Source: Eutreptiella sp. 'Long Island Sound 2002'
Lineage: Eukaryota; Euglenozoa; Euglenophyceae; Eutreptiales; Eutreptiaceae
DNA: 64,000 nucleotides
Direction of reading: 5' to 3'
NCBI GenBank assembly: GCA_964036045.1
Contig: OZ038378.1
Span: forward strand, 37,325,228 to 37,389,227
Shown: piece after piece, positions 1-64,000 of the stretch
How positions within the stretch are numbered: the first letter of the stretch is position 1
Layout: every line of letters begins with the position of its first letter
Translations under genes and position numbers: made by a program
The notes under the pieces: model-generated
Seen by the model: only the letters and a program-made list of their open reading frames with translations
Database searches by the model: none
Told to the model about the DNA's origin: nothing

Positions 1-1242
1 TGCTCGGATCTTCGCATCGGCAGCTGTACGGATGTGACAAACGTGGTGAAGTGCGCGAGCCCTCGCGCACTGCAGCTGCGACACTGACGCATACCTGCGG
101 TCTGGTTGACATGCTGCGTATTGTCCGGATGGTCAAGATGGAAAATAACCCATTGTTCCGTAATCTGCGCGTCAATGTAGTTCTGGGTGGTCTTCAAGGT
201 CGAGTCCTTCAGGTTCATGTGCGCACAGACTTTCTGCAATAGGCTCGGTAGATGCAGCCCCTCCAGCCTCTTGAAGGCATTCCTTGTAACGTCCTCTTTC
301 TTGCTCTTACTCTCGAGGTTCCTCATACCAGTAACCGCCTCACGGCCGCAGTAATACGCCAGGGAGAAGATGTCCCTCCAATTCTTGAATGTCGAGTCCT
401 GCGGGGGGAGACAGTGTCATGGAGTGCGCGAGGCCTCGCGCACTGTAACCGTGCGATACACGAATACATACTGTATGTCCTGCTTCCTCCAAAGCCTCGG
501 GTGCAAGAAACGCAGAGTTGACGGCAGCTTGGACAACAGCAATCTTGAACCTCTCGAAATCTTGTGGCTCTTTTTCCCGCTTCTGATCCTCAATGTACAA
601 CAACATGTTGTCCAGCGCCTCGGACAGCGGAATCCACGTCACAGACTGGCTGCCAGCTTGTTGCAATCCTGCAACCTTGGCACGGATCCTCCAAGGCGTT
701 TCGTACTTCAGAATGTCAACGTAGCAAAACTCCTGCCAATCCTCCAATTCTTTGCCTTCTTCGAGACGCTGTTGCTGAATCTTTCTGCATGTTTCTGTGC
801 CATGTTGACCATTCAGAATGTAAAGGGAGCCATCTGCAAAGCAAATCATGTACCGAAGCAAAAAGAAGAACCGTCTTCGATCGAAAGCGAAGCGAGTCAT
901 ACCACCATCCTCCCACGCCGTTATGCGCAACGGTCCAGCTGGTGGCAGTGCTTGGTATCCTGCCACTTTTCTGGCAACGTCGTCATAGTTGATGGATCGG
1001 ATCTGTCCGCGCTCCTTGGTCTTGTCAATTTTCAAATCAGCAATCTTTACCTTCACGGCTTTACCATTCTCCTGCCGCAGCCACTGTGCCACTTCGACTG
1101 TGAGCTTCATCTCCGGTATTGCTTTCTTCTCACCCTTCTTCTTGCGTCCTTTCTTCGGCGTGTCCCCGTGGTCGGTCCCTGGTGACGACTCCATGGCCTC
1201 TGCGTCTGTTACTGGACGTTCTGGCGACCCTGGTTCACTCAT
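1..1242 (-). CDS. ParB/DGQHR-like protein, three exons visible, 3' end outside window
   Basis: Exon 1 runs 1242-472 (ATG at 1242, encoding MSEPGSPERP) and codes a Lys-rich, low-complexity N-terminus followed by a folded domain. A LNGQHGTETCR segment resembles the GQHR nucleotide-binding signature of ParB/DGQHR-type proteins, with the Arg replaced by Gly. Exon 2 (398-95) stays open for 101 codons only if a 73-nt GTATGT...CCGCAG intron is removed. A second intron (94-24) then leads to an open exon 3 running off the window. Both junctions keep the frame (phase 0, then phase 1). The upstream acceptor CTTTTCAG at 1258 suggests a further intron in the 5' leader. Family knowledge: such domains bind or cut nucleic acid or hydrolyse CTP. 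The assignment rests on one motif; the gene structure is firmer than the function. Confidence 0.55.
24..94 (-). other. Predicted spliceosomal intron with central palindrome
   Basis: The donor is GCAG|GTATGC and the acceptor is CCGTACAG|CTG. The length is 71 nt, nearly the same as the neighbouring intron, and the palindrome again sits centrally. The frame is also open without splicing, so this call leans on its likeness to the other intron. Confidence 0.55.
50..71. repeat. 22-bp palindrome, copy 1 (variant)
   Basis: This is AGTGCGCGAG followed by its reverse complement with one central mismatch (C for G at the eleventh base). It lies in the middle of a predicted 71-nt intron on the minus strand, with 23 nt on the donor side and 26 nt on the acceptor side. 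Confidence 0.9.
399..471 (-). other. Predicted spliceosomal intron with central palindrome
   Basis: The donor is ACA|GTATGT and the acceptor is CCCCCCGCAG|GAC. The length is 73 nt and the phase is 0. Removing it joins two open frames; keeping it ends the protein after 28 further residues. Confidence 0.7.
423..444. repeat. 22-bp palindrome, copy 2
   Basis: A perfect palindrome: AGTGCGCGAGG plus its exact reverse complement. It lies in the middle of a predicted 73-nt intron of the minus-strand gene, with 27 nt on the donor side and 24 nt on the acceptor side. Reading through it in frame would add a peptide SARGLAH, which I regard as an artefact of retaining the intron. Confidence 0.95.
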
Positions 1243-1401
1243 GATGCCAAACAATACCTGAAAAGGGCAAATGGCATGACATGAAACACGGTCATTTGAA
1301 CTCTGAAATCAGTCGAAACGGTATTTTGCAGGTCGTTTTCGGAAATCTGTTCCACAAACGTCTTTGTTGTGACTTAATCCACGGCACTTAGCGAAGTACT
1401 C

Positions 1402-1423
1402 AGTGCGCGAGGCCTCGCGCACT
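1402..1423. repeat. 22-bp palindrome, copy 3
   Basis: A perfect copy between the two minus-strand genes. On the minus strand it is preceded 17 nt upstream by GTATGT and followed 15 nt downstream by CGCTAAG, so it could be the centre of a 54-nt intron in the 5' leader of the downstream gene. Confidence 0.95.
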
Positions 1424-1457
1424 CACATCGCATTACATACCTGTTTTCATAACGTTT

Positions 1458-1479
1458 AGTGCGCGAGGCCTCGCGCACT
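1458..1479. repeat. 22-bp palindrome, copy 4
   Basis: A perfect copy just after the stop codon of the 665-residue minus-strand gene. On the minus strand it is preceded by GTAACTGACACC and followed by AAAACAG, which directly abuts the GTATGT of the next copy's flank. Confidence 0.95.
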
Positions 1480-1490
1480 GCGGGTGTCAG

Positions 1491-3488
1491 TTACCGCAAG
1501 CGTTGCCGCACGTTGCGTGTTGCTGCTTCCTGTCTGTCGGCATCCATATCTGTTCTCTGTCCCACAACAGCATCCAGTTTCCGTTTCAGTTGGTTGGTGG
1601 GATTTGTTTTCTGGTCAATGAGGGCATCTAGTACGCTGTGACCAAGTAGCCGGTAGTGGTCGTAACCGAGGGGTTGTGTAGGTGAGGGCGGAAATCTCGG
1701 TAACCTCCGCGGCCAAGAAGGTGCAACCGTGCTTACTCTGTCCGACTCCCATTCCACATAGGCCATGCATATCCGGTCTGTCGCCAAAAATCTGGTCAGT
1801 CGTTGTCGCATGCTGTGTACCAGGTTCTTGGGAACGTTTTGCACCCCCACGCGTTTTCCACCAGGACCAACCTTTAGCAACAAGTAATGGTTTTCCACCT
1901 CCTGAACAGTAACAGAACCCGTGTTTCTCGCCTTGTCCCGCACCAGCTTGCTCAACATCCCTTCTCCAAACTCCTCTGAGTGTGCCTGACCGGGCAGGTC
2001 CTGGTGCCACTTGCTGTTGTACAACAATGTGCACATGATTGTGCGCTCGTACTTCAGTATGGTGTCACACGGTCCTCGACGCAGCCTCCGCAACAGACAC
2101 AAACTCAACTGCAACACCTCCTGAGCTCGTGTCCCTGTAGCGTTGTTTTCCCCCGACCAATTGCACTCCCGTACCAGGTGACCCAAGTACAACAACAACG
2201 GGCACCAATCCGACAACAAATGCAAGACTGCGTTTGCCACTGCTGCCCTGTTGGCATGCGTAGTGTCACGACCACTGATCGCGGTTGCAGCTTGTGCCTT
2301 GCGCCGATACGGGCGTAGTATTCGGGGTGTGGCAAGCATCAGCGCAGCAATAGTTTTTTCCATAACTATCAGTTTGGGGTATGATAGTATGGTGGAACCA
2401 GGTCGTAGCAGACCTTTCCGTAGGTAGGTTAGAATAGGCCAGAACACCCGAAAAGTATGAGTAACAACGAACTTGTAGGCATGCCAGACACCGTAAACTA
2501 CAGGCACGTAATGCAGGTATGCACGCATGTTCCATCGTTGGTTCTTGGCACCGTACAACAACTTTAGTACCCTGTAGTGTATGTTTTCGTCAACCAACAG
2601 CGGTAGAACTCTGTTTGTCTGTTGTGCTACGTCCCTTGCAAAGTGTAACAAGTTTAACAGACCAACACCACAAGTTACCTTCTCTTTGGACAGGGCAAAC
2701 GGGCGCCACACCGGTGCCTGTACAGTCCTTGCATCCCTCCTCACATCCAACGGCGCTCTCACGTTTCCAGCGTCTGGTGTACACCCATCTGCATACCCCA
2801 TGTCACGCAATGTCTGGTGGATTCTCCGTTCACGCTGTTGCAGAGCCCTTGCGACTGTCGTTATCCGTGCTGCCAGTTCCTCAATGGCTGGATGTCCTGC
2901 CCAATACGTGGGCCTCTGTTTCAGTTGAAGTACTGCCATTGCAGTACAGTTTTGCGACCGGTCACTTTCGTCTGGGTGTGTCGTGTATTGTGCCCGGTAC
3001 CAGTTGTCTATCCACAGCACGCAACACGACGAAAGCACCAGTGACCAAGTTGCTTTAAGTGCTGCTGCTGCCTGTTCGTCCACTGTGTCTGCGGCAGCGT
3101 CTGCTTGCCCGAGTCGTACTTTTGTTCGTCTTTCTGTTTGCGTCAGGTACCCTGTTGTGTTTCCCGGTTTTTTCCTGTTTGGTACTGCCCGTTGACGCAT
3201 CAACAGGTACAGGTTCCAGCCCTCCTGTTGCAAAATGCGCACCCAGCGCTTGTCCTCCTGTCGTTTAGCTGCTGGTAAACTGTGGCGCGTTCTTTTGTTG
3301 AACCTGAGTCGCTGTGCAAATGTTAACACCAGTTGCGCCGCCAGGTCGTTCCGTTTCAGTCCTTTCCATAGGTCACCTGCTGTTTGGTATGCTGGTTCTG
3401 CCGCGCATGCCTCTCGTAGTGCTGCTGCTCCTTTGCTTACTTCTGCAATCATGCGTTGCTCTACGGATTTTCTGGCTCGAAGTGGCAT
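1491..3488 (-). CDS. Intronless 665-residue protein of unknown function
   Basis: The frame starts at an ATG with a natural basic N-terminus and ends in a Lys/Arg-rich tail (QLKRKLDAVV ... RNVRQRLR) that could be a nuclear signal. The central part has LLVDENIHYR and then a hydrophobic stretch VPVVYGVWHAYKFVVT. That layout vaguely recalls the aspartate-containing core and 'GLWH' segment of the fungal/protist DUF6589 group, which is transposon-associated, but the match is weak. No zinc finger is visible. It lies upstream of the ParB-like gene on the same strand, about 250 nt away, with two palindromes in the gap. GC content and codon use resemble that neighbour and differ from the GC-richer retroelements. 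Function is unassigned. Confidence 0.7.
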   Translation of the reverse strand: MPLRARKSVEQRMIAEVSKGAAALREACAAEPAYQTAGDLWKGLKRNDLAAQLVLTFAQRLRFNKRTRHSLPAAKRQEDKRWVRILQQEGWNLYLLMRQRAVPNRKKPGNTTGYLTQTERRTKVRLGQADAAADTVDEQAAAALKATWSLVLSSCCVLWIDNWYRAQYTTHPDESDRSQNCTAMAVLQLKQRPTYWAGHPAIEELAARITTVARALQQRERRIHQTLRDMGYADGCTPDAGNVRAPLDVRRDARTVQAPVWRPFALSKEKVTCGVGLLNLLHFARDVAQQTNRVLPLLVDENIHYRVLKLLYGAKNQRWNMRAYLHYVPVVYGVWHAYKFVVTHTFRVFWPILTYLRKGLLRPGSTILSYPKLIVMEKTIAALMLATPRILRPYRRKAQAATAISGRDTTHANRAAVANAVLHLLSDWCPLLLYLGHLVRECNWSGENNATGTRAQEVLQLSLCLLRRLRRGPCDTILKYERTIMCTLLYNSKWHQDLPGQAHSEEFGEGMLSKLVRDKARNTGSVTVQEVENHYLLLKVGPGGKRVGVQNVPKNLVHSMRQRLTRFLATDRICMAYVEWESDRVSTVAPSWPRRLPRFPPSPTQPLGYDHYRLLGHSVLDALIDQKTNPTNQLKRKLDAVVGQRTDMDADRQEAATRNVRQRLR

Positions 3489-3752
3489 TTTGCGTCTTTC
3501 TCTGTGGAATTATATTTGCGCACATATGTTGGTTATCGTTTCGCACAGCGACCTTTAAAAAAAATGTATTAGAAAACATCTGGCCTTTTCCTGTCGTCAT
3601 TCTGGTGCGTGTCCTGTCGCCGCAAATTGGATTTGGTGTCTGCGTGCGCTCCGTTCCCAGTAACCGCAAACTGTTTTCGCAACCACAATTTCCTGTTCTG
3701 CGTCCGTCTTTAAACCCAGTTGGAAAAAAAAACCATGTCTATCGGTCAACGA

Positions 3753-3916
3753 AGGCTACGCCGCTATTAAAACCGGACACGTCTACCATCGAGTGGCTGT
3801 TGGAAAAAAGCAAATCATTCCCCTGATCCCCTGAAAAATATGACGAAGGTTACCGATGTATAATCGACTGTCACAGGTGGTAGACGTGAAGGGGAATGTA
3901 AATACCGGCGTAGCCT
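3753..3916. repeat. Imperfect inverted repeat upstream of the 665-residue gene
   Basis: The segment starting AGGCTACGCCG at 3753 and ending CACGTCTACCA near 3789 recurs in reverse complement at about 3877-3916. Two identical 11-bp blocks are separated by a less conserved middle. The loop is about 90 bp. It could be a transposon end or a regulatory hairpin. Confidence 0.6.
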
Positions 3917-3951
3917 AGCTTGATCGCTTTTTCATTTTCTTCTGTCATTTA

Positions 3952-3973
3952 AGTGCGCGAGGCCTCGCGCACT
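3952..3973. repeat. 22-bp palindrome, copy 5
   Basis: A perfect copy upstream of the 665-residue minus-strand gene. Immediately to its right (+ strand, about 3975-3994) is a second, unrelated inverted repeat ATTGTTTCC/GGAAACAAT with a 2-nt centre. No clear splice signals are visible around this copy. Confidence 0.95.
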
Positions 3974-4133
3974 GATTGTTTCCGGGGAAACAATGTTCTA
4001 TACCGTGTTGAATCTGATCAACATGGTGTCTACACACATATACACCGGAAAAATCAAACGTGTTTGTCCGTCTCGTACTGTACCTGCAATTGTACGCGTC
4101 ACATCCAGTCTGAAAATTCAATACATAACGTGA

Positions 4134-4163
4134 CCTGAGTGCGCGAGGCCTCGCGCACTCAGG
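4134..4163. repeat. Palindrome, copy 6, extended to 30 bp
   Basis: The 22-bp core at 4138-4159 is extended by CCTG on the left and CAGG on the right, giving a perfect 30-bp palindrome. Flanking minus-strand sequence contains TTTTCAG and a GTACAG donor-like site around a 26-nt segment, but no exon can be assigned. Confidence 0.95.
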
Positions 4164-4353
4164 TTGCTTAAATTTGTATTTTATTTTCACTTTACAGTAC
4201 ATGTGTTTCCCCTAACATGGGAAGTCCGACAGCCATACACTTCCAACTCAACACAATCCTAATTTTAATACCGTGTGGGAGCTGCGTATTTCCGCAAAAG
4301 CCAGTCCTTACGGGTTGTTACGTTTCGTGATAAACTCTGCTTTCGCTATCTTG

Positions 4354-4375
4354 AGTGCGCGAGGCCTCGCGCACT
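4354..4375. repeat. 22-bp palindrome, copy 7
   Basis: A perfect copy, the last before the chromovirus begins. On the minus strand it is followed 17 nt later by AAAGCAG, but no convincing donor is visible on the other side. Confidence 0.95.
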
Positions 4376-4502
4376 CAGAACGCCAGAGAAATGTAAAAAA
4401 CGTCACATTGAGGAACACGGAGTTGCACAACACGAAAAAAGCAATTTATTTCACTACGTCTAAAATCACGTTCATGAAACATCCAAAAAAATAGTTTTTT
4501 TG

Positions 4503-4551
4503 CCCTGTTGCGAACCGGTCCTTTTTTGCGCGTTCGGCGCGCAAAACAGGG
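4503..4551. repeat. Nested hairpin at the chromovirus junction
   Basis: TTTTGCGC at 4524-4531 pairs with GCGCAAAA at 4539-4546, and CCCTGTT at 4503-4509 pairs with AACAGGG at 4545-4551. It marks the point where host-like sequence gives way to GC-rich gypsy-1 coding sequence. Confidence 0.6.
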
Positions 4552-4555
4552 TGCA

Positions 4556-7500
4556 GTTTGCGTGGGCTAAGAGGAAGGACGCCATCGAGGCCACGCGACG
4601 GAAGGTCGCTGAGGAGAGGGCCAAGACGGAGGCGGAGCTGGCGGCGTTGGAAGCTGAGAAGGCTTGGCTGCAGCAGGCTCGGGAAGCCGAGGCTGTCTGT
4701 TCCTGGGAGGAGGCCGAAAGGCGAGCTGCCGCTGCCACGGCTGCCGCAATGGAGGAGGCGGAAGCCAAGCTCCAGCGTGAGACTCCCGCGGGAGGATCCC
4801 GAGTGGAGACCCTTCAAAAGCTCTTCCAAGGGGACCCCTCCTCCAAGATGACGCTGGATCTGGAGGAGGTCGACATGGGCAGCAGTGGGGACAGTGGCCC
4901 CACCGCCTACCGACAAAGGAGGGGTAAGGGGAAGACCCCCGAGAGGTCATGGAGGCCAGCGGGCGGACACCCCCACGACTCCGACCCCTTCTTCACCGCC
5001 AGCGACGGGGATGGACGAGGCCGCCGACATCGCCGAGGAGTGGCTGGCGGAGGAAGCTGAGACGTTCCCATGGAGCCGGAGGGTGAGGGTGAGGATCTCC
5101 CTCCTCCCTACCGGAGCTCGGAGTCTTCCGCGTGCGAGACCGAGACGACCAGGTGGGGCGACATGGACGAGGATGAAGACATGGACTTTGGCTACACGGA
5201 GAAGCCCCCATTCTCGGACCCACCGAGGCGACCCAGCGGAGACCCACCGTGACCCCCTGGCGGAGGCCCGTCAGGACCCCCTGGAGGACGCCCACCAAGT
5301 GGACCCCCCGGAGGCGGACCTCCGGGAGGGGGAGGACCCCCTGGACCGGGCGGACCCGGCGGAGGCCCTCCTGGAGGACCGCCTGGGGACCCCGACGACC
5401 CACCAGGGAACAGTGACCCGGATGCCACCTGGCGGTGGATTGTCCACCTCCGCAGGAGGGTCCAGTCCCTCGAGCGCGAGATAGACACGGACAAGGGCGA
5501 GATGATCCGCATCGCCAGGGTCGCCACCGCCGCTCAGAGGGAGCTGGACATCGCCAGGGGCGAGACCAGGCTGCTGAACAAGGTCATCAACGGCCTGCAG
5601 CAGAGGTTGGACGAGCTGGAAGGCCGTGGAAGCGTCGGCAGCGACCACCCACCCCTGGAGTCTGGCTCGTCGGACGACGGCTGGGGACCTGGACCAGGTC
5701 CAGGCAGAGCCCACGCCCCCGGCGGAGCCCCCAGGAGTCGCCCCAGCGCCAGTGCCCCCTCTTTCAGCGCCCCCTCTCATCACAGCGCGGGCCGCCGTAA
5801 CGAGCGCGTGCCGCCCGGCAGTGGCAGTGAGGAGTGGCGTGATGAGTGGCTCAGTGCGGAGTACTACAACCGCCGTGCTCCACCGCGGACACCGGTACGC
5901 CCTCAACGCCCCGCACCAGCCCAGGAGCCAATCCCAATGGCTGGCGGGCGTTATGGTGGACTCAGATATGAGGTCCCTGGAGGGGACGTGGAGTGGGATG
6001 TTGGCGGAGGCGCGGAAGACCTGGAGGAGTTCGGCATTACCCCGCCGCGTGGTGTACGACGGGAGGCCGCTGAACGCAGCCGCCGGCGCAGTGATGAGGA
6101 GGCATACATGGAAGGAGTACGGCGTGAACATCTGGGTTCAGCGTACATGGAGGAACCACGGCGTAGCCACATGGATACCGTTGAGGAGATGGAAGTGGCG
6201 GCCGTGGGAGTCCGTGGGGGACGCCGATGGGAACCTCGGTCGACCTCGCGGCCGGCGTTCATGGTCTCTAAGGCCGCGGATGCCGCCGTGTGGGAAGACC
6301 TGAAGGACATCAAGCCCCCCACGTACGATGGCAACCCCCTCAACCTCGACCGCTTCTTGGAGAAGCTGGACGATTGGGGGATGACCGTCACTGAAGACAT
6401 GGATCCCGCAGATGCGGAGAAATACGTCTCAAACGGTTCAGGTACCGCCTGCCGGAGGTGCTCCAAGAGCTATACTTCGTGGCGACCAAGGAGGGGAAAA
6501 TCAAGACCCTCAAGGAAGCCAAGAAGTGGCTCAACAAGCAGGAGCGGGTGGACGCTCTGCAGGTGGCTGCCAAGCGGTGGAAGCCCATCAAGCTTCAGCA
6601 TGATGGTCGGGAGATCCGCCTACGAGATTTGCGGGACTTCCGGGGGCAATACACCCTCTTCTGCCGCAACATGGAGGACTGGAATGAGGGTGACGAGCAG
6701 GCCCGCCTGCTCTCCATGCTGCCGGAAGTATGGATCAAGAGAGTCACCAAGGAGGAAGCCAAGAGGGCCAAGTCCAACCACACGGTCAAGATGATGCTCC
6801 CCAACGAGTATCATACGAACGTGGTGGCTTGGACAAGGAAGAACGTGACCCGGGATGTCAAACGGCACTCCCTGCGGAACGCCCTCCTCATCACCGTCAC
6901 GGGCGATAGCGAGAAGACCGCGATGTGGCGCCTTGATGAGTGTGACGTGGGCGGCCAGATCCATCCGTATGCGGGCCATCCCGGCGCGGATGAGTTGCGA
7001 CGAGATCCTGGAGGGGGTTGGAGAGGAGGTACTCAAGGAGTACCGGAACCTCCACCATACCCGCGGGTTGACGCCCGGCGACCGTGACGTCAACTACGTT
7101 GGCGAGGGGTCTGGCGGGGAAGCTGCCATGGACCCAGCGGGAGCCGATGGCAATGAGGCTCTCGACGACGATGACGACGACGATGAGCCCGCCGAGGTGG
7201 CCGTTTGTGCCTTTGTGGCCAACAACCTGAACACGGGGAGCAACCGGGGAAGCTGGAAGCCCCTGCAGAAGGGTTGGAAGAAGAAGAGGGAGCCCCGCCG
7301 CATTGGCGACCCTCCGCTGTCCTTTGGGGAGCATACGAGTTCACCCTCAGGGCTGTTTCGTGTGTTATGGGAGGAACAAAGGGTTCAACCATGACCACCG
7401 GACATGCCCCGTCCACAAGGCCGACACGGAGGCCTACAGGAAGGTGCACGGGTCAAAGAAGCGTGCATCCGCGGGCATCCGGGAGACCAAGGTGGAGGTC

Positions 7501-7730
7501 ACCAAGGACGAGCTCTCCAAGCTGATGTCCGGGGGACCGAGTTGGCCAAGGGAATCCAGGAGATCAAGAGGTCCTGGGTCCCCAAGTCGGACGACAAGAA
7601 CAAGGAGAACAAAGAGAACGACAAGAACAAGGACAAGGACAAGAAGGGTAAGAAAGGGGGAAAGAAGAAGGGTGTCAACGAGGTTCATGCGGAGGAGAGT
7701 ACCCCTGCTACCACAACCGACGCCCCTTAG
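4556..7730 (+). pseudogene. gag: gypsy-1 Gag, frameshifted
   Basis: The region opens with a charged coiled coil (RKDAIEATRRKVAEERAK). A Gly/Pro collagen-like stretch follows at about 5253-5400, then a second coiled coil (about 5470-5620), an Arg-rich linker, and the capsid-like segment beginning WEDLKDIKPPTYDGNP. A poly-Asp run (about 7165-7185) precedes an unusual zinc knuckle spaced C-X2-C-X8-H-X4-C (CFVCYGRNKGFNHDHRTC, about 7350), and the end is a Lys-rich tail. In-frame TGA codons near 5059 and 5250 and frame changes near 6430, 6955, 7335 and 7530 break it. The protein would package RNA into virus-like particles. Confidence 0.8.
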
Positions 7731-7781
7731 CGAAGCCCCTGCAGAGAAGGGCCCCAGCTAGGGCGGTCGCAGGATGGTGTC

Positions 7782-8768
7782 GTGGGAAGCGCCACACCAT
7801 CCCAGTCGGGAGACAATGAGCACAAAGGGATTGCCGCGGGCGGAAGGCCCGGTCTGGCACCCAAAACGAAAGACCGTCGCGGTGGCAGGGTGAGGGCAAG
7901 TGAAGGCACGAACCCTTGCACCCGTCCATCCTTCGCGACCAAGAATGTATTTGATGTGCTTCAAGATCTATCCGAGAGTATCGGAGGATCACCCGGACCG
8001 CAGCTGGATGCTGCAGATGGGCAGCCTGAGCCCATTGTCCACGACCTGCACCAGTCGCTTATTGAGCTTCTGAAACGGCCGGAGATCCTGAGCTTGCACG
8101 CCGTGCGCCATGTGGGGCGTGAGCGGCAGTTGCACCTTAAGGTCCGTGCCTTATGCGGGGAAGTGGAGAAGGTCTTTGACGTGTTGGTCGACACGGGAGC
8201 TCAGGTCAGCTTGGTCAAGGCTGGTCCACTTCCGGCAGAGTGTCTTACCGACAGTCGGAAGCCTGTCAGGCTGAAGGTGGCGAACGGCCAGTACATGGTG
8301 GGAGGCACGAAGGAAGTGGTCATTGGGCTGCAGTTCATGAACCACCGTGAGCTGAGCCGCCCGGACCTCGGCAAGGAAATCCTCCTGCAAGGTCGCTTCT
8401 ACGAGGCCGAGATGGACTGGGACATGATCCTTGGGTACGACTTCATGATGGAGACGGACTCCGGCGTTCTCCCGGCCCAGCCCTCCATGACCCTGTACCA
8501 GGATGACCAGCTCTCGTGGCTTTCGTCACCTGAGCACCATCTGGAGTGCCAATGGATCCACCCAGAACGCAATCAGCTCGAAGTAGCCGCGCTGGGCACT
8601 GAGCCGACTGGGCCAGCAAACCAGGAGTACGGCGTAATGCTGGAAGTGGCGAGCCGAGTGGTTGCGGGCCTGGGAGCTTCGGATCTGGCCCTGGATGCGT
8701 TCTCTTCAGGAACCTGCGCCCATCTTCGGGTTTGTGAGAAGTACTGGAGCGCCCAGGACTCCGCGTGA
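7782..8768 (+). CDS. gypsy-1 aspartic protease region
   Basis: The retropepsin active-site motif VFDVLVDTGAQVSLV is at about 8173-8217. A hydrophobic strand (WDMILGYDFMME) follows further on, as expected for the second half of the fold. The frame ends at TGA 8766, where the gypsy-2 copy suggests a Trp codon, so the true product probably continued into the next domain. The enzyme would process the Gag-Pol precursor. The reading-frame start is not reliable because Gag and Pol were probably fused. Confidence 0.8.
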   Translation: MGSATPSQSGDNEHKGIAAGGRPGLAPKTKDRRGGRVRASEGTNPCTRPSFATKNVFDVLQDLSESIGGSPGPQLDAADGQPEPIVHDLHQSLIELLKRPEILSLHAVRHVGRERQLHLKVRALCGEVEKVFDVLVDTGAQVSLVKAGPLPAECLTDSRKPVRLKVANGQYMVGGTKEVVIGLQFMNHRELSRPDLGKEILLQGRFYEAEMDWDMILGYDFMMETDSGVLPAQPSMTLYQDDQLSWLSSPEHHLECQWIHPERNQLEVAALGTEPTGPANQEYGVMLEVASRVVAGLGASDLALDAFSSGTCAHLRVCEKYWSAQDSA

Positions 8769-9466
8769 AAAAAGCACTGGGGTCCGCATCAGGGTTTGAT
8801 GTGGATCCATTGCCCCCGATGGGACATTCCAAGGGCGGTAGCGAAGATTCGCAAGGACCGCTCCAAGGCAGTGCTGGTTGTTCCTATGGGCTGCACCGAG
8901 GAGGAAAGCACCCGAGATTGGGTGGTCTCATTGACCAACATGGCCTTAAACAAGGTCGTCCTACCGGCTGGAGAGAGTGTCTATCAGGACGCTAAGGGAC
9001 AGCCCATGCCACCCCAGAGATGGCCAACGGAATTCCACTATGTGGATGGGGGCCTTGAACAGGCCGACACCACGGACGTCGTGTGTGTCAACCGCATCAT
9101 AGCAGAGCCATGGCGGCAATGCTTTGCGGTTCCCCTGTTGACATCGGAGAATCGGAGGACCTCCTCACTGAAGAGGAGTTGGATCTGGTTCAGGGGTATA
9201 TGGATCAGCCCTTTCACGACTGGGGAAACCAGCGTGAGGGCAAGGGCCAGGACAAAGCCTGGTGGGAAGTGGATTCCATCGTCTCCGGTTCCTATGATGG
9301 GAATACCTTCGTAAAGAGGGTGCTGGACCACATGTCCAGCCAGGACGAGCCAATCGGCGGCAACCCACCCACCTACGGCGACCTGTTCCGAGGCAAGCCA
9401 GAGATTGCCCTTTGGGCCACCTGGGAAGACCACCTGAGCGATCTTGTGGAGGTGCCCCGCAAGTAA
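8640..9466 (+). pseudogene. Methyltransferase-like domain between protease and RT (gypsy-1)
   Basis: The segment LALDAFSSGTCAHLRVCEKYW, then KKHWG, MWIHCPRWDIPRAVAKIRK, and AVLVVPMG has the order of the Dam-like N6-adenine methyltransferase fold that DIRS and some protist retroelements carry. The known pattern is D-x-F/F-S...N...Y, W, NPPW, and a strand ending LVVP. The catalytic NPPW is replaced here by HCPRW, so activity is unlikely. A TGA at 8766 and a frameshift near 9110 break the frame. The gypsy-2 copy (50.9-51.8 kb) has the same layout, also without NPPW. This identification is by pattern only. Confidence 0.45.
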
Positions 9467-12400
9467 GATCAGTGGTCCAGGTGCCCGGAAAAGCCAAGGC
9501 GGAGTCCGATGAGTGCCCAAAGATCCAGGCATTGAGGGCCAGGCTGAAGCAGAAGTATGGGGATACCTTCTTCAGCGGAAAACCTGTGTTTCCCCCACCG
9601 GTGCGTGGTCCGTATGGCGAGGCCAAGATACGACTGAAGCCGGACCCCCGTGTGTATCGACACCGGGAGTTCGCCCTGAGGGGCGAGAGGAAGGAGGCCA
9701 TGGAGAAGATCCTCCGAGATTTCATCAAGAGAGGCTGGCATGAGCCGTGCCACTCCGAGTGGGCCTCCCCGTGCTTCGTCGTCCCCAAGAAGGTGGCCGG
9801 TGAGTGGCGGCCCGTGGTCGACTACCGCGGCCTAAACACCCAAACGCAGCATGACAGCTATACGCTGCCCCTCATTGGGGACATGCTGCAAAAACAACAC
9901 CGGCGGAGGATCTTCACGGTGATTGACTCAGAACAAGGTTATCATCAGATGCCTCTCGCCGAGGAGTCCCGTGCCTGCACAGCCATGAGCAGCCCACTTG
10001 GACCTCTCCAGTGCAAGGTGATGCCCATGGGCGTTACCAACGGCAATGCGGCTTTTCAGCAGATGCTGGGAAACCTGCTTGAGCCGGTGCGTGACTGTGC
10101 GGACCCCTTCGTGGACGACATAATCATCGCGTCCGGGGACCCCAGTATGAGCTATGAGGAGCTCCTGGAGGCACATGAGAGGGACGTCACCCGAGTGCTG
10201 GACCTTCTTGTTCGGCACAAACTCGCGGGCAGCAGTGACAAGGCCACCATTGCGGTAAGCAAGGTGGTCTTCGCTGGCCACGTAGTTGGGAACGGGCAGC
10301 GGAAGCCCATACCTGGCAAGGTGGCTGCGATTGAGCAGTGGGAAAAGCCCAAAGCGGTCTCTGAGCTACGGGCGTACTTGGGGTTCTGCAACTACTACTC
10401 GGGGTATATCAAGATGTATGCCGAGTATGCAGGCCCCATGACGACCATGCTCAAGGGCAACCGAGAGGAGACCAAGGAGGGGTCCAAGAAGGCTCTGATC
10501 CGGAATGATGAGTCCGACCGCGCCTTTGAGGGGATGAAGCAGGCGCTGCTATCCGCAGTGGGTCTGCACCTTGTGGATCCTGACCGAGGGTTCGTCTTGC
10601 GCACCGACGCTTCCGACTACGCCGTTGGCGCTGTGTTGGAACAAGTGCTTGACGATGGCAGGCACGTGCCAGTGGCCTTCTGGAGCCGAGTCCTGGCGGA
10701 AGGCCAGAGACGGATGTGGACGCCCTGAGAAAAGGAGGCGTATGCCATCGTCATGGGTCTCAGGAAATGGGCTGGGTACATGGCCCTCCATCCCGTCACC
10801 GTCTGCACCGACTATCAGAGTCTGCAGTCGTGGCACAAAGAGCACGTGGACACCCCCTCTGGTCTCGCCTCCCGACGGGCAAGATGGCATGAGACCTTGG
10901 CCAAGTTCGACCTCACGGTTGTGTATGTTCCAGGCAAGGACAACACCGTGGCGGACTGTCTCAGTAGGTGGGCCTATCCCGCCAGCAAGGGCATGACGGA
11001 TGTCTCCGCCCATGGCGATGAGGCTGAGACCGCTGAGGCCAAGAGGATCATAGAAATGGAGCGCCTGACGGAGGAGGAGGGTGTTAAATGCTTCGTTGTC
11101 ATGGCTGCAGAAGCCCCCCTCGGAACGAGGATGGGCAGAGCGGTCAGAGTACTCGCCCCTGAGGGAGCTGAGTCCGACAAGCACCTCTTCCCTGGATCTT
11201 GCCTCCAGGACGAATGGACCGACGACTACGCTAAGTCTGAGGCCTTTGAGGCCGAGTATAGGGCTGTGACCGACCCTGATGACGGGCAGAAGTGGCCAAA
11301 GGGGCTGACTGAGGAGGATGGCAAGCTCTACCGGAATGGTAAGCTGCTGGTCCCAGAGTCCCGAGTGCTCGAGCTATGTGAGGCTTCGCACCACCACATG
11401 ATGCACCCAGGGGTCAAAAAGCAAGCCCTGGACATGCAGCGCCGGTTCAAAATCGACCAGATCAGTCTCTACAGCGCTATCAAGAAGGTCAGAAAGGGTT
11501 GCTCGGTCTGTCAGGCTTGCAATCCCGACAACCGAAACGTCAAGGGTGAAGCCCAATGGACTCCGGTGCCTGACCAGCCCATGGAGAGCGTGGCCATGAA
11601 CGTCTTCTCCATGCCCGAAGTTCACATAGGCAAGGAGACCTTTGACTGTGTGGTCCTTTGTGTGGACCGCCACAGCGGCTACGTAGTAGCCGTTCCAGCA
11701 CGCAAAAGGGGGTTGCTTGCCAAGGAAGTGGCAGTCATGATGATTTGTCATTGGCTGACCGTCTTTTACATCCCCCGCACCATTTGCAGTGACCGAGGGC
11801 CCAAGTTTACTGGTGGCTGGTTCAAGGCCATGTGTTCCCTCATGGGAATACGTCATGCCGAGAGCGTCGCCTATCTCAGCCGGTCCGATGGCCGGGCTGA
11901 AGTGGCTGAAAGGCAGCTGGTTGAGAAGCTGCGCAAGATTCACATCACCAAGCCACGTCTGAACTGGTTTGAGGACATGTGGCCTGCTCTGAAGGCCCAT
12001 CATGACACCCCCACTCCGGGTGGTTTGTCCCCTCACCAGATTCTGTCCGGCAGGGACCCCCTGGGTCGGGGACTTCCCTTGTCTGGTGATGGTATGGCCA
12101 TGGACGGCAAGTAATTCTTCGCGCGGCAAGAGGCAACGGCGCGGGACATCCGCCAGCAGCTCGAGAAGGAGCATGCTGAGCGTCACAAGTCCGCCCCGAG
12201 CTCGACAGCGCAAAGGTTCAGGCAGGGAGACCCCGTGTGGGTGATCAGACCCCGCCCTATGGGCACCCACCGCATCAAAACCTGGTTCACACCCAGAGAG
12301 GTGGTCCGCAGGATTGGTGAGGACACCTACTGCATCAAGGTGGGTCACGGACAGTTCCGGGAGCGCCACCAGAGTCAACTCCGTGTGCGGGAACCCGACC

Positions 12401-12711
12401 TCCGTGTCCAACATTTGTCCCTGGACTATGCCGCACATGAGGCTGATTCGGACGACGACTATGCTGAGCAGGACAACTATACCGTCGAGAAGATCCTGGC
12501 CCAGTGTCCGAACGCCTCGGCACCCGGAGGCCTGGAGTTCAAGGTTTGTTGGCGAGGCTATGGGCCGTCCCACGACACCTGGGAACCCGTCCCCCCGTTC
12601 ATGCCGCGGATTAACACCCCCTTCATGGACTACATCCGCAAGCACAAGACCAAGATCCATGTCTCGGACTTGGCAGCACTCACCCGGGCGATTGCAGCCA
12701 GGGGCGCTTGA
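9412..12711 (+). pseudogene. pol: gypsy-1 reverse transcriptase, RNase H, integrase, chromodomain
   Basis: One frame runs throughout, broken by two nonsense codons: TGA at about 10726, where TPREKEAY is expected (a CGA to TGA change), and TAA at about 12112. RT shows VDYRGLNTQTQHDSY, VIDSEQGYHQ and the catalytic PFVDDIII. RNase H shows RTDASDYAVGA, EKEAY, CTDYQSL and DNTVADCLSRW. Integrase has the HHCC zinc module (HHHMMHPGVK ... CSVCQAC) and the D, D, E residues in CVDRHSGY, CSDRGPKF and RAEVAERQ. The chromodomain near the end has YTVEKILAQ and VCWRGYGPSHDTWEP, the chromovirus targeting module that binds histone tails. Confidence 0.92.
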
Positions 12712-14184
12712 TCACCGCCCTGAGCTCTCCCCTGATGCAGTTTGAGCACTTGTTTAATCGACGGATCGTCACTCACTTGCTTGCTCTCTTCCATCTTCCG
12801 GTGACCTGCCATCAGAGTGGCCATATACCCCCCCCTGCTGAATCCAGGGGAGGATGGCCCCTCTCTTCCACTCCTATTCGTCACTCCCCGCCTGCTGAAT
12901 CCTTGGGAAACCAGGCAGGGCGACTGACCTTGACATTTCCTGAGCTCTTAGGGCCTTGAAGCCCATACGACGTTGCGCAACGGATGCCGCTGTCATCGGC
13001 ATTGCGATTCTCGGGTGTGTGGTCTGGTCCCATGGCACTTGCGGGATCCAGATCAGTCTACGTGTGTCTGCAGACTATATATGGCCTGAACTCAGGCGTT
13101 TTCCTGTCCACCCTCCTGCATATGCCTTATTCTAACCGGGGCGTGGTTTGGCGCTCTAATCAGAGTGTGTTTACACGCCTATTACCCCGCTTATTGCTTA
13201 TTGTTCTGTTCTCCAGGATATGTGCATCTGTATGTTGAGTGTTAATGGCCCATCACTGAAGTATGGACCATTTTTCCCCAGAACGAACACGAATACGAAG
13301 GCGCCGTGAGTCGCCGTATACATGCTCTTACATGAGGTCCAGCCTGGACCAGTACCTAAGTACAGATTCTTTTGTTTGAGTGCCCGTGATACCGTGTGCC
13401 CTAGTGGCTGTATTATGCTGAGATCCTGATGGCGCCAGGCGGGAAGCCCAGTTGCCTGACTACACTCCCAGCGGTCCGCCACTGTCAGTCCCTGTGTGAG
13501 CCTACCGACTCGCAGACGCACTTGCAGTCGGGTAGCGACCTCCGGTGTCCTGACCTCGGTCAGTCTGCCTGGGAAACTGGTGGTTTGAGGAGTCGACGCC
13601 TCCGTCCAGACTGCATGAGGACTCCCTCATGCATGGCCTTCGTGGTAATGGGGCGAGGGAAAAGACGGCCTTGATGCCCGATGCCTTATGGAGGAGCTCG
13701 TTCGGCTTTACCACTCTGGACTCGCGTCGTGGATATGGACATGGTTTGCCCAAGGAAGGACCCGTGGGGACTCTCCCCCAGACTGCGGCCTTGGGAAGCC
13801 TGGGGTAGCCTGATGGATCTTTGTGGTCGCTTTCGACCTGTGGGACCACCTCGGTCGTCGTGTGGCGCCTATGTTGGCCGTGTATGCCACTGCCACTGTG
13901 GTCGTGACCGTCGCAGCCGGCACCCGGTGCACCTGGTATGGGTTGACGGGTCCTTTGGATGCGGAACCATCGCCTCCAGGACCCGGGACTTGATACGTGC
14001 TACTATACCTCTGATTACTAACAACTACAGCACCGTACCTGTTTTACCATGAATTGTAATCGGCAACCTAACGCGCAAATCGGCCTGAAGTGAGGATGTG
14101 ACCCCCCCCTCCCTCTTCAGGGGATAGTCCTGGGTACCCGCTGCCATGCTTGGGTGTTATCGAGCCCCCCCCAGGGTTTGCTCT
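12712..14184 (+). other. gypsy-1 3' non-coding internal region
   Basis: About 1.5 kb without a plausible frame lies between the chromodomain stop and the poly-purine tract. The equivalent gypsy-2 segment (54.66-56.14 kb) is the same size. A TATATATGG box-like run occurs near 13075. A short direct repeat built on cctgctgaatcc occurs near 12835 and 12890. Confidence 0.6.
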
Positions 14185-14195
14185 AAGGAGGGGGG
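14185..14195 (+). promoter_or_regulatory. Poly-purine tract of gypsy-1
   Basis: AAGGAGGGGGG lies directly before an LTR-like TGAAGCGGTACCC. The same arrangement (purines, then TGA) is at 33105-33116 and 56138-56148, which supports plus-strand priming at this site. Confidence 0.65.
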
Positions 14196-14299
14196 TGAAG
14201 CGGTACCCAGAACCTATGGCCCATGGCCCGGAGGCCTGTGAGCCGTCACACCCGTGCGGAAGCCGTTGACACCGGCTGTCAGCAGGATATCCCTGTTCT
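14196..14299 (+). repeat. Start of gypsy-1 3' LTR (3' end not defined)
   Basis: It begins TGAAGCGGTACCC, like the other LTRs in this window, which start TGAACCCGGTT or TGACGCGGTAG. With no 5' LTR present there is nothing to compare it with, so its true end, possibly kilobases away, cannot be placed. Confidence 0.5.
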
Positions 14300-17200
14300 C
14301 TAATCCGCGAAATCTGGAATCCGATTTCTAACCATTAAATCCATGTAGAATTACCATAATTTTACTGTCTTGGTCGATTTTCAGTTAGAAATCGGTGAAA
14401 TACCCGATTTCTACCGCGATTTCTAATTGTCGTGAAATCGCCGCCTGTTGTCGCCTGCTCGCGCGCTTTCGTCGCTTCTCCGTGGCGAGTTTTGTGAGGG
14501 ATTTTTCTCGAGTACCTTTGAGGTTCTAAGAGAACTTAAGGGGTGGATCTAGAGGATTTTTCCTGTACTTTCATCTGGTGTGTTCACCAGAATTTTTCGC
14601 CGTTGCGTCTGAGAGAAAACCAGCGCGCAAGGATTTCCGTCGAGCGCTCGAACTCATGGTTCTCAAGGACGATGAGTTCGGACGGAACCCTACATTCCCC
14701 CCCTATGCCTTTCATCCATGCCCCTTTCACGTGGGCATATCACTTTGTATAGGGAAGCGGGCAATAGGGATGTTTTAGGCAGCCTATGGGTTTCGCAAAC
14801 CCAAGTCGTTTGCGTGCGCAAACGCCAACTTTGTGGCCTTGTGAGCATGAACGTGAAAAACCGAACACAATGCTCACAAGACCAAAGGCCCTAGGTCATT
14901 TTCGTTCTTCGAGCTAACTCAACGATGGCTCCACGCAATTCATTGCGTACCAAAACTCGTTTTTTGAGAAAGGGCAAATTTTGGTTGAAAATTAGGCCAA
15001 AATGGCCAAACCCCCGAGGCTCGTGCTCCAAGCCTATGAGGATTGGAGCCTTGAACCAACGCAATATGTAAAGTAGAGACCACGAAGGACATCGTGGATG
15101 GCTTGGCTGATTTTTACAACCTTGTCTTTCATCCTATATAATGTCGCCTTGTGAGCACGCGTGCCATACTGCCCCTTTGCACGAGCGCTCATATGCAAGC
15201 ACTAATGACACGAGTGGGCGGGGACAATCTAACCATAGTGGGCATATTTGATGGCACCTACCATGGGCCTACTCCAAGAAGGTTTACTCATATCTTTGCT
15301 CCTCAAGGTCCCAAAGATATCTTCATGCCAATATCGCCGATATATGCACTTTTTCCCATAAATAGTGTGCTTCAAGGATTGAGGTGTTAAAAATGTTTCC
15401 ATTATGCTTTGAACCTCAACCCTTGTTGCAAAAGGGAAGCAAAGCTTCGGTTTGCATCCATGCAAAAGCGCGAGGCTCCTTTCTCTTGTGATACGGAGAT
15501 ACAATTTTTCGAGTGACCACTTTTGGGTGAATTTTGGCCGTTTCGCCCAGAATGGCCACAAACCCCTTCTCCCCCTGATTTCACCCCCGACGTTGCGTGC
15601 GCCACTTGACGAGGGGTAAGGGCAATTCGGAGAGGGCACATAAACCCGCATCAAATGGGGTGTTTCCCCATGTGGCCTCTCCTCTCAAAGGGAGAGTTGT
15701 GAGTCACCCAATTTGGGGTATGTTGCCATTCTGCCCCATTTGAGTGTCACTTTCCCTCCAATGGGAAAAATTGCTAGAGGCGACCATGAGGGTTGGCAAG
15801 CGGCATATATTGGGACCTAAGTCCCATGTGTCTATAGCATCTTTGGTTGGAAGGATCCTCGCCGTGGCCCTGGAGATATGGAATCATGAGGGCGGGCCAT
15901 TTTGGTCAAACTTCGCTGTTTTTGCCATTGTATGCCATATTGGAACTACCATATCTCCATGGGGCACGGGATCTAGCCAGAGGGAAGAAGGGTTTATTGT
16001 TGCATATGACCAAGGGTTGAATGCCATTGAGTTTCGTATTTGCTCCTCTGGCTCATCCGGAGTTATTCAACTTTTGGTGCGATCCATGATCTCCCCCGTT
16101 GCACCGCATGCTGCTTTCTGTCCCATTCGCGTGTTCATCCCCTCGATGAACAGCAAGCAGCCAGTGTGACAGCAAGCCATAACCCAGGGCATGGGGCCAA
16201 AGGGGATATCAAGGGTCGTGAATCAAGGCTTGGCGCGTCAATATCGCCAAGGTTTCCTACCCTGGACGGTCGACTGAGACGACCGATTTTGCCATTTTGG
16301 CAATTGTGGACCCAATTTGGATTGTCACCACGCCCAGTGGCATGAGGATCTTTGGGAGCCAAGGGTATGGGAGTCTCTGTCTGACTCCTGGTGAATTGCG
16401 TGTGGAATGGCTGATCCGATCTCCAAGCCGGCGTGGAGATATACTATCAGGGGCACCTTCGATTTTGGCTCATTTTGAGCAGCCAAAATGACCCCCTTTT
16501 GGGACCCAAATTTCAGCCCCCCGTGTGGTCAATTGGAGGCCTCATATCTCTATGCCCATGGGGAGTCCGGACCTAATTTTACATCGTGCAGTCAGATATA
16601 GGTCTCAGGTCCTGCGTCCTATCCTGTGAGCCATTGGCCTTGCCCTGGCCGGGCGAGTGGCGCGTGGGAATGACGCCAATTTTGGTGACTTTGGCATCAT
16701 GACCCCACTTGACGAACCAGTGGTGCCCTGATGCCGGGACCTCAGAGGGAACCAGGTTGGGTGAGGGCTCCAGGGAGCTTGTACTCGAAGGGCATAGGGT
16801 CAGTTTCCTCGTTCCTACTTCTGGCGGGTCCGGACAAGAGGTCAATTTCGGAGTTGTTCGAGCTATTGTCAGTTTGGGCTGAAACAGCCCATTTTCAGCT
16901 ACCAACTCCTAGGGGATAATGGCTGGGCCTCATCTCTGGCTCAGAGGGGAGGTGGGACCTGCCGTCCCGGGAGCATGAGGAGCAAATGTCTGTTTGCCTT
17001 GGAGCCCCTTGGTTCCCAGGAACTCGCCTGTGGCTGGACGGGACACCCTCCCCTATTGGCAGGGTTTGAGGGTCCGGACTGGGCAGGGCATGGGTTGTGT
17101 TTGAGCCCCCAACCCTGCCAGCCACTGAGAGGGTTGGACCTGGGATTGGGATATGAGTTGGGACTGAGTGTCTATTGCCCTGTGATGCCCTTGCCCCAGT

Positions 17201-18800
17201 CCGGTCCTCACCCCATGTGTACATATCCTGATGTGGTGCTGTAGATACTTTTCTTCCCTTGTTTCAGAGTGGCAAGGATCCTGAAACGCTTTGTCACATG
17301 ACAGGAGCATGAGGATGCCCTTGTGAGCGCAGTGCTTTGCCTGCCTGCTTGCTTGTGCATGTCCGCCGCAGCGTCCCGTGGCCAGGCGCCCCACGGGAAC
17401 GCATCAGAAATGCCAGCACAAAGGCAGCCACGGAAGCGACACCAAGACTAGCTGCAGAAGGAAGAAGGCTGCAGCCCAATGCGTGCCCTCCCTCCCCCAC
17501 ACAAGACCTACAAGACCCCTTTGGGGCAGCACCTCAGGACCGCACGGAGGACGCGGACGACTTTGATTTGACTTTGACAAATGACAGTGCTTTCTAATAT
17601 TGTGCTCCTCAACACATGAACAGGGGTCCTGAGATGACTCAGCAACAAAACAAGTGAGTCAAATGCTATGTGGCATACTTGTGGGATGGGGTGTTGTGCA
17701 TGTGTGACCTTTTCATTGAAATAAACAAAGAAAAACAAAGATTTTGCATTGTCAAAATTGTGGTTGATGAAACCTTTTGGGGCAGTACATAAGGTAGAAA
17801 ATGTGTTTTGCGCACCAACAACAAGTTAAATAAAGGATGTAAAATAGAAGAACAATGACAAATAGCAATGCATGTGCCATGCTACACGCCTTTCAAAATT
17901 TTTACACCAAATTTCTTAAAAAGTTCCTGTTGAAAATTCATCAAAACGGGTAGTTGCACCCTCATCAAGGCACACCCGGGCCCCTAATGGGTAGGAACAT
18001 CCTTACCGAGTCATAGGAAAGAAATGTAATCAATAGTTCATGGTCCTAAGATATAAGGGTACTCATTAAACTACTTTTTTTGGTGAAACCTTTCCATTTA
18101 TATGTCGTGGTATAGAAATTGGTGAATGGTATAGTTATCGGTCAATTTACCTTACACGTTCTATATGCAGATTTCAGCCTCGAAGCTCAACAATGGAAGC
18201 CCTCAATGCAGATTTTCTCAGCTTTGTGACCACAATGATGTAGTGTCCCGTACAAACAATGTTATTTGTGTGTTTTCCATCCCATTGGCTACTACACGTT
18301 CGTTCAACACCGAAATTTCTGATGAGGGGACAATTGGGTAAGGGGCATGAACAGGAGCATGCACGGCATGTAGTAGCATGCAAAATGTGGGAACGTTTTG
18401 TGAAAATATTTTCATCCCTGCTCTGCGTACGCGGCGTGCCTGTGGTTACTTTGGCGCTCCGGTGTTGCAACCCCAGGCTCGGTGCGTGATTGGCGGCTTC
18501 GGGCGCGCTCCTCGCCGTAGCCATTTAGAGCCCTGCTTTGCAGTTGCCTTCGCTCTTGCAATTGCGTTGTAGTAAGTGATTAACTGTCGGAGCCATTCCA
18601 TTTTTGGTGAATTGTGATGCATGTGCTCGTAGAATGCAGGGTTCAGACGTTGTCACCTCGCCTTCCGGGCCGGCGTGCGTCAAGGCCAGTTCTGCTGCGA
18701 AGAAATGACGCGTGTGATGAATATTGCACTTCTTGTGCAGTGGTGAGAGCTTGTTTGTTGTGTATTAGCAACCATTAAGTGCTGTTTGGATAAGCTTTTG
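14300..18800. other. Non-coding, AT-richer repeats
   Basis: No gene is supported. Several local themes recur: strings of gatttctaa with their complements near 14320-14440, ttggccaaaatggcc-like phrases near 15000, 15530 and 16300, and cttgtgagca near 14840 and 15147. Part of this is probably the body of the gypsy-1 3' LTR. The stretch 17590-18170 is AT-rich and featureless. Confidence 0.4.
14838..14880. repeat. 11-bp inverted repeat with ~21-nt loop
   Basis: CTTGTGAGCAT at the left pairs with ATGCTCACAAG at the right. A related cttgtgagca recurs at about 15147, so it may be part of a repeat family. Confidence 0.6.
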
Positions 18801-18875
18801 TCACCCGTTTGTGGGCTATGATGCAGTCCCAGAGTTCGAATCTCTTCGATGCCTTGGCTGCTGAAAAGGGCCAAG

Positions 18876-18893
18876 AGAAAAGTGTGTTGACGA
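18876..18893. repeat. Target-site duplication, left (LINE-1)
   Basis: AGAAAAGTGTGTTGACGA is identical to 25170-25187. It marks the 5' boundary of the LINE. Confidence 0.9.
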
Positions 18894-18976
18894 CTGAGCG
18901 CATCAGCGAGTGGAACGCGGCACCGGAGGACGCCGGCGCCGCTACGCCAACGCCGGGACCAAGCCGCATCGAAGAG

Positions 18977-19648
18977 ATGTCCGAGACCAGCGTCCCGCTG
19001 CTTGCTCCACTAGGAGGCGAGGCGACCACCCTCCTACCCCCCGACCACGGTGCCCCCACCCCCGCCTCGGATATTCAAATCGACCCCCGCCTCCCCGCTG
19101 GTTTTTGTTACGTCCGCGACGTATTCTCCGAAAGCCAAGAGGAAACGGTAAAAAAGATTCTCCACGACAACACGTGGGAGAAGTACCACGGGCGCTCAGT
19201 CCAACACTTCGGCCACGCATACCTCGGCCCGAGCAAAGTCGCCGCCACGTCCCCCATCCCGGAAGAGTTTTCCTCCATCCTCCAAACCTACAATGCCGCG
19301 CTGGAGCGGCTAGGCCTCTCACACCCTCCTCCCAACCAAATCACGGGCACAATGTATCTCCCGGGAGAGGGCATCGGCTACCACGGGGACGACCCCTTGC
19401 TAGGCGACCCAGTGTCCATTTTTGGTTCCCAATCGGACACCACAATGTTCTTTAAGAACCCCTCCAACGGGGACTCCTTTCGCATCCGCCTGTTTGCCCG
19501 CTCTCTCCTGGTCCTCACGGGGGCCGCACGCCATGAGTGGCACCACGGTATACCTCGACGGAGAGAAGACGAAGTGTTTGGGCTAACCGTCCCTCGTACC
19601 GTCCCTCGCCTCGCTCTAATCCTCCGACACGTACCACAGGCAAGCTAA
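18977..19648 (+). CDS. AlkB-type 2-oxoglutarate/Fe(II) dioxygenase, ORF1 of LINE-1
   Basis: The frame is open from 18809, but its first 28 codons lie in the flank and duplicated target, so the first ATG inside the element (18977, MSETSVPLLAP) is the better start. The AlkB core is complete. GYHGDD gives the iron ligands H and D. A strand with SIFGSQSDTTMFF follows, and RHEWHHGI gives the distal His. RLALILRHV matches the RxxxxxR pair that binds 2-oxoglutarate and substrate. Family role: oxidative removal of alkyl groups, such as m1A or m3C, from DNA or RNA. The frame ends 85 bp before the RT ORF opens. Because it sits between the TSDs it is element cargo or the element's ORF1, not a host gene. 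The substrate is unknown. Confidence 0.9.
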   Translation: MSETSVPLLAPLGGEATTLLPPDHGAPTPASDIQIDPRLPAGFCYVRDVFSESQEETVKKILHDNTWEKYHGRSVQHFGHAYLGPSKVAATSPIPEEFSSILQTYNAALERLGLSHPPPNQITGTMYLPGEGIGYHGDDPLLGDPVSIFGSQSDTTMFFKNPSNGDSFRIRLFARSLLVLTGAARHEWHHGIPRRREDEVFGLTVPRTVPRLALILRHVPQAS

Positions 19649-19733
19649 CCCACGAAAGCCAGAGGGCCGGGTACCCGCCTCCTGCACTGTCCAGCCCCCT
19701 CTACCCGAACACAAAAGGGCCAAGATTCAGTGA

Positions 19734-22700
19734 ACCACCGGCCCAGTCACGGCTTCCACCATCACAGGCAAGGGGCTAGACGACGAGCTCACCTCGGCCG
19801 GGATACCGGCCGACCAAATTCAGCACTTTCTTTGCCTTAGCCAGCCCAGCCAGCCCGGCTCCCCAGTGCCCCCCCAGCCCCCCCCTATCCCGCCCCCCCC
19901 GAGATCCAACACGCGCCTACGGAAGGGTTACCAACGGCCTCACCGCCCCCCCATACCCCTCCCTTCAGAACTGCGTTTTCTATCCCACAACTTGCAGAAG
20001 AAACCCATAGTGAGCAGCCAAATTCTCCGACACCTCAAGAACGACTTCGACATCCTCTTCCTCCAAGAAATCAATCACGCCCCCATCCTCCCCCACGTAT
20101 ACGCCTACGGTTCGGGCACTAAAGCCACCATCGTTTCGAATATCAGCCAAGACAAACACTCCAGAGGCGAGCATGGTTCCGTCTTGGTCTGTTCCCCCCG
20201 GCTCTCCCGCTTCGTTACCCCCCTTCCCCGACTAGATACAGAAGGGATGCTGGCGGCAGCCGTTCTCACTCTCCCGGGGGCCCCGCCCACCTTGCTGGTC
20301 TCGGTATACGCCCCAAGCACGGACGTCCACCGCTCAAAAATTGAAAACATCCTACGGCCACTCATGCATCAGTATCCTAACCACGTCCTCGGTGGGGACA
20401 CCAATTGCATAATGTGCCCTGAACTAGACGGATCGAACCTCCAAACGGACAACGAATGGCCGTGGCTTCGCAGACAGATCACGAGCGACCCGCCGCGCCT
20501 CATCGATACCTTTCGGCACTTTCACCCGACCGAGCGGTCCTTCTCCCGATACCCCACCCCGTACAGGGCAAGCAGCAGCCGCCTTGACCATATTTTGCTC
20601 TCCCCGGCGGCCTCAGAATTTTTTGCCCCCACCTCTGCAACCATCCAAACCGACGACAAAACGTCAGACCACCACCCAGTCACGTACACCTCTCAAGTCC
20701 CCCCTCACCCTTTTACCGAAGCTCCCACAACTAAGAGGAAAGTTTTCCGAAAACTGACGGAGCGGGAACGCTCCAAGCACCACGACTCCCTTGCCCCCCT
20801 GGCGCGGTGGTGCGAGTCTACCCTCCCCCGCTTTGAGTCCTTGTCCTCGGCGGACATCGAGCTTTTCACAGACGTCGTGCTGGAGGAAGTGGCGACCAGC
20901 TACCACAGTATCACCACGCCGTCACGCCCTACCTCCTCGGCTCTGGTAAAGAAAATCAAAGAGTCCCTGCAAACCTTGCCCCCCCCCAGCCATCCCAACT
21001 ACCCCGCTTCCATGGACACGCTCAACAAACTCGTCAAGGAGTGGGAAACCAAAGTGAACAAGGCCGCAACCACCAAAATCCATCGGTGCCTAGTGAGGAA
21101 AACTAGGATCAAACGCACCATCAACGAGGCGCTCAACCCCGTGGAACGAGGTGAAATAACGCTGAAGCGCCCGGGCACCACACAGCTCGTCTCCACCCCC
21201 AAAGAAGTGGGCTCTATTTTCTCTTCTACACTCCTCACCCTGGGGGGCAGCCTCGAATACGCACCGCCGAACACTCTAGTGGATCGCCTACTCGCACACT
21301 CCCCCGCCTGCCCCGAACCCACAAAACACGGCCTCCTCCCTGACATTACCTGGGAATCGTTACGCAACACGCTTAAGAGGTCCAAGCCCAACAAGGCGGG
21401 GGGGCGGGACTTCACAAACCACTACACTTTGCACGTCTCCCCCCCCCCTATCCAACAATTCATTTGGAAGGTATGCAACTACTACCTCCACCGGCCGTTG
21501 CCCGAGAAATGGCTCGAAGCCAACATTATCTTGCTTTTTAAGAAAGGGGACGTGATGAACCCGGTAAATTACAGGCCTATAGCCTTGCTGAACAGCGTTT
21601 ACAAAATAATTGCAACACACGCCAACCGAGAGCTACTGGCAGCGGCCATTGAACATTCCATCATACACCCCACCCAGTTCGGCGGGCTTCCGAACCGCAG
21701 ATGCCAGGACCACATTTTCAACCTCTTATCCACGTTTCGGGAATCGGTCGGTAGCTACAGCCTCTACATTGATTTCAATAAGGCTTTTAACTCCGTCCCC
21801 CACACCACCCTCTTCACAGTTCTATCCCGCCTGAACTTTCCTACGCCCCTTGTAAACCTCATTCAATCCTTGTACCGTGCCCCTCGCGACTTCCCAGTGG
21901 TGTCAGGTCAAACCCACTCCTCACACCTGCAAACCAGAGGCGTTCGGCAAGGATGCCCCATGTCACCAATCCTTTTCTGCCTCTACCTGAATGTGCTCCT
22001 CTTCGCCTTGCCGTCCCACGTCACTGCACCCCCCTCCCCACACGAATCGGGCCACGCCTTTGTTGACGACCTCCTCTATCGATCAGAGAATGGGGACCGC
22101 ATACAGCAAGTTTTAAACTTCTTCGACACGGTCGCCAGGGAGTGGGGTCTAGACCTTAACCTCAGCAAAACCGAGATCCACGCTATGGGAACAGCTCCCC
22201 CCAGAACCTTCACCTCCCCCTCGGGCACCCCCCTGTCGACAACAAACCAAAAGACGGGGCAACCACACAATTGCTACAAATACCTAGGGGTATACATCTT
22301 CACCGCCAACCATGAGGCACAAACACTGGCATTGGCCAAGTCGGAAATACGCTCATTTTTCACAACCCTCCAACCCCTCCAGCTCACCCTTTCGGAATAC
22401 ATTCTCTTGGTGAACGTCCAACTCATCCCTATTCTTTCCTACCGCCTCATGGCACACCCCCTGGCCCTGAGCGAGTTGGGGGCCCTTCAGGCCATGATCT
22501 GGCAAAATGTTGCGCATGACCCCTCCCCGGACAGAGCCAACAGGATCTCCCGCCTCGTCTCCCCTAAGGCCCGCTACACCCCTCGCCACCAGGGAGGCTT
22601 AGGACTCCGCCACTTCACTTTTTCAACTTGCATGGCCCTGGTAAACACCGCAATAAGGTACCTCAACGGAGACGGCCCGGCCTCGACAAACGAATCTTTT

Positions 22701-24779
22701 TCGGAAGCAATGCTCTCCACCACACGCAACGCAATCCAAGACACCATCATGGACGCATGCCACGCCATAGGCTTCCGATACCACAGCACCGGCCTCTGGG
22801 CCTCCTGCCCCCCCTCCCTTTTCCTCCCAAAAGAAAAAGTCCAGGTCCGGTTCCTAGCCACCAAGCCGGCACCACAATACAGCAAGTTCGGCAACAGATT
22901 AAAACGGACGCCCCAGGACCTGGGGTTCCACCTAGGTACAGTCACGGAAGTGCACTCAGAATCGGCCACACTCCAGTTTTCGGACGGCACCACCCACACC
23001 ATCAAAAACCCCGGTCTCCGCCGCAACGAGAAAGAATACACCTTTCAAAACCCAGCCATTTCTGTCCTCCCTCAACTGGCGGGTCGCCACGAACTGCTCA
23101 CCCCCCCCCTTCTTCACCCTCAAGAATACATCCTCAACCCCCCCCCCGGGCCATACGGCGGGGTCCTACTCGACTCGTCACTGCATGGCGAGCTGTACCG
23201 GCTCCCAGATGAACCTCACTCCCTTGACCCCGACGACCTCGAAGAATGGGGTTGTGAAGCAGCCCTTGCCCTCCTCCTCGCATCGTCCCCCGGCACGACA
23301 TGGGTGTACTTGGATGGCTCAGCGGGCGCCTTGGGCTACGGATCGGCGGCCACCCTGTTTTTTCCAAATGGCTCCAGATGGGTACTGTGCCAAACGTCCC
23401 CGTACCAGTCATCAGAGGGATCGGAGTTCTGGGCCGCTATTATGTTCCTACGGTGGGCCCTTGCATCTCACCCGCACCTCACCTTCGCCGTGCTAGGGGA
23501 CAACCTCCACGTTATCACTGTTCTCTCTCCGAACACCCCCCCAGGCCTCCCATCACGCTCGCCAGCCGGCACGTGGGAATCCTCTCTCCAGTCCATTCAG
23601 GCCTCCCTACGCCCAGGGATGATCCAGGGTTGGGGGTGGATCAAGGGGCACGCCGGGTTCGTGGGGAATGAAATCTCAGATGCTTACTCAAAGTGGGCCG
23701 CCCACGTGATGGTCTGGGACCCCTCCCTCCTCCCCCCCCCCCCGATAGGGTGCATATCCAGGGGCCCCCTCCCAGTCATACACAAATTGACTACAACCTC
23801 AATCAAGCATCTCCTCCCTCGCCACAAACACGAAAACATCCACGCACCGTCCAGCTTCCACTTTTACAATCACACTTCGTGGTTCAAAGGCCTCCCTTTC
23901 AAATGGTCCTCCGGAAATTTCAACATGGCGCCATTTGCTTTCCACGACGACTTGCGCCCTCGCCATTGCCACGCTTGCCCCGACCCGCACCCGATGGATG
24001 TTATCTCTTTCGTCTCACACTGCCCAACGTGCGAACACCTGGTCCAATCCTACATTCAATGCTGGCGCCCCCCTTTCACCACGGTGGTGTCCCAATGGTG
24101 GTCCGCGACCACACACGTGGGGGAGAGACGCAATTTCGTCCGGGGGCTTGTTCCCATGACGCTGTACACCAAACTCACAACCCCCCCCTCCGGCCGAAGA
24201 AAACCAGCACACTGTCACGACTTAAAACTCGCCCTGAAGGATCGTGTTCCCCTGCTCCTCAGCGCCCTATACCGCACGCTGGAATGGCTAAAAGACCACC
24301 CCCCCCCAGCCCCGCTCACCCCCCCTACGGGCCCCAACTCATGGGGACGCCCCTGGTCGCCCTACAGCACGTCGCACACCGCCCAACAACGCCCCCCCCC
24401 CGCCTACCACCCTCCCCCCCCCCTCCCGGACAAAGTTGCACACAAGCCCCCGAAACGCCCCCGCCCCCCATCTCCTGCGGCACACACCAAAACTCGAAAA
24501 CACGGCCGCCAGCCCCCAAGGCCCGTCCGGCCTCTATCACTGAAACGCGGTACCGCAAGTCAACCCCAGCCAGAGCCTCCGCCCCCCAAACGGCCGCTCA
24601 CAATCAGGGACATGTTCAACCTCCCCCCCCCCCCTAGACCAGCACCCCCCCTCGCCGCCTCCGCCCCCATTTCCGCCCCTTCTCCTCGCATAACAAGGTA
24701 CTTCGCACCAGCCCCCCCCTCCGGCGCGAGTACAAACTCACAATCGTCCTCACACTCGTCCAACGTGTCATCTCTTTGA
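19734..24779 (+). CDS. LINE-1 endonuclease-reverse transcriptase-RNase H polyprotein
   Basis: The frame opens after a TGA at 19731 and has no ATG near its start; the first possible initiator is GTG at 19866. Residue numbers below count from there. The APE-like endonuclease has SHNLQ (39), LQEIN, VYAPS, GGDTN (175), SSRLDHILL and SDHHPV (267). RT has NYRPIALLNS, YIDFNKAFN (633), GVRQGCPMSP and FVDDLL (731). RNase H has YLDGSAG (1144), SEGSEFWA, LGDNLHV and IKGHAGFVGNEISDA (1259). A cysteine/histidine cluster (CHACPDPHP ... SHCPTC, about 1365) resembles the LINE C-terminal zinc module. The long Pro-rich tail ends with TIRDMFNL and RITRYF, both reminiscent of PCNA-binding motifs. Confidence 0.93.
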   Translation, partial: TTGPVTASTITGKGLDDELTSAGIPADQIQHFLCLSQPSQPGSPVPPQPPPIPPPPRSNTRLRKGYQRPHRPPIPLPSELRFLSHNLQKKPIVSSQILRHLKNDFDILFLQEINHAPILPHVYAYGSGTKATIVSNISQDKHSRGEHGSVLVCSPRLSRFVTPLPRLDTEGMLAAAVLTLPGAPPTLLVSVYAPSTDVHRSKIENILRPLMHQYPNHVLGGDTNCIMCPELDGSNLQTDNEWPWLRRQITSDPPRLIDTFRHFHPTERSFSRYPTPYRASSSRLDHILLSPAASEFFAPTSATIQTDDKTSDHHPVTYTSQVPPHPFTEAPTTKRKVFRKLTERERSKHHDSLAPLARWCESTLPRFESLSSADIELFTDVVLEEVATSYHSITTPSRPTSSALVKKIKESLQTLPPPSHPNYPASMDTLNKLVKEWETKVNKAATTKIHRCLVRKTRIKRTINEALNPVERGEITLKRPGTTQLVSTPKEVGSIFSSTLLTLGGSLEYAPPNTLVDRLLAHSPACPEPTKHGLLPDITWESLRNTLKRSKPNKAGGRDFTNHYTLHVSPPPIQQFIWKVCNYYLHRPLPEKWLEANIILLFKKGDVMNPVNYRPIALLNSVYKIIATHANRELLAAAIEHSIIHPTQFGGLPNRRCQDHIFNLLSTFRESVGSYSLYIDFNKAFNSVPHTTLFTVLSRLNFPTPLVNLIQSLYRAPRDFPVVSGQTHSSHLQTRGVRQGCPMSPILFCLYLNVLLFALPSHVTAPPSPHESGHAFVDDLLYRSENGDRIQQVLNFFDTVAREWGLDLNLSKTEIHAMGTAPPRTFTSPSGTPLSTTNQKTGQPHNCYKYLGVYIFTANHEAQTLALAKSEIRSFFTTLQPLQLTLSEYILLVNVQLIPILSYRLMAHPLALSELGALQAMIWQNVAHDPSPDRANRISRLVSPKARYTPRHQGGLGLRHFTFSTCMALVNTAIRYLNGDGPASTNESFSEAMLSTTRNAIQDTIMDACHAIGFRYHSTGLWASCPPSLFLPKEKVQVRFLATKPAPQYSKFGNRLKRTPQDLGFHLGTVTEVHSESATLQFSDGTTHTIKNPGLRRNEKEYTFQNPAISVLPQLAGRHELLTPPLLHPQEYILNPPPGPYGGVLLDSSLHGELYRLPDEPHSLDPDDLEEWGCEAALALLLASSPGTTWVYLDGSAGALGYGSAATLFFPNGSRWVLCQTSPYQSSEGSEFWAAIMFLRWALASHPHLTFAVLGDNLHVITVLSPNTPPGLPSRSPAGTWESSLQSIQASLRPGMIQGWGWIKGHAGFVGNEISDAYSKWAAHVMVWDPSLLPPPPIGCISRGPLPVIHKLTTTSIKHLLPRHKHENIHAPSSFHFYNHTSWFKGLPFKWSSGNFNMAPFAFHDDLRPRHCHACPDPHPMDVISFVSHCPTCEHLVQSYIQCWRPPFTTVVSQWWSATTHVGERRNFVRGLVPMTLYTKLTTPPSGRRKPAHCHDLKLALKDRVPLLLSALYRTLEWLKDHPPPAPLTPPTGPNSWGRPWSPYSTSHTAQQRPPPAYHPPPPLPDKVAHKPPKRPRPPSPAAHTKTRKHGRQPPRPVRPLSLKRGTASQPQPEPPPPKRPLTIRDMFNLPPPPRPAPPLAASAPISAPSPRITRYFAPAPPSGASTNSQSSSHSSNVSSL

Positions 24780-25169
24780 AAGAGCCACACTTACACATTT
24801 TCTCACGCCGACCCTCGACAGCCCTAGCGGCGCGATCAATCAGTACTACCACACTGGCACTCACCAGTCACTTCTGCAAATGAATCCCTCCCCCAAGCCA
24901 CCCCCCGTGCTCAAGCCGTCATGCTCTAACCCCCAATCCGCAACCACACCGCCTTCGGGTATCAAGCGGAGACCCCGGCCTGCGGTTGTTTATAACGGGG
25001 CTGCCAAGTCTCTTTGAGATGAAGCAGACGAGGACAGCAACGTGCAGCGGCACTCAGCCCGCGATTGAACTTGATTTCGGGCTCCCGCCCCTCCCCAAAA
25101 AAGCTTGGCGCGCAAGAGCCTTTCTCCCCGGCCTGGCCAGCCACAAAAGGCGCCGTTCAGTGCAAAAAA
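24780..25169 (+). other. LINE-1 3' UTR
   Basis: About 390 bp runs from the stop codon to the A-run before the right target repeat. No frame or obvious hairpin was found. Confidence 0.7.
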
Positions 25170-25187
25170 AGAAAAGTGTGTTGACGA
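25170..25187. repeat. Target-site duplication, right (LINE-1)
   Basis: Identical to 18876-18893. Sequence just left of the first copy and right of this one would have been contiguous before the insertion. Confidence 0.9.
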
Positions 25188-26736
25188 AGGTGCTACCACA
25201 AGGTGGTACCTACCTTTTCACTTGGGTAACCAGAGTATATTGAGGAGTGTGAAGAAGGAGGTGCCGGCCTGTGTCTACCGCCCCTCTGTAGACCTGTGTG
25301 GTGAATCGTGGTCATTGAAGAAATGAAGGTTTACAGGATATGGAAAGTTATCCTTGCTTGACAATTGACAGGTGTCTTCTCCAATAGGGGAAGGTTAGGA
25401 AGCTAAGTTGTGGATAATTCTGCTTTGTGGGAAGAGGGAGTCCTGAGATTCATAATGCTGTAGGGAAAGCAAATGCATTTTACGGAGGCTGGTGAAGATA
25501 GAAATCGCCTTTGCTCTCCATTTCATCGTCTCTTGTGGGGACAATGACCGTGGTGAGTGCTCCGCTGCATCCTGTCGGGGTGGGGGGAAGTATGTTGTAC
25601 CGATCCAATTACTACGGGAAGACAAACATAAAGTAAATGGTCCTCCTGTCTGTCCCCACTGACGAGTTCATCCCCGCCTAGGGGACCTTTGGGGCAAGCA
25701 GGGGATGATTAAGTCAACCCCCGGGGTCGGAAAGGTCGTACCCCAAAAAGACATTATTGAGTGATATCCAACATTGTAAGATGCAAGGATCACTTGTTGT
25801 TTGCTGTGGTATGAACTGGTTTAAAAATTAAAACAATATTTCTGTTTTTGTTTCCTGTAATCCTTCTTACCCCCCATGGTACACCGCACGTCAATCATAG
25901 TTTTTGTTCTATATTTACGTGTGGGACCACACCTATGCGAAAAAACATCTCATCGTTTCCTCCAAATTTATCTTTCCGCAACAACCAACATTTGTTGTTC
26001 GGTATCAAATCTAAAAATCAATCGTCTCGTCACATTCATGTACAATGTTTGAAATGTACCCACTGTATCTTTTGTTTGAAAACCACACAGCAAATATGTT
26101 TTCAAAACCAGCAAGTGAAGATTTGTTTCAAAAGCACACAGCAAACACGTTTTCAAAACCAGCCAATGCAAAGTTCGCTTTTGAAAACCAAACTTTCCGT
26201 TTCAAAAACCACCACACACCATACCTTTGTTGCCCTGGCACCGATTTCAAAGGCTGTAAACCGCTTTTGTGCTCATGTAGTTAAGTTGATGTGTACTCAA
26301 CAAAGCAAGTTATCAAACAAACACATACTCTGCGCCAAGGGCGCAGCACACATTGGTTGACAGAACGGTACAGCTGCGTGAGCCTTGTAAGCGAAGTGCT
26401 GAGCACATTTGCTGAGTGTACCTAGAAGCACGGTCACTCCATATGTTCTACCTGCCATATGCGATCTGTGCACAGTCGGAAACATTGCAAAAGACATGCG
26501 ATTAATTGTCTTGAGTCTTTAGTGGGACACAAAGTCTGTGTCAGGCAGAGAGAGAGGGAGAGAGAGGAAGGCTTTGGCACATAGAAATCGAAAGCACAAC
26601 TTTACTCCTCATAGTTAGAGGAGTCATGCATCACAGAGCATGCAAAGTTGGACACATTGTGCTCACTCACTTTGGTCGTGCAACCTTGCTCGCTGCTTGA
26701 CGTGTCGCTCTCGTACCTCTGACCCTTTGTAGCACG
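25188..26736. other. Non-coding spacer
   Basis: I see no gene. Near 26090-26215 the phrase gttttcaaaaccagc recurs several times with variations. A GA-rich microsatellite is at about 26547-26570. Confidence 0.5.
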
Positions 26737-26958
26737 TGAAGCCGGTTCGGATCCCATTTGGCGGCATCTCTATCCTACATTTCACCGATTTCAGAATTTC
26801 AGCAGTGTCGGGTATAAATTCAAGGGAATTCCAAATTTATATTGTTTATAATTCACAGCATGGAGAATTTCACGTTTCTGGTTCAGACCAGGCCTGCTGT
26901 GTGTGCGCGCGCCCTCCTCGTGTTCCTGTTGGCGTGCGCGTGCTCTGTGTTCTTCCTT
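26737..26958 (+). repeat. 5' fragment of a gypsy-2-type LTR
   Basis: It starts TGAAGCCGGTTCGGATCC and matches the first ~220 bp of the LTRs at 27398 and 56148. A TATAAATTC box is at about 26814. It then jumps directly into sequence equivalent to the last ~440 bp of the gypsy-2 internal region, so most of one element has been deleted here. Confidence 0.75.
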
Positions 26959-27397
26959 CACAAAAAAAAAACAACGTCTCCATTGTTCCTGTATACACTC
27001 ATCATGGTGCACTGTCATCCCCCCCTCCAAGTGCCAATGTCTCCTGGAGGTGATCCAATGCTCTCAAGTCTTATGTCGGGACTGCGGGTCATGCAAGGGG
27101 TTAATGCTGTGGGTGTCAAGCCTCATATATCTGTTTGTGGGCTTTTAATGTTGACTAGTCGACGACGTTGCTTTTGTCTATCTTTGATCCCCCGAGCCTA
27201 TGCCTTTTATTTTTCGTGGTGACCGGAGGGACTTACTTCTTGTGAGTTTCTATCCTACCTCCCCCGGATCACTTTGGCGGGTGGCCACGGTGTATGTGGT
27301 ACCCTCCCACAATGAGGGGAGTTCCAAGGGAATAACCGGGGTCCCCCCGTCCTCTTTATATTTTTCCGAGCAGGGGACGATGCTCTTGGAAGGGGGG
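26959..27397 (+). other. 3' end of a gypsy-2-type internal region
   Basis: From CACAAAAAAAAAAC to the poly-purine tract GGAAGGGGGG (27388-27397) it matches 55707-56147. It shows that the LTR at 27398 was once the 3' LTR of a neighbouring copy as well as the 5' LTR of gypsy-2. Confidence 0.75.
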
Positions 27398-28384
27398 TGA
27401 ACCCGGTTCGGATCCCATTTGGCTGCATCTCTATCCTACATTTCACCGATTTCAGCGATTTCAGCAGTTTGGGGAATAAATTCAGGAAAATTCCGAATTT
27501 ATATTATTCATAATTCACAGGATGGAGAATTTCACATTTCTGGTTCAGACCAGGCCTGCTGTATGTGCGCGCGCCCATCTCGTGTTCCTGTTGGCGTGCG
27601 CGTGCTCTGTGTCCTTCAATGCGGGCCGATCGTGTGAAAATCGTGCTAATGGTGTTATTTCTATCCTGTTGCGGAAATGGAAGCGAATCGGAAGCTACGG
27701 CAACTCCAGTGGATGACAGAAGGCCCGGAATTGCGATCTGGCTAAATCCTGGTTTGGAGCCTCCGCGCCCGCCGGCTGATGCCTTTGAGGATACTGGTGT
27801 ACGTTAATGAGCGCATCTACTTCGGCAGTACCACGCCTACGTGCATGGGGGATCACAAGTCCCTTGAAGCTCGAGGAGCCCTGGTGAAAGTGAAGTGGAA
27901 ATGGATGTGGCTGGGGTACACGCACCGGAAGGCTTGAAAGTACCTCGATCCTTGCTCCGCAAGGCAAAGCGATTCCTCATTCCTTGGCTTATCATTTGTT
28001 TGCTTTGCATGTGTCATGACAACTTGATCTTCCATGGAATCAAAGAGGGTCAATCTTTGGTGATTGCGTGTGTTGTACATGTTGTGTGCACGTGCAATGG
28101 GTGAACAGGCTGAAGGTTGAGAATTGCACTTATGCCGTGGTTGCCAACCTCTCATTTGCCGTTATACTCCGGTTACCTTCGGTGAATTCATGTCATTGGT
28201 CAAACATGGTTGGTGATACACTATCCTTCTCTTGGCAGCAAGCAGTAGGGCATGAGTTCACTTAATTTGGCAATTGGATGTAGGGACAATCGTCGGTCAA
28301 GGTTGGGGATTCTCACTCGAAGTGCATGAATGCTCTCCTGTGTCATGGCTAGGCAAAAGACTCCCTCCATATGCATGGATTGTG

Positions 28385-28510
28385 TTTTGGTGAGGTTCTC
28401 TCCTGGGCCATGGATTGGTTAGGTCCTCCCTCCTGGACCATGGAATGGTTAGGTTCTCCCTTCTGGGCCATGGATTGGTTAGGTTCTCTCTCCGGGCATG
28501 GATTGGGGCA
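28385..28510 (+). repeat. Short tandem repeats in LTR
   Basis: About four imperfect ~33-36-bp units built on ggccatggattggttaggt occur in the 5' LTR. The 3' LTR near 57160-57220 has only about two, so the array has expanded or contracted between the two LTRs. Confidence 0.7.
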
Positions 28511-29471
28511 CGACCATCTCTCTCAAGGCCTGGATTGGGGCGGGACCATCTCTCTTCAAGGCAGGACTACTTCTCTTTGGGATGGGACAATCTCACATGG
28601 ATGTGCTCTTATTTGACCCGGGATACCTCTCTTTGTGCACTCACTCTGCGGGGCTGTTCTAGGTCTCTACATGTGACCCGGGGCATCTGCTTATCCAATC
28701 TTCTTACCCAATCTCTCTCCAAGTAGCATGCATTTAATTGGTTTGGTATCACACGAACATGCAAACAGGCAATATTGATTTCACTTGTTCATGTGTGGAT
28801 GGTTTCTAATGCACATGACGATTGTGTTTGCCTATGCCATCGGGTCCCAAGCAATTAGGTACCAAGTGATGGGACCAAGTGGCATGTCCAAGGATGTGAG
28901 GGCATGAGACATTTGTTGTGTGTTGGCTTCTCTATTCATGTCTTTGGTTCGCGACACTCTAACCGTAGGGAGCCCAGCAATTGGTATGTACCATACACTA
29001 AACATGTGAGGTTTGGTGGGCTGGCCCTTCTTGATGTCTTCTTTGCAAGCAGCAAGTAAACCCGCCAGGCCTATTCACTTGCTGACCATGGTGTATGATA
29101 TTGCTGAATGACGGGCACCCGGCGTTCGGTGTGGAGTACCAAAGCATTGCCATCATGGCTATATATATGTCACACATGCCAGGTGATAGGTAGTGTTTGC
29201 CATTGCCGTGAGGCCACTCTCCCGACTCATATTTAGTGATCCCCATTGCAAGTTCTTCATAATCGCACATTGGTGACTCATGAGGGTTGGCAAGTCATGT
29301 ATGTGGCGATGCAGTACTTCGTCTTCATGGAGGCCATAGTGTCATGGTTGATCAACGGTGAGAACATTTCTTATGTTTGGAACCCATGTTGTTTACTCCA
29401 TTTTCCCTTCTTGTGGGCAAGGGTAAGGATGGGCCATGTGCCCCCAGGCTTCGCGAGGAACCCAATGATGC

Positions 29472-30840
29472 TGAAGAGGTTGGGCAGTGGCTCCCTCCAA
29501 ACTTCACTTGGCGTGCACAACCCCAATCCCATGAAAATAGAAGAATTCCTCTTGAAATTGTTGATGAAGATCCATCAGTTTGGGTTTCTCGAAAGAAAAC
29601 TGTGATCCTTGCCTCGGCCATGACACAATCTGGCGTCCTAGGCAAGAGATGAGGGTATATGTAGACAAAGGAGACATGTAGACTAGTATTATGTACATGT
29701 ATCACATCTAAACTATAAAGTAGCTTAGAAAAGAGGACCAAATGAAGGTGACAGTGTCGCCGCCATCAGAAAAACTGACGGCTACGAGTCGTCGCCATCA
29801 GCATCTTCACTGAGATCCTGCCCAGACCGGGCCAAACAGTGGTTTTTTTGGCAAAAAACAGTGAAAAATAGTGATTTTTGAGTCAAAGACACCCTTTTCC
29901 TTTTCCCCCCCCAATGCGTCGCGTAGCCGACACGACGCGTTTCAGCCCCATATCAAACCATGTATGAAGAGGGCCACTGTTGGGCCCTACCATGGGCACC
30001 TGGTTGATTCCTGGAATCAACTCAGGATTTGTTGAAAAAATCGTGAACGTGACCAATTTCGCAAAAATTGAACCTTGCGGAACGCCGCAAAAATGGTCAC
30101 GGCTTATTTCTGTATTTGTGAAAATAATATATCAATAATAAAATTGATTAAAATCCTCAAAAATCGAGAAATAAAGCTCTGATTTGGAGCTGCGGGCGCA
30201 GGCGACGAAGGTCGGCGCCGAGCCCAAAAATGACGATTTCTGGGGTATTTCACAAGAATTCCCGAAGAAATCAGTGAGATCTCAATGGGAGATGCTGAAA
30301 TTTAGCATCCCCAAGCACCACTATCTCTGTGGCGCCAGCGGGTAGGGTGGAGGCGATGCCGTCGCCTTCATTTGGTCCTCTTTTCTAAGCTATTTTATAG
30401 TTTAGATTTGATACATGTACATAATACTAGTCTACATGTCTCCTTTGTCTACATATACCCTCATCTCTTGCCTAGGACGCCAGATTGTGTCATGGCCGAG
30501 GCAAGGATCACAGATTTCTCTGGAGAAACCGGAACTGATGGATTCTGATGGCGGCGACGCCGTCGCCTTCATCTCGTCCTCTTTTCTAAGCTATTTTATA
30601 GTTTAGATGTGATACATGTACATAATACTAGTCTACATGTCTCCTTTGTCTACATATACCCTCATCTCTTGCCTAGGACGCCAGATTGTGTCATAGCCGA
30701 GGCAAGGATCACAGATTTCTTTGGAGAAACCCAAACTGATGGATCTTCATCAACAATTTCAAGAGGAATTCTTGGACTTTCATGGGATTCAGGTTGTGCA
30801 TGCCAAGGGAAACTTGAAGGGAGCCACCCCCCAAGCTCTT
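29472..30840. repeat. Inverted duplication with ~280-bp arms
   Basis: 29477-29745 reappears in reverse complement at about 30570-30840, and part of it again at 30360-30560 as a direct repeat about 209 bp upstream of that arm. Both orientations encode a peptide containing RIPLEIVDEDPSVWVS and ending VLGKR before a stop, so a small coding 3' end has been duplicated head to head. The central ~600 bp is AT-rich and non-coding. Confidence 0.75.
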
Positions 30841-31152
30841 CAAAAGAAATCTGCCGACGCCAAGGCCTGCGGATGGCGACGACGCCCAGACTGCAGGAGA
30901 ATTGTCGATGACGTCGACATCTGCAGGAGCTAAGGTCCAGGGGATCAACATGATGCAGGAGGAATTCCTTGAGTCCTACAACGGGTACCACCTTGGTTAC
31001 CCCATGGACCCTATGGAGCCCCCGAGTCCAGTCGAGTCCAGTCCAGTCCAGTCCTCTGGGCGACGACCACAGCGACGACGACGCCATCTGCGAACCACCA
31101 CAGCCTGGAAGAGGTTGCAGGCGCGGAGTGGGCGCGCGAATGGAGCCGGTGG

Positions 31153-31494
31153 TGATGCGGTAGCTGGTGGATCCCCCCAGCGCGACCGCAGAAGTCTCCG
31201 CAGGCGCAAAATGACCTCAGCAAAGGCATAATCCCAGATTGAGAAATAAAGGCGAATACAGCAATCTTTATAGCCAATTTTCACAAATTTTACAATAATT
31301 TTGCTATATTTCGTTGTATTGTTAAAGTTCCGCCGATTTCTGCTGATTTGTACGTATTTTTGCCCCTGTCCACAGGCATGTTTTGATACATTTGAGGCCT
31401 GTGGTAAGCGCCTTAGAAAACGTTAAGCCAGTTCAAAATGTTTGCATTTTCAGGTGTTTCGCGTGCAAGTGCCGTGGACCCCCCTACCGCTTCA
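31153..31494 (+). repeat. 5' LTR of short LTR element
   Basis: It spans from TGATGCGGTAG to CCGCTTCA and is about 90% similar by eye to 33116-33468. Confidence 0.8.
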
Positions 31495-31870
31495 AAAGTT
31501 TTCTAACACCCCTGAAGTGGGGTTACCGCAGTGCCAGCACCGGCTCCACCAGCCGCGCGCCGCCAACAACGGCGCTACTCTCAGCGCCGCCAGCCTGATC
31601 CACAGCGCCGCCAGCCTGACTCACAGCGCCGCCAGCCCGAGCGCCACAACGACGGCGCCACCTTCAGCGCCGCCAGTTTGACGGCGATACCTGCAGTGCC
31701 ACCAGCCTGCGCTACGCACAGCGCCGCCCGCCTGTGAAGATGAGCAGCTCTTGGGGCTCTGGCAGCACCTACGTGCCGCCAAGATCAAAATCCTACGTCT
31801 ACGACCGGAGGACGGGCAGTAGCGTCAGCTACCGTTCGTCTGACTTCTGCTTCCTCAGGAGCGCAGCCCA

Positions 31871-32638
31871 GTGATCCATGGAGATTGTGGCAAATTGCGC
31901 CGCCGACCTCCAGCACAACACGCCGTGGAGTACGAGGGGGGCCCTTCAGCGCCTCGCCGCAAGTATGCCAATGAGGAAAATGAGGAGCGCTGCAAAGCAA
32001 TTCGTGGAGACCGCGGCCACACCAGCCGTGAAGACCGCGGCCACACCAGCCGCAACACGTGGGCCTCTGAGCGGAGCCGAACCGGACTGCAACAAAGGAT
32101 CCCAACTAAGACCACTGGACCCCAACAAAGAAGCCCAACTAAGACCACCGGACTCCAACAAAGGAGCCAAACTAAGGCCAACGCCAGGGAGCAAGCCACG
32201 CAACAGCGAGACCAAGGACTCACGAAGCGCAACGTGGAGCAGCGAGACCAAGGATTCGCGAAGTGCAGCGTGGAACAGCGAGACCCTGGACTTACACAGC
32301 GTGGCGGAGGCCAGAGAGAGCAAGGACTCAGGCACCTGCACGGCGTGCAATGGGAGAACCAAGGGGCCAGAGAGAACAGGGCGCCAGCCAAGCTATCGGC
32401 GTGGGCGTCGAATACCTACGACCTACTGTGGGAGACCCAAGACCTACGAAGGGAGAACGAAGATCTACGCTTGCGCCTGCATCAGCTCGAGACGCGCTTG
32501 GTGATTTTGGAGACCATAGTGGACGGAAGGGACAAAGCAGACGTCCAGCGAACACCGATCATGCCAAAGACACTCGAGCAGAGCCCAGAGGTGGGCACCC
32601 AGACACCAGCATCAAGAAGCAGACGCTGGCGGCGATAA
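31871..32638 (+). CDS. Gag-like basic coiled-coil protein of the short LTR element
   Basis: This is a 255-codon frame without introns. The N-terminal two thirds are Arg/Gln-rich with imperfect tandem units (variations of TKTTGLQQRS and EQRDQGFAK). Near the C-terminus is a heptad-like stretch, DLRRENEDLRLRLHQLETRL, that looks like a leucine zipper. A preceding frame has QRRQPDP repeats and is separated by stops. There is no zinc knuckle or enzyme motif. A structural, RNA-binding or multimerising role is an inference from its place between LTRs. Confidence 0.55.
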   Translation: MIHGDCGKLRRRPPAQHAVEYEGGPSAPRRKYANEENEERCKAIRGDRGHTSREDRGHTSRNTWASERSRTGLQQRIPTKTTGPQQRSPTKTTGLQQRSQTKANAREQATQQRDQGLTKRNVEQRDQGFAKCSVEQRDPGLTQRGGGQREQGLRHLHGVQWENQGARENRAPAKLSAWASNTYDLLWETQDLRRENEDLRLRLHQLETRLVILETIVDGRDKADVQRTPIMPKTLEQSPEVGTQTPASRSRRWRR

Positions 32639-33115
32639 GCTTGCCAGTGTGGGGGAAATAATCCCTGTGCCTGGCACTAAGCCCAATCTTTCGGGTAAGC
32701 TAATATTTTTATTATTATATGTTACCATCCTGGGAGGTCAGCTGCTGAGCTGACGTTTTGTTGGCTAAGGACTGCCCATTGGGTGGTCTGCCTTTCCTGC
32801 ACTGCACTCTGCACTTGTAGAGTATTGTGCACGGCTGCCAAGGCAGCGACCTGAAATGTTGGTGACAGCACAACACAAAAGCAGTGAGACTTCTTTTGCT
32901 TGCCTGCCTCTGTGTGCTCTGCAGCCATGCTTGTTTTGATTTTCTTTTGGAAAATCTGGCAGTGGTGTTTGCAGAGGTTTTCTTTTTATATAGCAAGTAA
33001 ACAAACTTTGTTGTTGTCCCATAGGGGCAGGTCACCCAGCGAAGACTTCCTCCAGGGCACTCCAGTGCAGAGTTGCAAGCCTCCTAGAGGGCTGCAACTC
33101 TCTTAAGGAGAGGGG

Positions 33116-33468
33116 TGACGCGGTAGCGGGTGGATCCCCCCAGCGCGACCGCAGAAGTCTCCGCAGGCGCAAAATGACCTCAGCAAAGGCGTAATCCCAG
33201 ATTGAGAAATGAAGGCAAAAACAGCGATCTTTATGGCCAATTTTCACGAATTTATAATAATTTTGCTATGTACTTCGTTGTATTGTTGAAAGTCCGCTGA
33301 TGTCTGCTGATTTACGCTAATTTGTACGTATTTTTGCGCCTGTCAGCAGGCATGTTTTGATACATTTGAGGCCTGTGGTAAGCGCCTTAGAAAACTTTAA
33401 GCCAGTGCAAAATGTTTGCATTTTCAGGTGTTTCGCGTGCAAGTGCCGTGGACCCCCCTAACGCTTCA
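33116..33468 (+). repeat. 3' LTR of short LTR element
   Basis: It is preceded by the poly-purine tract AAGGAGAGGGG (33105-33115) and ends CGCTTCA, after which gypsy-2 LTR sequence resumes. Confidence 0.8.
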
Positions 33469-33617
33469 GTGCCATTGTGTTTCATATGCTTTTCTTTGTG
33501 CTTTGCCATACACCCAATGGACCATATCCAATTCATGGTGTCATGCATGATGTTCCGTGAACCAATGTGTCTTCTCAAGTTGTTGTATCGGGATTGTGTG
33601 GGCATGGTGTCATACGT

Positions 33618-34147
33618 CCATAACGGAAAACATAGTTCGAGTGTGCATGGTCTATAAATCGATTCTTGGAGTAGGGATGCAACATGGTCTTCGATAATCG
33701 CATATCTTATTCCAGGGCTTCATCTCCATTTCTACCTCCCAACTCCATTGCCTGACATTGTCATTGTTTGTTCCCTTATCCGTGACTTTCATGTATTTAT
33801 GGACCCAAGTGCCGCCTCCGTCCTCAACACTCCCCTCAATTTGATTTGATGGACCTTGTATTTGGATTTCATTGCCAAGGTTTGCCAAGGGGTGTGTTTG
33901 TTGGCCATTGTTGGAATTCGGAAATTGGTGATTGGAAAGCATGGAAGCATTGGTGAGCTCTAGGACCATGGGTGTCACGGGGAAGAAGGTGGAAGGATTG
34001 GGAATAGGTGGTAGAGCCTGCACAACGGCAGGGGCCGGTCCTACGGACCTTCATTATGGTAGCAGAGGTTTACCTGCCGCCTACCGCCACCCGGGGAGCT
34101 TGGACCCCCATGAGCCCTGCCCAAGTGGACCCCGGGTAACCATCAAC
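33618..34147 (+). repeat. 530-bp direct repeat, left copy, flanking LINE-2
   Basis: It covers the end of the gypsy-2 5' LTR, the PBS and the first ~80 bp of leader. It aligns without gaps to 46647-47176, with about a dozen substitutions noticed by eye. Confidence 0.85.
34057..34068 (+). promoter_or_regulatory. Primer binding site of gypsy-2 (left copy)
   Basis: TGGTAGCAGAGG lies three bases after the LTR end. It resembles TGGTATCAGAGC, the complement of the plant-type initiator-Met tRNA 3' end used by many Ty3/gypsy elements. Confidence 0.75.
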
Positions 34148-35190
34148 CGGCATTCTACCCCAGGAGGGGGGCTTTGCCATCATGCTCCAGGAAACAGGGA
34201 TCGCCACCCGGGCGCAGGAGATGCACGTGGCCGCGGCGCTCCGGAACAAGGGGTACACCGCCTTCTTCAGCAGCCGGCTGGCGGAGACGGGAGCAACCTC
34301 CACCTCGAGAGGGGGGGGCCTCCTCACCGCGGTCAGCAGCAAGTACGTGGCGGAGCAGGAGGTGCTCAGTTTCACAGAAATTGTCCCCGGGAAGGCCGCG
34401 GCCCCGGAGATCCGCAAGGACGGGGGAGGCCTCACCCTCATCAACGTCCACGGGCCGCAAGCAAGCTGCTCCCCGTGGGCGGGACGGGCGGCGTTCTGGG
34501 CCGACATACAAATGTATGCCACGGCACGCAGCCTTGGTGGGAGGCGGCCGGTGGTCATCGGCGGCGACACCAACATCTACATGGATGTCCCCACCAACCC
34601 GGCCACGGAGCACTGCCGAGCGGGCTGGGAGGCCTGCGGTTTCCGAAGGGCCGCTGCAGGCGGCGAGGAGGACTTGACCCCCACGCTCCACCCGTCCCGG
34701 CACAGGGTGGACACCTTCCTGGTCAACGAGCCCCTCCTGCTGTGGTCCCTGCGGGAAAGCGTCTGAGCTTGCGGCATGGCACACCCCCAGGTGGTCTGCT
34801 AGGACCACCTCCCGGTCTGCCTGGCCCTGCCGGGTCTCCTCAGCGCAGCGGGGCGCGCGGCAATGCCGACCCCTTACAGCCACACGGAGGGCTGCCTCCT
34901 CCCCCCCGACGCCGAGGCCGCACCCGTCCAACACTGCCTGTGGGCGGGGGTCACTGCCGCGCAGGATGAACGCCCCCTGGCGCCCTGGCTGGGTCCCGCA
35001 GAGCAGCACGACTACGGGTCCATGCCCGCGGCCGCGGTGGACAAGGTGTTCGAACACCTCCACGCGACGCATGACGCCCTGGCGCGTGTGGTGGGACGCC
35101 GGCAGCCGTCCCCGGCGGGGACGGACCCGGCGGATGGGGGACCTCCCGGAGAGCGGAAAGCGGCTCCAGGCAGCGGTCCTCCGCTATGAC
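34148..35190 (+). pseudogene. LINE-2 endonuclease domain
   Basis: An APE-type endonuclease starts at the catalytic glutamate segment MLQETGIATRAQ. NVHGPQ, VIGGDTNIYMD and HRVDTFLVNE follow in the expected order. The final motif reads DHLPVC but is preceded by TAG at 34800 where Ser of SDH is expected. TGA at 34764 also interrupts the frame. A linker in the same frame continues to about 35189. The N-terminal Asn strand is absent because of the 5' truncation. Confidence 0.85.
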
Positions 35191-37542
35191 ACCCTGGCAG
35201 CGCGCGCGCCGGCAGCGTACCAGGCGGACGCGGCCCGGCATGGCATCCGTCCCGAGGCGGCGCTCCGGCTCACGGAGGAGCTGTAGGGTGTGTCGCCCGG
35301 GATCCGCCCGACCACACAGGGCCAGCTACAGGAGGAGCTGGAGAGGCAAGCAACCGCCCTCGAGGAGGACATTCGCCAGCTCTGCGCACTCCTGGCGGCA
35401 GACCGCAAGCGCGCCATCAAGGACTTCTGGCGCCGCCACGCCCCCGACATCGCCCAGCGATGGAAAGCCGTGCGGGGAGCCATAGAGGTAGAGGCCCCGG
35501 GCCCGTCAGGCCTCTGGAACGTGCGGGTCCCCAACATCCAAACGCTCCTCACGGAGGCCCACGACGTGATGTTCGCAGTTCGCGCCTTCTGGCGAGAACT
35601 GTATGACAAACGCCCGGTGGACCTCCCAGGCTTCCAGGCAGTCCTCGGCCGCCACGTCCCCCGGGTCCCTGAAGGGGCCTGGACACAGGTCCAGCAGTAC
35701 TCCATGCAGGACCTGAAGTCCGCCCTGGACAAGGCCGATGGCAAGGCCCCAGGTCCCAACCACGAGGAGGCCCGTTTCATCAAGGCCCTCCCAGCACCCG
35801 TCCAGTGGCTCCTGGTGCACTCCTACCGGGCCATCCTCGGCGGCGCCCCGCCGCCGATGCACTGGAGGGACGCGCACATCTCGCTCAGCCCCAAGGTACC
35901 GGGCTCTGCGAGACTGGACGACTACAGGCCCATAGCCCTGGGCCAGCTGGACATGAAGCTGCTCACGGGCCCCCTCACCCAGCGCATCACGGAAGTGCTC
36001 ACACGGCACGGAGTGGTCAGCGACTGGCAGCAAGGGGCCCTCCCTGGCTCCAACACAGGCCCCCCGCTGTTCATGGCGCAGCGGCAGCTCCAGCGGGGAA
36101 GGCCCAACTACGTCTTCTCCTTCGACGCCCGCAAGGCCTTCGACACCGCCCCGCACGGCGCCCTCCACCTCATCCTGCACCACCTCTCCGTGCCGCCAGA
36201 CGTCATTGACCTCCTGCTCTTCCTTCACACGTGCGCCAGGCTGCGCATCGTCACAGCACACGGGCTAACGCAGCCCGTCTACATGCTGCGCGGCGTCCGG
36301 CAGGGCAACCCCGAGAGCCCCCTACTTTACGCGCTCCTCCTGGAGCCCCTGCTCAGGGCGCAGGGGCACCGCCTGCGCCCGCCGGGAGGGGCCGAGCACG
36401 GCCTCATCCTGGCCTACATTGACGACCTGCTGGTTGTGGCCCACACGCTGCAGCACTTCGTCGAGGGCGTGGAGGCGGTGGCCGCGTACCTGGGGATGAT
36501 GGGCATGGAGCTCAACCCCCGCAAGTGCGCCATGGCCACCACGAAGGGGGTCCCGGGCCTGCAGCTGCGCCTCTGCCCCCACCTGGAAAACCCGTGGCAC
36601 TGGGTACCAGCGGCGAACTCTGTCCCCTACCTGGGACTCCAGCTGCAGCCGGACGGGGAGTTCTCCCTGCAGCGCAAGCACCGGCTACGCCTGGCGGCGG
36701 TGCACCGCTGGTGCCTTAACACCCTCGCACCACCGAAAGTGGTGCAGGACGTCATCTTGGCGATCCTCAGGGGGGTGACGCAGTACGACGCCCCTTTCAT
36801 CGCCGACGACTCCGACACTGCACGCCACCTGGACCACATCACGGTCCAGGTCGCAAAGGACAGGGCGCGGTACGCCTTCGACGCCTCGCGGGGCAGCCTG
36901 CAGGATACCCGGACCCTGGGGCTCACACGGGTGCCAACGCGGTGCCAGCAGGCAGCGGTGGCCCTCGTGGGTACAATCGTCCGCCACCGCTCAACCTCCG
37001 TGCGCGCCGAGGTCACCAAGATGTTCTGGGAAATAGCTGGCGCGCACGGCATATGTCCCGAGGTGCACTACCCCGTCCCGGAGTTCGCAACTCTAGCGGG
37101 GGGCGACTGGGTCCACCGCATACCCCGGGCCCTGGCCGCCCTGGAAGTGGGGCTGTACAACCCCATCGCGTGCCCCAGGGCGGCCCATGTCCAACTACAG
37201 TCCCCGCCGGGCAACATCGTCACGCTGCGCACCGCCAAGCTGCGACACCGCGACACGTGCCGCCTGACGGTGCCACACACAACGCCGTGGCATGGGCACC
37301 ACGGGCCACGCCACCCCTTCCCCGGCAACGACGACCCGTGGCCGACGGCGGTGCGGGAATGCCTCAACCAATGCGCCGATGAACACCTCCACTTTTGCCG
37401 CCGTGAGCAGGAGCCCACCAACCACCCCAGGTGGCGCGACGCCTTGGTCCACCTCTTCCACACCACCGGCACGCGGGACCCCCGCCTGAGACTCGTCTAC
37501 CCACGAGGGCTAAGCAGGACGACCACACCGGCCCACGGGTGA
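35190..37542 (+). pseudogene. LINE-2 reverse transcriptase
   Basis: A 750-codon frame (from 35290) contains the RT fingers and palm: DDYRPIALGQLDMKLL, SFDARKAFDTAPH (first catalytic Asp), GVRQGNPESPLLYA and AYIDDLLVV (catalytic pair, about residue 374). The thumb follows with SVPYLGLQLQPDGEF. A TAG at 35284 separates it from upstream codons in the same frame (about 35190-35283), and the endonuclease is in a different frame, so the original polyprotein is broken by one frameshift and one stop. Confidence 0.9.
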
Positions 37543-38780
37543 CCCCGGACGGCCTGCACCTCCACGTCGGGGGCTACCGCCGCCGGGACGGCCTATCCCC
37601 CCCCACGCGGGGGGCGGCGTACCACCCGCCGGCAGCCCTCATGTACATCCTCCGCGACGTACTCGCGGAGAGGGAGCACCAAGAGCCTAACGCGGACGTG
37701 GCATGGCCCGAGCCCCTGCGCCCCCGGCCCCACGCGCCGACGCCGTTGTGGTTGGTGACCACGGACGACCAATGCACCCAAGCGACGGGGCAAGCGCAGC
37801 TCCGGGCCGAGTGGGTAATAGTACAGGTGGGGGCGGGCCAACCCGAACCCCGTGGGCTCCCCCGTGGCACCGCCGTGCTGGTAGCTACGGGGGTGCCGCA
37901 CGACCCACACATGGCGGTGCACGCGTTGGAGGACCAGCCGGAGGACACGGGGCACCTGGTGGTGCACCAGCGCGGGGGCCCGGCGTGGCTCAAGGAACAT
38001 GTGACGGCACTTCGGTCCTGAGCAAGCACGATCACCGGAGCGGAGATCCGGCTGCACGACCACCCGGCGATCAGCCCAGGCGACACCAGGGCGCTGAGCG
38101 TGGACGAACCGACCCCCAGCCACCCCGACGTCTGGTGGCACTCCGCCGACCTCAACGCGGGGTGGCTCAGCCCCACCAGATACTACCACATCCTGGAGGC
38201 CTGGGGCCACACCTCTTCCGACGCGTCCGGGGGCGGACCCTGCAAACACGCCACCAGCGTCGCTCTCGCCGCCGACCTCACCCGCACGTGGGCGGTGGCC
38301 ATCTCGGGCACAGTGCCAGACGGGGAGGGGGTGGCCGCCTCCCTCCCCCTACAATACGGTGCCCACCGACCATGGGTCCACATGGTTGACGCCGAAGTCA
38401 TCCTCCACCTCCTGCGGCACGCAGATCGCGAGCGAACCACGGTGGTCCCCGCGGGCGCAGCGAAGGTGGTCAACCAGATGCCCCTGAGGTGGCTCCGGGA
38501 CAGCCTGTGCGCGCGAGGGCAACACGCCGGGCACCCGTTCTGGTACGTCCGAGCCACCTCGCACCACAGTGACGCCCTACTGCACAAGGCGGACTCGGCG
38601 GCGTCCCAGGACACCGTCCTGCAGAACACGCCCCCGGACCCTAGCCACGCCCAGCTCATTGTCGCCGGCGGTGACGGCCATCTTGATCTACGGCCCCCCA
38701 CGATGCGGGTGCTCGGCGAGGTCGCACAGCGGGCGCGGACGGACCATGCGCTGACGCACCGGGGACACACACCTTTGGGC
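37543..38780 (+). pseudogene. LINE-2 middle region with RNase H-like segment
   Basis: The reading frame shifts after the RT stop and runs to about 38780 with one TGA near 38019. The first half matches nothing I recognise. The second half ends with FWYVRATSHHSDALLHKADS, which resembles the H...AD..A end of RNase H domains, after a DAEVIL segment. I treat it as a diverged or decayed RNase H. Confidence 0.5.
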
Positions 38781-40695
38781 GCGGCCCACAACAGCCTCGG
38801 CCTATGCCCGGGACCTCACCGCGACGGCCACCAACCGCCGGGCGCTGCGGGCCCGAGACGGCCACACGCCGGTGCAGCGCAGGCTCCGCGTCCGTAAGGA
38901 GCGGCTCTCCGGCGTCGCCATCGTCCCACAACCGTGCCTCCTATGCGGCGGCCCGGAGGAGACCCCGGTGCACATGCACGTGGGGTGCGCCCACTCACAG
39001 CTCCTCTGGCCCCACTACCGCCAGGCGGTACACGAGGCGTCCCGCCACCTCCCACCCGGGGACAAAGCCCTGTGGGTGGCCTCGTGGCGCTCCGCAGGCG
39101 CCACATGGACGGAGGTTTTCTGCTCCGGACTGGTGCCCGAGGAGGCGGAGGCGCAGCTCCGCGCCATAGCCCGCTACGACCCGCCGGGAGGGACCTCTGT
39201 GGACGATTTCATCCACCACATGCTCCGGCTGGGGGACTTCGCATGGGAGCTTCGCAACCACCGGCTGGAGCAACCCCTCCGCGAGCCCCAGAGCGCGGCG
39301 GCCCGGGCACACCGGTGGCTCACTGCGGCGGAGGGCGACCACCCTCCCCCTCCCCCGCGCCCTGACAAGGACTTCGTAGCCTCCTCCCGTGTCGTGAATG
39401 GCACTCTGGAGTGCCCGCCCCAAGAGGGCCCTCACCCGTACCAGGACTTGCCGGGGGGGTTCTGGAGGCACCTACAAGACGCCCTCTCCCCACCGTGGTT
39501 CATCGGGCGCGGCTCCGTGACCGCGTGGGAGGCGCGCATCGTGGGTGAGGAATGGGCGCGCGAGTGGAGTTGGTGGTGCGCCGCCACGCGCGCCCCGGAG
39601 ACCCCTGCGCAACGATACGCCGCCATCCCGCTCAAGGGATGGGGGCCGGACACCCGGCCGAGACCCACCGTGATCCGCGGGGCGGGACCTGACCACCTGT
39701 GGGACGCGGCGACGGGGGAATGGCTGCAGGCGGCCCCGGGGCCGCAAACGGGATGGACTGGGGACGTGTCCTCACTTGTCAGGACACCCGTCCCGCCCCG
39801 CATCGTCCTTCACGCCGCCAACGTACTCCGGGCTACGGAGATAGGCACGTGGGGACACGCCGCGGCCACCGTCCGGTGGCACCCCCCAGAGGACGGGGCC
39901 GCCCAGCTCGCCGTGGCGCACTTCAAAGCTGGGGGGCCGGTATACGACGACGCCCTGTCCCGGCTGGGCGACACCCAGGGGCCCTTGCTCCTCATGCTCC
40001 CCACCGACATTGCAGCCGCGCTGCGCCAGGAGCTGGACGGCTGCGAAGGGCTGCGAGTGGGATTGGAGGCAGTCGCGGACGGCACCCTGCTGGCCCTCCT
40101 CCACCGAGACACCGCAAACGGGTGCCGATGGGATGCGCTGACGCCTCACCTCACCGGGCGCCATGTGTACATGGCAACCCCCCCCCAGGGGCACCCCCGC
40201 CCGGCGTGGGACGACCTCATCGCCGCCTTCCACGACCACGGGATCCTCCCCGACGACACGTGGCAGGAGGTCCAGCGGAAGACGCTTGGCAAGGACTACC
40301 GGCGCTGCGTCCGCGCCCGCTTGCTGGAGATCCAGGACCCCCTCCGACAGAGGTGGGACGACCTCTGGCTCCGCCATCTTGACCCTTGGTTGCCGCCCTC
40401 CCACCTCCCACACACCTGCCGACTCTGCGGGGAATCCGACACGGTGTCCTCCGCAGCATTGACAGGCGCCAACAGGTGCGCGCAGGGCGCCCAGGTGGCC
40501 GCGTGCCCCTGGCCCGAACCTCCCGCAGGCCCGCGCAGGCGCACAGAGGAGGAGGCCCTGCATCGGCGCATCGAAGGGGCACACACCCCCTCACACGAAC
40601 GAGCGGGCCCCGCGGGCGCTGCCCTTCTGTGGATCCACGTGCACCTGCGGGACCCCAGATCCGTTGCGCACCTGTCGCACGTGTTCCCGCCCTAA
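38780..40695 (+). CDS. LINE-2 C-terminal region with Cys/His clusters
   Basis: This long frame reaches TAA at about 40693 and is entered by a frameshift from the RNase H-like part. PCLLCGGPEETPVHMHVGC near its start has the C-x2-C...H...C pattern common at the C-terminus of LINE proteins. A second CRLCGE occurs near the end. Between them is a ~450-residue unrecognised part rich in Trp and Pro. It is probably part of the original RT polyprotein. Confidence 0.6.
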
Positions 40696-40734
40696 CCCCC
40701 ACCCGCCGCCGCCCTTTGCAGAGCCCGCAGCACC

Positions 40735-41967
40735 ATGCCACGCCGAGGGGGGGATGGGCCGGGACACACCAGAGCCTGCCGCAAAGCGCAGGAGGCGGCC
40801 GTCCGGGGCCTGGTGGCGGACGCGGTGGCGTAGGCACACGAGGCGCACGCTGCCGCACGGTGTGACCTGACGGGCAGTGCGAGGGCTTTCCTCAACGACA
40901 CCGCCCTCCCGGCCGTCCGCGCCCTGAACGGAGCCCGGGCCCCTACGCTGCTCCCGGCAATGCAACGGATCGTGAACGCCGTCCAGCTGGGGCTCATCAG
41001 CCCAGAGGCGGCCCTCTACGGGCACTGGATGGAGTGGCGCGAGTCCAACCGGTCGGGCCGGCCCCTGTCCATGGGGGACACCCTGCGTCTGACGGGAGCG
41101 GGGTCTGCCATGTCCCTCCGCAGCAGCGCCCCAGCCCTGCTCCACGCCCTCAGGACGCACTACCCCGGAGATACGGCCCCGTACCTGAAACAGGCGCGGG
41201 CCACGTACCCGGGGGGAGTGTCCGAGCTGGATGCGGCGCTCCACCTTCTACACCCACCGGACGAGGACCTGGAGATGGGCGAGATCACGGTGTTCGTGGT
41301 AGGCGCGGACGAGGCGTCCGCCCGCCCCCGGCCGACCAACCATGTTTACGACGGCACCAGGCCTACCCCCCCGTACGCCATCGTATGCGAGGCGTTCCCC
41401 AGGGAGCCCACTTGGTGCCCCGCCCTCCCGCCGGCGACGCACGCGCCCCGCGGCTGGGCTAACCCAGACCTGTCCCCCCCCCTCTCCAAAACCAGGGGTG
41501 CCCACCACAGGGGGCAGGTCCTCTGGCAAGAGTGCCCTGGCACCCCCCTGCTCCTCCTCGTCGTCGCGACCCGCGGGGACCCGGGGCGGGTCCTGGGGAT
41601 CACCCCCACCCACCTCTATGGGGCAGCACCCGTACCCCGCCCCCCCCTCCCGGCGCCCGCGGCGTGGGACGGAGTACACACCTTCCTGTGAACACAGGAG
41701 GTCACCGCCGTTACAGGGGTCCACCTGGTGCGGCTCCCCCCGACACCTGTCGACCACCCCCGGGGGCCCAGGGCCCTGGACCCCGCCCCAGACGGGGAGC
41801 TGTGGCGCGACGCGTCGGCCGCGTGGCTCCCCCGCCCCCCCTCCCAATGCCGGTGGATGGCTGCCGGCCCCCGGCCGTGCGGGGCTGACGCCACAGCCGG
41901 CCCCCCACCCCCTCCCCCCCTCCCCCCCGCAGAGCACCACACGGCACTCCCCACGGCACGGCACTGA
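40735..41967 (+). pseudogene. LINE-2 third ORF, unknown function
   Basis: It begins at CACCATGCC after the polyprotein stop and stays in one frame to TGA at about 41965, with in-frame TAG near 40831 and TGA near 41689. The middle is helical-looking (MQRIVNAVQLGLISPEAALYG), then comes a hydrophobic strand EITVFVVGADEA and Pro-rich segments. No motif I know. A comparable downstream ORF is unusual for LINEs, so this may be acquired cargo or a fourth functional unit. Confidence 0.5.
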
Positions 41968-42029
41968 TGCACCAGGAGTTAATCGGAAGGGCGCGCCTGC
42001 CACCACGCATGCCTACCAGGATAACAGTG

Positions 42030-44265
42030 ATGGCAGACTCGGATGGCTCCCCCCAGCGGGACGACCGCCACCACCGCCGGTCCCGCTCCCGCTCCCCCGC
42101 CTCCCCGGAGTGGACGGGGGAGACCCTCGCGTAGCGCGAGGAGCGGAAGCTGGCGGAGGCGGCGGTGCTGGTCGGGCCGCCGCCGCTGGCGCGGGAGCCT
42201 GAGCCAGCGGAGGTGACCGCCCCCGCCGCCCAAGCAGCAAGCCCCGCCGCCCCGCCCCGGGAGGGGGCCCCAGACGCGCAGGAAGCGGAGACCGCAGCCC
42301 CAGCGAGCCACGCCGCGGCCCCGACCGCGGCCCCCGGCACGCCGCCGACACAGGGGGTTAGCCCCGGAGCAGGAACCGGGCGCATCGCCGAGGGCTGCCG
42401 AAGCCGCAGAGGAGAGCGAGAAGGGCGCGTGAGGGGTTGCGACCGCGGCCCCGGCGGGCCGCGCCACCGCCTCGGCCGACTACGCCGCGACCCTCAGCAC
42501 GCCGCGAAAGCGGGGGACGGACCCCGCAGGGGCCACAGGCGCCTCGCCGGCGGCCGCCACAGCAGCGAAGGAGAGCGAGGAGGGCGCGCGAGGGGTTGCG
42601 GCCGCCACCTCGGCGGGCCGCGCCACCGCCTCGGCCGGCCACGCCGCGACCCCCAGCACGCCGCGAAAGCGGGGGACGGACCCCGCACGGGCCACGGGCG
42701 CCTCGCCGGCGGCCGCCACAGCACCGGAGGAGAACGAGGAGGGCGCGCGAGGAGTTCCGACCGCGGCCCCCGCGGGCCGCGCCACCGCCTCGGCCGGCCA
42801 CGCCACGACCCCAAGCACGCCGCGCAAGCGAGGGAAGAACCCCGCACGGGCCACGGGCGCCTCGCCGGCGGCCGCCGCAGCAGCAGCAGTGGGCAGGGAG
42901 AGCGCGAAGTACCACGCCCACGCCAACCCCACCCACACCCACACCAGCCCCCCTGAGCAGTTTTCCCCCAAGCCCTTCCCCCCGGGGCGGGAGCGGCACG
43001 TCCGCCCCCCGGCGCCCGAGCGCTCGCCGCCGGGCGTCACGCTGCGGCAGCTGCAAAGACAGCAGGATGCCCGGCGCGTGGTTCAGGAAGGAGGGGAGGG
43101 CGCGCAGGCAGAGCGGCGTGCCAGCCACGGGAGCGCGGAGCGGGGGGCAGGAGGCGACAGGGGAAGTGCCCAGGAGCGCGCGCAAGGAGCAGGCCAGGGC
43201 ACGCGCGGCAGGGAGCAAGGGCGCAGCAGCGGGGGGGAGCAGAGCGCAGGCAGCGAACGGCGCGACTCAGGGCAGGGGGCCGGGAAGGGACCAGGGCACG
43301 GGAAGGGCGCGCAGGGGCACGGGCAGGGAGCCCAGGTGCAGGGGGCAGGGCGAGGGGCGGTGGGTGAGCGGGCGGGCCAGGGCGTGGGGGACGGAAGGCG
43401 GGACCCGCGGCACGGGCAGGGGGCTGGAAAGGGGCCCAAGGGCAAGGGCAAGGGCGCCACAGGCTCCAAGGGACAGGCGGGACGGGGCATGGGAGCCCAG
43501 GGGGGAGGGCGGGACGAAGGGAAGGGGGCCGGAGGGCCGGGCGCCCCCGCAGCCGGACGTGCAGCCGGTGAGGTGCATCCCCCTCGGCATCCAACAGATG
43601 CTGGCGCACCACACCCACCACCACCACCACCACCACCACCACCACCTCTACAACATCGACCCTGACCCCGCGAGCTCGTCCCCCCCCAACCCCCACGACC
43701 CCGGCACCAGCCAGCCCCCCCCGCGCCGAAGGCGGAGCCGGCGCGAATGGCCTCGGCGGAGGGGGGGCGGGGCGCGGCATCGGCGCCGCAGGCACAGGGG
43801 CAGCGAGGGGAGCCGGCGCGGGGGGCAGAGGGGGGCCGGCCATGGGACCGGGACTGGGGCGCGGTCCCGGACCCTCTGTGGGAAGAGGCCCTCCCCCTGG
43901 TAGGGGAGCTGTACGGGTGGTTGTGCTGGGCCAACCAGGGGACCACCAGGGGGTTGAGGAACCCGCCCTTCGATGCCGTGCTCCTCCGGAGAGACGGAGG
44001 AAACCGAGAGGTACCCCCGGGGGGGTGGGCAGCCCCAGAGGACCATGAGAGGGTCCTCAGGTCAGTGGTCCGGGCGGCGTGGCCCGACAGGGAGCCGACG
44101 TGGCCGGCCTTCCTGGAAGGGAGAGCGGTGCTCCGCATCACGGATGCGGACGCCAACAACTGGCTTCCCCGGGCTTTGCGCAGCCCCCTCGCCCACTGGC
44201 GCTCCTGCCGGCGCAACCTGCCGCCGCCACAGCCCCAGCCCCCACACAAGCGGCGGCGCAGGTGA
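42030..44265 (+). pseudogene. LINE-2 last ORF: SR-rich start, tandem repeats, KRRRR end
   Basis: The start MADSDGSPQRDDRHHRRSRS is basic and SR-rich; a TAG interrupts it at about 42132. Three ~158-bp tandem units (42441-42900) encode repeated STPRKRG-containing peptides in one frame. A Gly/Gln-rich part and a run of ten His codons (about 43620-43650) follow. The C-terminus is a folded-looking domain (PDPLWEEALPLVGELYGWL ... GGWAAPEDHERVL) ending in PPHKRRRR. The frame changes several times, so the exact protein is uncertain. The C-terminal domain reappears on the minus strand at 61.0-61.5 kb. Confidence 0.55.
42441..42900 (+). repeat. Three ~158-bp tandem repeats
   Basis: Units begin near 42441, 42601 and 42758 with a variant of gaccgcggccccggcgggcc. 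They lie within the last ORF of LINE-2. Confidence 0.75.
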
Positions 44266-46552
44266 TGGCCCAGACGGCGGATGCGAGAGGGTGGGGGGGG
44301 GGAGCTGGGCCCCCCGACCCACGCCCCCCCCCCGGTACGGCACGACGCAAGAGAGCGTGCCACCTCCCGCGGGAGGGAGGGCGGAGACAACGAGCGCGGG
44401 GGGGAACCTGCTGCACCGCAGCCCGCTAACAGCTGACCGCTAACCCTCACGGCCGCCCCCGGCCGGCCAGTGCCGTGCGACGACGGCCGAGGGGATGAGG
44501 GGCCCCAGCGAGGGCGTGCACGAGGGTCCGACTCTAGATAGAGGGGGGCGGGGGAACGGCGCGACCCCCCAGCCGATGGCTGGCCCCCGGGCCCGGGACT
44601 GCCATCCCACCCCCCCCCCCGGCCGTCAGGAGGCGTCGCCAGGGGACCGGAGGGCCCCCGCCACACCCCCCAGCCCTCCCACTCAGGCCGGAGAGCGGGC
44701 GGGGGGGCGGCCCCCCCAGCCCCCCCCCCCGCACCCCCCCCAGCTGGGGAGCCACAGGCGCGGCCCTCCGCCCCCCCGGAGCCGAGGGGACCCCCCCCCC
44801 CCAGAAGGGACGGCGACGCGGTGGGGGGAGCGGCAGCTGGACCTGCTCCCGCGAGCCCACACTAGCGTGCCGGAGCAACACACACAACAGAACAGTATGG
44901 AGGCCGCGCCCCACATGACCCTCCCGTGACCACAGCCCACTCAGGGAGGGCAGAGCGGGGGTTCAGGTCTACAAGGGCCCCCGGGGGAGCGGTCCACGGG
45001 ACGCCCCTCACCCCCCCCCCAGGGGCGGCACTTCGACCCCGACCGCACGCGCACGCCGGAAGGGAGCGCGCCGACGACAAGAAGAGGCCAGGATTGGGTA
45101 CCGCAGGCCGCCGCCCAGAAGGGGGGCAGGGAGGCCGCGGCGCGACACCCCCCCCCCCGCCCCCCCACTGGCCCGCAAGCCGTGGGGGCCCCGGCCCCCA
45201 CCCCCCGAGGCAGGGGGGATGGTCCCCCCCCGCCCCAGAGAGGAGCCGGAGCGCGACCTGCCCGCCTGCCCGAGCCGCTGGCTCCCACAGGGGCCGCGAA
45301 GAACAAGCGAGCCCGCGCCAACGCGCCAGGACGCCGCACAGATCGCACACCGAGAAGCCTGGTGAGCACGAACCGGAGTGATATGGGGGGCCACGCCCCC
45401 CATGGACAGCACAACGCCAGTGACACCCGCTTTGTTGCCTGCCCAGGGAAGGCAGACGGAGGGAGTGAGGCAGAGCGACCCCCCGCCCTACAGGCCCCCT
45501 CCCAGCCGCACAACCGGGGGGTACGGCGCACGCCCCCACCCCCCAGCCCGCCCCCCGGCACACGAACGCCACGGACCCGCCCCGCGGCGCGCAGCCCCCA
45601 CAGGGCGTGCCGGCCGAGGGGACAGAGAAGGGCCCCCACACCCGCACGCCCGCGCCCACAACACGTGGATCGCGGACCCCGACAGCCCGCCCAGTGGGCG
45701 GGCAGTCGGGGGAGGGGGAGCGCCTGACCCCAGACGCCCCTCGCAACAGTAGAAGGCACCCCCCCCGGGGACGCCTTACCGCCACCCCCACAACCCCAAG
45801 CCAAGTAGGGGGGAACCGGGAATGGACCGCCCCCCCCCAAGCACGCCAGACGGAGCAAGGGACCGGGGCAGGACACGCGGAGGGGCACGGACCATGTGGA
45901 ACGGCCCTACCAGCGCCCAGTGCCGGGACCACACGAGGTGCGCACGCCACACCACCCAGGAGGGGGGGGAGCGGACGCCGCGGGAGCGCGAGCGCACACA
46001 CACGAAAGGGACACGCGGGGACTACCAGAAGGGCAACCGGATTGAGCGCGCGGAACGCACAGACCGCGTGGAATGGCGTACGGGCGAGCGAGGGTAAGGG
46101 ACACCCAGACGAGACGGCCCGCCACACACAGCGCGAAACAAGCGGGGCGGGGAGGGGGAAACGAGAGAGACACAACACCAGGTACCGGCCCGAACCTTCC
46201 GAACCGGCCGCGAGCGCCGCGCACACACAGACAGGGCACTGCACCCGACAAGGCAGTAGTGGCGCACAGCGCCACGCCCCAACCCCTAGGCTAGGCAGCC
46301 TCCGCGCCAGCCCAAGGGGGTCGCACTGGCGACAAGCCAGTAGCACGGGCCCGGCGGCGCCGGCGCCCCGGGCCACCACGCATTAGGGGGGCGACGCAGT
46401 GGGTAAGCGCCCGCAGCCACGGCTGCGAATTGATGCACTGACCGGGGAGTGGCGAAACGGGGAAGCCGGGGAAGGACGGGGCTCCGAGCTCTGTGAACCC
46501 GGAAGACTCCGCCACCAGGCAGGAGGTGCGTCTTGGAGGGCCCCCCACTAGG
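44266..46552 (+). other. LINE-2 3' region, extremely C/G-rich
   Basis: About 2.3 kb is dominated by poly-C and poly-G runs. All frames stay open for long stretches because of composition, so open frames here are not evidence of genes. Near 46386-46440 a GTGGGTAAGCG phrase followed by a 7-bp stem (CGCAGCC/GGCTGCG) has a slight tRNA-like look without a B box. Confidence 0.5.
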
Positions 46553-46588
46553 ACCTGGTCGGGAGGATATCACCTGGCCCGACCAGGT
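46553..46588 (+). promoter_or_regulatory. 3'-terminal stem-loop of LINE-2
   Basis: ACCTGGTCGGG (46553-46563) pairs perfectly with CCCGACCAGGT (46578-46588) across a 14-nt loop, about 40 nt before the repeat tail. Such a 3' hairpin is the kind of structure RT recognises in some LINEs. Confidence 0.7.
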
Positions 46589-46626
46589 GGCCCCCCGGGG
46601 CCGAAAGGCGTCTAGTACCCGCAAAA

Positions 46627-46647
46627 TCAAACCTCAAACCTCAAACC
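46627..46647 (+). repeat. (TCAAACC)3 tail of LINE-2
   Basis: Three perfect 7-bp units directly precede the right 530-bp repeat. LINE families often end in short tandem repeats instead of poly-A. Confidence 0.8.
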
Positions 46648-47176
46648 CATAACAGAAAACATAGTTCGAGTGTGCATGGTCTATAAATCGATTCTTGGAG
46701 TAGGGATGCAACATCGTCTTCGATAATCGCATATCTTATTCCAGGGCTTCATCTCCATTTCTACCTCTCAACTCCTTTGCCTGACATTGTCATTGTGAGT
46801 TCCCTTATCCATGACTTTCATGTATTTATGGACCCAAGTGCCGCCTCCGTCCTCAACACTCCCCTCAATTTGATTTGATGGACCTTGTATTTGGATTTCA
46901 TTGCCAAGGTTTGCCAAGGGGTGTGTTTGTGGGCCATTTTTGGAATTCGGAAATTGGTGATTGGAAAGCATGGAAGCATTGGTGAGCTCTAGGACCATGG
47001 GTGTCACGGGGAAGAAGGTGGAAGGATGGGGAATAGGTGGTAGAGCCTGCACAACGGCAGGGGCCGGTCCTACGGACCTTCATTATGGTAGCAGAGGCTT
47101 ACCTGCCGCCTACCGCCACCCGGGGAGCTTGGACCCTCATGAGCCCTGCCCAAGTGGACCCCGGGTAACCATCAAC
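46647..47176 (+). repeat. 530-bp direct repeat, right copy, flanking LINE-2
   Basis: It is gap-free against 33618-34147. It contains the last 436 bp of the LTR (to 47082) and a second PBS. Confidence 0.85.
47086..47097 (+). promoter_or_regulatory. Primer binding site of gypsy-2 (right copy)
   Basis: TGGTAGCAGAGG, as at 34057. The leader continues from here into gag. Confidence 0.75.
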
Positions 47177-49920
47177 GATACCATCCGGGAGTCGTTGGTT
47201 GAAGCCCGAGAAGAAGGAAGACATTCAGAAAGAAGAATGGGTACCGTCATGGAGGACGGCGTTGCCCTTTGTGAAGGAGCATGTCGAAAACGATGTCATC
47301 TCCGAGTACCCGCCGAAGAATTGGACGAGGAGGTCACGAGCTGCAGCAGTGCCTCAAAGGCCTGGCGCTACCAAAAACGTGGTTCGCCAAAACCGTCCAA
47401 GAAGGATGGGGAATCGGCAACGGAAATGACGCTGAGCCCTGTCCGCCGTATGTTCAGTGCGCCGTCGGACTCCGAGGGATTTCATACTTGTTACCTGTCG
47501 GATGGTGCCGGCATAGAGCCAGATTTCCCGGCGGGGCGATCGCATACCGCCCCAAATCCTGAACTTGCTCATGATGCAGAACGGGAGGAGTTACCGCAAA
47601 GGTCGGCAACAACAAGAGTCCCGAAGCATACTGAGTTCGGTATGATGGGACCGGAGGCAGGAAGGATTGACGGTGACGGGACGGGCGACACTGTGATGGG
47701 CGGAGGAGAGGAGCGGGGACCTCTGGGAGGTCCGCCTAGGGATAGACCGGACCGAGATAGAGATGGTCGACATGCGCACAAGGACGCCAAGGAAGTGGTG
47801 TGCGTGGATGGGGCGCGTGAAGATCACTGCCATTGCCGACATGTGGACTTCCTCATCGGAATTTATCCCCGCGTTGTCAAAGATTCCCTTATTGAAAGGA
47901 TCGACAAGTTGGACGACACCACCGGTGGAATTCTTGAGGACCAGGCCATCTTCCACAACGCTCTGAAGAGTATCCGATACCATCAAGACGACTACGAGGC
48001 CAAGCTGGAGACAATGCTGGTACAGCAGCAAGGAAGGGTCAACAAAATGTTCAAGTACTTGCAGACCGTCGAGGACAGGATGAAGGAGTTGGAGAGGCAT
48101 GCAGCAGTCCCGGCAGCAGGTCCCGATCTACCACGGGATCCTGCCCCGGAGTGTTTGGTGAGGCGGCTGACGACCTTGAGGACAGCCGCAGAAGGAGTGG
48201 TGCCCATGGGGGGTCCCATGGAGTCGGCACCATACGGTCCGCCACGGGTTGACCCCTCATTGTTGAGGCAAATCCAACTTTTCTCGGCCAGTGTCATGTT
48301 GGGGAAGAAGACGCCGGAAAAAGGATCGGGGATCGGTACACCCCAGCGTGATACCCGTGTGGGGACGGTTGACATTGACATCAGCAGCCCGCCAGCTGTT
48401 GGGACGTCGACGTTCAATGCCCGTGCAGCATATGAGCGCCAGGTAGCCGAAATGGACTCGGAAATACGTGGAGTATCAAGTGGGGAATTGTGGGTGCAAG
48501 ATCTGTGGTCGGGCATATGGACCATGGGCGGTCCGAGCATAGAAGAAACCAAATCCGGACCTCGAGAAGACATGGAGATCCCAGGAGTGTACTCCAACTC
48601 CCCAGGCAATGGGACTGGTGGAAGTATTCGACTTGGAGGCGTCTTTGCTTCGGACGTTGGAGACGCTGCACGTATCGAAGACCTCCGAGGTGTGAAAATA
48701 CCCCTTTACGACGCCAACCCCGCCAACTTTAACGATTTCATCTTAGATTGGGAAGATTTCGCCGAGTAAGTCGTGGGGGAGATGCGGTTTGGATCGGATG
48801 GCCGAGACAAGTGGGCATGTTGTACGTTCCCACAACGTTTGGCTCCGGATCCGTACGGAGGAGCAGTGATTGGACTGGTTGGAGCAGGAAGAGAGAGTGG
48901 ATACCCCCAACCAAAAGCTCAACGACTTATGGGCAATACCTCTCAACTTGGAACGTGGGGAGCTGCGGCTGAGAGAGTGGAGGAGATATCATCGGAAGTA
49001 CCGCCGACTTCTGAAGCAATTTCAGGATTGGTCGGAATCGGGCGAGGTTCGCCACCTCTTGTGGAATGTCCTTCCAGCCTATTGGAAGAAACGGGTGGAA
49101 GACGAGGAGAAGAGGCGGGCCAAGAAGTGTATGGCAGTACGCATAATGTCGCCGGACGAGCAGCACCCGGGCATTATGGAATATTTCCAACAGAACCTCG
49201 GAGCGCCGGAGGGGATGATCTCGTTTAAGAATTCCGTGTACCTGGAGGTGTGTGGCGAGACCGCGGGTGGAGGTCCCCTTCGACTAAAGAACGTCAAATG
49301 GAGACACAAAAGAAAAGCTGAAGTTGCAGATGATACCCGCGCCAATGAGCCTGGACTCAATCATCCAGTACCTGAGCATCGAATTGAAGCTCAACTCCAA
49401 AAACGAAGTGCATATTAGTACCGTCCCAATCGTGGGAACCATGATCACCGCGAAGATCGACATCATCGAGAGGTCCAAGATGATTGCGGCGGGAGTTCGG
49501 AAGATGGTCGAGGGTCATCCAGCAATGAGAGTATGACCCCACAGGACCATCAGGAGGCGTACTTCTTTGCGTTTGTGGCGCACAACATGAAGGAGCATGG
49601 GCAGGACAAGTCGGAGTGGAGGAGAGCACCACCCTGTGGAGAAATGGGGAAACCGCCGGAGAGGATCGGCAATCCGCCGCTCTCCTTCAAGGAATATAGG
49701 CGGAAACATGACGGATGCTTGATCTGTTATGGGAAGAATCCCCCACACCAACACGATCATAAGACGTGCAACATCTACGTGGAGGACAAGAAGGCTTACT
49801 TGCAAGCCCACCCCGACAACGTGCCCAAAGAGAAGCGTATAGAGGCTTGGAAGCGGGGGCAAAGTGCTGGTGGACGCTCAGGAAGACAAGGGCATGGGGG
49901 TGACTGCCGAATTTGACAAA
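47177..49920 (+). pseudogene. gag: gypsy-2 Gag, broken
   Basis: An open frame to 48769 includes a coiled coil (about 47880-48090, RIDKLDDTTGGILEDQAIF...) and the capsid-entry segment EDLRGVKIPLYDANP, which parallels gypsy-1. After a stop the capsid continues in other frames (EWRRYHRKYRRLLKQFQDW, PAYWKKRVEDEEKRR). The zinc knuckle CLICYGKNPPHQHDHKTC (about 49716) has the same odd C-X2-C-X8-H-X4-C spacing as gypsy-1. At least three frame changes are needed. Confidence 0.8.
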
Positions 49921-49928
49921 TCGAGGAA

Positions 49929-50874
49929 GTGGTCGATTTGGTAATGCGGGGCATGGAACCGCTCAATGCATTGCAGAAGGAGAGAAGTGCCCCGGGCCAT
50001 TCGCAGCAAGACGGGGCTGCGGTGAACCGAACTTACAGAAGCCCCCACGGGAGTGGGACACCGGAGGACTCTCCTCCGAAAATCAGCAGAATGCAATCGA
50101 AAAAGGCATCTACGGTGCCGAAGAAGGTGCCAAAGAAGTCAAAGTCATTGAGTTCAGCCAATGCTAATCCATGGGACGCCCTGCCAAGGGAAGTACAACC
50201 GGATATTGGCAACTGGGACAAAAAGGTCGGAGAGACCACGGAGAGTCTCGTGGACATACAGGACCAACCCAAAATCTATGAGATACGTGATCGGACGTTG
50301 GAAGTCCCTACGCACCCGTGCGTGCTAGAGTTGCATACTGTGCGAGTCGTCCGTACACCACATGGCGATGAGCGGCAATTGCACTTGAAGATGCGGGTAA
50401 TTTGTGGACGGAAAGAAGTGATCGCGGATGTCGTGGTGGATACTGGGGCCGAGGTAAGCTTGGTGCGGAATGGACTGTTTCCGGACACATGTCTGAACAG
50501 CAGTGACCGACCAGTGCGCCTCAAGGTCGCACATGGCGGGATCATGCGTGGAGAAGCCCCTGAAGCCGAACTTGGCCCCGAATTTTGGGAGCATGACCAA
50601 TTGGATTGACCGGACCAAGGAAAACGCTTGATGCTCCATGGAAATTCTACGAGGCCGATCTCTCCAATTTTGATATCATAACGGGCTATGATTTCATGGT
50701 CAGCAATTCAGCCGGAGCATTGCCACATCGTGCCACACTCAATTGTGAGGCAAACCAGAGGCTTTCATGGCTATCGACCCATTATGCCCCCGGTGGATGC
50801 CAATGGACCGGAGATGAGGAGGAGAAAATTGTTCGTGCGGTGAAAGCAGCGGGAATTAAGTCCAAAGGTGGCTA
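49929..50874 (+). pseudogene. gypsy-2 aspartic protease region
   Basis: ADVVVDTGAEVSLVRNGLF carries the retropepsin active site (about 50425-50480), preceded by RQLHLKMRVICG as in gypsy-1. A frameshift near 50600 separates it from ITGYDFMVSNSAGALP. Confidence 0.8.
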
Positions 50875-50923
50875 AGGAGAGCACCTTCAGGAGTATGTTC
50901 TATCCCGGGATGCTTATTGTCGC

Positions 50924-51760
50924 ATGATGGAAGGATTAGGTATGGACACACCGTCGACGGAGGTCTCCGCATCAAGAGAGCCTCCAAAGTTGCAAAAGTG
51001 CGCGAGGTACTGGCACAAGGGTGAGTCATCGTGGAACAAACACTGGGGCGCAGAAAGGTGGGGCCATCTGTATGTACCCAGAGCCCAAAGGGATTCGGAA
51101 CGGATCGTGAACGAAACTATCGCCGATAGAGCCAAGGGAGTCTTGGTGGTAACTGGACTGGGCTCAGGGGACGCCCGTGGCGAAGTCCTGAGATCCAAGA
51201 TCGATTCTTTCGCCTTGAGCGAATTTGTGTTTGCGCCGGATGAGGAGATATTTATGGACGCCATGGGAACATCTTTGCCGTCACCGGGACAGGCATGGTC
51301 GACCCACACGTACTATGTGGACGGTGCAAAATGCCATCCCACGGGCGATGAGGCTTTAATCCGGAGGATACAAGCCGTGCCCCTGAGGGTCATGTTCGGG
51401 GAGAGCAACGACCTCAAAGTGGAAGTCAACACCTTGTCATTTGACGAGATTGGTCGTGTTGTCCACTACATGAGGGATGGCATGCATGACCGTGTGGCAG
51501 CCAAACAGGCTAGAAACCGGGTCAAATCTCCTCAGTGGTGGGACGATCAAAATTTGATTACGGGGAAATTAACCAACAACGAGTTCGTGGCGAGGGTGAT
51601 GGACCACATGCCCGATCAAGATGAGCGTGTGGGTTCCAACTCACCCACGTTGAATTCTCCACGCTCTGGTATCGGATCAACGTGCGACACCCCATTCAAT
51701 ACAAAAGAATTCAGAAAATTATTGGCGAGCTGCAGACGCACGATGTTGAAGAGGGTATGA
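50924..51760 (+). pseudogene. gypsy-2 methyltransferase-like domain
   Basis: It parallels the gypsy-1 segment: KLQKCARYWHKGESSWNKHW, then GHLYVPRAQRDSERIV in place of the NPPW region, then AKGVLVVTGLG. Two diverged copies keep the fold pattern but not the catalytic motif, which suggests it was lost in a common ancestor or is kept for binding only. Downstream, NEFVARVMDHMPDQDERVG matches the gypsy-1 segment at about 9305. Confidence 0.45.
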
Positions 51761-53605
51761 CGGATGAGGAAATGTCGGAGGGCGATCCGGAGGAAAGCTA
51801 TACCGCCATTCGGTCAGTGGTGACCGCGCAGACAGCTGCGGCCCAAAAAGCAAGGAAAAATCCAACAGTGGATGAGCTGCGGGAAAGATTGGTGAAGGAT
51901 TACCCACGGTTGTTCAGCGGTGTGACCAACCAAAATTTACCGGATCGAGGTCAAAATGGCAGCGCACAGATAACTTTGAAGCCCAACCCCAAAGTATATC
52001 GGCATCGCGAATATCAGCTTCAAGGTGAGCGGGCGGAGGCCATGGAAAAGCTGTTGAAGGAATTCGTCGAGCGTTGATGGATAGAACCTTCGGACAGTGA
52101 GTGGGCAAGCCCAGCATTTATCGTGCCGAAGAAGGAGAAGGGCAAATTGCGGTTAGTTGTCGATTATCAAGGGTTAAATGAGCAAACTGAGCATGACTCG
52201 TACTGTCTTCCCTTAATCGACACTATCCTGCAAAAACAAACCAGAAAGCGCATCTTCACGGTGTTAGACCTCAAACATGGTTATCACCAACTGCCGCTGC
52301 ATGAGGACTTCAGGGTACGGCTTGGAACCGGTTTTTCAGGTATTGCCAATAACCGGTACCTGTTTAGCATGGTTGTTTGAAACCAATAACCGGTTTCATT
52401 TTCTGCACAGAAGCCAATAACCGGTTTTGTTATTTTGCTAAACATCCGGTATTGGCAATTAAATCATGAATAGTTACGTGGATCTGTATTGTCCAAACCA
52501 CTTGTACAACTGACAATTGGACACCCAAATTATCAATAACCAGTACCTGTTTAGATACATAAGTCCAAACCAATAACCGGTTTTCAATATGATGAAAAAA
52601 CCAATAACCGGTTTGGACTTTTGAAGCGAGCAACAATAACCGGTTTTGGATGTCAAAAAAGGTTCCAAGCCCTAGTTCAGGGCGTGTACGGCGACCAGTA
52701 CACCACTCGGCCCCATGCAATGGAAAGTCGTGCCGATGGGAGCCAAGAATGGCAACGCGGTATTCCAACGCATGATGGAGGATCTACTGGGACCTGTGCG
52801 GGATTGCGCCGACCCGTTCGTGGATGACATCATTATCGGGTCTGGCACTGAGGACATGTCGGAGGATGGATTGATCAAGGCCCACGAGAAAGACTTGGGC
52901 CGAGTGCTTGACGTCCTAGATTGCCTACAACTGGTATGCAAGCCGACAAAGGCATCCTTATTCGTGAAGGAGGTCCAGTTTGCGGAACACGTGGTTGGTC
53001 ATGGGCAACGCAGGCCGATGCCGGGCAAGTTGGCCGCCTTGAACCATTGGAAGCGACCCACCACCATCAGCGAGTTGTGTTCCTTCATGGGATTCTGCAA
53101 TTATTATTCGGGTTATGTACGAATGTATGCCGAGCTCTCGGGACGATTGCACAAGATGCTGCAGGTTGGGAAGTTCGATGGGCGCAAGAGAGCAAGAAAG
53201 AGCTGGCTTGGACAGCGGAGGCGGGGGAAGCGTTTGAGACGATCAAGACAACTCTCCTGTGAAAGTTGGGATTTTTCCTTATCAATCGGGACAAAGGATT
53301 TGTGCTCCGCACCAATGCATCGGATTATGCCGTGGGAGCAGTCCTGCAGCAGGTCGAAGAGGATGGTTCCCATGTTGCAGTGGCCTTTTGGATTAGAGCT
53401 TTGGTGGAGGGGCAATTGGACTGCAAGGAAAAAGGAGACATATGCCATTATTTGCGCCTTGCGCAAGTGGGCATATTGGTTTGCAACCCATTGTTGTGTG
53501 CACCGACCATCAAAGTTTGCAGAGTCGCCACAAGGAGCACCCCGACACCCCCTCGGGTCCGGCAGCCCCACGCGCGCGGTGGTACGAGATGCTAGCCAGG
53601 TTTGA
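51682..53605 (+). pseudogene. pol: gypsy-2 reverse transcriptase / RNase H, interrupted
   Basis: The N-terminal part ends at a TGA near 52075. RT resumes with KLRLVVDYQGLNEQTEHDSY and VLDLKHGYHQLPLHEDFR, is then cut by a ~350-bp insertion, and resumes with QWKVVPMGAKNGNAVF and PFVDDIIIGSG. A frameshift near 53200 precedes the RNase H motif RTNASDYAVGAVLQQ, where the first catalytic Asp is Asn. Confidence 0.85.
52321..52669. mobile_element. ~350-bp MITE inside gypsy-2 RT
   Basis: Terminal inverted repeats CTTGGAACC ... GGTTCCAAG bound an AT-rich insert that holds seven to eight copies of AATAACCGGT(T) and variants. Both sides carry a related ttcaggg...tacgg, a possible imperfect target duplication. 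It encodes nothing. The host RT frame is interrupted exactly here. Confidence 0.75.
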
Positions 53606-54654
53606 CTTGAGCGTAGTGTATATGCCTGGAAAGGACAAAACTGTGGCCGATTGCCTGCGTCGTTGGGCCAGCCCGGCCAGGAAAGCATGGATGGACATCT
53701 CCATGCATGGCGACGCCGACGAGATTGCTGAGGCCAAGCGTAACATTGAGGAGGAGCGTCCCCTGGACGAAGGCGAGGCCGAAGGCTTTGTGGTGATGGG
53801 ATCCTGCGCGGAGCTGGCCAAAGTCCCAGATGCCAAGGTGCAAGCGGTGGAGGCGCAATTGAAGGTGGAAGACATGGTACGAGCCATTGAAGGAGTACAA
53901 TCGGTTTTGATAAAGGATTGGTCCGATGATTATGCAAACTCGGACCATTGGCTCAAGTACTGGAATGTGGTGAGTGCGCCATACGACAACCATTGGAGTG
54001 AGGGATTGACGGAAGACGGGGACAAGCTCTTCCTCCATGACAAGCTTTTGGTTCCCGAAAGCGGGCCGGAGGACTTGATTGAACATTGGCACAACGCTCA
54101 GCTGATGCAGTTGGGACGAGATAAATTGCAGAAGGACTTGGAGTCGAGGTGTTTGTTCCCTCTGGGCTATTAGGCGGTTTTGAACCGGTATTGCAAGGCG
54201 TGTGCGGTCTGCAGGGCCACCAAACTGATGGAAACCCCGTGTACACGGCCATTCCGGAGAGTCCCATGAGGTCGTTTTGAATGGATGTCTTTGCGATGCC
54301 GGAAGTCACCGTGGAAGGCGAGGTCTTTGACCGTAACATTTTGGCAGTCGAACGCCACAGAGGATACATCGTGGCGGTTCCGGGCAAAAAAACCAAGAAG
54401 ATGGACAAGAGGGACAAGCACGGGTGGGGCTGCACGCCAAAACTGTGGCGCAAGCAATGATCTGGCATTGCTTGACGGTATTTGATGTCACAGCCGTGAT
54501 GTGCAGCGACAGGGGTACGCAGTTCGTTGGCGCATGGTTTTGCACGATTTGCAAGTACATGGGTGTGAGGCATGCCAAAACGGTGGCATATCACAGCCGT
54601 TCCACCGGAAGTGCAGAGGTGGCGGGCAGGCAATTCGCCGAAAAATTACGCTAA
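53442..54654 (+). pseudogene. gypsy-2 RNase H end and integrase
   Basis: CTDHQSLQSRHKEHPDTP and DKTVADCLRRW close RNase H. Integrase fragments follow in several frames: AERHRGYIVAVPGKK-like (about 54350, with Glu where the catalytic Asp is expected), MCSDRGTQFVGAWF (second Asp, about 54500) and GSAEVAGRQFAEKLR (Glu, about 54610). Unlike gypsy-1, no chromodomain is visible downstream. Confidence 0.8.
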
Positions 54655-56137
54655 TTGCATATTGCGGAGCCGGGTAGAAACTGGTATCATTCCCTTTGGA
54701 GGGTTCTGCAGTCATACCACGATTTACCCGGACCAGCTGGGTTGTTTCCCCATCGTGCCAAGGCTCAGAACCTTCCAGGCACCCTGCACCACAATTTCAT
54801 TGACATGAGACGGGCATTTGGAACCAAGATCAGCGTTGGATTGTATTCATAGTTTTTTTGTGTGGACAATTGGTCACCGCTTGGCCACGGGATTCCCACA
54901 GAACCATGGTTGTCAAGAACCCCTCAAAATATCCTATTTTTCTGGCCGGAGCCTTCGGTAAGTGCATCGGCGTGAGCAACACCCCCGCTATATGAGATCG
55001 TTCTTGGATTTCTAGGTTGGAGTTCCAGGGTCTACGGGGGATATGAAGTTGATTTTTATTTGTTTTGATCTCCTCACCCACTTTGCGCTGTTGCTTTGTT
55101 TTCGCCGTTCTTTGCAGCGATTGCACCTATTTGGAGGTTGCTGGACTGCGGGTTGTGCTAAATCCCTCCCAAACCACCACCTCCATTTTTAGCACACCAC
55201 ATTCTTCTTTTAGAACACTTGTGCTACTTTTAGTAGCAAAATTTATATTTTTAGAACTCCACCATACCGTTGTGCTAAATCCCTCCCAAACCACCACCTC
55301 CATTTTTAGCACACCACATTCTTTTTTTAGAACACTTGTGCTACTTTTAGTAGCAAAATTTATATTTTTAGAACTCCACCATACCGGCCCCGTTTCGCGT
55401 TTCGTCTGAATCTGCAGCCAGCCGATAGCTGTCACCGTCGCATTAGTGAGATCTGTTTCTCTCCAGGGTTTCTCAGTTTGGAGATTTTGCTTTTCGTTTG
55501 CTATTTTTAGTAACAAATGTTACTATTTTTAGTAGAACATTTTTTGCTCATTTTTTCAAATTTGGGGCACCTAGGGACCATCCGACCGGATCCACGACTA
55601 TTTTTTCGCAAGCTGGGCGCAATTGCAACGTCGGATCGAATTTATCTTGCAACTGGAGCCTGGTTCGGAACGGTGGACCCGAAAAACAAATTTACGGAAA
55701 AGAATGTTTTTCACAAAAAAAAACAACCTCTCCCTTGTTCGTGTATACGCTCGTCATGGTGCACTGTCATCCCCCCTCCAAGTGTCAATGTCTCCAGGAG
55801 TTGATCCAATGCTCTCAAGTCTCTTGGTGGGAGTGCGGGTCATGCAACGGGTTACCGCTGTGCGTGTCAAGCCTCATAAACCTGTCTGTGGTCTATTATG
55901 TTGACTAGTCGACGACGTTGCTTTTGTCCATCTTTGATCCGCCGAGCCTATGCCTTTAGGTTTAGTTCGTGACTGGAGGGTCTTACTTCTTGTGAGTTCC
56001 CATCCTACCTCCCCCCGACTACTTGTGCTCGTGGCCACTGTGTATGTGGGACCCTCCCGCAATGGGGGGAGTGCCAATGGAATAACCGGGATCCTCCCAT
56101 CCTCTTTATATTTTTCCGAGCAGGTGACAATGCTCTG
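54655..56137 (+). other. gypsy-2 3' non-coding internal region
   Basis: About 1.5 kb without genes. It contains a 117-bp tandem duplication (55154-55387) with an internal GCTACTTTTAGTAGC hairpin in each unit. The last ~440 bp match 26959-27397. Confidence 0.65.
55154..55387 (+). repeat. 117-bp tandem duplication
   Basis: Two near-identical units start tgtgctaaatccctccc at 55154 and 55271. Confidence 0.85.
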
Positions 56138-56147
56138 GGAAGGGGGG
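56138..56147 (+). promoter_or_regulatory. Poly-purine tract of gypsy-2
   Basis: GGAAGGGGGG directly precedes the 3' LTR start TGAACCCGG. The same sequence precedes the LTR at 27398. Confidence 0.8.
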
Positions 56148-58760
56148 TGAACCCGGTTCGGATTGCATTTGGCTGCATCTCTATCCTACATTTCACCAAT
56201 TTCAGCGATCTCAGCAGTGTCGGGTATAAATTCAGGGGAATTCCGAAGTTATATCATTGATAATTCCCAGGATGAAGAATTTCACATTTCTGGTTCAGAC
56301 CAGGCCTGCTGTGTGTGCGGGCGCTCTTCTCGTGTTCCTGTTGGTGTGCGCGTGCTCTGTGTTCCTCAATGCGGGCCGATCGTGTGAAAAATCTTATCAA
56401 CGGGTGCAAATAGTGTTGGTTCTATCCCGTTGCGGAAATGGAAGCGAATCAAAAACTAGGGCAACACCAGTGGATGATAGAAGGCCCGCAATTGCGATCC
56501 GGCCGAACCCTGGTGTGGAGCCTCCGCCCCCACCGGCTGTCGCCCTTGAGGAGACTGGTGTACATTAATGGGCGCATCTGCTTCGGCAGTGCCACGCCTA
56601 CGTGCATGGGGGAGCACAAGTCCCTTGAAGCTGGAGGAGCCCTGGTGGAGGTGAAGTGGGGATGGATGTGGCTGAGGTAGACGCACCGGAAGGGGAGAAA
56701 GTAGCTCGGTCGTTGCTCCGCAAGGCAAAGCGATTCCTCATTCCTTGGCTTATCATCTGTTTGCTTTGCATGTGTCATGACAAGTCGATCTTCCATGGAA
56801 TCAAAGCAGGTGAATCTTTTGTATGTGCGTGTGTTGAACATGTTGTGTGCACGTGCAATGGGTGAAGAGGCTAAAGGTGGAGGATTGCACTTATGCCCAG
56901 GTTGCTAACCTCTCATTTGCTGTTGTAATCCCCTGACCTTCAGTGAATTCATGTCATTGGTCAAACATGGTTGATGATCCACTATCCTTCCCTTGGCAGC
57001 AAGCACTAGCGAATGAGTTCACTGAATTTGGCAATTGCATATACGGACAATCGTCGGTCAAGGTTGGGGCTTCTCACTCCAAGTGCATGAATGCTCTGCT
57101 GGGTCATGGCTAGGCAAAACTCTCCCTCCATATGCAAGCTCTCGGGATTGGGTTTTCGTGAGGTTCTCTTCTGGACCATGGATTTGTTAGGTTATCTCTC
57201 CGGGCATGGATTGGGGCGGGACCAACTCTCTCAAGGCCTGGACTGGGGCGGGACCATCTCTCTCTGAGGCAGGACTACTTCTCTTTGGGATGGGACAATC
57301 TCACATGGATGTGCACTCATTGGACCCGGGATACCTCTCTTTGTGCACTGGCTCTGCGGGCCGAGTCTAGGTCTCTACATGTGACCCGGGGCATCTGCTT
57401 ATCCAATCTTCTTACCCAATCTCTCTCCAAGTAGCATGCATTGAATTGGTTCGGTGTCACATGAACATGCAAATAGCCAATATTGATTTCACTTGTTCAT
57501 GTGTGGATGGTTTCTCATGCACATGACGATTGTGTTTGCCTATGCCATCGGGTCCCAAGCAATTAGGTACCAAGTGATGGGACTGAGTGACATGTCCAAG
57601 GATGTGAGGGCATGAGACATTTGTTGTGTGTTGGCTTCTTTCTTCACGTCTCTGGTTCGCGACACTCTAACCGTAGGGAGCTGAGCAATTGGTATGTACC
57701 ATACACTAAACATGTGAGGGTTGGTGAGCTGGCCCTTCTTAATGTCTTCTTTGCAAGCAGGAAGTAAACCCGCCAAGCCTATTCACTTGCTGGCCATGGT
57801 GTATGATATTGCTGAGTGACGGGCACCCGGCGTCCCGTGTGGAGTACCAAGGCATTGCCATTATGACGATATTTATGTCACACATGCCAGGTGATAGGTA
57901 GTGTTTGTCATTGCTGTGAGGTCACTCTCCCGACTCATATTTACTGATCCTCATTGCATGTTCTTCATACGTGCACATTGGTGACTCGTGAGGGTGGGCA
58001 AGTCATGTATGTGGCCATGCCGTACTTTGTGTTCATGGAGGCCATGGTGTCATGGTTGATCAACGGTGACAACATTTCTTATGTTTGGAGCCCATGTTGT
58101 TTCCTCAATTTTACCGTTTTGTGGGCAAGGGTAAGGATGGGCCATGTGCGCCCAAGCTTCGCGAGGAACCTAATGAGGGTATTGTGTTTCATATGCTTTT
58201 CTTTGTGTGTTGCCATACACCTAATGGACCGTATCGAAGTCATGGTGTCATGCATGATCTTCCGTGAACCAATGAGTCTTCCCAAGCCGTTGTATCGGGA
58301 CTGTGTGGCCATGGCATCATACGTCCATAACGGAACGCATATTTCGAGTGTGCATGGTCTATCAATCGATTCTTGGAGTAGGGATGCAACATAGTCTTCG
58401 ATAGTCGCATATCTTATTCCAGGGCTTCATCTCTATTTCTACGTCTCAACTCCTTTGCCCGACATTGTCATAGTTTGTTCCCTTCTCCATGACTTTCATG
58501 TATTGATGGACCCAAGTGCCGCCTCCGTCCTCAACACTTCCCTCAATTTGATTTGGTGGACCACGTATTTGGATTTCATTGCCAAGGTTTGCCAAGGTTT
58601 GTGCTTGTGGGACATTTTTGGAATTTGGAAATTGGTTGTTTGAAAGCATGGACACATTGGTGAGATGTAGGACAAAGGGTGTCACTAGGAGGAAGGCGGA
58701 AAGGTCTGGAATAGGCGGTAGAGCCCGCACAATGGCAGGGGCCGGTCCTACAGACCTTCA
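56148..58760 (+). repeat. gypsy-2 3' LTR (2.6 kb)
   Basis: It starts TGAACCCGGTTCGG and ends GACCTTCA. A TATAAATTC box lies near 56224, about 80 bp in. It matches 27398-29471 plus 33469-34053 with visible divergence. It has no long ORF. Confidence 0.85.
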
Positions 58761-59307
58761 TTACGCGCTCAGAGCATTCCACAACTTGATGAGTGTGCTT
58801 TTGAGGTTTTGCCACCCTGGTGAGCGCACTGTTGCGTGCACCTTGCACTCCGATGACAGGTTGTGGTGCTGCGGATGCAGACGGTGTTGAATGTGCCTTG
58901 TGGTGAGCAGTTTTGCCGCATGGGTGTTAGCCTCCGTCTTCCATCCTTGTGCGCTTTCCCGTGCGCCTTAACCTTAGGCGGCCAAAACCGGTACACATCT
59001 GTACCGGGGCGTTTGCAAATTTTGGCTAGGTAATTTGCTTCATTTACCTACTTCTTGCCGAGGGAAAATGTAAGCAGTCAGCTATTTGGTCCAATTGCCC
59101 TGAAAAATTCATGCTTTCGGCCCAAAAAAGCATTTGGTGGCTTTGGCAAATTACCTATATGTTTCTGGTAGAGGCCCAAAATCTGGGGTATTTTGAGTCA
59201 AATACCCTACTTTTTTGCTTTCGTACCTCAGAGCGTTTTGTCATGATGTTTTTCAAACCTTTTCATGCTCACTGACTGAAGGATGTAGGTGAATGATGCC
59301 ATTTCTC

Positions 59308-59339
59308 AATTTGTATTGCGACGCCTCGCAATACAAATT
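59308..59339. repeat. Inverted repeat, 14-bp arms, core variant
   Basis: AATTTGTATTGCGA and TCGCAATACAAATT flank a CGCC centre. The centre is a one-base-off version of the GCGAGGCCTCGC core. Confidence 0.9.
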
Positions 59340-59381
59340 AGGAAATAGGTAAATCCCTTGCATCATCCACATTCTGAATTC

Positions 59382-59401
59382 GAATGTGAGGCCTCGCATT
59401 C
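59382..59401. repeat. 20-bp palindrome with GAGGCCTC centre
   Basis: GAATGTGAGG and CCTCGCATTC are reverse complements except for one base. Confidence 0.85.
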
Positions 59402-59542
59402 CAAACTGGGTAATTTGGCTATTTTACCCTCATTTTCAGAATACATATTTAGAAATACACCTATTTACATTGATAGCTTCACTGAACAGCAACCACATAT
59501 TGGTCAACTGGGGTCCTTTTACAAATTCAAATGGAGTGTATT

Positions 59543-59554
59543 GCGAGGCCTCGC
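59543..59554. repeat. 12-bp core palindrome only
   Basis: GCGAGGCCTCGC is present but the arms outside it (ATT/CAT) do not pair, so this copy looks decayed. Confidence 0.8.
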
Positions 59555-59603
59555 CATCAAAAAGGTGGGTAAATAGCTCCATGTTCCCACAAAAAAGGTT
59601 TTT

Positions 59604-59625
59604 GGATTGCGAGGCCTCGCAATCC
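59604..59625. repeat. 22-bp palindrome, GGATT arms
   Basis: GGATTGCGAGG plus its exact reverse complement. It has the same length and 12-bp core as the copies at 50-4375 but entirely different outer arms. Confidence 0.92.
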
Positions 59626-59881
59626 CTGATGAGGAAGTCTGAAAAGGCACCCCTTTTGTACAGCCTTGTTGAGAAAAAAACTTTTTTTGAGACGAATTCC
59701 CGCTTCAAAAAATCGTTGACAAAAAAAGGGGTAGTTGGTAGGATTTGCGCACCATATTTTTCTGTTCCTCTTTCTAACGAGGTAGGTAGGTAGGTATCTT
59801 CGGGACCTCGGGATGCCTCCTTTGACAATGCAGGAAGGAGGTCTTACCAAGGGGACGTCCTGTCCCTCCCACTGCCCTAGG

Positions 59882-61034
59882 TCAGGTGCCTCTTAAGCCA
59901 CTCCCGCAGGTGCTTGGGAAGGCAGTGTCGCGACCACTTGGTCCAGGTGTCCGGGGTGGGAGGGTGTCCCCACATGTGTCCGTGGATAGGGTCACATGCC
60001 CCCTCCTGTGGGCGGCAGCTCTGGGGGCTGCCCAGCCGTATGGAGTATCTCTCACCACAGGGGGTATTGCTCCCGCAAGTCTACGGTACGACCGCCTCAG
60101 CCCTGTGGCTCGAGTTGCGGGGCCCAGCTGCATGGCAGGCGACCCTCTCCTGGGCTGTGTGCCGGCACGCCTGTCATCAGTGGCTTCCATGGCTCCGGGC
60201 GACGTTTGCCATGGTCCCCGATGCAGCCTGACAGGGCTCGGACCAGCGGCCTTGGAGTACTGCTCCTGCCACTGGCCCGGTGGGCCGGCTGGGTCGCCCC
60301 AGTGCGTCCGACCCTGGGGGTGTAGGCCGTGGTGTCCTGTCCCTTTGCTGCCCTCGGAGTATGTGCGTGTGCGGTGTGCTGGCCCACGTGGCGCCTGTTC
60401 ACCGGTGTGCGCGCTGTGTGGGGTGCGTGTGTGCTGTTGGTGGTTGTGTCCCTCTTCCCCCCCCCCCAATTTTCTTTTCTGTTGTTTTTCTTTGCTCTGT
60501 ATTTGTTTTGTTTTGTCGTGCCTGTTGTTTTTTTTTCAAAAAAATGGAAAAGGGGGCGCGTGCACACTGCAGGCACAGGCATGGGCAACTGGTGCAGCGG
60601 TGCAATAGTGTTGCGTCCTCTGGTGTGTGTTGTCGTCGGTTTGGTGGCGGCCGCGCCCCAGGGGTGCGGCTCGCGCGTCCTGATGTACACGGGTACGGGT
60701 CAGGGTGGGTTTGGTTAGTTGCCTCTTTGCTTTTGGTGCTGGCTGGTTAGGTGGCTTTGTGGGCTGTGGGTGTGGGTTGTGGCTACGTTGCTGCCTCGGC
60801 GGGCTTGGTTAGGAGTCAGGGGTTAGCGGTCATGGGGTGCGGCTCGGGTTTGACTCGTGTTGGGGCTCTGGCTGGGTTAGGCGGTTCCGACGGCTGCCAA
60901 CTTGGGTTCGGCGTCGTTGGGCGTAGCAGTACCCGTTGGCATGTGTGTTGGCGCCCTTCAGTTTCCTGTTCGCTTGGTGTCTTCTGGGCGGGGCTTGGCG
61001 CGGCGCCGTGGCGATGGCTTGCTTGGTATCGGGG
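59882..61034 (-). other. GC-rich 3' UTR-like region
   Basis: No convincing frame was found. It includes a poly-C/poly-T low-complexity stretch at 60450-60545 ending in TTTTTTTTTCAAAAAAA. Confidence 0.4.
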
Positions 61035-63479
61035 TTAGGTGGTGGCGACGCTGGCTGGGGGGTCAGGCGCGTCGTGCTGTGTGGCGGGCAGGGCTCCTGG
61101 GTTGCTGTGGCTGCCGCCAGTGTTGGTGCGCCGACGCTTGTGGGGTGGCGAGGGGGTGTGTGTGTGCGGGGTTGGGCTTGAGGTGATGTCCCACAGGAGT
61201 CTGCCTTCTCGTCGCGTCTCCTGGACGGTCTCCCGCAGGCGCCTGAGGACATACGGGTGGTCCTTGGGCGCGGGGAGGTTGCGCGGGCGGACTGCCAGGG
61301 GGTGAAGCGCATCGGCCAGCATGGCTTCCCATGCGGCCTGTGGCATCCACCCCCCCAGCAGCTGGAGGCGGCGGTTCTCCGCCGACCCCTTGCGGCGCCG
61401 GTGTACGTGGCCCCCGAGGGTGGGCTCTGCCCGGACCCACTTTCGCAGCTCCCAGAGCTGCTTGTGGGTCCAGCGCCGCCATCACTGTCCCTGGGCGGGG
61501 CCGTGGCCTTTCAGCGGAGGAGTGGGCGTAGGTGGGTGTGATGGGGTCGTGGGGACTGGTGGCGGTGGCGGGCCTGGGGGATTCCTCGTAGTCCTGTGCC
61601 ATGGGGATGCGTGGGGAGCGGGTACGCGGGCGGATGTGGACTCGCGGGTACGCGCGCACGGTCTCAGCCTCGGGGTTGGGTTGGGACTCGCGGTGGCGGC
61701 AGTAGCGGCGCATTTGCACCCGGTGGGCTGGATGATCCGCATGGCATGGGCTGCCTCAGTGCCGGGGCTATGGACACTGCGTTTCCTACTGTTGTGTGGC
61801 GCTTGTGTTGAGTTTGGGTTTCGCGGTAACCCCGCCATTCGTGGTATAGGTCTTGGGTCGGTGTGCTTGCGTACGGGTTTTCGCTTCGCCCCTCCATTCC
61901 TTGCTGGGGCCTGTGGTGTGTGCGGTTGGGCTTGGGTTTTGGCCTGCACCCCGCCAGCCCTGGCCGGGATATTGGGGTGTGTGTGTGCCTGTGTGCGCGC
62001 TCTGTTTGTACCCCGCCATTCCTGGCTGGGCTGTGCGGTGTGGGTGTGTGTGCCTCGGCTCGGGTTGCCGCTGCGCCCCGCCACTCCTGGCTGGGCTGTT
62101 GGGGTGTGTGTGTGCCTGTGTGTGCGCTCTGCTTGTGGCCCGCGACTCCTGGCTCGGGTGTGCTGTGAGCTTGTGCGTGCTTGGGCTCGGATTTCGGCTG
62201 CGCCCCGCCACTCCTGGCTGGGGTGTTGGGATGTGTGTGTGTTTGTGTCTGCACTCCGCTTCTGCCCCGCCACTCCTGGCTGGGGTGTGCGGCGTGGATG
62301 TGTGTGCTTGGGCTCAGGTTTTGGCTGCGCCCCGCCACTGCTGGCGAGGGTGTTGGGGTTTGTGTGTGTTTGTGTGCACGCTCCGCTTGAACCCCGCCAC
62401 TCCTGGCTGGGGTCTGCGGTGTGGCTGTGTGTGGTTGGGCTCCCGTTTCGGCTGCGCCCCGCTACTCCTGGCTGGTTTTTTGGGGTGTGTGTGTGTTTGT
62501 CTGCGCGCTCCGCTTGTACCCCGCCACTCCTGGCTGGGGTGTGCGGTGTGGGTGTGTGTGCTTGGGCACGAGTTTCGGCTGTGCCCCGCAACTCCTGGCT
62601 GGGGTGTTGGGGTGTCTGTGTGTTTGTGTGCGCGCTCCGCCTGTACCCCGCCACTCCTGGCTGGGATGTGCCGTGTGAGTGTGTGTGTTTGGGCTCGGGT
62701 TTCGGCTGCGCCCCGCCACCCCCGGCTGGGGGGTTTGGGGTGTGTGTGTGTTTGTGTGCGCGCCCCGCTCGTGCCCCGCCACTCCTGGCTGGGGCGTGCT
62801 GTGCGGGTGTGTGTGCTTGGGCTGGGGTTTCAGCTGCGCCCCGCCATCCCTGGCTGGGGTGTTGGGGTGTGTGTGTGTTTGTTTGCGCGCTCTGTTTGTA
62901 CCCCGACACTCCTGGCTGGGGTGTGCCGTGTGAGTGTGTGTGTGTGGGCTCAGGTTTTGGCTGCGCCCCGCCACTCCCAGCTGGGGTGTTGGGGTGTGTG
63001 TGTGTTTGTGTGCGCGCTGCGCTTGCACCCCGCCACTCCTGGCTGGAGTGTGCCGTGTGGGTGTGTGTGTTTGGACTCGGGTTTTGGCTGCGCCCCGCCA
63101 TCCCTGGCTGGGGTGTTGGGGTGTGTGTGTGTTTGTGTGCGCGCTCCGTTTGTACCCCGCCACTCCTGGCTGGGGTGTGCAGTGTGGGTGTGCTTGCCTC
63201 GGCTCGGGTCTCGGCTGCGCCCCGCCACTCCTGGCTGGGGTGTTGGGGTGTGTGTGTGTTTGTGTGCGCACTCAGTTTGTACCCCGCCACTCCTGGCTGG
63301 GCTGTGCGGTGTGGATGTGCGTGCTTGGGCTCGGGTCTCGGCTCCGCCCCGCCACTCCTGGCTGGGATGTTGGGGTGTGTGTGTTTGTGTGCGCGCTCTG
63401 TTTGTACCCCGCCACTTCTGGCTGGGGTGTGCGGTGGGATGTGTGTGCTTGGGCTCGGGTTTCGGCTGCGGCCAGCCAC
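61035..63479 (-). pseudogene. His/Thr/Pro tandem-repeat protein with LINE-2-type C-terminus
   Basis: One minus-strand frame covers 63479-61035 with a single TGA at 61484-61482. The N-terminal ~560 residues are ~42-residue repeats (variations of QPGVAGYKRSAHTNTHTP and PARSGGAQPKPEPKHTHPH). The C-terminus reads WRRWTHKQLWELRKWV ... NRRLQLLGGWMPQAAWEAML ... YVLRRLRETVQETRREG and ends near PPHKRRRTN. This lines up with the LINE-2 last ORF (GGW, helical segment, PPHKRRRR), although the repeats themselves differ. Function is unknown; a nucleic-acid-binding structural role is a guess. Plus-strand frames of similar length here are shadows of the repeats. Confidence 0.55.
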
Positions 63480-63760
63480 TCCTGGTTGGGGTGTTGGGGT
63501 GTGTGTGTGTGCCTGTGTGCGCGCTCCACTTTAACCCCGCCACCCCTGGCTCGGGTGTGCGGTTTGGATGTGCGTGCTATGGCTTGGCTTTCCGCTGCGC
63601 CCCGCCACTCCTGGCTGGGGTGTTGGGGTGTGTGTGTGTATCTGTTTGCACTCCGCTTGTGCCCTACCACTCCTGCCCGGGCTGTGCGGCGTGGGTGTGT
63701 GTGCTTGGGCTTGGGTTTCAGCTGCGCCCCGACACTGCTGGCTTGGTGTATTTCCTTGCC
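61800..63760. repeat. Minisatellite, ~127-bp dimeric unit, about 15 copies
   Basis: Each unit is a pair of half-units that both begin ccccgccactcctggctggg. One continues with gtgttggggtgtgtgtg and the other with gtgcggtgtgggtgtg and then gggctcgggtttcggctgcg. Spacing varies between about 125 and 129 bp. Alternating tg runs make it prone to slippage. Confidence 0.9.
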
Positions 63761-64000
63761 AAAAGGTTAGCTTTAGTTTTTATAATGAGGCCTAAAGGCA
63801 TAACACATTTTTATCTTAGTATTGGCCTATCCAAAAAGGGGTGACAGGACATTTTGACCTATAAAACCAAGCATCAAGCTTTGGAGGTTGTGCGGACCCC
63901 TGACCCCCCAACTGATTGATCTTTTACACCATTTCCTGGACTGACTGAGGCGCTGACATTGATCCAGAGCCCATACATGTTTCTTTTTTTTCTTATGAAT
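63761..64000. other. Non-coding end of window
   Basis: AT-richer sequence after the minisatellite; nothing recognised. Confidence 0.4.

What the first reader, a model, noticed from the sequence alone, without database searches (positions are those of the whole stretch)
18894..25169. A LINE that carries its own AlkB dioxygenase
Seen: the AlkB ORF, with HxD, distal His and RxxxxxR intact, lies between two identical 18-bp target duplications together with an intact endonuclease-RT-RNase H ORF. It is therefore part of the element, in the ORF1 position. Known: AlkB proteins strip alkyl groups from nucleic acids and occur in some plant RNA viruses, where they are thought to protect the genome. Inference: the dioxygenase may demethylate or repair the element RNA or cDNA, or counter RNA-methylation-based silencing. 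I am not certain whether AlkB-LINE fusions have been reported.
Basis: partly seen in the sequence, partly recalled or inferred. Interest (0 to 1): 0.87.

Follow-up and report, generated by a model that had tools for sequence, protein, structure and literature searches.

The report
Jumping gene carrying an AlkB enzyme
In a Euglena-type alga, several related families of an abundant "copy-and-paste" jumping gene carry, inside their first protein, an intact-looking enzyme domain of the kind that strips methyl groups from RNA or DNA, which suggests that the jumping gene brings its own tool to clean or unmark its RNA.

Summary
18894-25169 is a LINE flanked by an exact 18-bp target duplication, with an AlkB-type dioxygenase domain upstream of an EN-RT ORF. 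But this copy is 5'-truncated: complete copies are about 8.46 kb, and AlkB is the C-terminal part of a 903-residue ORF1, behind a segment with an RRM-like model. AlkB is not a passenger. Of 150 copies chosen by endonuclease, 97 have AlkB at the same spacing; of the other 53, 20 were fetched: 19 have it at full length (one with a 1-nt insertion), one is internally deleted. Two further LINE families (AlkB 29-35%, ORF2 32-49% identical to A) carry AlkB at the same place in a homologous ORF1; HxD...H and RxxxxxR are invariant between the three ORF1s. Variants shared by copies have pN/pS 0.19 (B) and 0.21 (C). New: the complete 5' end is the Euglena spliced leader (24 of 24 ends read; 225 exact genomic matches), so the host is most likely Euglena. 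An AlkB retrotransposon is known from orchid Ty3/Gypsy elements; six searches of the held library for an AlkB or dioxygenase LINE showed none. Most likely ORF1p demethylates the element RNA; this is inferred, not shown.

The parts
18876..18893 (+). 5' target-site duplication, AGAAAAGTGTGTTGACGA
   Evidence: exact 18-bp repeat
18894..25169 (+). 5'-truncated LINE copy (family A)
   Evidence: homology of 30 other loci with the window breaks at 18892-18894 on the window side while those loci share the sequence just upstream with each other; 3 other copies end at 25168-25169
18894..19648 (+). 3' part of ORF1 (first in-element ATG in frame at 18977, stop TAA 19646-19648)
   Evidence: complete ORF1 of 903 aa in L060:35-2743
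19085..19645 (+). AlkB-type 2OG-Fe(II) dioxygenase domain (ORF1 residues ~717-903)
   Evidence: Pfam PF13532; AlphaFold blocks of pLDDT 74-87 over ORF1 residues 721-870; Foldseek best hits ALKBH6, Ofd2, ALKBH8
19382..19390 (+). HxD iron ligands (H816, D818 of ORF1)
   Evidence: letters; invariant in A, B, C
19544..19546 (+). distal His iron ligand (H870)
   Evidence: letters; invariant in A, B, C
19607..19627 (+). RxxxxxR (R891...R897), 2OG-binding signature of AlkB proteins
   Evidence: letters; invariant in A, B, C
19734..24779 (+). ORF2 open frame (1681 aa stop to stop; first in-frame ATG only at 20247)
19983..20672 (+). APE-type endonuclease domain
   Evidence: PF03372 35.7 bits; SDHHP motif
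21543..22295 (+). reverse transcriptase domain (FVDD)
   Evidence: PF00078 111 bits; best solved match is L1 ORF2p
23298..23696 (+). RNase H-like stretch
   Evidence: PF00075 22.9 bits, below its cut-off of 25.8
25164..25169 (+). short A tract at the 3' end
   Evidence: letters; similar in the C6 and C18 copies
25170..25187 (+). 3' target-site duplication
   Evidence: exact 18-bp repeat

Best explanation
It is an APE-type LINE of a Euglena genome whose ORF1 protein is a fusion: a long N-terminal region of unknown fold, an RRM-like segment, and a C-terminal AlkB dioxygenase of the ALKBH8/ALKBH6/Ofd2-like branch. Shown here: AlkB is part of the element, stands at the same place in three diverged families with homologous ORF1s, and evolves under purifying selection in two of them. 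The simplest reading of this is one capture before the families split. Inferred: ORF1p coats the element RNA through the RRM-like segment, and its AlkB domain removes N-alkyl groups (m1A, m3C, perhaps m6A) from that RNA in cis, so that it is not blocked as a template, decayed or silenced before target-primed reverse transcription by ORF2p. The window copy itself is 5'-truncated and cannot make whole ORF1p.
For: Linkage not conditioned on AlkB: 150 family A copies chosen by endonuclease; 97 have AlkB at spacing 970-971 (96 by script, one more after correcting a typing slip); of 20 fetched of the remaining 53, 19 have full-length AlkB in place. Three families with AlkB at the same place before ORF2. 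Iron ligands and both arginines invariant in the A, B and C ORF1s. Selection: AlkB pN/pS 0.23 (7 B copies) and 0.20 (3 C copies), next to EN 0.14 and 0.26, B RT part 0.21, and the stretch before EN 0.50 and 0.79; variants shared by two or more copies 0.19 (bootstrap 0.11-0.29, 22 B copies) and 0.21 (0.07-0.54, 8 C copies), singletons 0.58 and 0.50. Fold: AlkB; RRM-like. Precedent: an AlkB from an orchid Ty3/Gypsy element binds RNA and has demethylase activity in vitro (PMC9289625, abstract and passages).
Against: No substrate was tested. The nearest structures (ALKBH6, Ofd2, ALKBH8) have different or unsettled substrates (recalled), so RNA is a guess from the LINE context and the RRM-like segment. 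That segment's model rests on 3 sequences (pLDDT blocks 68-84 over residues 11-80), no Foldseek match has E <= 0.001, and Pfam and PDB sequence searches with it found nothing. The N-terminal ~520 residues have no confident model. B and C copies were picked by AlkB profile score, which lowers pN/pS; the shared-versus-singleton contrast cures this only in part. A search that would pick B copies by endonuclease did not complete. One A copy of the 20 fetched lacks most of ORF1 and AlkB (L099), and 3 of 22 B copies have a changed RxxxxxR (2) or a stop next to the distal His (1). Support for one AlkB clade is moderate (82/83).
Confidence: 0.6

Rival explanations
1. Cap/leader eraser: the AlkB domain removes Watson-Crick-face methyl groups from the 5' nucleotides of the trans-spliced leader on the element mRNA, so that the reverse transcriptase can copy to the very end and full-length, leader-bearing copies result.
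For: 24 of 24 5' ends read carry the complete leader, 17 of them preceded by AC, as in a start at ACAC; 225 exact leader-joined 5' ends in the genome, 0 in the reversed-pattern control.
Against: Whether the Euglena leader has such a cap was not checked; LINEs without AlkB also make full-length copies (recalled); the 20 later ends were picked from copies with long open frames, so truncated ones were excluded; the leader may be copied from DNA rather than trans-spliced anew.
Confidence: 0.12
2. DNA-side role: AlkB repairs alkylated single-stranded cDNA or target DNA, or erases a DNA methyl mark at the insertion.
For: AlkB relatives that act on DNA (ABH2, E. coli AlkB, NMAD-1) are among the structural neighbours.
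Against: Sequence scores favour ALKBH8, Ofd2 and ALKBH6 over NMAD-1 and ALKBH3; the domain sits in ORF1p behind an RRM-like segment, not in ORF2p.
Confidence: 0.15
3. Protein or chromatin substrate: the domain hydroxylates or demethylates a protein, as an Ofd2- or ALKBH7-like enzyme (substrates recalled).
For: Ofd2 is among the best sequence and structure matches.
Against: RxxxxxR and the RNA-linked context point to nucleic acid; no further evidence.
Confidence: 0.08
4. Structural use only: the double-stranded beta-helix serves as a nucleic-acid-binding or multimerising part of ORF1p without catalysis.
For: ORF1 proteins of LINEs are nucleic-acid chaperones in general (recalled).
Against: All three iron ligands and both arginines are invariant between ORF1s only 25-28% identical to A; 19 of 22 B and 8 of 8 C copies keep all three signatures.
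Confidence: 0.05
5. Chance passenger or assembly artefact in this copy.
For: L099 shows that a copy without AlkB core can exist.
Against: 150 scored close copies without stops, picked by similarity; 116 of the 117 endonuclease-chosen copies that were resolved have AlkB in place (97, 19 of 20); three families; purifying selection.
Confidence: 0.01

Closest known systems
Phalaenopsis Ty3/Gypsy elements with an ALKBH5-like ORF2 (PMC9289625; abstract and passages)
   Same: A retrotransposon that encodes an AlkB dioxygenase; there RNA binding and demethylase activity were shown in vitro
   Different: LTR element close to Ogre in the Tat family, 25 kbp, AlkB in an additional ORF, nested with plant ALKBH5 homologues, found in one orchid genus; here an APE-type LINE, AlkB fused to ORF1, ALKBH8/6/Ofd2-like, shared by three diverged families
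AlkB domains of plant RNA viruses (recalled, not looked up)
   Same: A genetic element with an RNA stage that carries AlkB
   Different: Part of a viral replicase; no integration
ALKBH8 (PDB 3thp/3tht, 'RRM/AlkB domains')
   Same: RRM-like domain N-terminal to AlkB; among the best sequence and structure matches
   Different: ALKBH8 is a cellular tRNA enzyme with a methyltransferase domain (recalled); none here; the RRM-like segment has no sequence match
L1 ORF2p-type LINEs
   Same: EN-RT ORF2; L1 ORF2p is the best solved match (72 bits); target duplications of 17-18 bp, short A tract
   Different: RNase H-like stretch after RT (weak), AlkB domain in ORF1, spliced leader as 5' end
Relict spliced leaders of recycled dinoflagellate mRNAs (PMC3229502, passages, citing Slamovits and Keeling)
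   Same: A trans-spliced, leader-bearing mRNA reverse-transcribed into the genome; the family C copy read has a tandem leader remnant
   Different: There host genes in dinoflagellates; here a LINE in Euglena, and the 24 family A ends read have one leader without tandem relicts
SLACS/CZAR LINEs of kinetoplastids (recalled; SLACS named in PMC10161547, passages)
   Same: LINE connected with spliced leader sequence
   Different: They insert into SL RNA genes (recalled); here the leader is the element's own 5' end and the flanks are unalike

Membership tests
Non-LTR retrotransposon (LINE), APE type | RT plus APE-like endonuclease in one ORF | tested here: met
Non-LTR retrotransposon (LINE), APE type | Target-site duplications of differing sequence | tested here: met
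   three copies: 18 bp, 17 and 18 bp as printed
Non-LTR retrotransposon (LINE), APE type | No long terminal repeats | tested here: met
   first and last 1500 bases of the C6 copy: no blastn match at E 0.01
Non-LTR retrotransposon (LINE), APE type | Dispersed copies with common 3' end, some 5'-truncated | tested here: met
   3 other copies end at the same base give or take one; the window copy is truncated
AlkB family of 2OG-Fe(II) dioxygenases | HxD...H iron triad and RxxxxxR | tested here: met
   19 of 22 B and 8 of 8 C copies
AlkB family of 2OG-Fe(II) dioxygenases | Profile and fold match | tested here: met
   PF13532 above cut-off for A, B and C; Foldseek E 3e-16, TMt 0.76 to ALKBH6
AlkB family of 2OG-Fe(II) dioxygenases | Oxidative demethylation activity | not testable with these tools
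   needs an assay
ALKBH8-like subfamily | RRM before AlkB | tested here: inconclusive
   RRM-like model, best Foldseek E 3e-3 and none <= 0.001; no sequence match
ALKBH8-like subfamily | C-terminal methyltransferase domain (recalled) | tested here: not met
   ORF1 ends after AlkB; Pfam shows only PF13532
AlkB-bearing Ty3/Gypsy elements | LTRs, integrase, protease | tested here: not met
   no such Pfam domains in ORF1 or ORF2; no terminal repeats
SL-gene-targeting LINEs (SLACS, CZAR) | Insertion into SL RNA genes (recalled) | tested here: not met
   24 5' flanks are unalike (best ungapped pair 45% over 40 nt, mean 27%) and none of the 24 loci read holds the SL-gene intron piece searched for
LINE families A, B and C as one lineage | Homologous ORF1, AlkB at its C-terminus, ORF2 directly after | tested here: met

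The most novel reading that the evidence does not exclude
A LINE lineage of euglenids uses its own RNA dioxygenase to erase methyl marks that stop reverse transcriptase, up to and including the methylated cap nucleotides of the trans-spliced leader that has become the element's fixed 5' end: an epitranscriptomic eraser as an obligate part of the retrotransposition machine.
Probability: 0.13. Interest if true: 0.93.

Novelty: new variant of a known kind. Interest (0 to 1): 0.76.

Why it matters
A retrotransposon lineage that keeps an AlkB enzyme under purifying selection through the split of three families says that chemical marks on its RNA or cDNA limit its spread. Together with the orchid LTR elements it would be a second, independent capture in another class of retrotransposon and another branch of eukaryotes. 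The family A copies are young (about 99% alike) and numerous, so whether RNA methylation controls transposons outside animals and plants could be tested in a laboratory alga. The leader-bearing 5' ends also offer a new view of how a LINE lives with trans-splicing.

Tried and rejected
Chance passenger: rejected by linkage and selection tests.

Separate AlkB gene beside the LINE: rejected, since complete copies have one 903-codon ORF1 that ends in AlkB.

Using family A copies for pN/pS: the 0.056 is void, because copies were ranked by protein identity to the query.

L099 was first read as a 5'-truncated copy; one search shows an internal deletion of about 2.26 kb with a 4-base overlap at the joint. 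By eye the joint lacks GT-AG.

Relatives elsewhere: 65 and 20 proteins, all of source 'ena' without a name, 65-99% and 84-100% identical to family A, probably the same species. No B- or C-like protein came up with the A+B+C profile, and the AlkB part of the B ORF1 found none, which I cannot explain. The eukaryote coverage of that database is unknown, so absence elsewhere is not shown.

Naming the host by COX1: asked ten times, never answered; RbcL asked once, not answered. The host was then recognised by its spliced leader.

Whole-ORF1 model: poor outside AlkB.

Literature: six searches aimed at an AlkB or dioxygenase LINE and four on the Euglena leader, the Euglena genome, leader retroposition and Euglena elements. 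I saw listings, capped (25 of 42; 15 of 1,985; 15 of 95), and passages of five papers. No AlkB LINE seen. Most subscription papers and Repbase are not in that library.
Full report
What is in the window. The element at 18894-25169 is flanked by an exact 18-bp duplication, 18876-18893 and 25170-25187. It has an open frame matching PF13532 (33.4 bits) followed by a 1681-residue frame (stop to stop) with endonuclease, reverse transcriptase and a weak RNase H match below its cut-off. The iron ligands and RxxxxxR are in the letters.

The copy is truncated. Thirty other loci (L010-L038, L040) align to the window from 18892-18894 rightwards at 99% identity and stop there on the window side, but they share the sequence just upstream with each other. 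Two complete copies, read from adjoining stretches of C6 and C18, are about 8.46 kb; they have target duplications printed as 17 and 18 bp, ORF1 of 903 codons beginning 223 bases from the 5' end, and ORF2 of 1681 codons stop to stop. The C6 copy has no terminal repeats. AlkB is about the last 190 residues of ORF1. The window copy lacks about the first 650 codons.

Number and linkage. The AlkB-part query scored 150 of 1736 candidates, all at 98-100% identity and without stops; the DNA query scored 40 of 529. These are lower bounds, and the scored ones are the best matches. To avoid picking by AlkB, copies were picked by endonuclease: 150 scored of 2972 candidates. Of these, 96 had an AlkB match at spacing 970-971 by script, 97 after correcting one of two typing slips. 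Of the other 53, 20 were fetched and 33 were not. Nineteen of the 20 have the full 672-bp AlkB part in place, one of them with a 1-nt insertion; the twentieth, L099, is internally deleted.

Three families. AlkB profile matches elsewhere in the genome led to families B and C. Twelve such loci were fetched first; ten have an ORF2 match after AlkB, at 32-49% identity. Eight of these reach beyond ORF2 residue 604, where the RT profile begins; L049 ends at 603 at the edge of its locus and L054 matches in the endonuclease part only. The other two, L057 and L058, have no ORF2 match and look like host genes. Twenty further AlkB loci all fell into B (15) or C (5); ORF2 was not read there. The AlkB domains are 29-35% identical to A. 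One complete ORF1 of B (916 aa) and one of C (1134 aa) align with A at 28% and 25% identity, with H816, D818, H870, R891 and R897 invariant. A tree of 14 AlkB rows groups A, B and C (support 82/83), with L057, L058 and repeat D as neighbours. The support is moderate and C is a long branch, so a single capture is likely, not proven.

Selection. In 7 B and 3 C copies, AlkB pN/pS is 0.23 and 0.20, against EN 0.14 and 0.26, the B RT part 0.21, and the stretch before EN 0.50 and 0.79. All pairs of 22 B and 8 C copies give 0.33 and 0.34. Over the same copies, variants shared by at least two, hence mostly inherited while active, have pN/pS 0.19 in B (bootstrap 0.11-0.29) and 0.21 in C (0.07-0.54); singletons have 0.58 (0.45-0.77) and 0.50 (0.29-0.88). 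The copies were ranked by AlkB profile score, which biases downwards; the shared/singleton contrast is less exposed to this. Of 22 B copies, two have a changed RxxxxxR and one a stop next to the distal His; 8 of 8 C copies are intact there. The family A figure is discarded as circular.

Fold. AlphaFold of whole ORF1 with 11 sequences is poor (mean pLDDT 43) except AlkB (74-87 per block over 721-870). Foldseek puts ALKBH6 first (E 3e-16, TMt 0.76), then Ofd2 and ALKBH8. A separate model of ORF1 residues 519-644 from 3 sequences has beta-alpha-beta-beta-alpha-beta order with pLDDT blocks of 68-84 over residues 11-80. Most of the 50 listed Foldseek rows are named as RRM or RNA-binding domains; the rest are chains of spliceosome, ribosome or related complexes whose domain the row does not name. 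The best E is 3e-3, none is at or below 0.001, and TM scores by query are 0.36-0.45. Sequence searches with that segment found nothing. I call it RRM-like and no more.

The 5' end and the host. The four 5' ends first read begin ACACTTTCTGAGTGTCTA followed by a T run and CG. PMC6242988 (passages) gives ACTTTCTGAGTGTCTATTTTTTTTCG as the spliced leader of Euglena gracilis and says that E. longa has the same. Twenty more ends, taken copies with long open frames, have it too: 24 of 24 in all, 22 with eight T and two (L044, L045) with nine, 17 preceded by AC; the 5' flanks are unalike (best ungapped pair 45% over 40 nt, mean 27%). The genome holds 122 exact leader+GTNNG sites, many of the listed ones in arrays on C2, and 0 in the reversed control; the three sites read show the leader followed by GTATG, as SL RNA genes should. 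It holds 225 exact leader-joined family A 5' ends, control 0. The genome size of 2.28 Gb fits E. gracilis (k-mer estimate 2.25 Gb, assembly 2.37 Gb; PMC11252322, passages), though the longest contig here, 201 Mb, exceeds that assembly's longest chromosome, 121 Mb. I therefore take the host to be Euglena, probably E. gracilis; the species is not proven, and the COX1 search did not complete. The B copy read has a one-base leader variant and the C copy a tandem leader remnant; the C 5' region is close to A for about 65 bases after the leader although ORF1 is 25% identical. So the integrated copies descend from leader-bearing, hence most simply trans-spliced, mRNA. The nine-T leader shared by two copies that are 99.9% identical hints that the leader is now inherited with the copy; this is a hint from two copies, and the two genome counts that would have tested it did not complete.

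How it most likely works. Shown: a LINE with an AlkB-bearing ORF1, kept by selection. Inferred: ORF1p binds the element RNA by its RRM-like segment, AlkB removes N-alkyl marks from that RNA, and ORF2p copies it. The orchid Ty3/Gypsy AlkB, which binds RNA and has demethylase activity in vitro (PMC9289625, abstract and passages), is the best analogue. L1 is itself affected by the m6A writer METTL3 and by ALKBH5, where ALKBH5 suppresses it (PMC7873242, start of abstract in a listing); this runs against a simple 'm6A removal helps' reading and is one reason to favour RT-blocking marks such as m1A and m3C. A bolder reading is that AlkB clears methylated cap nucleotides of the leader; nothing here tests it.

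Novelty. Six searches of the held library aimed at an AlkB or dioxygenase LINE showed an AlkB retrotransposon only in orchids; four others concerned Euglena and leaders. The library lacks most subscription papers, listings were capped, and Repbase was not searched. The E. gracilis genome paper reports LINEs at 1.49% and does not contain the word AlkB; the Diplonema paper reports a dozen AlkB-type genes without linking them to LINEs in the passages seen. I rate it a new variant of a known kind.

Noticed in passing
L046:3612, L044:2455, L047:3133; L106-L125: The complete element begins with the host's trans-spliced leader in 24 of 24 ends read; 225 exact leader-joined ends in the genome.
   Followed up: yes
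L062 (reverse strand, about 211-257): The family C copy read has a tandem leader: a leader with small changes followed by the remainder of a second one, like the relict leaders of dinoflagellate recycled mRNAs.
   Followed up: partly
L044 and L045, 5' ends: Two near-identical copies share a nine-T leader instead of eight T, a hint that the leader is inherited with the DNA copy and not added anew each round.
   Followed up: partly
window 19646-20247: ORF2 has no in-frame ATG before the endonuclease domain; the frame opens after a TGA 85 bases past the ORF1 stop, so its start of translation is unexplained.
   Followed up: no
L099: A family A copy with leader and 5' 563 bases joined to the end of ORF1, an internal deletion of about 2.26 kb at a 4-base overlap.
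   Followed up: partly
L063:180-1274, L064:165-1295: Another repeated AlkB-bearing open frame (365-377 aa, 'D') with no RT noticed in the 3 kb read (by eye); the kind of repeat is unknown.
   Followed up: partly
The protein database holds family A ORF1 (one cluster of 163 members) but nothing matching B or C, although these are intact and repeated in this genome.
   Followed up: no
window 34180-40700: A second, distant LINE (RT 27% identical to this ORF2) with no AlkB match near it.
   Followed up: partly
window 9412-12114 and 52715-53605: Frames with RT and RNase H and a sub-threshold integrase match (first) and an RT fragment (second), Ty3/Gypsy-like; a chromodomain-like frame follows the first at 12235-12711 (by eye).
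   Followed up: partly
window 61300-63850: Long degenerate tandem array (by eye) giving repetitive open frames on both strands.
   Followed up: no
L001-L008, L057, L058: The genome has several AlkB-type genes in long open frames outside LINEs; L003 looks like AlkB joined to further domains (by eye).
   Followed up: no
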